Origin: Bacteroidales bacterium
Lineage (GTDB): Bacteria; Bacteroidota; Bacteroidia; Bacteroidales; UBA932
NCBI GenBank assembly: GCA_028707695.1
Contig: JAQWAL010000016.1
Location: 1 to 35,454, forward strand
Length of the DNA stretch: 35,454 nucleotides
Direction of reading: 5' to 3'
Positions 1 to 35,454 of the stretch are shown here, one piece after another. How positions within the stretch are numbered: the stretch's first letter is position 1; each line of letters opens with the position of its first letter. A model generated the notes under the pieces. The model searched no databases. It was not told the DNA's origin and was given only the letters and a program-made list of their open reading frames with translations. The position numbers and the translations under genes are program-made.

Positions 1-2
1 AT

Positions 3-260
3 GAACACATTAAAACAATCGTAGAAACTTATAAATTCCGACAAGAAAGAGAACGTTATTCTCGTAGAGTTTCAATGGAAGAAATAAAGTTGAACGACTA
101 TAATCTTAACATTTCAAGATATGTGAGCACAGCTATTGAAGAAGCGGAAATCGATTTAAAAGAAGTCAATTTAAAATTAGCAGCTATTAATAAAAGTATA
201 AAGATAAATTCAGAAAAACATAACGAATTTCTGAAAGAGTTGGGACTGGATATTATATGA
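3..260 (+). CDS. hsdM: Type I restriction-modification system methyltransferase subunit HsdM, C-terminal fragment
   Basis: The reading frame is open from the window edge (base 3) to a TGA at 258-260, so this is the last 85 residues of a longer gene whose start lies outside the window. The fragment contains SRRVSMEEI followed by NDYNLNISRYVST, the tail typical of HsdM N6-adenine methylases, and ends in a short charged helix with HNEFLKELGL. HsdM pairs with the specificity subunit HsdS and the nuclease HsdR. No hsdS or hsdR follows, so those genes, if present, are upstream. The fragment is visibly more AT-rich than the rest of the window and sits next to the 3' end of a tRNA gene, which hints at an acquired island. 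The catalytic NPPF motif is not in the visible part. Confidence 0.85.
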   Translation, partial: EHIKTIVETYKFRQERERYSRRVSMEEIKLNDYNLNISRYVSTAIEEAEIDLKEVNLKLAAINKSIKINSEKHNEFLKELGLDII

Positions 261-316
261 ATTGTTGTTGAGAAAACAGTTGACAAATAGGTTGAATTCA
301 ATTGTGTTCTGGGTGT

Positions 317-359
317 AAAAAAGGGTGTAAACCTCGTAACTACTTGACTTACACCCTTT
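317..359 (-). terminator. Rho-independent terminator of tRNA-Asp
   Basis: On the minus strand, directly after the tRNA 3' end, an 11-base stem AAAGGGTGTAA (bases 349-359) pairs with TTACACCCTTT (320-330) around an 18-base loop and is followed by a run of T. A further direct copy of GGGTGTAAA lies at 311-319. The T-run is on the minus-strand side, so it fits termination of the tRNA rather than of hsdM. Confidence 0.65.
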
Positions 360-363
360 ACTG

Positions 364-437
364 CGGTATGGACGGGACTCGAACCCGCGACCCCCTGCGT
401 GACAGGCAGGTATTCTAACCAGCTGAACTACCACACC
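364..437 (-). tRNA. tRNA-Asp (anticodon GTC)
   Basis: The reverse complement folds as a 74-base cloverleaf. The acceptor stem GGTGTGG pairs with CCATACC, leaving discriminator G. The D arm starts AGTTCAGCTGG. The anticodon stem CCTGC/GCAGG encloses the loop CTGTCAC with anticodon GTC, and the T arm contains GGTTCGAGTCC. CCA is not encoded. The body closely resembles bacterial tRNA-Asp. It has its own promoter upstream and a hairpin terminator downstream, so it is probably transcribed alone. Its 3' end faces the hsdM fragment, the side where integrative elements usually insert. Confidence 0.97.
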
Positions 438-457
438 GTTGTTCCCTTCTGGGAGTG

Positions 458-488
458 CAAATATAAGGCGGTTTTTTGTATTTGCAAA
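458..488 (-). promoter_or_regulatory. Bacteroidota-type promoter of tRNA-Asp
   Basis: On the minus strand TTTG (485-488) is followed after 19 bases by TATATTTG (458-465), an exact match to the TTTG / TAnnTTTG pattern of primary-sigma promoters in Bacteroidota. The inferred start, about 450, lies a few bases before the tRNA 5' end at 437. Confidence 0.75.
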
Positions 489-509
489 ATTATTTAGCTC
501 TTCTTTCAA

Positions 510-1043
510 TTATTTTTTGAAAAATGTGAAATGGACATTGCCATATTTCTTTTCTTTGACAAAGTTTGGGTGTTTTTCGAAATTGAATGCTGCCGGGTGT
601 TCGAATATAAGCAGACCCTCTTTGTTCAAGATTTCTTTTGCAAGTATCTTGTCGGGTATGCCTTTCAAACCTTCCATGTCATACGGAGGGTCGGCAAAAA
701 TGATGTCGTAGGAGAGCCTGCAAATTTCCAGGAAGTCAAAGACATTGTGTCGTACCAGGTTCACCCCTTTTAGCCCAAGTTTGGCAATTGTGCTTTTTAT
801 GAAAGCCGAATGGACCTGGTTCATCTCTATGGATGTGATGTTGTCACAGCCCCTGGATGCAAATTCATAGGTTATTCCGCCGGTACCGGAAAAAAGATCC
901 AGGACAGATATTTCGCTAAAGTCGTATTGGTTTGCCAATGTATTGAACAATCCCTCTTTTGCAAAGTCTGTGGTGGGCCTTGCGCTGAAGTTTTTTGGAG
1001 GTATGATTGCCTTCCCTTTGTGTTCTCCCCCGATTATCCTCAT
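510..1043 (-). CDS. rsmD: 16S rRNA (guanine966-N2)-methyltransferase RsmD
   Basis: A 177-residue SAM-dependent methylase of the RsmD family, which methylates G966 of 16S rRNA during assembly of the small subunit. The N-terminus starts MRIIGGEHKGKAI and continues with ARPTTDFAKEGLFN, the usual RsmD opening. The SAM-binding motif DLFSGTGG is at residues 49-56 and the catalytic DPPY motif at 118-121. Length is close to the family norm. It is the last gene of a minus-strand unit, one base after the DUF3822 gene, so it is probably cotranscribed and perhaps translationally coupled with it. Confidence 0.93.
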   Translation of the reverse strand: MRIIGGEHKGKAIIPPKNFSARPTTDFAKEGLFNTLANQYDFSEISVLDLFSGTGGITYEFASRGCDNITSIEMNQVHSAFIKSTIAKLGLKGVNLVRHNVFDFLEICRLSYDIIFADPPYDMEGLKGIPDKILAKEILNKEGLLIFEHPAAFNFEKHPNFVKEKKYGNVHFTFFKK

Positions 1044-1044
1044 T

Positions 1045-1860
1045 TTATTGGTGGTTGAACATTAGTGTTGAATATTTGAGTTCTGCTCCTGAATCGGGGA
1101 GTGGCATTTGGGGATTCCTGAAGTATTTGACTTTGGAAAAGTATTTTGCAATATCGTGTGTCTCCAGCTGCCTTATATTGCCACTAATGTATATGGTTGT
1201 CTGTTCAGGGTTGAATTGGACCTCTTTCATTACAACCAATGCAAAGTAAAGTGCAGAATTGAAATGGTGTGCAGGGTAGGAGTTGCAGAAGACTATCCTC
1301 TCTCCCTCTGCAGCTATGATAATGACAGCTCCTTTGAAATACTGGAAAAACAGTTTGTTGTAATCTTGGAACTGAACTATGTACTTGATATATGTGCCAA
1401 TTGCGGGGAACAGGTCGAATTGATTTTGGTAACTCTTTACAACATTGAGGAAAGTACTGTTCACAGGGAAGATTATTACCATCTCTTCTTGCGGCACATC
1501 ATAGGAGTGTATCTCTTCCAGTTCTTCTACAACATGCATCCGGGTAAGGTTGCCTAGGTCTTCTTCTTGTTTGTGGATGGACTTGGGTATTGTAACGAAT
1601 TTTTGTGTGCCGTATGTTATTTGAACGGATTGGTATTTGGCTCTTAGAAGAGGCTCGTTTTTGAAAACACCGGAAACATTGCGGGAGAAGAGTTCCATGT
1701 CTTGTGTGTCCATGGTAAAATCCGAACCATACAAGTAGAGTAGTTGGTTGAGCTTGGGGTCTGTCACTGAAAAAGAAAATCCATTCAAGTCAGCTTGAAT
1801 GGATAGTCTGTATTCAGTTGTCTTTCCCAGCTGAGGCTGACTGTTGACAATTACAGGCAT
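1045..1860 (-). CDS. DUF3822 family protein
   Basis: A 271-residue soluble protein that I recognise as DUF3822, a Bacteroidota family of unknown function. It has no signal peptide or membrane segment. The opening strand motif (TTEYRLSIQADLNGFSFSV), later YTYIKYIVQF-like strands and a C-terminal segment reading YISGNI then LETHDIAKYF are compatible with an actin-like or RNase H-like fold, as has been suggested for this family; that is an inference, and no nucleotide-binding motif is clear. It sits five bases after the membrane protein gene and one base before rsmD. That placement suggests a link to RNA modification or only shared expression. Function is not known. Confidence 0.75.
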   Translation of the reverse strand: MPVIVNSQPQLGKTTEYRLSIQADLNGFSFSVTDPKLNQLLYLYGSDFTMDTQDMELFSRNVSGVFKNEPLLRAKYQSVQITYGTQKFVTIPKSIHKQEEDLGNLTRMHVVEELEEIHSYDVPQEEMVIIFPVNSTFLNVVKSYQNQFDLFPAIGTYIKYIVQFQDYNKLFFQYFKGAVIIIAAEGERIVFCNSYPAHHFNSALYFALVVMKEVQFNPEQTTIYISGNIRQLETHDIAKYFSKVKYFRNPQMPLPDSGAELKYSTLMFNHQ

Positions 1861-1865
1861 ATTGG

Positions 1866-2471
1866 TTACTCCCAGTTACCGGCATTATTGTTGGGAGCGT
1901 CTATGCTTCCAACTTTAAGACCAGGGTAGCGACCTACCAGTTCGCGGTCTGCCTTTAGGTTAACAATAAGTTGCCTGTCCAAGCCAATCAAAAGATTGTC
2001 ATAAGGAGCAGCGGCTTCAAAAAGAGGAACATCTACACCGGATACTTTTGCAATAAGTGCTTCAAGAATCATTTTCTTGCCACCGCTGAATGGAATATAG
2101 GCGATGGAGTCTACGACAAAATTGTTCCTTTTTAACAATGTGTCCTTTACGGCAATCTGGATACTGTCACGGTATACTCTTTTTTCGGCTACAGCTGCAG
2201 AGTCATCCAGTGATCCTACCTGTTTGATGATTGTGATGGTCCCGTTGTTGTAAAAATCTATGAGCGAGTCCATGTTTCCGGTAAATTTGTTGTACCTGGA
2301 TTTATAAGCTACCTGCAGGGTACGGATGTCTTTAAGCCTGTCTATGCAAACGCTTTCCCTTAGTTTCCTGTTTTTTTCAAAAACAACAGGTTGTTGAACG
2401 CTTTTGTAAATCACATATCCCAATACAATTATTATTGCAGGAAGGATAACATACATTAAGATCTTTTTCAT
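1866..2471 (-). CDS. Hypothetical single-pass membrane protein
   Basis: A 201-residue protein of unknown function. Residues 4-23 form one hydrophobic segment with a short positive N-terminus (MKK), so it is probably an inner-membrane anchor with the rest in the periplasm. After the anchor there is a charged helix and a segment about LRESVCIDRLKDIRTLQ, loosely like the layout of pseudopilins, but no prepilin cleavage motif is visible. It ends in an Asn-rich tail (NNNAGNW). It is the first gene of the unit that continues into DUF3822 and rsmD, and a good promoter lies 60 bases upstream. I recognise it only as a conserved-looking Bacteroidota protein. Confidence 0.7.
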   Translation of the reverse strand: MKKILMYVILPAIIIVLGYVIYKSVQQPVVFEKNRKLRESVCIDRLKDIRTLQVAYKSRYNKFTGNMDSLIDFYNNGTITIIKQVGSLDDSAAVAEKRVYRDSIQIAVKDTLLKRNNFVVDSIAYIPFSGGKKMILEALIAKVSGVDVPLFEAAAPYDNLLIGLDRQLIVNLKADRELVGRYPGLKVGSIDAPNNNAGNWE

Positions 2472-2530
2472 GTGGTATAGTAAAAATTTATATTAATCTC
2501 TTTTTATGCCAAGTATACACAATGCATCTA

Positions 2531-2561
2531 CAAAAGTAAAATAAATATTTAGACCCCGCAA
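2531..2561 (-). promoter_or_regulatory. Promoter of the membrane protein-DUF3822-rsmD operon
   Basis: On the minus strand TTG (2559-2561) lies 20 bases before TACTTTTG (2531-2538), matching the Bacteroidota TTG / TAnnTTTG pattern. The inferred start gives a leader of roughly 50 bases before the ATG at 2471. It is back to back with the plus-strand promoter of the DHH gene. Confidence 0.65.
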
Positions 2562-2571
2562 TATATTTTTC

Positions 2572-2579
2572 TATTTTTG
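2572..2579 (+). promoter_or_regulatory. -7 element before the DHH phosphoesterase gene
   Basis: TATTTTTG is an exact TAnnTTTG box, 16 bases before the ATG at 2596. No clear TTG element is present at the expected distance; TTTAG at 2548-2552 is the nearest. Confidence 0.5.
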
Positions 2580-2595
2580 TCCCAATTATTTTAAT

Positions 2596-3621
2596 ATGAG
2601 CAGCTATATAAACAGAGAGGTTGCAATGTCGTTCGAGAGCATTGTGAGCAAAAGTACTAACATTGTAATAATTAGCCATACAAACCCGGACGGGGATGCC
2701 GTTGGTTCTACTACTGCAATGTTTAACTATTTGAAAAACAGGGGTGTGAATGTAAAAATAATACTTCCTGACAAATATCCGGACTACCTGTCTTTCCTTG
2801 ACAAAGATGGAAGTGTACTCTTTTTCTCACGGGACCAAGGCATTTCCCTGGAGTTGATTGATAAGGCAGATTTGATTATTGCATTGGACTTCAACCAGCT
2901 CAAAAGGGTAAGCGAAATGGAGTGCCATATACTTGATTCCTCTGCAAGGAAAATCATGGTGGACCACCATCCTTTGCCAGACAATGACTCGTTCGATTTG
3001 GTCATTTCAAGGAGCGAGGTGAGCTCTACATGTGAATTGTTGTATTGGCTTTTCCTTGGCATGAGCACGGATATCCCTTTGGACGTGGCGCAGAGTCTTT
3101 ATGTGGGGATCATGACCGATACAAACAATTTTTCAAATTCGGTTTCATGGCAGACTTTTCACGTGGCATCACATTTGTTAAAGATAGGTGTGGATAAGGA
3201 AATGTTGCAACACTCCGTGTTTGGAGGGTTTAGTGAGGGAAGGATGAGGCTTATGGGTCACTTGCTTTTGAACAAGATGGTAGTCGTGGAGCAGTATGGG
3301 GCAGCTTATATTGCCCTTTCAAGGGAAGAGCAGGAGCTGTTTGATTTCAGCGAGGGAGATTCGGAGGGGTTTGTAAACCTACCGTTAAATATAAAAGGGG
3401 TGTTTGTTAGTGCTTTGTTTACCCAAAAAAAAGATGGGAATATAAGAGTTTCCCTAAGGTCTGTGAATGATTTTTCGGTAAACAAGTTATCCAGGTTGCA
3501 TTTCAATGGAGGTGGGCATGAAAGGGCTGCAGGCGGAAGGTTGGAGATTCCTTTCGAGAGTGTTGGCAGTTATTTTAGGCAAGCGCTGGAAAAGAGCTAC
3601 GACCAATGCAATGGTATTTGA
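2596..3621 (+). CDS. nrnA: Bifunctional oligoribonuclease / PAP phosphatase, NrnA-type DHH phosphoesterase
   Basis: A 341-residue cytosolic DHH-DHHA1 protein. NrnA enzymes degrade nanoRNAs and dephosphorylate 3'-phosphoadenosine 5'-phosphate. Motifs appear in order: NPDGDAVGS (residues 30-38), ALDFNQ (about 95-100), the signature DHH at 122-124, MTDTNNF further on, and the DHHA1-domain glycine motif GGGHERAAGG near the C-terminus. All metal-binding Asp and His residues of the family seem present, and length is normal. ATG 2596 is chosen because a -7 box lies just upstream; an internal ATG ten codons later (VAMSF) is also possible. It probably heads a unit with the first FKBP lipoprotein, whose ATG is 20 bases downstream. 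Confidence 0.9.
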   Translation: MSSYINREVAMSFESIVSKSTNIVIISHTNPDGDAVGSTTAMFNYLKNRGVNVKIILPDKYPDYLSFLDKDGSVLFFSRDQGISLELIDKADLIIALDFNQLKRVSEMECHILDSSARKIMVDHHPLPDNDSFDLVISRSEVSSTCELLYWLFLGMSTDIPLDVAQSLYVGIMTDTNNFSNSVSWQTFHVASHLLKIGVDKEMLQHSVFGGFSEGRMRLMGHLLLNKMVVVEQYGAAYIALSREEQELFDFSEGDSEGFVNLPLNIKGVFVSALFTQKKDGNIRVSLRSVNDFSVNKLSRLHFNGGGHERAAGGRLEIPFESVGSYFRQALEKSYDQCNGI

Positions 3622-3641
3622 TTGTTAAAGGAGCTGATTAT

Positions 3642-4166
3642 ATGAAGTTTGTTTTTTTTGCCGGAATTTTTTTGATGTCTATAGTCGCCTCTTGTTCCAA
3701 ACAGGAGTTTGAAACCCTGATGGTCAACCAAGGTATGGAACTGGAAAATTTTGCCGGTAGCCATCCCGACTCCCTTGTAGTTTTCCAAAACGGGGTGTGG
3801 AGGATAATCCTGGAAAAGGGAAATGAAGATGTAGTGGCAGAAGCCGGGGATTCCCTCTTTTTTGATTATGCAGCATACACTTTCTCTTCCGGGCCCGGAT
3901 TGCTCTTTGATACCAATATTCTTGAGAAAGCAGAGGGTGCTGCTCTGGGTCATGATTTGAATTATTATGCCACAAGGGGTACACTTGTCGGAAGGGGCAA
4001 ATTGGTGGCAGGTCTGGACAGAGGCTTGGTTGGTGCGGCAGTTGGAGAAAAATGTTATGTAGCATTTACTGCAAGGCACGGTTTTGGAGATGTACAGATT
4101 GGCATGGTTCCAAAATCCTCTCCATTAATTTACGAGGTTTGGGTGAAAGATGTCAAAAAGAACTAA
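3642..4166 (+). CDS. FKBP-type peptidyl-prolyl isomerase lipoprotein
   Basis: A 174-residue lipoprotein. The signal peptide MKFVFFAGIFLMSIVASC ends in a lipobox with Cys18. The C-terminal part has the FKBP layout: GDSLFFDYAAYTF, LFDTN, LVAGLDRGLVGAAVGEK, a HGFGD loop and a final strand YEVWVKDV. FKBP domains catalyse proline isomerisation and assist folding, here presumably in the periplasm. The start at 3642 is preferred over the upstream in-frame ATG at 3606, because it begins the signal peptide and follows a good AAAGGAG site (3628-3634). Several active-site aromatic residues of true FKBPs are not evident, so it may have chaperone rather than isomerase activity. Confidence 0.82.
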   Translation: MKFVFFAGIFLMSIVASCSKQEFETLMVNQGMELENFAGSHPDSLVVFQNGVWRIILEKGNEDVVAEAGDSLFFDYAAYTFSSGPGLLFDTNILEKAEGAALGHDLNYYATRGTLVGRGKLVAGLDRGLVGAAVGEKCYVAFTARHGFGDVQIGMVPKSSPLIYEVWVKDVKKN

Positions 4167-4173
4167 TTTTTTT

Positions 4174-4181
4174 TAAATTTG
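4174..4181 (+). promoter_or_regulatory. -7 element before the second FKBP lipoprotein
   Basis: TAAATTTG, an exact TAnnTTTG box, lies 29 bases before ATG 4211 in the short gap between the two lipoprotein genes. No clear TTG element is at the expected distance. The second gene may therefore have extra transcription of its own. Confidence 0.45.
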
Positions 4182-4210
4182 CACGTTAAACAACAAGAAA
4201 GAGATAAAGA

Positions 4211-5188
4211 ATGGATTTTGTAGCTAGAATTAAAGGAGCCCTTGTAGCGGCAGCATTGGTTTTGCTGGCAGCCTCATGTGCCAAAGAGGCAAAACAAATT
4301 GAAGATGCTGTGGAAAGAAGGGTTCTTGCAGCTCACTTGACTACCGTATACAAAGATACCTTAAAAGAGTTGCCAAGCGGGAGTTACCTTATGACCAAAA
4401 AGAAAGGTGACGGGAAATTGGTTACCCTTTCCAGTTCTGTGTTTGTTAAATATTCAAGGTTGAACCTCAAAAATGAGTATGACCAGACCAACATAGAAGA
4501 GATAGCAAAGAATGTGGGGGGATTTTCCTATTCCAATTATTATGGGCCCTCTTTGTTCGAGATTGGGAACTATACCCTTTCCAAAGGTATGGAAGAGGCC
4601 TTCATTGGAATGAAGGAGGGGGCAGAGTTCCGGGTTATAATTCCTTCATGGGCTTCATATCCCGATTATGCCGGAAGTGCAAGGCAATCTTCTTCTACGA
4701 CTGTTTACGATTTCCGGATTGTAAAAGTGGTAGATGATTATGACACATACGAGATTGACACCTTGGAAAGCTTCAGTGCGAAACATTACCAGGGCCTGGA
4801 TTCTTTGGTTACCGGTTTTTATTTCAAGCACCTGCAAGAGGGCGAGGGAGACTCCATAAAGGTTGGCAACACAATTTCCTACAATTATGTGGGAAGGTTA
4901 CTGGATGGTTTTGTATTTGACACGAACATAGAGGATACAGCCCGCAAATACAGGATCTACCAGTCGGACAGAACATATACACCGGTAAGTTTCGAGGTTT
5001 CACAAATAGGGGAGTCCAATACAAATGACGAGTCGGTTGTGGATGGCTTTGCTAAAGCATTGCTTAACATGAAATTCGGGGGAAAAGCTGTTACATTTTT
5101 CAGTTCACAGTGGGGTTACGGTGAGCAGAACCAAAATTTTGGTAAAAAACAACAGCTACACTTTTATATAGAGGTGCTGGAAGATTAG
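4211..5188 (+). CDS. Two-domain FKBP-type lipoprotein
   Basis: A 325-residue lipoprotein with signal peptide and lipobox LAASC (Cys23). It appears to hold two FKBP-like units. The N-terminal one (about residues 55-175) has a SSSVFVKYSRLNL strand, a long insert, GMEEAFIGMKEGAEFRV and a YDFRIVKV end strand. The C-terminal one (about 200-325) has VGNTISYNYVGRLLDGFVFDTN, GFAKALLNMKFGGKAV, a WGYGEQN loop and LHFYIEVLED. The second is the better match to the family. It follows the smaller FKBP lipoprotein by 44 bases and ends just before a strong terminator. A periplasmic folding or chaperone role is inferred. Confidence 0.8.
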   Translation: MDFVARIKGALVAAALVLLAASCAKEAKQIEDAVERRVLAAHLTTVYKDTLKELPSGSYLMTKKKGDGKLVTLSSSVFVKYSRLNLKNEYDQTNIEEIAKNVGGFSYSNYYGPSLFEIGNYTLSKGMEEAFIGMKEGAEFRVIIPSWASYPDYAGSARQSSSTTVYDFRIVKVVDDYDTYEIDTLESFSAKHYQGLDSLVTGFYFKHLQEGEGDSIKVGNTISYNYVGRLLDGFVFDTNIEDTARKYRIYQSDRTYTPVSFEVSQIGESNTNDESVVDGFAKALLNMKFGGKAVTFFSSQWGYGEQNQNFGKKQQLHFYIEVLED

Positions 5189-5207
5189 TGCCTTTCTAAT
5201 TAGTAAA

Positions 5208-5247
5208 GAGTCCGCCATACAATATATGCATGGCGGACTCATTTTTT
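5208..5247 (+). terminator. Rho-independent terminator after the FKBP genes
   Basis: A perfect 11-base stem, GAGTCCGCCAT (5208-5218) with ATGGCGGACTC (5230-5240), encloses an 11-base loop and is followed by A and six T (5242-5247). It starts 19 bases after the stop of the two-domain FKBP gene. It also sits just past the stop of the convergent CoA-transferase gene, but the minus-strand side has no T-run. Confidence 0.9.
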
Positions 5248-5268
5248 AATAAATAGTATGGAATTTGT

Positions 5269-6576
5269 TTAACGGCCTGTAAAGTGGAAGTGTGGGCCGA
5301 ACCTTTCGAATGCTGCCCTGTCAAGCTCTTCCCTGTGGTCTGGATGAGCAACGCTGATTACAAGTCTTGCCCTCTCCTGCAAAGACTTTCCGTATAGGTT
5401 GACAGCCCCGTGTTCTGTCACAAACCAGTGGATATGGTTTCTTGTGGTAACAACACCTGCACCTAAGTTAAGGGTGGGAGCTATCTTGCTCACGCCTTTT
5501 TTCGTTACCGATGGCATTGCGATTATAGCTTTCCCTCCCTGGGACATAGATGCTCCGTATATAAAGTCCACTTGTCCTCCTACTCCGGAGTAGTGTTTTG
5601 TTCCTATTGAATCTGCACAAACCTGACCTGTGATATCTACCTGCAATGCAGAGTTTATAGCAGTTACCTTTGGGTTCTTTGCAATTATGAAGGGGTCGTT
5701 TGTGTAACCTACATCCTGCATCAGTACCATTGGGTTGTCATCTATGAAGTCGTAGACCTTTTGGGATCCCATAAGGAAGGTAGCAACCATTTTGCCTTTG
5801 TCTATTGCTTTGGCTGCTCCGTTTATGACTCCGCTCTCTACAAGCGGGAGTACTCCGTCTGCAAACATTTCTGTGTGTATCCCAAGGTTTTTATGGTTGC
5901 CTAGTTGTGCAAGCACGGCATTTGGAATAGCACCGATTCCCATTTGGAGGGTTGCCCCGTCTTCTATAAGGGATGCACAGTTTCTGCCAATAGCACATTC
6001 GATGTCGTCAGGGTCTGCAAAATGTGCTGGTTCCAGTGGTGTGTTGTCTTCTACAAAGAAATTGATCATGCTCATTGGAATCATTGCATCACCCCATGCC
6101 CTTGGAACATTTTCGTTGACAACAGCAATGGTGTAGTCGGCTGTTTCAATAGCTGCAAGTGTGGCATCTACAGATGTTCCCAGTGAGACAAAACCATGTT
6201 TGTCGGGTGTCGATACCTGTATCATTGCAATGTTGCATGGCAAAGCGCCGCTCCTGTATAGTTTTTGAGTTTCGCTCAGGAAAACCGGAATGTAATCTGA
6301 ATACCCTGCCTGGACGCTTTTGCGGACATTGCCGCCTACAAAGAAAGCTTGGTGGAAAAAGATACCTTCGAATTTTGGGTCGGTGTATGGTGCTTCTCCT
6401 TCGGTGTGCAGGTGATGGATCCTTACATCTTTCAACTCTCCCGCTTCTCCTCTGCGTATAAGCGCATCAATCAAGATCTTTGGGGCACTGGCAACACTGC
6501 TCAGGTGAATATGGTCACCCGATTTTACTACCTTTACCGCTTGGTCGGCACTGACGAACTGTAGATTATTGTGCAT
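5269..6576 (-). CDS. Acetyl-CoA hydrolase/transferase family CoA-transferase (4-hydroxybutyrate- or butyryl-CoA:acetate type)
   Basis: A 435-residue class I CoA-transferase, a length typical of the 4-hydroxybutyrate / butyryl-CoA:acetate transferases rather than the longer succinyl-CoA type. Visible motifs are MGIGAIPNAVL (about 212-222), the catalytic glutamate in IHTEMFADG (Glu236) and GGQVDFIYGAS (333-343) with SQGGKA after it. The mechanism passes CoA through a glutamyl-CoA intermediate, swapping CoA between an acyl-CoA and acetate. In a fermenter this saves the thioester energy at the last step to butyrate or a related acid, but the exact substrate cannot be read from sequence. It stands alone on the minus strand. 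I see no TAnnTTTG box in its upstream gap (6577-6658). Confidence 0.88.
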   Translation of the reverse strand: MHNNLQFVSADQAVKVVKSGDHIHLSSVASAPKILIDALIRRGEAGELKDVRIHHLHTEGEAPYTDPKFEGIFFHQAFFVGGNVRKSVQAGYSDYIPVFLSETQKLYRSGALPCNIAMIQVSTPDKHGFVSLGTSVDATLAAIETADYTIAVVNENVPRAWGDAMIPMSMINFFVEDNTPLEPAHFADPDDIECAIGRNCASLIEDGATLQMGIGAIPNAVLAQLGNHKNLGIHTEMFADGVLPLVESGVINGAAKAIDKGKMVATFLMGSQKVYDFIDDNPMVLMQDVGYTNDPFIIAKNPKVTAINSALQVDITGQVCADSIGTKHYSGVGGQVDFIYGASMSQGGKAIIAMPSVTKKGVSKIAPTLNLGAGVVTTRNHIHWFVTEHGAVNLYGKSLQERARLVISVAHPDHREELDRAAFERFGPHFHFTGR

Positions 6577-6633
6577 AATAAGTAATTGATAATTAGTTAA
6601 ATATTGCTTTTAAAAATTCTCTTTAAAATTTTT

Positions 6634-6641
6634 TATCTTTG
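6634..6641 (+). promoter_or_regulatory. -7 element of the SAM hydrolase-mazG-tcdA operon
   Basis: TATCTTTG is an exact TAnnTTTG match, 17 bases before ATG 6659. No TTG element is found 18-20 bases upstream, so the promoter is only half supported. Confidence 0.55.
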
Positions 6642-6658
6642 CGCTTTAATACTTCGGA

Positions 6659-7456
6659 ATGACTACTGTAACAATCACAAGTGACTGGAAAAACGGGGAC
6701 TATTATTCGGGTGCACTCAAGGGTGCACTCATCTCGTTATCTTCCGGCGTTCGTGTCGTCGATATTACAAATTCTGTTCCGAGTTTTGATGTTTTGCAAG
6801 AAATTTTCATTTTAAAGTCAACTTTTTGCAGATTCCCTCAAAATTCCATCCATTTGATGACAGTAATGAGTGAGCCTACATTGGAAAATCCCATGGTGAT
6901 AGTTTTTTTTGAGGGTCACTACTTCATTGGTGTCAATGATGGACGGTTTTCCCTGTTGTTCCAAAACATTCCCTCCATCTGTTTTGAGATAAACAAACTC
7001 AAGGAGATTCCTTTCAGTACTTTCATGTCGTTGGAACTCTTTTGCGAGGGGGTAGGAATAATTCTGGAAAACCGTTTTGAGACATCAACAACTGCCTCGG
7101 AACTCAAGAGAGAGTATGGCGCCGGGGTTGTAAATACCAACGATTCCATTACGGGGAGGGTTGTCTATTGTGATTCATTTGGAAATGCCATTACAAACAT
7201 ATCAAAAGAGCTTTTTGACCGTTTGCATGGTGGAAGGAATTTCACAATTTATGTACAGGGTCCCTATACTAAGATAATAAAGATATCAAGAGGCTATCAT
7301 GATAGTAATCCAGGAGAATTGATAGCATTGTTCAACTCATTGGGTTATCTTGAATTGGCTGTAAACCAAGGGTCTATTGTTTCCCTTGAGAGTTTGGACA
7401 CATCTTCTGAGGTACGTATAAGGTTTGAAAAACAAAAATATCCTATAAATGAATAA
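6659..7456 (+). CDS. SAM hydroxide adenosyltransferase (DUF62) family protein, divergent
   Basis: A 265-residue protein of the DUF62 / SAM-dependent chlorinase-fluorinase superfamily. Bacterial members usually hydrolyse S-adenosylmethionine to adenosine and methionine. The opening VTITSDWKNGDYYSGALKG matches the family start (usually TLTTDFG-DxY), and the C-terminal domain begins GRVVYCDSFGNAITNI (about 166-181), the usual FGN-x-TN signature. SLGYLELAVNQGS is also typical. The middle is divergent: the normal V-D-P-G-V-G segment reads VMSEPTLENP, and the usual active-site Asp-Arg-His set is not obvious. Activity is therefore uncertain. Its last eight bases overlap mazG, so the two are coupled. 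Confidence 0.8.
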   Translation: MTTVTITSDWKNGDYYSGALKGALISLSSGVRVVDITNSVPSFDVLQEIFILKSTFCRFPQNSIHLMTVMSEPTLENPMVIVFFEGHYFIGVNDGRFSLLFQNIPSICFEINKLKEIPFSTFMSLELFCEGVGIILENRFETSTTASELKREYGAGVVNTNDSITGRVVYCDSFGNAITNISKELFDRLHGGRNFTIYVQGPYTKIIKISRGYHDSNPGELIALFNSLGYLELAVNQGSIVSLESLDTSSEVRIRFEKQKYPINE

Positions 7457-8249
7457 AGAAAAAGCATTAGAAAGTTTCGGCAGGTTGCTGGATGTGATGG
7501 ACAAGCTCCGGGCAGAGTGTCCCTGGGACAGGGAGCAGACAATGGAGTCGTTGAGGCCGCTGACCATAGAAGAGACTTATGAGTTGAGCGAAGCCATCCT
7601 GCAAAACGACAGTTTCAATATATCCAAGGAATTGGGTGATTTATTGCTCCATATAGTCTTTTACGCAAAGATAGGGGACGAAAGGTCAGAATTTGATATG
7701 TCAGATGTTATTGATCAATTGTGTGATAAGCTCATATTCCGGCATCCGCATGTGTTTTCCACAACTTCTGTCAATGGCACCCAGGATGTGGTCAAAAATT
7801 GGGAACAACTGAAAGGGGTAGAGAAAAACGGCAACAAATCCTTGCTATCCGGAGTGCCCTCTTCTTTGCCATCGTTAGTGAAGGCATACAGGATACAGGA
7901 CAAGGCCCGGGCTGTCGGTTTTGACTGGCAAGAGAGGTCCCAGGTGTGGGACAAGGTCAAGGAAGAGATTGAGGAGTTTGAATCTGAAGTTGAAAAAAGC
8001 AATTTGCCCGGGGTTGAGGGGGGGTCCGGAAATGAAGTTGAACAGGAGTTTGGTGATTTGCTTTTCTCTTTGGTGAATGCCGCAAGGTTATACAAGATAA
8101 ATCCGGATACTGCATTGGAGACGACAAACAGGAAATTCATAAAGAGATTCAATTATCTGGAAAAAATAGTCAAGGAACAAGGTATGTCGGTCAAGGACCT
8201 CTCCTTGGAGCAGATGGACAAGCTTTGGGAAGAGGCTAAAACAAAATGA
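7449..8249 (+). CDS. mazG: Nucleoside triphosphate pyrophosphohydrolase MazG
   Basis: A 266-residue protein with the two tandem MazG domains of the full-length enzyme. The first has EETYE (41-45) with ELGD (61-64) as metal-binding motif pairs, and CPWDREQ just before it as in E. coli MazG. The second has KEEIEEFESEVEK followed by EQEFGDLLFSLVNAAR. MazG removes non-canonical or excess NTPs to the monophosphate and pyrophosphate. It overlaps the DUF62 gene by eight bases and the tcdA gene by four (ATGA), so all three are translated together. Confidence 0.95.
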   Translation: MNKEKALESFGRLLDVMDKLRAECPWDREQTMESLRPLTIEETYELSEAILQNDSFNISKELGDLLLHIVFYAKIGDERSEFDMSDVIDQLCDKLIFRHPHVFSTTSVNGTQDVVKNWEQLKGVEKNGNKSLLSGVPSSLPSLVKAYRIQDKARAVGFDWQERSQVWDKVKEEIEEFESEVEKSNLPGVEGGSGNEVEQEFGDLLFSLVNAARLYKINPDTALETTNRKFIKRFNYLEKIVKEQGMSVKDLSLEQMDKLWEEAKTK

Positions 8250-9001
8250 CAATGGAGGGAAGAAAGATACCAGAGTGGCAGGCCAGGAGTGAATTGATGT
8301 TGGGAGCAGAGGTTTTGAACAAACTCTTTTCCAAAAAAGTGGTTGTGGTTGGATTGGGAGGAGTGGGTGCTTATGCAGCCGAGATGATAGCCAGGGCCGG
8401 TGTTGGTGCCATGCTTATCCTGGACTCCGATGTTGTGAATGCCTCCAATAAAAACAGGCAATTGTTGGCTTTGGACAGTACGATAGGGAAGTCCAAGGTG
8501 TTTTTGATGGAGGAGCGTCTCAAGGATATTAATCCGGAAATCGGGATTGTAGTAAAAGAGGTTTTCCTGAACCAAGATAATGTGGAGAGGTTGTTGGATG
8601 GTTTTGATGCCGATATTGTGGTGGATGCCATAGATACTTTATCTCCCAAGATTGCATTGATACAATATTGTGTAGGAAAAGGAATTCCACTGGTCAGTTC
8701 AATGGGGGCAGGAGCAAAGATGGATGCAACAAAAATCAAGGTTAAGGACATATCCAAATCGTTCAACTGTCCTTTGGCTTACATGTTAAGGAAACGTCTC
8801 CGCAAACTGGGCATTTCCAAAGGTTTCAAAGTTGTCTTTTCGGAAGAGCTTCCCGATACCTCTGCAATTGTGCCGGTAGAAGAACAAAACAAAAAGTCAC
8901 AAGTGGGTACAATTTCTTATATGCCTGCGGTGTTTGGTTGTATTGTTGCCCAGGCAGTGCTGGATCACCTTATAAAGGAAGTTGGTCATGAAAACAATTG
9001 A
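8246..9001 (+). CDS. tcdA: tRNA threonylcarbamoyladenosine dehydratase TcdA (CsdL)
   Basis: A 251-residue E1-like (ThiF/MoeB superfamily) enzyme. TcdA uses ATP to cyclise N6-threonylcarbamoyladenosine at position 37 of tRNAs. The nucleotide-binding motif GLGGVGAYAAE is at residues 36-46, followed by the acidic end of the second strand and NKNRQL (about 68-73). VVDAIDTLSPK and SSMGAGAKMD fit the TcdA subgroup. The start overlaps the mazG stop (ATGA at 8246); an in-frame ATG two codons later is also possible. The stop runs into the promoter of the next operon. Confidence 0.92.
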   Translation: MTMEGRKIPEWQARSELMLGAEVLNKLFSKKVVVVGLGGVGAYAAEMIARAGVGAMLILDSDVVNASNKNRQLLALDSTIGKSKVFLMEERLKDINPEIGIVVKEVFLNQDNVERLLDGFDADIVVDAIDTLSPKIALIQYCVGKGIPLVSSMGAGAKMDATKIKVKDISKSFNCPLAYMLRKRLRKLGISKGFKVVFSEELPDTSAIVPVEEQNKKSQVGTISYMPAVFGCIVAQAVLDHLIKEVGHENN

Positions 9002-9026
9002 CGATTATTTTTTTTATATATATTTG
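8998..9026 (+). promoter_or_regulatory. Promoter of the GNAT / sensory hydrogenase operon
   Basis: TTG (8998-9000) is followed after 18 bases by TATATTTG (9019-9026), an exact TAnnTTTG box. The TTG overlaps the tcdA stop. The inferred start, near 9033, gives a leader of about 33 bases before ATG 9066. Confidence 0.7.
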
Positions 9027-9065
9027 TAGTTTGATACCAACGCTAAACCTAAACAGATAAAACTG

Positions 9066-10184
9066 ATGGGATTCAACATAAAAGAGGTTATGACCTCGGG
9101 AGAGATTAAGAGATTCATAAAGTTCCCCCATAAACTATACCGTAACAACAAACAGTATGTCCCTGTACTTGATTCTGATGAATACAAGACTTTGACAGCA
9201 AGTCCGTCTTTGGAATATTGCAAAATCAGGATGTGGGTAGCTGTTTCCGAATCCGGTGAAATAATCGGGAGGATAGCAGGGATTTACAATCCACGTTCCA
9301 ATGAATTCCAAAATGAACAGAGGGTTCGTTTTGGCTGGTTCGATTTTATTGATGACAAATCTGTAGCAAAGGCTTTGCTTGAGAAAGTTTCGGAATGGGG
9401 AAAAGACTTGGGAATGAAAGAGATGCATGGCCCGTTAGGGTATAATACATGGAACCGTCAAGGTATGCTCACAGAGGGTTTTGAAAATTTGCCACCGGTG
9501 AATTGCCTTTACAATTTTCCATATTACTCCACTATCATGGACCAATTGGGAATGGAAAAACAATTCGATTGGGTTCAGGTGAAGCTAAAGGCAAATGTTG
9601 GTGTGCCGGACAAGATAAGGAGGATAAACCAGATGTTGCTGGACAAATACAAACTCCGGATTTTGGATATAAAGAATTTGAAAAACTTTGACAAGTTCAT
9701 AGATGGGTTTTTCAAGAGTTACAATGAGAGCTTCAGGGAAATAGACAATTTTGTCCCCCTGACCAAGGCAGAGGTGGAAACTATTGCAAAAGAGTATTTC
9801 CCCAAACTCAGGGATGAGCTTACTTGCATTATTGTAGACCAAAATGACAACATTGCTGCATTCGGTATTTGCTTCCCAAATTTGTCAAAATCTTTCCAGA
9901 AGGCAAAAGGGAAACTTTTCCCATTCGGGATGTACCATATAATGCAGGAGTTCAAAAAATACGACACAATTGACTTGATGATACTTGGGGCCGCACCTGA
10001 GTGGCAAAACAAAGGTATATCATCAATTTACCATACCCATATTGCAACCAACCTTGAGAGGGGGAGAATCAAATATGCAATCACAAACCCTCAGGCAGAA
10101 AACAACTCTGCATATAAGGTGTGGGACAGGTATGGATATGAGCCTTACATGAAACGAAGGTGTTACATCAAAAACATTGAATAA
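9066..10184 (+). CDS. GNAT-like N-acetyltransferase (YghO-like)
   Basis: A 372-residue cytosolic protein with a GNAT fold at its C-terminus. LGAAPEWQNKGISS (about 307-320) is in the place of the acetyl-CoA-binding Q-x-x-G-x-G/A loop, followed by the long helix and a YGYEP end. The N-terminal half (YRNNKQYVPVLDSDE, RFGWFDFIDD, HGPLGYNTWNRQG) resembles the larger YghO-type acetyltransferases, whose substrates are not established. It begins the operon that continues into the DRTGG, ATPase and hydrogenase-like genes, with only two bases to the next start. A Sir2 deacylase closes the same operon, so protein acylation is a possible theme; this is inference. Confidence 0.78.
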   Translation: MGFNIKEVMTSGEIKRFIKFPHKLYRNNKQYVPVLDSDEYKTLTASPSLEYCKIRMWVAVSESGEIIGRIAGIYNPRSNEFQNEQRVRFGWFDFIDDKSVAKALLEKVSEWGKDLGMKEMHGPLGYNTWNRQGMLTEGFENLPPVNCLYNFPYYSTIMDQLGMEKQFDWVQVKLKANVGVPDKIRRINQMLLDKYKLRILDIKNLKNFDKFIDGFFKSYNESFREIDNFVPLTKAEVETIAKEYFPKLRDELTCIIVDQNDNIAAFGICFPNLSKSFQKAKGKLFPFGMYHIMQEFKKYDTIDLMILGAAPEWQNKGISSIYHTHIATNLERGRIKYAITNPQAENNSAYKVWDRYGYEPYMKRRCYIKNIE

Positions 10185-10186
10185 TT

Positions 10187-10531
10187 ATGCTGCTTAAAGA
10201 AGTTTGCGATTTGGTAGGGGGGAGTGTCGTTTGTGGTCAGGAGAGATTGAACGACAATGTGGAGTGTGCATTTGCCTCTGACCTGATGAGCGATGTGCTT
10301 ACCCTCAAAAAAGACCATTTCCTGTTGATCACAGGGTTGGCAAACACTCAGTCTGTCAGGACGGCAGAGATGTCAGATGCACCTTATATCTTATTGTGCA
10401 GGGGCAAACAGGTCTCTTCTGAGATGATGGAACTTGCCTGTGAAAACAATATCCTGATAATCACCAGCAGCCTCTCTTTGTACAAATGTTCCGGACTGTT
10501 GTACAACGCCGGTTTGAATCCTGTCTATTGA
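10187..10531 (+). CDS. DRTGG domain protein (first copy)
   Basis: A 114-residue single-domain protein. The hallmark ASDLMSDVL at residues 30-38, the strand pairs around it and LANTQSVRTAEM fit the DRTGG domain, known from the N-terminal regulatory part of long phosphotransacetylases and from CBS-DRTGG proteins. The ligand is unknown. It lacks the literal DRTGG tetrad, which is common in the family. The second copy at 12303 has its ASDLLSDVM in exactly the same register (30-38), so the two are paralogs. It lies between the acetyltransferase and an RsbW-like ATPase, with gaps of two and one bases. Such stand-alone DRTGG proteins are typical of [FeFe]-hydrogenase clusters in anaerobes. Confidence 0.8.
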   Translation: MLLKEVCDLVGGSVVCGQERLNDNVECAFASDLMSDVLTLKKDHFLLITGLANTQSVRTAEMSDAPYILLCRGKQVSSEMMELACENNILIITSSLSLYKCSGLLYNAGLNPVY

Positions 10532-10532
10532 T

Positions 10533-10946
10533 ATGCAGTTTGAATACAAAGTAGAAGGCGGGGACTTTACAATGGCCGGAGTTGCCTCTTCCCAGGTTAA
10601 GAAAACCCTCAAACAGCTTGGGGTAGATTCGTCCGTAATCAAAAGGGTTGTGGTGGCTTTGTATGAGGCAGAGGTCAATATCGTGGCCCATGCCTACAGA
10701 GGTGTCATTTATGTGGATATAGAAGGTGATGGTATAAAACTCAAACTGGTGGATGAGGGTCCGGGAATACCGGATGTTCCTTTGGCAATGACCAAAGGTT
10801 TTTCCACAGCATCTCCATCTGTGAGGGAGATGGGTTTTGGTGCAGGTATGGGGTTGCCAAATATAAGTGAGAACGCAGATTTTTTTTCCATTGAAACACA
10901 GGTAGGACAGGGAACCACATTGCAAATAGAGATAAATTTTACTTAA
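10533..10946 (+). CDS. RsbW/RsbT-like ATP-binding protein (anti-sigma factor type kinase)
   Basis: A 137-residue GHKL ATPase without any sensor or histidine-phosphotransfer domain. The N-box is YEAEVNIVAHA (44-54), the G1 box DEGPGIPD (74-81) and the G2 box GFGAGMGLPN (101-110). This size and box pattern match the serine kinases RsbW, SpoIIAB and RsbT, which bind sigma factors or antagonists. The gene is separated by one base from the DRTGG gene and by nine from the hydrogenase-like gene. No STAS antagonist or sigma factor gene is in the window, so the partner is unknown; the neighbouring hydrogenase-like protein is a candidate. Confidence 0.85.
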   Translation: MQFEYKVEGGDFTMAGVASSQVKKTLKQLGVDSSVIKRVVVALYEAEVNIVAHAYRGVIYVDIEGDGIKLKLVDEGPGIPDVPLAMTKGFSTASPSVREMGFGAGMGLPNISENADFFSIETQVGQGTTLQIEINFT

Positions 10947-10955
10947 CTTTACAGT

Positions 10956-12290
10956 ATGGAGAGACGTACTACATACAACAGGGCGCTGGAGATTTCCAAA
11001 GATGTATGCATCGGTTGCTCCCATTGTATAAAAGTATGTCCTACCGAGGCACTCAGGGTTTTTGGAGGCAAGGCCGGGATACACGCAGATTGGTGTATAG
11101 ATTGCGGAGAGTGCTACAGGGTTTGCCCAACCAGGGCAATCGGGGTCATTGACGATGATTTCAAGCAGATTTTCAATTATAAGAACAGGGTGCTTCTGGT
11201 ACCTTCTGTTTTTTTTGCACAGTTCGAAGATTCCATACCCAGAAAGGTTATTTACGATATCATTGGAGAACTCGGTTTTACAGAGGTATGTGCCGTGGAG
11301 CAGAGTGTCGATACTCTAATCTCTGAAATCAACGATTATATCCATGATGCAGAAAAACCTGTGATCTCTTCATTTTGCCCAGCAGTGATCCGCCTCATTC
11401 AGGTGAGGTTCCCATCATTGGTGGATAATATCATGAAGCTGCTGCCACCTATTGAAATCACTGCCCAATATTACAAAAAAAGATATGAAAGGGAAGGGGT
11501 TCCTGAGAGTGAGTACGGGATTTTCTACCTTACACCGTGCATTGGCAAGATAGCTGCCGTGAAATCTCCTGTGGGAGGCTATACATCTCCTATAAACGGG
11601 GTGATTAACATGGATTTTTTCTTTAACAAGGTATACCTGGCATACAAACAGAACACACCCATAACAAAGTCCATAAAGATCAACGGAGCCATCTCTTCCA
11701 AAGGGGTTTTGTATCCTACTACAGGAGGGGAATCCAGGCACATAAAAGGGAAAAGCCTTGCAATAGACGGGATGAAGAATGTGATAGATTTTCTGGAGAA
11801 ACTGGAAAACGAAGAGATCAAAGATGTGGATTTCCTGGAAATAAGGGCTTGTGACGAATCCTGTGCCGGGGGGATACTCTCTTACCGCAACCGTTTCCTC
11901 ACTACCAGGAGTTTGAGGGATTACGCATCACAAATGCCGGACACCCACCATTTGATACACGATTACAAATATTACTGCTCTGCAATAGTACATATGGACA
12001 AGATAGAGCCACGGAGCATGGTCAAATATGACAGGGACATAACCATTGCAATAGAAAAGATGGAGAGTGCCCGTAGGTTGAAGCGTCTTTTGCCCGGGAT
12101 AGATTGCGGTGCGTGTGGAGCTCCGAGTTGCGAGGCATTGGCAGAGGATGTAGTGAGAGGTCAGGCACAGGTAAATGCATGTATTTTCCTTAGGACAGTT
12201 TTGGAAAAAATGGGGGAGATCTCTTTGGAAGAGGCAATTGAAATAATGGAAAATATCTGGGGTTCGGAAAGATTTAAAAACGACAAATAA
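10956..12290 (+). CDS. Putative sensory [FeFe]-hydrogenase-like protein (HydS type, no PAS domain)
   Basis: A 444-residue iron-sulfur protein. Two ferredoxin-type [4Fe-4S] sites (Cys18, 21, 24, 57 and Cys47, 50, 53, 28) come first. A hydrogenase large-subunit domain follows. Its four H-cluster cysteines are present: Cys141 in SSFCPAV, Cys195 in TPCIGK, and Cys299 and Cys303 in RACDESCAGG. The catalytic motif is TSCCPAW in the HydA of this window; here the first Cys, the proton shuttle, is Phe140. The L2 Met and Glu are also changed (T-P-C-x-x-K-x-x-A). A C-terminal four-cysteine Fe-S domain (Cys384, 387, 392, 409) replaces the PAS domain of group C HydS. No accessory domain to bind NAD(P)H is seen. 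It probably binds an H-cluster for sensing H2 or redox state, not for turnover. Confidence 0.87.
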   Translation: MERRTTYNRALEISKDVCIGCSHCIKVCPTEALRVFGGKAGIHADWCIDCGECYRVCPTRAIGVIDDDFKQIFNYKNRVLLVPSVFFAQFEDSIPRKVIYDIIGELGFTEVCAVEQSVDTLISEINDYIHDAEKPVISSFCPAVIRLIQVRFPSLVDNIMKLLPPIEITAQYYKKRYEREGVPESEYGIFYLTPCIGKIAAVKSPVGGYTSPINGVINMDFFFNKVYLAYKQNTPITKSIKINGAISSKGVLYPTTGGESRHIKGKSLAIDGMKNVIDFLEKLENEEIKDVDFLEIRACDESCAGGILSYRNRFLTTRSLRDYASQMPDTHHLIHDYKYYCSAIVHMDKIEPRSMVKYDRDITIAIEKMESARRLKRLLPGIDCGACGAPSCEALAEDVVRGQAQVNACIFLRTVLEKMGEISLEEAIEIMENIWGSERFKNDK

Positions 12291-12302
12291 CAAGTTATAT
12301 TT

Positions 12303-12635
12303 ATGAAATTAGCAGAGATTGCCGAAAAACTAGACCTTACGGTGTTTTCAGGAGAAAACAACCTTGACAAGGAGGTTACAGGAGGTTATGCATCGGACCT
12401 CTTATCCGATGTGATGGGCCATGCAAAAGAGGGGCAGATTTGGGTGACTCTCCAAACCCACAAAAACACAATGGGTGTTGCTTCTCTGAAAGATTTGAGT
12501 GCGGTTGTCCTTGTAAAAGGATTTGCCCCTGAGGCAGACACTCTCAAACTTTCCGAAATAGAAGGTATTCCCGTTTTGGGAAGTGACAAGGAAGCTTTTG
12601 AGCTTTGCGGGGAGCTCTACAAGTTATTGGGTTGA
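12303..12635 (+). CDS. DRTGG domain protein (second copy)
   Basis: A 110-residue DRTGG domain. VTGGYASDLLSDVM spans residues 25-38, and KEGQIWVTLQTHKNTMGVASL follows, typical of the stand-alone DRTGG proteins in hydrogenase clusters. It is a paralog of the protein at 10187 with the hallmark at the same residue numbers, but the rest has drifted widely, so the two copies may bind different partners or form a heterodimer. The stop codon overlaps the presumed TTG start of the PHP gene (TTGA at 12632-12635). Confidence 0.82.
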   Translation: MKLAEIAEKLDLTVFSGENNLDKEVTGGYASDLLSDVMGHAKEGQIWVTLQTHKNTMGVASLKDLSAVVLVKGFAPEADTLKLSEIEGIPVLGSDKEAFELCGELYKLLG

Positions 12636-13363
12636 AAGCTGACCTTCATATCCACACTGTACTTTCTCCTTGTGGAGATATTGAAATGACACCTGTGGCT
12701 ATTGTGAAAAATGCTCTTGACAAAGGATTGGAAATAATTGGTATAACAGACCACAACTCTACCCGTCAAGCTCCAATAATAAAAAAGATTGCTGCCAGGT
12801 ATGGATTGCATGTGTTGTGCGGTGCAGAGATCACTACCAAAGAGGAGGTGCATGTGCTTGCTTTTGTAGATGGGTTGGATAAACTGGAAGCATTGCAAGG
12901 CTTCCTTGACCAGAACCTGGTCAAAGTGCCCAATGATCCTGTTTTTTTTGGATACCAATTGGTTGTGGATGAAGATGAAAATGTTTTGTACCAAGAAGAT
13001 GACCTGTTGATAGGTGCAATATCCGTGGGAATAGACCAGGTGGCAAAGTTTGTACACTCCCTTGGGGGTGTTTTTATTCCGGCGCATATTGATAAAAAAG
13101 CCAATTCACTTATCAGCCAGTTGGGATTTGTTCCTTCGGATATTGAAGCAGATGCATTTGAACTCTCTTGTATATGTGATGTGGTCTCTTTTTTCAAATC
13201 CAACCCCCATTTGTCCGGCAGGAATTTCATATCTTCTTCGGATGCCCATTTTCCGGGGGACATAGGGAAGTGTTGCAGCAACCTTGATATTTGTGATTTC
13301 TCTTTTGCCTCTTTTGTTGAAGCGTTGAGGCATTCTGCCGTCGATGATTTTGTGAAAAATTGA
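12632..13363 (+). CDS. PHP domain phosphoesterase
   Basis: A 243-residue PHP-type metal-dependent phosphoesterase, if it starts at TTG 12632. The metal ligands are in place: H6 and H8 in LHIHT, D40 and H41 in ITDHN, E66 in GAEI, H152 in PAHID, and D204 and H206 in SSDAH. The family includes nucleotide and histidinol-phosphate phosphatases, and the substrate here is unknown. The open frame extends upstream to TTG 12605, but TTG 12632 is preferred. It begins with KADLHIHT right after the start, as in homologs, and its bases overlap the stop of the DRTGG gene as TTGA, a coupling arrangement. PHP genes of this kind are recurrent neighbours of [FeFe]-hydrogenase clusters. Confidence 0.85.
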   Translation: MKADLHIHTVLSPCGDIEMTPVAIVKNALDKGLEIIGITDHNSTRQAPIIKKIAARYGLHVLCGAEITTKEEVHVLAFVDGLDKLEALQGFLDQNLVKVPNDPVFFGYQLVVDEDENVLYQEDDLLIGAISVGIDQVAKFVHSLGGVFIPAHIDKKANSLISQLGFVPSDIEADAFELSCICDVVSFFKSNPHLSGRNFISSSDAHFPGDIGKCCSNLDICDFSFASFVEALRHSAVDDFVKN

Positions 13364-13370
13364 TTTTAGC

Positions 13371-13931
13371 ATGAACGATCTCTCCCTACATATAATAGAT
13401 ATTATCCAAAACTCCCTCTGTGCAGGTGCATCCCTTTTGAAGATAACCATCAACGAAGATACTGCTGCAAAGGTATTGGCCATTGAGATAGAAGATAATG
13501 GCAAGGGCATGGATGCAAGCCAGCTTGCAAGGCTTGACGATCCATTCTTTACCTCCAGGACTACCAGGAGGGTGGGCATGGGTATTCCATTGTTCCGCCA
13601 GTCGGCCCAACAGAGTGGTGGCGATTTGGTTGTCTCTTCAAGGCTTGGAACAGGTACCAAGGTGACTGCCTCTTTCCGTACGGACAATATTGACATGCCT
13701 CCTTTGGGAGATATTGCGAACAGCCTGATACTTATGGTCTCTGCCAATCCTGACAAAGACTTCCATTTTAGATATGTCTATGATGGGAGTGAATACATCT
13801 TTGATACAATGGAGGTCAAGGATGTGTTGGAGGGATTGCCATTGAACGACCCCTCTGTAATCAGGATGCTCACAGGAATGGTTCAGTCCAACATAGAAGA
13901 TTTAAAAGGAGAGTCGGGGAACAATGGATAA
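13371..13931 (+). CDS. GHKL ATPase domain protein (histidine kinase-like ATPase without a kinase domain)
   Basis: A 186-residue protein with a complete GHKL ATP-binding domain: N-box helix HIIDIIQNSLCAGA (about 7-20), G1 EDNGKGM (41-47), DPFFTSRTTRRVGMGIP (57-73) as F and G2 boxes, then SSRLGTGTKV. No dimerisation helix with a phosphorylatable His and no sensor domain are present, so it is not a classical two-component kinase. A C-terminal extension of about 70 residues has no recognisable domain. It starts seven bases after the PHP gene and overlaps the Sir2 gene by eight bases. The activity and partner are unknown; it resembles the ATPase commonly found in hydrogenase clusters with HydABC. 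Confidence 0.82.
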   Translation: MNDLSLHIIDIIQNSLCAGASLLKITINEDTAAKVLAIEIEDNGKGMDASQLARLDDPFFTSRTTRRVGMGIPLFRQSAQQSGGDLVVSSRLGTGTKVTASFRTDNIDMPPLGDIANSLILMVSANPDKDFHFRYVYDGSEYIFDTMEVKDVLEGLPLNDPSVIRMLTGMVQSNIEDLKGESGNNG

Positions 13932-14622
13932 AAAACGTGTTGTATTGCTCACCGGAGCAGGGGTGAGTGCCGATAGTGGCTTGGAGACATTCAGGGCTTC
14001 TGATGGTTTGTGGGCAAAACACAGGATTGAAGATGTTTGCACCCCTGAGGCACTGGAGAGGAATCCAAAGCTTGTGCTGGATTTTTACAATGCCAGGAGA
14101 AGGCAGCTGAAAAATGTCAGGCCAAATGCAGGACATTATGCGGTTGCAAAGCTTGAAGAGTATTTTGATGTGGATGTGGTGACCCAAAATGTAGATGATT
14201 TGCATGAACGGGCTGGCAGCAAAAACGTTTTGCACCTGCATGGAGAGCTTACCAAATGCAGAAGTGTTCTGGACCCATTATACATTGCAGATATTGAAGG
14301 AGATATACATGTAGGTGACCTATGTCCCAAAGGGGGGCAATTGAGGCCATATATCGTTTTCTTTGGCGAGGCAGTGCCTATGTTGGAAAAGGCTGCCAGG
14401 ATTGTGGCAAAGGCCGATATCCTGATTGTAGCAGGGACATCGTTGGCAGTTTACCCGGCTGCCGGTTTGGTGGGGTATGCTCCATATGATACGGTTTTCT
14501 ATATCCTGGACCCATCTCCAATACAAATTGGAGGAAGGAGGGTGATACATATGAAAAAGAGATTTGCAGAGTCTATGCCTGAGTTGACAAATATTTTGGT
14601 TGAAAAATATAATTGTATATAA
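13924..14622 (+). CDS. Sir2-family NAD-dependent protein deacylase (CobB-like, class III type)
   Basis: A 232-residue sirtuin. The NAD-binding GAGVSADSGLETFR starts at residue 11, QNVDDLHERAG is at 88-98, the catalytic His is H106 in LHLHGE, and VAGTSLAVYPA closes the Rossmann fold. Tyr55 and Arg58 (FYNAR) form the Y-x-x-R signature of class III sirtuins, which remove succinyl or malonyl groups as well as acetyl. Of the four zinc cysteines only Cys112 and Cys134 are visible, so the zinc site may be lost; similar loss occurs in other Bacteroidota sirtuins as far as I recall. It overlaps the preceding ATPase gene by eight bases and is the last gene of the operon. Confidence 0.9.
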   Translation: MDKKRVVLLTGAGVSADSGLETFRASDGLWAKHRIEDVCTPEALERNPKLVLDFYNARRRQLKNVRPNAGHYAVAKLEEYFDVDVVTQNVDDLHERAGSKNVLHLHGELTKCRSVLDPLYIADIEGDIHVGDLCPKGGQLRPYIVFFGEAVPMLEKAARIVAKADILIVAGTSLAVYPAAGLVGYAPYDTVFYILDPSPIQIGGRRVIHMKKRFAESMPELTNILVEKYNCI

Positions 14623-14748
14623 TTTACGCAGAGATGTTTAGCTAAGTTGTTATGATAATATGAAAGCTAAATGATTATAAATAGTAAGTTTTGTTGATAA
14701 AAATTGTTGTTTATTTATAATTAAATCTTTTATTTTGTTAAGTTATTT

Positions 14749-14778
14749 TTTGTATTCGTAATAAAATATATACTTTTA
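14749..14778 (+). promoter_or_regulatory. Promoter of the catalytic hydrogenase operon
   Basis: In the AT-rich 197-base gap after the Sir2 gene, TTTG (14749-14752) is followed after 18 bases by TACTTTTA (14771-14778), seven of eight bases of the TAnnTTTG element. It leaves a leader of about 35 bases before ATG 14820. No Crp/Fnr-type or Rex-type palindrome is seen in the gap. Confidence 0.5.
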
Positions 14779-14819
14779 AAAGTTAAAACGGGAGATATCA
14801 AAACCAAATAATAAATAGT

Positions 14820-15221
14820 ATGAATAAAATCAAATCCCTTGACGATTTGCGCAAGATGAAGCAAAGTCTGGAACACGGAATGAATATCCGTGAGAAAAGC
14901 AATTCGCCGGAGTCTCTTGTTCAGATTCGTGTCGCCATGGCAACATGCGGAATAGCTGCAGGTGCCAGGACGGTCATGAATACTCTCATTGAGAAGATAG
15001 AGAAGGAGAAGATACCTGCCGTTGTGACCCAGGGCGGGTGTATGGGTTATTGCTATGCAGAGCCTACCATAGAGGTAAAGGTACCCGGCAAAGATCCGGT
15101 TGTCTTTGGTAATGTGGACTCTAAAGTGGCAATTGAGATCGTAGACAAATACATTGTAAACGGAGAACTGATAGACGGTGTCATTCCAACGAACTATCAG
15201 ACAATTAATGAGCAAAAGTAG
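14820..15221 (+). CDS. hndB: HndB-like thioredoxin-fold [2Fe-2S] protein
   Basis: A 133-residue protein like subunit HndB of the NADP-reducing hydrogenase of Desulfovibrio. It has a thioredoxin-like [2Fe-2S] fold: Cys43 in MATCGIAAGAR, and Cys74 and Cys78 in QGGCMGYCYAEP. The position of the fourth cysteine is Ala, as I recall for HndB proteins in general, so whether a cluster is bound is unclear. The N-terminus is a charged helix (KSLDDLRKMKQSL). It is the first gene of the hydrogenase operon, five bases before hydB, and probably belongs to the soluble complex as a small accessory or electron-transfer subunit. Confidence 0.85.
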   Translation: MNKIKSLDDLRKMKQSLEHGMNIREKSNSPESLVQIRVAMATCGIAAGARTVMNTLIEKIEKEKIPAVVTQGGCMGYCYAEPTIEVKVPGKDPVVFGNVDSKVAIEIVDKYIVNGELIDGVIPTNYQTINEQK

Positions 15222-15226
15222 AATTT

Positions 15227-17020
15227 ATGGCACAGTACAAAATGCATTTGCTGGTTTGTGGTGGCACCGGATGCCGGGCCTCACAAAGTGAAGAGATCAT
15301 AAAGAATCTCAACACAGAAATTAAGAACCTGGGCCTCGAAAATGATGCACAGGTTGTGACAACAGGATGTTTCGGATTTTGCGAAAAGGGTCCCATTGTA
15401 AAGATTGTTCCGGACAACACTTTCTATACTCAGGTAAAACCGGAGGATTGTGAAGAGATTGTCAGGGAACACATCCTCAAAGGAAGGAAGGTAACCAGAC
15501 TTCTTTACGAAGACCCCGAGACACACAAGCATGTAGAGGACTCCAAGCATATGGGTTTCTACCAGAAACAACTCAGGATTGCCCTAAGGAACTGTGGATT
15601 CATAGATCCGGAAAACATTGACGAATATATTGCCCGTGACGGATATGCTGCCATAGCAAAGATCTTTGAAAGCATGACACCACAACAGGCAATAGACGAG
15701 ATCAAGAAGTCCGGACTAAGAGGACGTGGCGGCGGAGGTTTCCCGACCGGACTCAAATGGGAGATAGCTTCAAAAAACAGTGCCGACCAAAAGTATGTGG
15801 TATGTAATGCAGATGAGGGAGACCCGGGTGCATTCATGGACCGCTCAATATTGGAGGGTGACCCCCATTCGGTTATTGAGGCAATGGCTATTTGCGGGTA
15901 CTGTATTGGTGCCACCAAAGGTCTTGTATATATCAGGGCAGAATATCCTTTGGCCATTAAACGTTTACAAACTGCAATCAAGCAAGCCAGGGAGTATGGC
16001 CTTTTAGGTAATGACATAATGGACTCTGGCTTTGACTTTGATATTGAATTGAAATATGGTGCAGGAGCATTTGTTTGCGGAGAGGAGACATCACTGATCC
16101 ACTCAATGGAGGGGCTCAGGGGAGAACCGACTGTAAAACCGCCATTCCCTGCAGAGAAAGGTTACAAAGGCAAGCCTACCAATGTGAACAACGTAGAGAC
16201 ATTTGCCAACGTTCCTGTGATTTATCTCAAAGGTGCAGATTGGTACAACAAGATTGGCACAGAGAAATCCAAAGGGACAAAAGTATTTGCCCTGGCAGGA
16301 AAAATCAACAATGTAGGCCTTATTGAAGTTCCTATGGGAATCACCTTGCGTGAAGTGATTTTTGAAATTGGCGGGGGTATCAAGAACGGTAAGAAATTCA
16401 AGGCTGTGCAGACAGGAGGACCTTCGGGAGGTTGCCTTACCGAAAAGCACCTGGACACACCAATAGATTTTGACAATCTGATAGCTTCCGGATCTATGAT
16501 GGGTTCCGGTGGAATGATTGTGATGGACGAGGATGACTGTATGGTTTCCATGGCAAAATTCTATCTGGAGTTTACAGTGGAGGAATCTTGTGGCAAATGT
16601 GCTCCGTGCCGTATAGGTAACAAAAGGCTACACGAGATTTTGGAGAAAATTTGTGCAGGAAAAGGAACTGAAGACGACCTGGAGTACCTCGAGAACCTGA
16701 GCAAGGTTATCAAGGATACCTCTCTTTGCGGTCTTGGACAAACTTCTCCAAATCCGGTACTCTCCACTCTGGAAAATTTCTACGATGAGTACCTTTCACA
16801 TGTGAAGGAGAGAAGATGTATTGCAGGAAGTTGTAAGGCCCTTAAACTTTATACAATCATTTCTGATAAATGTACCGGTTGTACAGCTTGTACCAGGGCT
16901 TGTCCTGTTGGTGCAATCACAGGGGAAAAACGTCAACCTCACGTGATAGATGCAGACAAATGTATCCGTTGTGGTGCATGTTACGACAAGTGTAAATTCA
17001 CAGCTATTCATGTTCAATAA
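15227..17020 (+). CDS. hydB: Electron-bifurcating [FeFe] hydrogenase subunit beta (HydB/HndC, NuoF-like flavoprotein)
   Basis: A 597-residue flavoprotein that, in the known HydABC complexes, binds FMN and NAD(H) and joins NADH and ferredoxin oxidation to H2 formation. In order, it shows a thioredoxin-like [2Fe-2S] domain with Cys11, 16, 48 and 52, the FMN loop RGRGGGGFPTGLKWE, the NAD-site strand with ADEGDPGAFMDR, GAGAFVCGEETSLIHSMEG, the NuoF [4Fe-4S] motif ESCGKCAPCRIG, and two C-terminal ferredoxin [4Fe-4S] motifs (CTGCTACTRACP, CIRCGACYDKC). This full layout is that of bifurcating enzymes and is longer than NuoF of complex I. It lies between the HndB-like gene and hydA with short gaps. 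Confidence 0.96.
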   Translation: MAQYKMHLLVCGGTGCRASQSEEIIKNLNTEIKNLGLENDAQVVTTGCFGFCEKGPIVKIVPDNTFYTQVKPEDCEEIVREHILKGRKVTRLLYEDPETHKHVEDSKHMGFYQKQLRIALRNCGFIDPENIDEYIARDGYAAIAKIFESMTPQQAIDEIKKSGLRGRGGGGFPTGLKWEIASKNSADQKYVVCNADEGDPGAFMDRSILEGDPHSVIEAMAICGYCIGATKGLVYIRAEYPLAIKRLQTAIKQAREYGLLGNDIMDSGFDFDIELKYGAGAFVCGEETSLIHSMEGLRGEPTVKPPFPAEKGYKGKPTNVNNVETFANVPVIYLKGADWYNKIGTEKSKGTKVFALAGKINNVGLIEVPMGITLREVIFEIGGGIKNGKKFKAVQTGGPSGGCLTEKHLDTPIDFDNLIASGSMMGSGGMIVMDEDDCMVSMAKFYLEFTVEESCGKCAPCRIGNKRLHEILEKICAGKGTEDDLEYLENLSKVIKDTSLCGLGQTSPNPVLSTLENFYDEYLSHVKERRCIAGSCKALKLYTIISDKCTGCTACTRACPVGAITGEKRQPHVIDADKCIRCGACYDKCKFTAIHVQ

Positions 17021-17029
17021 TCCACTTCT

Positions 17030-18793
17030 ATGGAAAAGATAAATTTAACTATAGACAATATAAATGTAGAAGTAGATAAAGGCACTACTATCTACAAGGC
17101 AGCCAAGAAAGCAGGGATTGACATCCCGGTGCTTTGCTACCTTAACCTGGAGCATCTAAATATTGAAAACCGTCCGGGAGGATGCCGTATATGCGTTGTG
17201 GAGGTTGAAGGCAGGAAAAACCTTGCTCCATCTTGCTCTACGGAGTGTACCCAAGGGATGGTTGTAAAAACACATACCCTAAGGGTGCTCAATGCCAGGA
17301 AAACCGTTTTGGAACTGATCCTCTCTGACCACCCTGCTGCATGTCTTACATGTTCCTCTTCGGGGCAATGCGATTTGCAGGACCTTTCACAAAAGATGGG
17401 AATAAGGGAGATACATGCAGTAGAAAATGCAAAGGTGTCCACTTACCGTAAGGATGCTTCTCCTGCCCTTAACAGGGACATGGACAAATGTATAATGTGC
17501 CGCCGTTGCGAGACTATTTGTAATGATGTACAGACAGTTGGCGCGTTAAGCGGAATCAACAGGGGATTCATGTCTGTTGTAGCTCCTGCTTTTGAGCAGG
17601 ACCTGGAGGACTCTCCTTGTACTTTCTGCGGTCAGTGTGTGGCTGTTTGTCCTACAGGTGCACTTACTCCTTTTGACGATACAAACAGGGTTATCCGGGC
17701 TTTGGCCGATCCTAAGAAAACGGTTATTGTACAGACTGCTCCTGCAGTAAGGGCTGCCCTTGGAGAGGAGTTTGGAATGGAGCCGGGTACTTTGGTCACA
17801 GGTAAAATGGTGGCTGCTTTGAGGACTTTGGGTTTTGACAAGGTTTTCGATACCGATTTTGCTGCAGACCTTACAATCATGGAAGAGGGAACCGAGTTGC
17901 TGGGCCGTCTTACAAAATTCCTGGCTGGTGACAAGGATGTGAAATTACCAATTCTTACATCGTGCTGTCCTGCGTGGGTCAATTTCTTTGAACACAACTA
18001 CACCGATATGCTGGATGTGCCATCTACGGCTCGTTCGCCACAGCAGATGTTCGGTGCCATTGCAAAGACCTACTTTGCCGACATGATGAAGGTGAAACGT
18101 GAAGATTTGGTTGTGGTGTCTGTGATGCCGTGCCTTGCCAAAAAGTATGAGTGTGAGCGTGACGAATTCAAGGTAGACGGGAATCCGGATGTGGATTACT
18201 CTATCTCTACGCGCGAACTGGCACGTCTTATAAAGGCAGCCAATATCAACTTCAAGGCTTTGCCAGACGAAGATTATGACAATCCTATGGGTGAATCTAC
18301 CGGAGCAGGTGTCATATTCGGTGTTACCGGTGGTGTTATTGAAGCTGCCGTTCGTACTGCATATGAGCTCCATACCGGCAAGAAATTGCAAAAAATTGAT
18401 TTTGAAGAACTGCGTGGTTTGGAGGGAATCCGTATGGCAACAATAGATTTTGACGGGATTCCTATCAACATAGGAATTGCCCATCAATTGGGGAATGCCC
18501 GCAAGTTGTTGGATGGAATACGTTCTGGCATGTACAATTTCCATGCAATCGAGATCATGGCATGTCCGGGAGGTTGTATTGGTGGAGCTGGCCAGCCGTT
18601 GCACCATGGTGACTCAAATATCATCCGTGCACGTTTTGATGCCATTTACCGTGAAGATGCAGGAAAACCAATCCGCAAGTCGCATGAAAACCCTTATATT
18701 GTCAAATTGTATGAAGAGTTCCTGGGTCATCCGATGAGTGAAAAGGCCCATCACCTGCTACATACACACTACTTCGAAAAACATAAAATCTAG
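17030..18793 (+). CDS. hydA: [FeFe] hydrogenase catalytic subunit alpha (HydA/HndD, group A3)
   Basis: A 587-residue catalytic subunit that makes or oxidises H2 in the cytosol. Domains in order: a [2Fe-2S] site (Cys36, 52, 55, 69), a His-Cys3 [4Fe-4S] site (His101, Cys105, 108, 114), two [4Fe-4S] sites (Cys154, 157, 160, 164 and Cys197, 200, 203, 207) and the H-cluster domain. There L1 is TSCCPAW with shuttle Cys312 and ligand Cys313, L2 is MPCLAKKYE (Cys368), and L3 is MACPGGCIGGAGQP (Cys512 and 516). The small-subunit domain at the C-terminus (about 530-575) is fused. All catalytic residues are intact, in contrast with the hydrogenase-like protein upstream. The maturases HydE, HydF and HydG are not in the window. 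Confidence 0.97.
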   Translation: MEKINLTIDNINVEVDKGTTIYKAAKKAGIDIPVLCYLNLEHLNIENRPGGCRICVVEVEGRKNLAPSCSTECTQGMVVKTHTLRVLNARKTVLELILSDHPAACLTCSSSGQCDLQDLSQKMGIREIHAVENAKVSTYRKDASPALNRDMDKCIMCRRCETICNDVQTVGALSGINRGFMSVVAPAFEQDLEDSPCTFCGQCVAVCPTGALTPFDDTNRVIRALADPKKTVIVQTAPAVRAALGEEFGMEPGTLVTGKMVAALRTLGFDKVFDTDFAADLTIMEEGTELLGRLTKFLAGDKDVKLPILTSCCPAWVNFFEHNYTDMLDVPSTARSPQQMFGAIAKTYFADMMKVKREDLVVVSVMPCLAKKYECERDEFKVDGNPDVDYSISTRELARLIKAANINFKALPDEDYDNPMGESTGAGVIFGVTGGVIEAAVRTAYELHTGKKLQKIDFEELRGLEGIRMATIDFDGIPINIGIAHQLGNARKLLDGIRSGMYNFHAIEIMACPGGCIGGAGQPLHHGDSNIIRARFDAIYREDAGKPIRKSHENPYIVKLYEEFLGHPMSEKAHHLLHTHYFEKHKI

Positions 18794-18798
18794 AGGTC

Positions 18799-19281
18799 AT
18801 GAGTACAACATTCAAAATACAAGAAAGCCACATCAAAACGATTCACGATATATGTGACTCTTTCAACAATGATCCGGGAGAACTGATTAATGTTTTGCAC
18901 AAATGTCAGGGTGAATTTGGATATTTGCCGGAAGATGTGCAACGTGAGATCGCAAGTAAGATGAAAATCTCTGTTGCCAAGGTTTATGGGGTAGTCTCTT
19001 TTTACTCCTTCTTTACAATGACTCCAAAAGGAAGGCATGCCATTTCCGTTTGTATGGGAACTGCATGCTATGTACGTGGTGCAGAGAAGGTTGTGGATGA
19101 GTTCAAAAGCCAGCTTTCCATCAAGGTGGGAGGAGTGACAGAAGACGGGAAATTTTCCCTTGATTGCCTGCGTTGCGTGGGAGCTTGCGGGCTTGCTCCG
19201 GTAGTGCTTATCGGGGAAAAAGTATACGGCCGTGTGGAACCTCACCAGGTAAAGGATATCCTGGCAGAATACAACGACTAG
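18799..19281 (+). CDS. hydC: Electron-bifurcating [FeFe] hydrogenase subunit gamma (HydC/HndA, NuoE-like)
   Basis: A 160-residue NuoE-like subunit. The [2Fe-2S] ligands are Cys85 and Cys90 in SVCMGTACYVRG, and Cys126 and Cys130 in CLRCVGACGLAP. The N-terminal helical part with YGVVSFYSFF is also typical. In the complex it passes electrons to HydB. It starts five bases after the hydA stop and ends the operon before a strong terminator. In the clusters I know best this subunit comes first; here it is last, behind hydA. That is a rearranged order rather than a defect. Confidence 0.95.
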   Translation: MSTTFKIQESHIKTIHDICDSFNNDPGELINVLHKCQGEFGYLPEDVQREIASKMKISVAKVYGVVSFYSFFTMTPKGRHAISVCMGTACYVRGAEKVVDEFKSQLSIKVGGVTEDGKFSLDCLRCVGACGLAPVVLIGEKVYGRVEPHQVKDILAEYND

Positions 19282-19302
19282 TATTTTCTTACCGATATAA
19301 AT

Positions 19303-19338
19303 AAAAAAGAGGTTGTCCATATGAACAGCCTCTTTTTT
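19303..19338. terminator. Bidirectional terminator between hydC and the peroxiredoxin gene
   Basis: AAAAAAGAGGTTGT (19303-19316) pairs with ACAGCCTCTTTTTT (19325-19338) with one G-U pair and an eight-base loop. Because the stem has A-runs and T-runs on both flanks, it can end transcription from either side. It lies 21 bases after the hydC stop and 36 bases after the convergent peroxiredoxin stop. Confidence 0.9.
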
Positions 19339-19374
19339 ATTCTTATCACTCGTTCAAGATGGTAGTGTTATGGG

Positions 19375-20079
19375 TTATTTGCCTAATTTGCCCTCTACCT
19401 CTTCTTTGGATAATTTTTTTGTGCAGAAGAACCAGTCGTGGCATGTTACCCCCTCTTCTTGCCCGCTCATCCTGCTTTGTGCAACGCCACATGAACCTGC
19501 TGTAGGTACTATGACATCGTCTCCGGGACGCCAGTCTGCCGGAAGTGCAACTTTGAAGTTGTCTGCAGTCTGGAGGGCTATCAAAGTCCTTTTGAGTTCG
19601 TCAAAGTTGCGGCCAATTTCCAATGGGTAATAGATTATTGCCCTTACAATTCCTTTGGGGTCAATGAAAAAAACTGCCCTGACAGCTTTTGTGTTGCTTT
19701 GTCCTGGTTGGATCATGCCGTATTTGTTTGCAACTTCCATAGTGATGTCCTCTATCAAAGGGAATTTTACCTCGATATCTTTCATCCCTTTGTATTGTAT
19801 CTTCTCCTTTATGGTACGTAGCCAGGCAATGTGGCTGTAGAGGCCGTCTACAGAGAGACCTACCAGTTGGCAGTTGAGTTTTTCAAAATCATCTGCCATG
19901 CTGGCAAATGTCATGAACTCCGATGTGCAAACCGGAGTGAAGTCTGCCGGGTGGCTGAAAAGTATTGCCCATTTGCCTTTGTAGTCAGATGGGAAATTGA
20001 TGTCGCCCTGGGTTGTTACCGCTTTGAATTCAGGAGCAGGATCGCCAATTTTTGGCATTGAATAAATTTTCTCTTCCAT
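19375..20079 (-). CDS. Peroxiredoxin (Prx6 / archaeal 1-Cys-like type)
   Basis: A 234-residue peroxiredoxin of the Prx6 / archaeal TPx class. The peroxidatic Cys51 is in PADFTPVCTSEF, and Pro and Thr of the P-x-x-x-T-x-x-C motif are present. Later residues include the Arg of KAVRAVFFID and the long C-terminal arm with Cys197, and Cys213 plus Cys219 in TCHDWFFC. The C-terminal cysteines resemble the resolving cysteines of the archaeal enzymes. It reduces H2O2 or alkyl peroxides with thiol electron donors, and would shield the oxygen-sensitive hydrogenase and Hcp of the flanking genes. It has a full promoter upstream and no partner gene. Confidence 0.93.
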   Translation of the reverse strand: MEEKIYSMPKIGDPAPEFKAVTTQGDINFPSDYKGKWAILFSHPADFTPVCTSEFMTFASMADDFEKLNCQLVGLSVDGLYSHIAWLRTIKEKIQYKGMKDIEVKFPLIEDITMEVANKYGMIQPGQSNTKAVRAVFFIDPKGIVRAIIYYPLEIGRNFDELKRTLIALQTADNFKVALPADWRPGDDVIVPTAGSCGVAQSRMSGQEEGVTCHDWFFCTKKLSKEEVEGKLGK

Positions 20080-20130
20080 GATTTTTCTTATTATTGATTA
20101 ACTTGATTATTGTCTGTTTTTAAATTCAAA

Positions 20131-20162
20131 CAAATTTAACAATGAATAAGGTATAAATCAAA
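20131..20162 (-). promoter_or_regulatory. Promoter of the peroxiredoxin gene
   Basis: On the minus strand TTTG (20159-20162) is followed after 20 bases by TAAATTTG (20131-20138), an exact TAnnTTTG box. The predicted leader is about 45 bases before ATG 20079. The 134-base gap 20080-20213 shows no other clear signal. Confidence 0.7.
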
Positions 20163-20213
20163 TAGATTAAAATAATGTAATAATAGATGTAGTCAATGAA
20201 AATTTTCTTATGG

Positions 20214-20921
20214 TTATGATAACATATTTTGTAACAGTGTTTTGTTTAAAACAGTTATTTTGTTCCTTTCTGCTTTGATTGCTCCCTCTTGTTGGATTTC
20301 GGCAAGTGTCCTGGCAAGTGCCGGTCTGGTTACACCAAAGGATTTTGCCAGCTCGGTCTGGTTTTTATCCATCAGGAATGTGTTGATTTTTGGGCTGAAG
20401 GAGTGGCATATGGAGAGTTGTTCCAGAATGTAGTGGGCTAGTTTGCCTTTTATGGTTTTTATTGTGAGCACTTGCAGTTTGTGGGACAGGAACTGGGTTT
20501 TGTTTGCATTGTAGGTGATGTACCTCTGCATGAATGCAGCATCTTTTTGGAACAGTTCAATAACTTGGTCTTTGGGTATCATAAGGACCAATGAGTCCTC
20601 CAGGGTAATTACATCTACGGGGAACCTGTTGTTCTCTGCAAAGAGGAATGCAGATGCCAATGGCCTTTGTGCTTTTATCACTTCAATTGTAAGCTGCCCC
20701 CCGGTTTCGGTTACCATTTCGGTTTTGACAGCTCCCTTGAGCAGTATGTACAGGTATTTGCATATATCTCCCTGTCGGGCAATGACATCACCTTTTTTAT
20801 AGTGTTTGGTTTTGTACATCATTCCACCAAAGAAAGCCTCCCGGTTTTCAGGTGAAATGGAGCTGCAGACAGGGCAGTCGGAAACATCTGGCCAATTGTG
20901 GGTTTCTGAAGTGGGAACCAT
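20214..20921 (-). CDS. Crp/Fnr family transcriptional regulator (HcpR-like)
   Basis: A 235-residue regulator. A cyclic-nucleotide-binding-like beta-roll covers about 30-150 (HYKKGDVIARQGD, GQLTIEVIKAQRP), and a winged helix-turn-helix follows at about 185-215 (TELAKSFGVTRPALARTLAEI). The N-terminus has Cys16 and Cys19 (DCPVC). It is divergent from hcp, so it is probably the local HcpR, a nitrosative-stress regulator of hcp in Bacteroidota and sulfate reducers. The start at ATG 20921 is chosen because the longer frame to 21095 would run over the hcp promoter and start and lacks any family feature. Ligand is not determined from sequence; heme is known for P. gingivalis HcpR. Confidence 0.85.
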   Translation of the reverse strand: MVPTSETHNWPDVSDCPVCSSISPENREAFFGGMMYKTKHYKKGDVIARQGDICKYLYILLKGAVKTEMVTETGGQLTIEVIKAQRPLASAFLFAENNRFPVDVITLEDSLVLMIPKDQVIELFQKDAAFMQRYITYNANKTQFLSHKLQVLTIKTIKGKLAHYILEQLSICHSFSPKINTFLMDKNQTELAKSFGVTRPALARTLAEIQQEGAIKAERNKITVLNKTLLQNMLS

Positions 20922-20953
20922 TTTTTTTACGAAAATATGAATTTTTATGCAAG

Positions 20954-20969
20954 TGTAACAACTATCACA
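20954..20969. promoter_or_regulatory. Crp/Fnr-type operator of hcp
   Basis: TGTAA (20954-20958), six bases, TCACA (20965-20969) matches the TGTGA-N6-TCACA palindrome of the Crp/HcpR family in nine of ten positions. It lies between the divergent regulator and hcp genes. Its centre (20961.5) is about 40 bases before the start inferred from the -7 box at 20991-20998, the place of a class II activator site. Confidence 0.7.
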
Positions 20970-20990
20970 CATTTTTGGTTCGTAAAGGGA

Positions 20991-20998
20991 TAGTTTTG
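20991..20998 (+). promoter_or_regulatory. -7 element of the hcp promoter
   Basis: TAGTTTTG is an exact TAnnTTTG box, 40 bases before ATG 21038. No TTG element is present 18-20 bases upstream; the Crp/Fnr-type palindrome occupies that area instead, which fits an activator-dependent promoter. Confidence 0.65.
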
Positions 20999-21037
20999 CA
21001 CTGTAAAATCGAATATTAACTGAAAAACAAATTATTG

Positions 21038-22693
21038 ATGAGTAACATGTTCTGTTATCAATGCCAAGAGGCTTCAAAAAATACCGGCTGTACAATCAGC
21101 GGTGTTTGTGGTAAAACACCGGATGTGGCAAACCTGCAAGACCTTCTTCTTTTCCTGTGCAAAGGGATTTCCCACTATTCTGTACGTCTGAGGAAGATGG
21201 GTGAGGAAAATGCAGAGGTCAACAAATTTGTCACAGATTCACTGTTCATGACAATAACCAATGCAAATTTTGACAGGGATCGTTTTATTACACGGATAAA
21301 TCAGGCTATTGACCTGAGGGATAGCTTAAGAGCTCTTTATTTATCCAAGGGTGGAAATGTGGATGATATCAAGTTCGAAGGTGCATTCTGGAGTTCAAGG
21401 GATGTTGCCGTGATGGAGAAGAAGGCTACCGAGGTGGGTGTTCTTGCTACCGAGAATGAAGATGTCCGTTCTTTGAGGGAGCTAACAGTGTACGGGTTGA
21501 AGGGTATGGCAGCTTATGCAGAGCACGCTTTTAACCTGGGTCACGAAGAGAACGATATATATGCTTTCATGCAGCAGGCTTTGGTAGATGTGACCAATGA
21601 TGACCTTTCTGCAGATGAATTGACTGCTTTGGTGCTTAAAACAGGGGAATATGGTGTCAAGGTGATGGCTTTGCTGGACAAGGCAAATACCTCTGCATAC
21701 GGAAATCCTGAGATAACCAAAGTGAATATTGGTGTGAGGAACAACCCGGCTATTTTGATATCGGGCCATGACCTCAAGGATATGGAGGAGTTGCTCAAGC
21801 AGACGGATGGTACCGGGGTCGATGTTTACACCCACTCCGAGATGTTGCCTGCAAATTACTATCCGGCATTCAAGAAATACAGCCACTTTGTTGGTAACTA
21901 TGGTAGTTCTTGGTGGAGGCAGACACAGGATTTTGAGTCTTTCAACGGACCTGTGTTGTTTACAACAAACTGTATAGTGCCCCCTAGGGCAAATGCTACT
22001 TACAAAGACCGTATTTACACTACCGGTTCTTCCGGGTTCCCCGGATTTATCCATATTGAAGAGAGGAAGGATGGGAAAGCAAAGGATTTTGGACCAATCA
22101 TAGAGCATGCAAAAAAATGTGCCTCTCCAACTGAGATAGAAACTGGTGAGATTGTTGGCGGATTTGCACATGCTCAGGTGTTTGCACTTGCAGACAAAGT
22201 TGTTGAGGCTGTCAAGAGTGGTGCTATCAAGAAGTTTTTTGTGATGGCTGGTTGCGACGGAAGGATGAAGGACAGGAACTACTATACCGAGTTTGCAGAG
22301 GCTCTGCCTAAAGATACTGTTATATTGACTGCCGGTTGTGCGAAATACCGTTACAACAAGCTTCCGTTGGGAGATATAGGTGGTATTCCAAGGGTATTGG
22401 ACGCAGGACAATGTAACGACTCGTACTCTTTGGCAGTTATTGCCCTTAAATTGAAAGAGGTGTTCAATGCCAATGATATAAATGAACTTCCGATTGCTTA
22501 CAATATTGCATGGTATGAGCAAAAAGCCGTGATTGTATTGCTTGCTCTGCTTTCCTTGGGAGTCAAGAACATCCACCTGGGCCCGACATTGCCTGCCTTC
22601 TTGTCACCAAATGTGGCCAATGTATTGGTTTCCAATTTTGGAATTGCTGGAATCAAAAGTGTGGACGAAGATATGAAGTTGTTTCTGGGTTAA
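21038..22693 (+). CDS. hcp: Hybrid cluster protein (Hcp; hydroxylamine reductase / NO reductase)
   Basis: A 551-residue Hcp, starting at ATG 21038 (a TTG lies one codon before). It begins [18 protein letters not shown], with the N-terminal cluster cysteines C6, C9, C18 and C24 spaced C-x2-C-x8-C-x5-C. Downstream residues of the hybrid Fe-S-O cluster are in [20 protein letters not shown], and [34 protein letters not shown]. Hcp reduces NO (or hydroxylamine) and protects against nitrosative stress. The gene is divergent from the HcpR-like regulator, has an operator in front and a terminator after it, and is therefore single. No hcr reductase gene follows. Confidence 0.97.
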
Positions 22694-22726
22694 TATTTGA
22701 TTTGATGTGATTCAAAACAGCTTTGA

Positions 22727-22752
22727 AGGGCCCCCTTGAGGGGGCCTTTTTT
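22727..22752 (+). terminator. Rho-independent terminator after hcp
   Basis: GGCCCCC (22729-22735), the loop TTGA and GGGGGCC (22740-22746) form a G+C-rich stem followed by six T (22747-22752). It is 33 bases after the hcp stop. Confidence 0.92.
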
Positions 22753-22781
22753 GGTTATTTTAATTATTGATGCTTTTTAAC

Positions 22782-22789
22782 TACTTTTG
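22782..22789 (+). promoter_or_regulatory. -7 element before prfA
   Basis: TACTTTTG is an exact TAnnTTTG box, 18 bases before ATG 22808, just after the hcp terminator. No TTG element at the normal distance is seen, so the promoter is only half supported. Confidence 0.5.
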
Positions 22790-22807
22790 CAACCAATTTT
22801 AGTAAAT

Positions 22808-23893
22808 ATGAGTGATAATAGTTTATTGTCTAAACTTTCCGGGATAAAGGAGAAATTCGAATCTCTCTCTGAGCAGATTTCGGATCCTTCCGTTATGTCT
22901 GACATGAAAAAATATGTCTCCCTTAACAGGGAATACCGCGAACTTGAACCTTTGGTGGAGGCAGGGGAGAAATACCGTACAATGGTAGGGAACCTGGAGT
23001 CTGCAAAGGAGCTTCTGATGGTGGAGAAGGATGAGGAGATGAGGGATATGGCAAAAGAAGAGATAGCAGAATTGGAGGAACAGATTCCGGCTATTGAAGA
23101 GCAAATCAAATTGTTGTTGATTCCTGCAGATCCACAGGATTCCAAAAATGCAATATTGGAAATAAGGGCCGGAGCTGGTGGCGACGAGGCATCAATTTTT
23201 GCAGGAGACCTTTTTAGGATGTATGCAAAGTTTGCAGAGCGCAAAGGTTGGAAACTTGAGATAAACAGCCAGTCCGAGGGTACTTCGGGGGGCTTCAAGG
23301 AGCTTATCTGCAAGGTTTCCGGCAACGGTGTTTACGGTGTGTTGAAATATGAGAGCGGTGTACACCGGGTGCAGAGGGTTCCTCAGACCGAAACTCAGGG
23401 ACGGGTACATACTTCTGCAGCTTCGGTAGCTGTGCTGCCAGAGGCAGATGAGTTTGATATTGAATTGAACATTAGTGATGTAAGGAAAGACACTTTTTGT
23501 TCTTCAGGTCCTGGCGGACAGTCTGTGAACACAACCTATTCGGCAATAAGGCTGACACACGTTCCTACGGGTATTGTGGTACAGTGCCAGGACGAAAAAT
23601 CCCAAATCAAAAACTACGAAAAGGCTTTGGCAGAACTTCGTACCAGGATATACAACCTGGAGTACGAAAAGTACCTTAACGAAATCTCTGCAAAGCGTAA
23701 GACAATGGTTTCCACGGGTGACCGCTCTGCAAAGATACGTACATACAACTATCCGCAATCCAGGGTTACCGACCACAGGATAAACTACACAATGTACAAT
23801 TTGCCTGTTTTCATGGATGGTGCTTTGCAAGATGTCCTGGACCAGTTGCAGATAGCTGAGAATGCCGAGCGTTTGAAAGAGAGTGGCCAATAA
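22808..23893 (+). CDS. prfA: Peptide chain release factor 1
   Basis: A 361-residue class I release factor that reads UAA and UAG. The stop-codon recognition motif P-x-T is PQT in RVPQTETQGR. This is the RF1 form, not the SPF of RF2. The peptidyl-hydrolysis motif GGQ is in SSGPGGQSVN, and the following CQDEKSQIKNYEKAL is usual. ATG 22808 (MSDNSLLSKL) is preferred over the upstream TTG 22787, which lies inside the -7 box. The stop overlaps the next gene by one base (TAATG), so pyrF is coupled to it. Confidence 0.95.
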   Translation: MSDNSLLSKLSGIKEKFESLSEQISDPSVMSDMKKYVSLNREYRELEPLVEAGEKYRTMVGNLESAKELLMVEKDEEMRDMAKEEIAELEEQIPAIEEQIKLLLIPADPQDSKNAILEIRAGAGGDEASIFAGDLFRMYAKFAERKGWKLEINSQSEGTSGGFKELICKVSGNGVYGVLKYESGVHRVQRVPQTETQGRVHTSAASVAVLPEADEFDIELNISDVRKDTFCSSGPGGQSVNTTYSAIRLTHVPTGIVVQCQDEKSQIKNYEKALAELRTRIYNLEYEKYLNEISAKRKTMVSTGDRSAKIRTYNYPQSRVTDHRINYTMYNLPVFMDGALQDVLDQLQIAENAERLKESGQ

Positions 23894-24750
23894 TGGATTA
23901 CAAGGGCTTATACAATAATATCAAAAGGAAAAAAAGTTTCCTTTGTATTGGTTTGGATACAAATCCTGCCCTTCTCCCATCTTTCATGGAGGGAGTCCGG
24001 TATCCTCTTTTTGAGTATAACAAGGCAATCATAGATGCTACACATCATTTGGCAGTTGCCTACAAACCAAACCTTGCTTTTTACGAGGCCGAGGGTCATA
24101 TTGGTTGGCTCCAGTTTGAAATGACTGTGAATTATATAAGGGAAAAAGACCCGACCCTGTTCATTATTGCTGATGCAAAAAGGGGTGATATCGGGAATAC
24201 TGCCGAGCGTTATGCACAGGCTTTCTTTGTGAAGGCAGATTGTGATGCTGTAACCCTTGCCCCTTATATGGGCAAAGATTCGGTTGCTCCTTTTTTGGCC
24301 TTTAAAGGTAAATGGGCAGTGGTGTTGGCATTGACATCCAATCCTTCTGCCGCAGATTTTGAAATGGAGTCTTTGGCTCTCAAAGATAATGATGTTTCAC
24401 AAGGCGGAACCCCTCTTTACAAAAGGGTGATAGAGCGTTCAATGGAATGGGGCACACCGGAAAATACGATGTTTGTGGTAGGAGCCACCCGTCCGGGGAA
24501 ACTTGCAGAGATAAGGAAGTATTGCCCTGATAATTTTTTTCTGGTCCCTGGAGTCGGTGCACAGGGGGGGAGTGTCTCGGAAGTTGCCAAATATGGCATG
24601 AACAGCCATTGCGGGTTGCTTGTGAATGTATCACGGGACATTCTTTTTGCATGGAAAAAGCAGGATAGTCCCTATTCTGAGCATGAATATTCAAAAGCAG
24701 CCTCTGCTGCTGCAGAGGCTGTTGCCAAGGAGATGTCTTTGTATTTGTAA
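23893..24750 (+). CDS. pyrF: Orotidine 5'-phosphate decarboxylase
   Basis: A 285-residue enzyme of the long (type 2) OMP decarboxylase group that makes UMP in pyrimidine synthesis. FLCIGLDTNP opens the barrel (16-25), VAYKPNLAFYE follows (55-65), and the catalytic DAKRGDIGNTAERYA starts at residue 94. Later VVGATRP and GVGAQGG complete the phosphate-binding loops. Start ATG 23893 overlaps the prfA stop by one base. The stop lies two bases from the convergent psd stop, with no terminator visible between them. Confidence 0.94.
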   Translation: MDYKGLYNNIKRKKSFLCIGLDTNPALLPSFMEGVRYPLFEYNKAIIDATHHLAVAYKPNLAFYEAEGHIGWLQFEMTVNYIREKDPTLFIIADAKRGDIGNTAERYAQAFFVKADCDAVTLAPYMGKDSVAPFLAFKGKWAVVLALTSNPSAADFEMESLALKDNDVSQGGTPLYKRVIERSMEWGTPENTMFVVGATRPGKLAEIRKYCPDNFFLVPGVGAQGGSVSEVAKYGMNSHCGLLVNVSRDILFAWKKQDSPYSEHEYSKAASAAAEAVAKEMSLYL

Positions 24751-24752
24751 AA

Positions 24753-25409
24753 CTATTCCGGTAATTTGGCTATTATGGTCCTGAGTGCTTTCACTTTTTG
24801 ACCTTTGGTAACCTGGATCCTGGATTCAAGCGGGAGGAAAAGGTCCACACGGGAGCCGAATTTGATAAAACCCATCTGGTCTCCCATCTTTACATTGCTT
24901 CCCTCTTTTGCATAGCAGACAATCCTCCTTGCTATGTATCCGGCGATTTGCCTGGTAAGGATGGGGATGCCGTTCCTTTCTGTAACTACTGTTGTCCTTT
25001 CGTTTTTTTCTGATGATTTTGGATGCATGGCAACCAGGTACCTTCCCGGATGGTATTTGTAATACAGCACTTTTCCGTTTACAGAAAACCAATTGGCATG
25101 TACATTGAAAACAGACATGAATATGGATACCTGTGTGCACTCAGCCTTGAGGTATTCCGGTTCATACACCTTTTTCACTATCACTATGGTTCCGTCTGCA
25201 GGGGCAATTACGGCTGATTCATCCAGAACTGGTTCTCTTTTTGGTTCCCTGAAGAACCTGACAATCAAAACGAAGAGTATCAAACCGCAACCAATAGCCA
25301 AATATCTGGCATTTGGATTGGTCAGCAGCAGGCAAGTTGCCGTAACTAAAACCGCAATTATGAGGAAACTGTTTAGAATTATCTTGTATCCCTCTTTGTG
25401 TATACGCAT
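24753..25409 (-). CDS. psd: Phosphatidylserine decarboxylase
   Basis: A 218-residue short-form (Psd-like, archaetidylserine-type length) decarboxylase that makes phosphatidylethanolamine. Two hydrophobic segments lie at about 11-29 and 36-52. Then come IAPADGTIV (68-76), SVFNVHANWFSVNG (99-112) and KFGSRVDLFLP, where the FGS motif (184-186) is the autocleavage site that gives the pyruvoyl cofactor from Ser186. It is processed into two chains at the inner membrane. It is the last gene of the rsfS-ftsH-cdsA-psd unit and lies 14 bases after cdsA, its upstream partner in phospholipid synthesis. Confidence 0.93.
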   Translation of the reverse strand: MRIHKEGYKIILNSFLIIAVLVTATCLLLTNPNARYLAIGCGLILFVLIVRFFREPKREPVLDESAVIAPADGTIVIVKKVYEPEYLKAECTQVSIFMSVFNVHANWFSVNGKVLYYKYHPGRYLVAMHPKSSEKNERTTVVTERNGIPILTRQIAGYIARRIVCYAKEGSNVKMGDQMGFIKFGSRVDLFLPLESRIQVTKGQKVKALRTIIAKLPE

Positions 25410-25423
25410 GGTTATTGTAGTGG

Positions 25424-26272
25424 TTAAATTAGTTGGAAAAGTTTGATATAGGCAATGGCAACGGGAAAAGCTATCAAAGCGCCGTCAAAGCGGTCCAACA
25501 GGCCACCGTGGCCAGGCATAATGGACCCTGAGTCCTTTACACCAAAATTACGTTTGAAAAGTGATTCCGACAAATCGCCAAGGACAGAAAAGACAAATAC
25601 AATTGCACTGATAGCCACCACATGAATCAATCCTATTTGCAACAGATTGGTGTAGAAGAGAATGATTCCGGAAACCATTGCTGCAACAAGACCACCGAAA
25701 AAGCCTTCCCAAGATTTTTTCGGAGAGATTGAAGGGAACAGTTTGTGACCGTTTTTTTGACCGAAAGCCATACCGAAAACATATGCCCCTACATCGCAAC
25801 TCCATAGGATAACGAATAGTGAAACCAAAGTTTTTGGGGCGTATGTATACTGACTGTCGAACAATATAAGGTTGGTCAGGGCAAATGGTAATGCTATATA
25901 TATTGGAGCCATCATGAAAAAGGCACTTTTGTGGTAACCTTCTGTGATTGTCTTCTTTTGCTGGTCTTTGCCATATAGTATGGATATCGGAATGGATGCA
26001 ACCACAGGTGCCAGCAGCCAAAAGTACCTGGAATCCATTTTTCCTGAATAGTAAAAGTAAAACAGTGCATATATGGCCGCCGATGCCAACATTACCAGTT
26101 TTGAGGTCACGGGATAGTTGTTGCCGTTGGAAATAGTGGTGAATTCCTTTGTCATGATAAGTACTGACAGCAACATTACCATAGTGAATACCAGAGGGCT
26201 GGCTAAGAGTGACCATACAAAGATGACCACGAAAACCAACCCACTGACGGACCTGATTTGCGTATTACTCAT
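25424..26272 (-). CDS. cdsA: Phosphatidate cytidylyltransferase
   Basis: A 282-residue integral membrane enzyme making CDP-diacylglycerol from phosphatidate and CTP. There are about eight hydrophobic segments, and the C-terminal signature ESLFKRNFGVKDSG followed by MPGHGGLLDRFD. The start ATG 26272 (MSNTQIRSV) is chosen because the open frame to 26422 would only add a Lys/Arg-rich stretch running over ftsH. The start overlaps the ftsH stop by eight bases, so translation is coupled. Psd follows directly, so both phosphatidylethanolamine-pathway enzymes share this unit. Confidence 0.93.
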   Translation of the reverse strand: MSNTQIRSVSGLVFVVIFVWSLLASPLVFTMVMLLSVLIMTKEFTTISNGNNYPVTSKLVMLASAAIYALFYFYYSGKMDSRYFWLLAPVVASIPISILYGKDQQKKTITEGYHKSAFFMMAPIYIALPFALTNLILFDSQYTYAPKTLVSLFVILWSCDVGAYVFGMAFGQKNGHKLFPSISPKKSWEGFFGGLVAAMVSGIILFYTNLLQIGLIHVVAISAIVFVFSVLGDLSESLFKRNFGVKDSGSIMPGHGGLLDRFDGALIAFPVAIAYIKLFQLI

Positions 26273-28313
26273 TTTCGGTTTTTTCCTCTGGGTTTTGCTC
26301 TTTTTCTTCGTTTGTTTCCTGTTTTCCTTCAGGATTTTCAATTGCCTTTTCAATTTGCTCTGTGATTGTGGGCGGTTGGCTTCCGGCCCTTTTGCCGAAT
26401 ATCTTTTCGAGGTCCTCTGCAAAAATCACCTCTTTTTCCAGAAGTTTCTCTGCAAGTTGGGTGAAGCCGTCAAGGTTTTCGTTCAGAACTTTTTTGGCCA
26501 GAACATATGCTTCGTCCACAAACTTTTTAACTTCTGCATCTATGAGTTCTGCAGTCTTTTCGCTGTATGGTTTGCCAATATTGAAACCGCCGGATTCTGT
26601 AGAGTCGTAGAAGGAGACATTGCCAATCTCTTTGCTCATACCCAGGTAAGATACCATTGCATATGCCTGTTTTGTTATCTTTTCCAGGTCACTCAATGCA
26701 CCCGTTGATATTTTATTGTTGATGATCTCTTCTGCAGCCCTTCCTCCCAATGTGGCAGCCATTTCATCCATCAACTGTTCGGTTGTTGTTATTTGGCGCT
26801 CTTCTGGCAGGTACCATGCTGCTCCCAGAGCCCTTCCCCTTGGAATGATGGTTACTTTGAGCAATGGGTTTGCATGTGGCAGGATCCAGCTTACAGTGGC
26901 ATGCCCTGCTTCGTGGAACGCAATTGTACGTTTCTCTTGAGGAGATATTATCTTGCTCCTTTTTTCCAGACCTCCGATTATCCTGTCCACGGCGTCAAGG
27001 AAGTCTTGTTTGTCTATTGCTTCTTTGTTTTTACGGGCTGCTATCAACGCCGCCTCGTTACATACGTTTGCTATGTCGGCACCTGAAAAACCAGGAGTCT
27101 GTTTTGCCAGGAATTCGATGTCAAATCCCTCTACAAGCTTTAGTGGCCTGAGGTGTACCTTGAAAATATCTACCCTCTCTTTCAGTTCCGGAAGGTCAAC
27201 ATGTATCTGGCGGTCAAAACGACCTGCCCTCATGAGTGCTTTGTCCAGGATATCTGCACGGTTGGTGGCAGCCAATATTATTACTCCTGAGTTTGAACCG
27301 AAACCATCCATCTCTGTCAACAACTGGTTTAGTGTGTTCTCCCTTTCGTCGTTGGATGAGAAACCGGCATTCTTGCTCCTGGCGCGGCCTACCGCATCAA
27401 TCTCGTCTATGAATACTATGCAAGGTGCTTTTTCCTTGGCTTGACGGAAAAGGTCCCTGACCCTGGACGCACCTACTCCTACAAACATCTCTACAAAGTC
27501 AGAACCGGAAATTGAGAAGAACGGCACATTGGCTTCCCCTGCAACTGCCTTTGCAAGCAATGTCTTACCTGTACCGGGAGGGCCTACAAGCAGGGCCCCT
27601 TTGGGAATCTTACCCCCCAGGGCAGTGTATTTTTTTGGATTCTTGAGGAAGTCCACGATTTCCATTACCTCTACCTTGGCCTCTTCCAGGCCGGCAACAT
27701 CTTTGAATGTTACTTTTGTATTGTTTTCTTTATCAAATAGTTTTGCCTGGGATTTGCCAACAGAGAAAATTCCACCGCTTCCTCCCTGGCCACCTCCACC
27801 CATGTTTTTGTTCATCCTGCGGAACATGAAGATCCACAATGCCACTATAATCAAGGGAAACAACAACCATTCGAGAGCTTTTCCAAAATAGTTGGTCCTC
27901 TCTTCTGTCTCAAGGTCAAAACGGTTCTCTTCGGGCAATTGCTCGCGTACTGACTGGAACTGTTCTTCTGGGTTAAAGTTGGATGAGACAATGAAGTAGA
28001 ATTGAGGGCCGAATTTTGGCTCTTTGCCCCCGAACATCTCTGCATATTTTGAGAGGCTGTCTTTTTTGATGTATACCTCTGCACGGTTTTGGTTGGAAAC
28101 ATAGATTATCTTTTCTACGTCACCTGAGGCAGCCATCTCTTCCTTTACGTTGAACCATTCTGTTTTGAGAGGTTCTCCTCCATCGTATGAACTCCACATA
28201 TATGCTATTGCTCCAAGCAACACAATGTAAATCCAAATAATATTGAATTTGGGAGGCCATACCTTTTGGAATTGGTTTTTTTGATTCTTATTGTTTTTCT
28301 TTGGTTGTTCCAT
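26265..28313 (-). CDS. ftsH: ATP-dependent zinc metalloprotease FtsH
   Basis: A 682-residue inner-membrane AAA+ protease that degrades unstable membrane and cytosolic proteins. Two membrane segments (about 24-40 and 148-164) flank the periplasmic domain. A Gly-rich linker with [10 protein letters not shown] follows. Walker A is GPPGTGKT (244-251), Walker [11 protein letters not shown] (about 298-307), and the second region of homology [21 protein letters not shown]. The zinc motif HEAGH is at 467-471, and the C-terminus is acidic and Glu-rich. The start ATG 28313 (MEQPKKNN) is preferred over the upstream ATG 28355, which lies inside rsfS. Confidence 0.97.
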
Positions 28314-28318
28314 TTGAT

Positions 28319-28738
28319 TTAGTCTTGGTAAGTAGTTTTTTCTGCATCGGCCCATAGGTCTTCAAGCCTGTAGAACTGCCTGTATTCTGTCTGGAATATG
28401 TGTACCACGATGTTCCCGTAATCTATGATGACCCAGAATGCATTTTCCTTTCCTTGCATACGGTTTATTTTCCTGTTGCATTTTGTGTGCATCATCTCCT
28501 CTACGTTGTCGGCAATTGCCATTACTTGTGTGGTGGAATCTGCATTGCATATTACAAAGTAGTCACATATTGCAGTCCCGGTGGAGCGTAGGTCCAGCGA
28601 GCAAACGAATGAGGCTTTTTTGTCCAGCATTGCATCTGCAATGCATTTGATTTCCTGTTTATCGGTCCCGGATACTTCTGCCGGAACAATTTTCTGATTT
28701 TCTGTCTCGGTAGAGACTATTTTCTTTTTAACTGGCAC
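28319..28738 (-). CDS. rsfS: Ribosomal silencing factor RsfS (Iojap/YbeB)
   Basis: A 139-residue RsfS-type protein. It binds uL14 on the large subunit and blocks subunit joining when nutrients are short. The core reads DYFVICNADSTTQVMAIADNVEE and KENAFWVIIDYGNIVVHIF, standard for the family, and a 25-residue variable N-terminus precedes it. A full promoter is 32 bases upstream, so it heads the unit with ftsH (five bases away), cdsA and psd, a gene order common in Bacteroidota. Confidence 0.93.
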   Translation of the reverse strand: MPVKKKIVSTETENQKIVPAEVSGTDKQEIKCIADAMLDKKASFVCSLDLRSTGTAICDYFVICNADSTTQVMAIADNVEEMMHTKCNRKINRMQGKENAFWVIIDYGNIVVHIFQTEYRQFYRLEDLWADAEKTTYQD

Positions 28739-28769
28739 AATAATTGTCTTTTTAGTCGTACATTTTGGA

Positions 28770-28799
28770 CAAATTTACTGCAATTTTAAGACCAACAAT
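28770..28799 (-). promoter_or_regulatory. Promoter of the rsfS-ftsH-cdsA-psd operon
   Basis: On the minus strand ATTG (28796-28799) is followed after 18 bases by TAAATTTG (28770-28777), an exact TAnnTTTG box. It lies in the 73-base gap between the divergent rsfS and birA genes; no equally clear element was seen for birA. Confidence 0.65.
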
Positions 28800-28811
28800 A
28801 AAATAATTAAT

Positions 28812-29558
28812 ATGGCATTCAAGATTAAATGGTTTGAAACTATCGATTCTACTAACAGTGAAGCTGTTAGGCAATTAAAGGAATGTGACGATTTTACAGT
28901 TTTTGCATCCGGCTACCAGACAAGTGGCAGAGGACAAAAAGGGACTAGGTGGGAAAGTGAACAGGGTAAGAACCTGACATTTTCGGTGGTGTTGAAATCG
29001 GAGGGCATAAAAGCAGAAAATCAATTTGTTGTATCTCAAATTATTACAATAGGAATCAAAAGGTATTTGAAAAGCAAAGGTATAGAGGCAAAGATTAAAT
29101 GGCCTAACGATATTTATGTAGGGGACAAAAAGATTTGTGGGATTTTGATTGAACACTTCTTGTCAGGCGACACATTGTCAGGTTCGGTGGTAGGAGTAGG
29201 GTTGAATGTAAACCAGGACAAGTTCAGTTCGGATGCACCAAACCCTGTATCCATGAAAAACATATTGGGAAAGGAATTTTCACTGGAAGAGGAGTTGCAA
29301 TCATTGGTAGGTCATTTCCATGAAATTTATTTCCCTTTTATCAATTTCATATCCAATGCTACAATCAACAGGCTGGACAACGAATATACAGACTCCTTGT
29401 ACAGGCTAAACGAATTCCACAAATACCAGGAGACTCCCGGCGGGGAGATGATTATGGCCAGAATTACCGGCATTGACCACAATGCTTGCCTATTGTTGGA
29501 AAAAGAGGATGGCACCGTTAAAAGGTACCATTTCAAAGAGGTCAAATATATAATTTAG
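28812..29558 (+). CDS. birA: Biotin--[acetyl-CoA-carboxylase] ligase
   Basis: A 248-residue biotin protein ligase that attaches biotin to carboxyl carrier proteins through biotinyl-AMP. It has STNSEA (13-18), the biotin-binding loop SGRGQKGTRW (38-47), KWPNDIYVGDKKICGILIE (96-114) and GVGLNVNQ. There is no N-terminal helix-turn-helix, so unlike the E. coli protein it is a ligase only and not a repressor. The C-terminal SH3-like domain is short. It faces rpe convergently with eight bases between stops, and no terminator is seen there. Confidence 0.94.
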   Translation: MAFKIKWFETIDSTNSEAVRQLKECDDFTVFASGYQTSGRGQKGTRWESEQGKNLTFSVVLKSEGIKAENQFVVSQIITIGIKRYLKSKGIEAKIKWPNDIYVGDKKICGILIEHFLSGDTLSGSVVGVGLNVNQDKFSSDAPNPVSMKNILGKEFSLEEELQSLVGHFHEIYFPFINFISNATINRLDNEYTDSLYRLNEFHKYQETPGGEMIMARITGIDHNACLLLEKEDGTVKRYHFKEVKYII

Positions 29559-29566
29559 GGACAAGG

Positions 29567-30217
29567 TTAAATCCTTCCCAATTCTGTAATGGCAAATTCA
29601 GGGTTGGGAGAACCGAAAACAGAGTTTCCGGCAACCAGGATATTTGCACCGCTTTTTACAAGAAGTGGTGCATTTTCTTTGTTGACCCCACCATCTACTT
29701 CAATCAGGGTGTCCAACCCTTGTTTGGAAATCATGTTCCTGAGCTTTTCAATTTTACCATAGGTGGATTCTATGAAGCTTTGTCCTCCGAAACCCGGGTT
29801 AACCGACATTACAAGAATGAAATTTGCGTATTGGAGGATGTCTGACAACAATTCTGCCGGAGTGTGGGGATTTATGGCAACACCGGCTTTCATGCCTAGT
29901 GATTTGATGTTTTGCAGGGTCCTGTGTAGGTGCTTGCACTCTTCGTAATGGACACTAAGGTATTCAACTCCTGCCGATGCGAATTCTTTCAGGTATTTGT
30001 CGGGATTCACAATCATAAGGTGTGCATCCAGAGGCTTCTTTGCTTTTTTTGCAATAGCCTTGACCACGGGGAATCCATAGGAGATGTTTGGTACGAAAAC
30101 CCCATCCATGATGTCCAGGTGGAACCAGCCAGCCTGGCTGTTGTTTACCATTTCTATATCCTTGTCAAGGTTGCCGAAGTTGGCAGATAACATGGAGGGT
30201 GCAATTATTACTGACAT
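29567..30217 (-). CDS. rpe: Ribulose-phosphate 3-epimerase
   Basis: A 216-residue TIM-barrel enzyme of the non-oxidative pentose phosphate pathway, interconverting ribulose 5-phosphate and xylulose 5-phosphate. It starts VIIAPSMLSANFGNL, has the metal His and Asp in HLDIMDGVFVPN (33-44), later the second active-site Asp in EVDGGVN, and VNPGFGGQSF in the phosphate-binding part. It follows pepD by six bases and is probably its second gene. Confidence 0.95.
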   Translation of the reverse strand: MSVIIAPSMLSANFGNLDKDIEMVNNSQAGWFHLDIMDGVFVPNISYGFPVVKAIAKKAKKPLDAHLMIVNPDKYLKEFASAGVEYLSVHYEECKHLHRTLQNIKSLGMKAGVAINPHTPAELLSDILQYANFILVMSVNPGFGGQSFIESTYGKIEKLRNMISKQGLDTLIEVDGGVNKENAPLLVKSGANILVAGNSVFGSPNPEFAITELGRI

Positions 30218-30223
30218 ATAAAT

Positions 30224-31660
30224 CTATTTTATGTTTTCCAGTACGTCCAGCAATAGTTTGTTGAATTTGTCCACGGTGGAGATTTCCAGTTTTTCTCCGG
30301 GAGCATGGGCCCCTTTTATTGTCGGACCAAAGGAAATCATGTCCAGGTAAGGGTATGTTTTGAGGAACATGCCGCATTCAAGTCCTGCATGGATTGCCCT
30401 GACAACCGGTTTTTGCCCGAAAAGCCTGGTGTATGACTTTACACTTGTTTCCAGGATAGGGGAGTCTGTTTTGGGTTTCCATCCCGGGTATTCACTTTCG
30501 TGTGTAACCTGGGCTCCGGCCAGTGTAAATAGGGATTCTATCCTGTTGGCAGCATGGTATCTTGCAGAGTTTGTGGAGCTTCTTTGGCTGGTTCCGATCC
30601 TTATCCGGTTGCCGTCCAACATCTTTATTGATGCAAGGTTTGTAGAGGTCTCCACCAATCCTTCAATCTCCTGGCTCATGGCAAGGACACCGTGGGGAAC
30701 AGCGTTCATTGCCAGTATCAGCCTGCGGGCACTGTCGTTGTCTATAGATGTGGCAGCTTGATTGGTGGTTTCGATTTTCCCGTGTAATTCAGGATCTGAA
30801 ACAATGTACTCTTCACTTATCTCCTTTTCACATTTTTGGAAAAGGGATATTGCCTGCTCTTTTGACTGGATGTCCAAAGCTATTACAGCGAAAGCTTCCC
30901 TTGCAATTGCGTTCCTTTTGTTACCTCCGTCCACTTGGCATATCTGGAATTGGGTGACTTTGGAAAGGTCCAGCAGATACCTGAACAGCAATTGGTTTGC
31001 ATTGGCCCTGCCTTTATGGATTTCGTCACCGCTATGGCCCCCGGTAGCTCCGTAAAAACCAACCTTGAGGCAAAGGGAGTTGTTTGCAGGTTTCTCGGGC
31101 CGGTATTTGAAAATGGCGGTGGTATCAATTCCCCCTGCACATCCTATGAATAGTTCGCCTTCGTCTTCGGAATCCAGGTTGATAAGGATCTTGCCTGTGA
31201 TAAACCCCGGTTTGAGGGATTGGGCACCTGTGAGCCCGGTCTCTTCTTCTGTTGTGAACAGAGCTTCCAGTGGGCCATGCTTGACATTGGAAGAATCCAG
31301 GATTGCCAGCTGGGCTGCCATCCCTATGCCACAGTCGGCACCAAGGGTAGTCTCTTTGGCTATTAGCCAACCATCTTCAATGACATATTTTATTGGGTCT
31401 GTATCAAAATTGAAATTGCTGTCGGAGTTCTTTTCACAAACCATGTCAGAATGGCTTTGCAGCACAACTGTAGGAGCATTTTCCATACCAAGTGTGCCTT
31501 TTTTGAATATAACCACGTTTCCGGCTTCATCTTTTTTGTATTCCAGTGACCTGTTTTTTGCAAAATTTACCAGGTACTCTATTATCTTTTCTTCTTTACC
31601 GCTTTCCCTGGGGATTTTGGTTATTTGGTCGAAATATGAAAATATTTTGTTGCTCTCCAT
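30224..31660 (-). CDS. pepD: Aminoacyl-histidine dipeptidase (PepD, M20 family)
   Basis: A 478-residue metallopeptidase of M20C type that cleaves Xaa-His and other dipeptides. Metal-binding residues are seen as H70 and D72 in LQSHSDMVCE, D109 in TLGADCGIG, and the catalytic glutamates in LFTTEEETGLTGAQ (138-140). A dimerisation domain and a C-terminal metal His (AIHAGLECGMF) complete it. The usual GADNG is GADCG here. ATG 31660 (MESNKIF) is chosen; the open frame to 31714 adds only 18 residues without family features. The product would be cytosolic. Confidence 0.92.
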   Translation of the reverse strand: MESNKIFSYFDQITKIPRESGKEEKIIEYLVNFAKNRSLEYKKDEAGNVVIFKKGTLGMENAPTVVLQSHSDMVCEKNSDSNFNFDTDPIKYVIEDGWLIAKETTLGADCGIGMAAQLAILDSSNVKHGPLEALFTTEEETGLTGAQSLKPGFITGKILINLDSEDEGELFIGCAGGIDTTAIFKYRPEKPANNSLCLKVGFYGATGGHSGDEIHKGRANANQLLFRYLLDLSKVTQFQICQVDGGNKRNAIAREAFAVIALDIQSKEQAISLFQKCEKEISEEYIVSDPELHGKIETTNQAATSIDNDSARRLILAMNAVPHGVLAMSQEIEGLVETSTNLASIKMLDGNRIRIGTSQRSSTNSARYHAANRIESLFTLAGAQVTHESEYPGWKPKTDSPILETSVKSYTRLFGQKPVVRAIHAGLECGMFLKTYPYLDMISFGPTIKGAHAPGEKLEISTVDKFNKLLLDVLENIK

Positions 31661-31710
31661 GGTTGAAGTTGATTTATGAGTGTTACAGAATGTTGGTAAA
31701 CGTTGTCCAA

Positions 31711-33126
31711 TCAATTGGATTTGAGTTGCCCTTCGATATCTACAACAAATTTACGGAAAGATCTGTCGGTATCCAAAAGATCACAGACAGTGTTATATGC
31801 ATGCAGTACTGTTGCGTGGTCACGTCCACCGGTCTTTGATCCAATTGAGGCAAGGGAGTTGTTTGTGTGGTTGCGGCTAAGGTACATGGCAATCTGCCTG
31901 GCTTGTACCAGCTCCCTTTTCCTGGACGGGCTGAGGAATTTGTCTGAATCTATCTTGAAGTAGTCACATACAACTTTATGTATCCTTTCTATGGTGATTT
32001 CCGGTTTGTTGAGGGTGACCAGTTTTTCTATGAGGCTCTCTGCAAGGTCAAGGTCAATTTTCCTGTTTGTCAGGGTTGAGTGGGCCAGCAAGGAGATAAG
32101 TGTTCCTTCTAGCTCCCTTACATTTGTGCTTACCCTGTTTGCCACGTAGTTTATAACCTCTTCGGGGAGTGTAATCCCGTCTTTGTAGCTTTTTGCCTTT
32201 AGGATCTCTACCCTGGTATTGTAATCGGGAGGCAGTAACTCTGCAAGCAGACCCCATTTGAAACGGGATAGAAGCCTTTGTTCCAGGTCCTGCAAATCTA
32301 CCGGAGCTTTGTCGGAAGTCAGTATCAACTGTTTACCTACAGAGTGCAGGTGACTGAATATATGGAAAAATGCATTTTGTGTTCCTGCTTTGCCTGAGAA
32401 TTCATGGACATCGTCTATGATGAGCACATCTATCATTTGGTAGAAGTGCAGGAAGTCAGTCAGTTTGTTTTTAACTGTAGTGGCATCCATATATTGTGTC
32501 ATGAACCTGTTTGCACTCACATACAGGACTATTTTTTCCTGGAACTGTTTTTTTATTGCAATTCCTATTGCTTGGGCAAGGTGTGTCTTTCCCATTCCAG
32601 AACCGCCGTACAGGAACAGTGGGTTGAAGGTTCCTTTCCCGGGGTTTTGTGCAATGTTCAGGCCTGCAGAGCGGGCCAGGCGGTTGCACTCTCCTTCGAT
32701 GAAATTGTCAAAGGAGTACTGTGAATTTAGCTGAGGGTCAATTTCCAGCTGCTGGAGACCGGGGATTACAAAAGGATTGGTGATGTTAAGAGCCTGGTTG
32801 GGGTATGGTACCGATTTGTTTTTGATTTCCCCGGCAGGTTGCTGTGGAAATGTTACTAAGTCTTCTCCCGATACAACCTTTACGTTGTATTCCAGCTTTG
32901 CCTCTTTTCCAAGGACTCTTTTCAGGGATTTGCCTATAAGGTCTATGTAATGCTCCTCCAGGTACTCTCTGAAAAAATTAGATGGAACTTCTATTGTTAG
33001 TACAGATCCGTTAAGCTTAACTGCCTGTATTGGCTCAAACCATGTCCTGAAGCTTTGTGGCCGGATAATATCGCGAATTATACGCAGACAATTATTCCAC
33101 ACCAGGGTATGTTTGGCATCAGTCAT
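31711..33126 (-). CDS. dnaA: Chromosomal replication initiator protein DnaA
   Basis: A 471-residue AAA+ initiator that binds DnaA boxes and melts oriC. It has an N-terminal domain I (about 1-85) opening with VWNNCLRIIRDIIRPQSFRTWF, then a variable linker. Domain III has Walker A GGSGMGKT (174-181) and Walker B VLIIDDV (234-240). The DNA-binding domain IV holds the DnaA signature GGRDHATVLHAY from residue 433. ATG 33126 is taken as start; an in-frame ATG ten codons upstream is less likely. The 180-base region before it is very AT-rich and has a 12-base palindrome but no clear DnaA boxes. Confidence 0.97.
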   Translation of the reverse strand: MTDAKHTLVWNNCLRIIRDIIRPQSFRTWFEPIQAVKLNGSVLTIEVPSNFFREYLEEHYIDLIGKSLKRVLGKEAKLEYNVKVVSGEDLVTFPQQPAGEIKNKSVPYPNQALNITNPFVIPGLQQLEIDPQLNSQYSFDNFIEGECNRLARSAGLNIAQNPGKGTFNPLFLYGGSGMGKTHLAQAIGIAIKKQFQEKIVLYVSANRFMTQYMDATTVKNKLTDFLHFYQMIDVLIIDDVHEFSGKAGTQNAFFHIFSHLHSVGKQLILTSDKAPVDLQDLEQRLLSRFKWGLLAELLPPDYNTRVEILKAKSYKDGITLPEEVINYVANRVSTNVRELEGTLISLLAHSTLTNRKIDLDLAESLIEKLVTLNKPEITIERIHKVVCDYFKIDSDKFLSPSRKRELVQARQIAMYLSRNHTNNSLASIGSKTGGRDHATVLHAYNTVCDLLDTDRSFRKFVVDIEGQLKSN

Positions 33127-33215
33127 ATTTTGAGTGAAGGTTAAGTTTGAAAACAAATTTGGGGATAAATTCTTGTTAAAAAAAGAAAAAAACTATTGGA
33201 AAATAGAAAAAATAT

Positions 33216-33227
33216 ACAATCGATTGT
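33216..33227. repeat. 12-base palindrome with a further half-site upstream of dnaA
   Basis: ACAATCGATTGT (33216-33227) is a perfect palindrome, and a further CAATCG half copy follows at 33232-33237. It lies about 90 bases before the dnaA start, inside a very A+T-rich 180-base gap. It may be a regulator site; it does not match TTATCCACA-type DnaA boxes. Confidence 0.4.
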
Positions 33228-33306
33228 GTTTCAATCGTAAAAAAAGGAAATATTTTTTAAGATTTTTAAAATATTTAAAAACAGCAAAATATAATAAAAA
33301 TTTCAA

Positions 33307-34227
33307 TTAAAAAACACTAATTTTCAAATATTTTTTAGGGTTTTTATTAATATTGTCAACAAGCTTTTCTATTTCCCTTATAAGGGAATCTGCAGAGTTG
33401 TGCAAAGAGCCGGTATGCATCAATTTCCCTATGCTGCCATCCGGATTTTGCAGTTGGTCCAGCAGTCCTTTCAATGAATTCAAAGTGCCGGTGATGTCTG
33501 CTTTTTTTAGGGAATCGCTAATTTGTGCCATGTTTTCCAACCCCCTGTTTAAAGAAGTTGTCCCGGTGTCAAGTTTTGCAGTAATCTCTTTTACATTGTT
33601 TATGATTTGTGTAATCTCGGGGCCATTTTGGCTGAGAGTGCCTGTGACTTTTGCTGTGTTTGCCAATGTGGCGTTAAGGTTCTTGAGGGCTTGAGAAATG
33701 TTGTCCTTGGCTTGTTGGTCCATCATTGAGTTTACATTTGCCAGTGTAGAGTCAAGGGTTGAAAGCAGATTGGAAATGTCATCCTTGAGCGGGATGAATT
33801 CAGATGCCAGCATCTCTATCATCCCTCCTTGGGATGAGGTGGCCAAGGTATCTTTGTTGCCAAGGAATTGTCCGGAATCTCCCATATCTATCCTGATAGC
33901 TTTTGTACCCAAAAGGTCTGCACTATATGACTGGGCCTTTGAGTCCGCAGGTATTGCATACTGGTTTTTCAATTTCATTGTGACAGTGAAATTGTCATTG
34001 GTTGCGTTGTACTCAATGGTCTCTACGGTGCCTACCTTGAGACCTCTTATATATACCGGTCCTGTGGGGGTGAGTCCCTCTACGTTGTGGTATATGGCGT
34101 AGTAAGTGTTCCTGTTGCTAAAAAGGTCTTTTCCTTTGAGGTAGTTCACAACAATATAGAGTGAAACCAAGGTCAGTATTGAGAAGAGACCTATCTTTTG
34201 TTCTTTGCTTAACTTGAATGCTGCCAT
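33307..34227 (-). CDS. MCE-family protein, MlaD-like (lipid transport)
   Basis: A 306-residue protein of the MCE/MlaD family, which bind phospholipids in the periplasm and work with an ABC transporter (MlaEF-like) to move lipids between the membranes. One membrane segment lies at about 12-27. The MCE domain covers about 40-120 with the strand motif YHNVEGLTPTGPVYIRGLKVGTV. A long helical, Asn- and Leu-rich coiled-coil-like tail follows (about 130-300). The permease and ATPase partners are not in this window. The amidase gene lies immediately upstream on the same strand (21-base gap), so the pair is probably one transcript. Confidence 0.9.
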   Translation of the reverse strand: MAAFKLSKEQKIGLFSILTLVSLYIVVNYLKGKDLFSNRNTYYAIYHNVEGLTPTGPVYIRGLKVGTVETIEYNATNDNFTVTMKLKNQYAIPADSKAQSYSADLLGTKAIRIDMGDSGQFLGNKDTLATSSQGGMIEMLASEFIPLKDDISNLLSTLDSTLANVNSMMDQQAKDNISQALKNLNATLANTAKVTGTLSQNGPEITQIINNVKEITAKLDTGTTSLNRGLENMAQISDSLKKADITGTLNSLKGLLDQLQNPDGSIGKLMHTGSLHNSADSLIREIEKLVDNINKNPKKYLKISVF

Positions 34228-34248
34228 TGTTTGTAAATTGGTTTTGTT

Positions 34249-35328
34249 TTAAAGTGGAACAATTTTACCGTTGCTCACCTTTATTATGAAAGCTTGGGGG
34301 AATTTTTTCCGTATTCGTGTTTTTGCTCTCTCTGCCTCTTCCAATGTGGAATACTTGCCAACTGTGTATTTGTAAATTGTCCCTGATTGTATTTGGCCAA
34401 TGTTTGTTTCTCCTTTGAATTCCCTTGAGGTTGCCGGGATAATGTTTTTTCCTGAAAAGATTTGTACCCTGTAATGAGTGTCTTGGTAGGTTGGTTTCAC
34501 ATCACTGTTTGCAGAGGATGGTGTGACATAATCCAGGTTGTTGTATCCTTTGTCGTATTGACTGCGGAATTCTTCAAAGGCGGTGTATATGAGTTCTGCA
34601 AACCGGTCGTGGTTTTTGGTTGAACTTAAAACTTTGTAATCGTTGTTGTTGGAGATGAATCCTAACTCTATCAGGACAGATGGCATGCTCGTTTTCCACA
34701 ATACAAGGAACGGGGCTTGTTTTATTCCCCTGTTTACCTTTATTGGGCCTTTCCCAAAATGTTTCTGCACAAGTGATGCCATGAGCAGGCTCTGTTCCAG
34801 GTATGCATTTTGGAGCAGGGTGAATACTATGTAGGACTCAGGGTCGTTGGGGTTGAAACCCTCGTATTTGGTGTGGTAATCGTCACCTTCCAACAGGATC
34901 ACACTGTTTTCCAGCATTGATACCTCCAGGTTGGAGCTGGTTTTGTCAGTACCCATTACAAAAGTCTCGGAACCGGATGCAGCCCTGGACCTGGCTGCAT
35001 TCACATGTATGGATATAAAGAGGTCTGCTTTGCTTTTGTTGGCAATCTCTGACCTTTTGGAGAGTGCTACCGCCACATCTGTTTTCCTTGTGTACACAAT
35101 TTCTATGGACGGATGGTTTTTTTTGATGAGGTTTCCCAGCTTGAGTGCCACTGAAAGGGTTATATCTTTCTCCTTTACTCTTCCGTCGGGGCTGACTGTC
35201 CCCGGGTCCCTCCCTCCGTGGCCGGCATCTATGACAATCCTTTTTATGTTCACAGAGGAACTCTCCTGCGCAATTGCACAGGTTTGTACTATAAGGCAAA
35301 AAATAACCAAAAGAGCTCTGTGAGGCAT
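34249..35328 (-). CDS. N-acetylmuramoyl-L-alanine amidase with SPOR domain
   Basis: A 359-residue secreted amidase_3 enzyme that cuts the bond between muramic acid and the peptide stem of peptidoglycan. The signal peptide ends at about residue 20 (AIA-Q). Zinc and catalytic residues are H37 in DAGHGGRDPG, E53 in KEKDITL, H108 in ISIHVNA and E221 in LIELGFISN. The C-terminal SPOR domain (about 284-358, HYRVQIFSG and GKYSTLEEAERAK) binds peptidoglycan stripped of stems at division sites. It is followed 21 bases later by the MCE protein gene. Confidence 0.94.
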   Translation of the reverse strand: MPHRALLVIFCLIVQTCAIAQESSSVNIKRIVIDAGHGGRDPGTVSPDGRVKEKDITLSVALKLGNLIKKNHPSIEIVYTRKTDVAVALSKRSEIANKSKADLFISIHVNAARSRAASGSETFVMGTDKTSSNLEVSMLENSVILLEGDDYHTKYEGFNPNDPESYIVFTLLQNAYLEQSLLMASLVQKHFGKGPIKVNRGIKQAPFLVLWKTSMPSVLIELGFISNNNDYKVLSSTKNHDRFAELIYTAFEEFRSQYDKGYNNLDYVTPSSANSDVKPTYQDTHYRVQIFSGKNIIPATSREFKGETNIGQIQSGTIYKYTVGKYSTLEEAERAKTRIRKKFPQAFIIKVSNGKIVPL

Positions 35329-35362
35329 AATTGTTGCTAAATATAATTAACTTTGTGGGTCA

Positions 35363-35370
35363 CAAATGTA
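35363..35370 (-). promoter_or_regulatory. -7 element before the amidase gene
   Basis: On the minus strand TACATTTG is an exact TAnnTTTG box 34 bases before the ATG at 35328. No TTG element is evident at the expected distance upstream. Confidence 0.45.
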
Positions 35371-35404
35371 ACACATTTTTGTTAAACCTTATACCATTTT
35401 GGTT

Positions 35405-35454
35405 TTGAGAAAAAAGATCTTGCTCTCCCTTTTTGTGCTTGTTTGCTCTCTTGT
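35405..35454 (+). CDS. Possible start of a secreted protein gene, truncated by the window edge
   Basis: From TTG 35405 the frame reads M-R-K-K-I-L-L-S-L-F-V-L-V-C-S-L and stays open to the edge. That is a typical signal-peptide beginning: a positive N-terminus followed by a hydrophobic core. It is divergent from the amidase gene. In Bacteroidota a gene for an LptD/OstA-like outer-membrane protein often takes this position, but only 16 residues are visible and that identity is a guess. The TTG start is also not certain. Confidence 0.4.
   Translation, partial: MRKKILLSLFVLVCSL

Follow-up and report, generated by a model that had tools for sequence, protein, structure and literature searches.

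What holds together a tandem of genes in which a hydrogenase-like sensor is bracketed by an acetyltransferase-like gene at one end and a sirtuin-like gene at the other? We analysed a 35,454-nucleotide stretch of a Bacteroidales genome (contig JAQWAL010000016.1, hereafter the window) in which eight genes, all on the + strand, lie in tandem at 9066-14622 and run on into hydrogenase genes at 14820-19281. The original prediction treated the eight as one candidate hydrogen-sensing module, with two GHKL proteins under the control of the sensor and with an acetylating and a deacylating enzyme that may act on hydrogenase or acetate enzymes. Its description of the layout, eight one-strand genes with gaps of at most 12 bases or overlaps, is confirmed by the gene coordinates (gaps of 2, 1, 9, 12, -4, 7 and -8 bases from GNAT to Sir2). 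Comparison across genomes shows that the tandem is two different things, a conserved six-gene cassette and two end genes.

Layout of the locus

The site is bordered on the left by a TcdA-like ThiF-family protein (PF00899; 8246..9001, +) and, in the window's family, on the right by PrfA, release factor 1 (PF03462 and PF00472; 22787..23893, +). A single promoter for the block fits the sequence, with a candidate box, TANNTTTG at 9019..9026 (+), as the sole + strand match between 6642 and 20990 to what we take to be the Bacteroidota -7 consensus. Sigma-70-like sites occur at 14584 and 14694, ahead of the hydrogenase genes; 15 such sites were found versus 13.7 expected, and Bacteroidota are not known to use the sigma-70-type consensus.

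The hydrogenase genes HydFd-HydB-HydA-HydC, also on the + strand, start 197 bases after Sir2. HydFd (14820..15221) encodes a small protein that has no Pfam match and precedes HydB in the loci compared; we infer that it is a [2Fe-2S] thioredoxin-like hydrogenase subunit. It is followed by HydB (15227..17020), a NuoF-like flavin subunit by family match, by the catalytic [FeFe]-hydrogenase HydA (17030..18793), which falls in NCBIfam group A6 (NF040763, 891 bits, cut-off 765), and by HydC (18799..19281), assigned as a NuoE-like subunit from sequence and position. The genome carries two HydG maturase genes.

A six-gene cassette recurs beside hydrogenase operons

We scored the order of the six middle genes, DRTGG1, RsbW-like, HydS, DRTGG2, PHP and GHKL, with a strict script. 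Outside the window's family, 66 loci could be scored, and at least 53 of them hold the full set in this order. Among the 13 loci that fail, two (L054 and L055) do so through a second weak GHKL match, several hold DRTGG1-RsbW-HydS only, and L071 holds HydS-DRTGG2-PHP-GHKL only; in L075 and L112 the halves of the cassette stand in swapped order. The six genes occur together in many genera and many Bacteroidales families, so the block is more than a chance arrangement, and the cassette also appears in a Bacillota record, Subdoligranulum. A single-protein search of genome contigs returned close relatives only, at 15 loci.

Presence of the sensor tracks that of the hydrogenase. At a threshold of E 1e-230, HydB was present in 107 of 110 genomes with HydS versus 42 of 283 genomes without it, counts that come from related, not independent, genomes. 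HydB is cut by a contig end in two of the three HydS genomes scored without it (G212 and G313), the third being G397. The cassette also stands without adjoining hydrogenase genes at a dozen loci or more and at a Parabacteroides locus (L283), and the genes 3' of it where the hydrogenase is not adjacent are of mixed housekeeping types (10 proteins scanned). The part of the original prediction that placed a sensor with DRTGG, PHP and GHKL proteins beside an [FeFe]-hydrogenase operon describes a conserved arrangement; its acetyltransferase-sirtuin bracket finds no support in the form proposed.

The cassette is already partly in print. Petrimonas mucosa has a sensor-type HydA (ING2E5A_0849) three genes before hndABCD (0853-0856), like the arrangement here, with the identity of the three intervening genes inferred from their count; the sensor is assigned to group C1 by HydDB, and GNAT and Sir2 go unmentioned in the sections of that report available to us (PMC7768429). 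According to the accessible portion of PMC4237134, the Halanaerobium hydrogeniformans operon Halsa_1862-1871 shares with the window a hydrogenase, NADH dehydrogenase, ferredoxin-like protein, histidine kinase, NuoE, PHP protein, iron-sulfur-binding hydrogenase and anti-sigma/Ser-Thr kinase, but its gene order differs, no GNAT or Sir2 is listed there, and its function was not studied in that text. In Parabacteroides distasonis, UNS60_RS15185-RS15160 encode a hypothetical protein (DRTGG1), an ATP-binding protein, an [Fe-Fe] hydrogenase-like protein, a DRTGG protein, a PHP protein and a second ATP-binding protein in the same order; the 19 kb covered there contains neither hydrogenase genes nor GNAT nor Sir2. 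The group C-like HydS of Ruminococcus albus 7 is likewise a putative sensory hydrogenase and is also paired with a phosphatase, but it has a fused C-terminal sensory part and is flanked by a SpoIIE phosphatase and a phosphotransferase rather than by DRTGG, PHP and GHKL proteins.

HydS resembles group D putative sensors

HydS (10956..12290, +; Fe_hyd_lg_C, 76.6 bits, cut-off 22.1) is 433-469 residues long, measured from the aligned start to the ORF end, across 109 sequences. All four H-cluster cysteines and a C-terminal Cx2Cx4Cx16C motif are present in 109/109, and a Pfam scan found no PAS domain in the window copy. Judged by its conserved residues, HydS fits the signature published for group D (M2e) putative H2-sensory hydrogenases. 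Residues of the group D proton path, located through motif and spacing and without the TamHydS sequence, are largely kept (E252 in 107, D265 in 107, E289 in 109 and S/T249 in 103 of 109). The proton-transfer cysteine of fast catalysis is lost throughout: the position equivalent to C299 of CpI holds Phe in 99 and Tyr in 10 sequences. M353 is replaced by Thr in 105, Ser in three and Ala in one, and position 497, described in print as poorly conserved, is Arg, Lys or His in every sequence.

The predicted active site is of a Bacteroidota type, with Phe/Tyr, Thr and Arg at CpI positions 299, 353 and 497. It differs from that of the group D (M2e) enzyme TamHydS of Thermoanaerobacter mathranii, which has Ala at 299 and Leu at 497. 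This near-invariant aromatic-Thr-basic arrangement offers a natural variant for H-cluster chemistry.

Candidate signalling partners

How group D putative sensors relay their signal is posed as an open question in the available part of PMC8163306, because the PAS domain found in group C is missing from these proteins. The cassette, found in many Bacteroidales families and in the Bacillota record, supplies five named candidate partners.

DRTGG1 (10187..10531, +; 114 aa) and DRTGG2 (12303..12635, +; 110 aa) match PF07085 marginally, at 25.5 and 23.7 bits against a gathering score of 25.2, which leaves DRTGG2 just below the cut-off, and at 24.9 and 22.8 bits in the genome search. Each has a motif of its own, SDLMSDVL...TGLxNxQ..R in DRTGG1 and SDLLSDVM...WxTxQxHxN in DRTGG2; SDLMSDVL is kept in 86 of 94 DRTGG1 proteins and W.T.Q.H.N in 88 of 89 DRTGG2 proteins. 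A PDB search with DRTGG1 gave no relative beyond one weak, chance-like match. Our literature search for DRTGG with hydrogenase and PHP found no paper, and the sole match to DRTGG domain with hydrogenase concerns another gene.

The RsbW/SpoIIAB-like GHKL ATPase (10533..10946, +; PF13581, HATPase_c_2, 44.2 bits, cut-off 27.4) is a candidate serine kinase. Its Bergerat ATP-binding boxes are present, with the N box in 93, D.GPGI in 96 and GFGAGMG in 95 of 96 proteins. It falls below the curated equivalogs, at 47.5 bits against a cut-off of 135 for spIIAB and 16.1 against 145 for RsbW, and there is no STAS partner or sigma factor among the 13 assigned genes from TcdA to HydC. The PHP-family phosphoesterase (12632..13363, +; PF02811, 37.1 bits, cut-off 26.4, and PF13263) begins at a TTG that overlaps the DRTGG2 stop, with an alternative in-frame TTG at 12605, and keeps the DHxH-type motif in 81 and SDxH in 87 of 89 proteins. 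The second ATPase, GHKL (13371..13931, +), matches PF02518 (HATPase_c, 52.2 bits, cut-off 26.4) on residues 8-103 and has an extra C-terminal part; DxGxG is present in 83/83, and a Pfam scan found no histidine-phosphotransfer domain. Catalytic motifs are intact in both ATPases and in the PHP protein.

Taken from sequence and gene neighbourhood, the middle six genes probably form an H2- or redox-sensing signalling cassette that controls the NADH-linked [FeFe]-hydrogenase encoded next to it, with GNAT and Sir2 outside its core; we hold this reading with moderate confidence. The state of the H-cluster in HydS, set by H2 or by redox conditions, would change the shape of HydS, which would switch the RsbW-like ATPase, and the ATPase may then bind or phosphorylate its neighbour DRTGG1, perhaps at the conserved SDLMSDVL. 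DRTGG2, PHP and GHKL would make up a second arm, with PHP as the phosphate-removing step. As the cassette holds no DNA-binding protein, its output would be directed at the hydrogenase enzyme or at the expression of the hydrogenase.

We consider it unlikely that HydS is instead a slow enzyme or electron-transfer module in the service of the hydrogenase, and that the ATPases, DRTGG proteins and PHP protein work in assembly or metabolism and not in signalling. Its intact H-cluster ligands and proton path are compatible with that role, as is a 2026 study whose accessible text reports that the C-terminal cluster of TamHydS gives no redox response to H2 (PMC13104023). The retained motifs of the kinase-like and phosphoesterase partners speak against it, as do the universal loss of the proton-transfer cysteine and the slow, high-affinity-type behaviour of TamHydS described in the part of PMC8163306 available.

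GNAT is a neighbour of TcdA

The first gene of the tandem encodes a GNAT-fold acyltransferase (9066..10184, +; PF00583, Acetyltransf_1, 27.7 bits, cut-off 20.7) co-directional with TcdA. The original prediction expected GNAT and Sir2 to accompany the rest in related genomes, and this failed: each is absent from all 75 HydS loci outside the window's family, of which 70 include over 2.6 kb of sequence before HydS and 66 over 4.6 kb after it. GNAT adjoins the cassette in 25/25 genomes of the window genus. In the other HydS genomes of the family it does so in 4 of 11, and the cassette stands without GNAT in 7 of 11; three genomes of the same family (G041, G390 and G759) have TcdA-GNAT-PrfA without the cassette. 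GNAT is already beside TcdA there, which argues that it is not a core part, and it is a TcdA neighbour and probably a passenger of the cassette.

We dropped the idea of an insertion of the cassette between GNAT and PrfA solely in the window genus. HydC also adjoins PrfA in three other genera (g363, g19 and g346) and in a second family (G182, L257). For genus g18 and others, a loss of the cassette is therefore just as probable as a gain.

GNAT belongs to a multi-copy family whose paralogues often adjoin Spt-like and epimerase genes: among 32 paralogue loci a PF00155-type gene occurs in 7 and an epimerase in 8, and the window GNAT has no such neighbours. These neighbourhoods point to acylation of lipids as opposed to acetylation of proteins, and make bacterial ceramide synthase (bCerS) a tentative comparison for the family. 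Searches linked GNAT to no known protein acetyltransferase, giving PF00583 only, no NCBIfam family and no PDB relative at E <=0.1.

Sir2 is a movable neighbour

The last gene encodes a Sir2 deacylase (13924..14622, +; PF02146, 141.2 bits, cut-off 24) with the motifs GAGVSADSG, QNVD, HLHGE and YNAR, the last a CobB/SIRT5-like YxxR. It matches the NAD-dependent deacylase entry PDB 6rxj at E 1.7e-53 and scores 190.8 bits against the NCBIfam CobB equivalog, below the cut-off of 320. The window copy has no zinc CxxC, and two CxxC pairs occur in 0/33 copies.

Sir2 is single-copy and movable. Among the 25 genomes of the window genus, 19 have it in the operon and four lack it, and in G003 it sits on a separate contig. 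In one genome of another genus (G735) a Sir2 gene stands 31 bases after HydS. In the HydS tree, G735 falls outside the clade that unites the window genus with its Sir2-less relatives (100/98). The Sir2 tree, with 15 of its 32 inner branches open, does not group the two Sir2 genes; the tree run carries long-branch warnings. The gene is an ordinary Bacteroidales Sir2, inserted here in the window genus, and the second insertion, after HydS, was apparently independent. Sir2 would have entered the operon in the window genus, with GNAT beside TcdA beforehand.

These distributions make it very improbable that all eight genes form one unit. Such a unit would account for the tight packing and for the linkage of both end genes within the window genus, but not for their absence from every outside locus, for the separability of GNAT and cassette within the family, for the genus members whose Sir2 is missing or elsewhere, or for GNAT paralogues that flank lipid-type genes. 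An acetyl writer and eraser pair is accordingly rejected as a general feature of the cassette, and GNAT and Sir2 are mostly lineage-specific neighbours rather than machine parts.

Sir2 alone might be a repeated recruit, an NAD+-dependent deacylase through which the NAD+/NADH ratio tunes HydS, its partners or the NADH-linked hydrogenase. Its two positions, after GHKL and after HydS, and the two trees favour this, but the Sir2 tree is poorly resolved, the gene is movable and absent from the 75 outside loci, and the second case is a single genome, so we judge such recruitment unlikely; the link to the cassette is a weak lead. Distinctly unlikely is a fuller scheme in which the cassette is the missing group D signalling path, a partner switch with DRTGG replacing STAS, a PHP readout and Sir2 recruited at least twice for NAD+/NADH.

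The GNAT/Sir2 bracket in one genome reflects neighbourhood history, not design, which counsels caution with readings of this kind. As a separate observation, the linkage of GNAT in every genome of the window genus and of Sir2 in a second genus argues against mere passengers.

Conserved operon core and adjoining hydrogenase

The original prediction held that eight genes on one strand (GNAT, DRTGG1, RsbW-like ATPase, HydS, DRTGG2, PHP, GHKL and Sir2) are separated by gaps of at most 12 bases or overlap slightly. This layout was borne out at 9066-14622, and family matches agreed with all eight proposed names, with both DRTGG matches near the cut-off. Hydrogenase genes HydFd, HydB, HydA and HydC lie at 14820-19281, 197 bases past the eight-gene block. 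Because HydA scores above the NCBIfam threshold for the 'NADH-dependent' group A6 (891 bits against 765), we call the predicted enzyme NADH-linked, a term that covers hydrogenases with or without electron bifurcation. A TANNTTTG box at 9019-9026 is the sole plus-strand match between 6642 and 20990, in line with a single long predicted transcript, and the site listing contains no terminator-like site on the plus strand between 14623 and 14819. Between HydC and PrfA (19375-22693) are genes for a peroxiredoxin (minus strand), a Crp-type regulator (minus) and a hybrid-cluster-type protein (plus), an interval also found in several genus relatives; in genera g363 and g19, PrfA directly follows HydC.

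At E 1e-60 or better, HydS relatives were detected in 110 of 393 genomes from the order, in 15 of 59 from the family and in 3 of a 296-genome sample of the phylum, the window among the 3. Outside the family we analyzed the loci of 75 HydS genomes, 73 belonging to the order and 2 to other classes, using profile HMMs trained on the window genes together with related sequences. The six core genes from DRTGG1 to GHKL were found in order in at least 53 of the 66 loci of sufficient length, a lower bound as L054 and L055 fail solely through a second weak GHKL match further on. All ten families, hydrogenase genes included, were present in 43 of 59 loci. Among the six-gene failures, several loci carry DRTGG1-RsbW-HydS alone, L071 carries HydS-DRTGG2-PHP-GHKL alone, and L075 and L112 hold the two halves in swapped order, which suggests that the cassette is made of two sub-blocks.

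HydB was detected at E 1e-230 or better in 107 of 110 HydS genomes versus 42 of 283 others; the genomes are related, so the very small P value should not be taken at face value. A number of loci have the cassette without adjoining hydrogenase genes, and so does Parabacteroides distasonis, where all six genes lie on a 375 kb record (NZ_OY725779.1) classed as a plasmid, with no hydrogenase genes nearby. In a Bacillota record, Subdoligranulum variabile, DRTGG1-RsbW-HydS-DRTGG2-PHP adjoins a divergent HydC-GHKL-HydFd-HydB-HydA set. In L101 and L102, two loci whose genomes belong to other classes of the phylum, HydC lies between GHKL and HydFd, an arrangement that resembles Subdoligranulum in having GHKL among the structural genes. 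Many other families have a second HydC-HydB-HydA set about 4.5 kb upstream of HydS (e.g. L038, L039, L043, L045), so that two hydrogenases flank the cassette.

Sensor residues and predicted signalling

The four H-cluster cysteines and a C-terminal Cx2Cx4Cx16C motif are invariant in the 109 distinct HydS proteins compared, and K358 is kept in 107. The group D proton path (E252, D265, E289 and S249 in numbering of the Thermoanaerobacter mathranii sensor TamHydS; PMC10407848), matched by motif and spacing, fits in 107, 107, 109 and 103 proteins, respectively. At CpI positions C299, M353 and M497 we found Phe (99) or Tyr (10); Thr (105), Ser (3) or Ala (1); and Arg (105), Lys (3) or His (1). In print, Ala is the usual residue at 299 for groups C and D, M2e typically has Ser or Thr at 353, and 497 is poorly conserved; compared with these residues, the active-site signature of Bacteroidota HydS is distinct. 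The Bacillota record, Subdoligranulum, has Ala, Thr and Asp at the three positions. The small window genome holds two HydG maturase genes, on separate contigs (C22, C34), that both score over the curated cut-off.

Partner proteins retain their motifs: D.GPGI is intact in 96 of 96 RsbW-like proteins, SDxH in 87 of 89 PHP proteins and DxGxG in 83 of 83 GHKL proteins, and DRTGG1 and DRTGG2 each carry invariant motifs. We propose that HydS would sense H2 or redox state and that the RsbW-like ATPase would act on DRTGG1, while DRTGG2-PHP-GHKL may form a second arm, with the output falling on the adjacent hydrogenase. As the cassette contains no DNA-binding gene, direct control of transcription and an effect on the enzyme or via an unlinked partner are equally likely.

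M2e sensors that lie upstream of group A hydrogenases, in the vicinity of kinases, have been described (PMC3561251), TamHydS adjoins a histidine-kinase-like ATPase (PMC8163306), and a Halanaerobium operon (PMC4237134) and a Petrimonas sensor near hnd (PMC7768429) are already in print. No paper in the literature searched treats DRTGG, PHP and hydrogenase together. Given these published neighbourhoods, the window locus is a variation on a known arrangement rather than wholly new. Ruminococcus albus (NC_014824.1) has the same kind of sensor with a different partner set, a group C-like protein beside a SpoIIE phosphatase and a phosphotransferase.

The GNAT and Sir2 ends

GNAT directly precedes DRTGG1 in 25 of 25 window-genus genomes (by coordinates) and in 4 of the 11 HydS genomes in the rest of the family (G717, G743, G726, G758). 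The site between TcdA and PrfA varies in content: three genomes (G041, G390, G759) have TcdA-GNAT-PrfA and no HydS, G711 has TcdA-PrfA, G722 has TcdA-GNAT-HydB-HydA-HydC-PrfA, and G748 has the cassette without GNAT. None of the 75 outside-family loci, 70 of which include over 2.6 kb of sequence upstream of HydS, contains a GNAT relative.

The GNAT family itself is widespread, with members in 123 of 149 order genomes, often in several copies. Among 32 paralogue neighbourhoods (L119-L147, L150-L152; mostly 1.5 kb flanks), 7 have an adjacent gene for a PF00155 enzyme resembling serine palmitoyltransferase and 8 have one for an epimerase, with one member of each neighbour cluster verified by Pfam. 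These neighbours suggest a ceramide-synthase-like family. The bacterial ceramide synthase bCerS is itself of the GNAT type. In bacteria its gene is found clustered with those for Spt and CerR (PMC11334938), and this clustering, together with the Spt-like and epimerase neighbours, makes a lipid N-acyltransferase role likely for the family.

Sir2 is single copy in the window genome and lies inside the operon in 19 of 25 window-genus genomes; G006, G007, G015 and G016 lack it, G003 carries it on a different contig, and G002 could not be decided. Many genomes of the order have relatives that share 48-57% identity along most of their length, but none was found in the 75 outside-family loci, 66 of which extend more than 4.6 kb downstream. 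In one genome, G735, Sir2 starts 31 bases past HydS, and the locus lacks DRTGG2, PHP and GHKL. The HydS tree places G735 outside the clade of genera g363, g346, g19 and g354 plus the window genus (100/98), within which in-operon Sir2 is confined to the window genus; the Sir2 tree, which is poorly resolved, groups G735 with other families (89/92). Based on these placements, the simpler reading is that Sir2 entered the operon twice, the G735 case being one genome. Window Sir2 carries YNAR, as in CobB/SIRT5-type deacylases, making acyl groups besides acetyl possible substrates.
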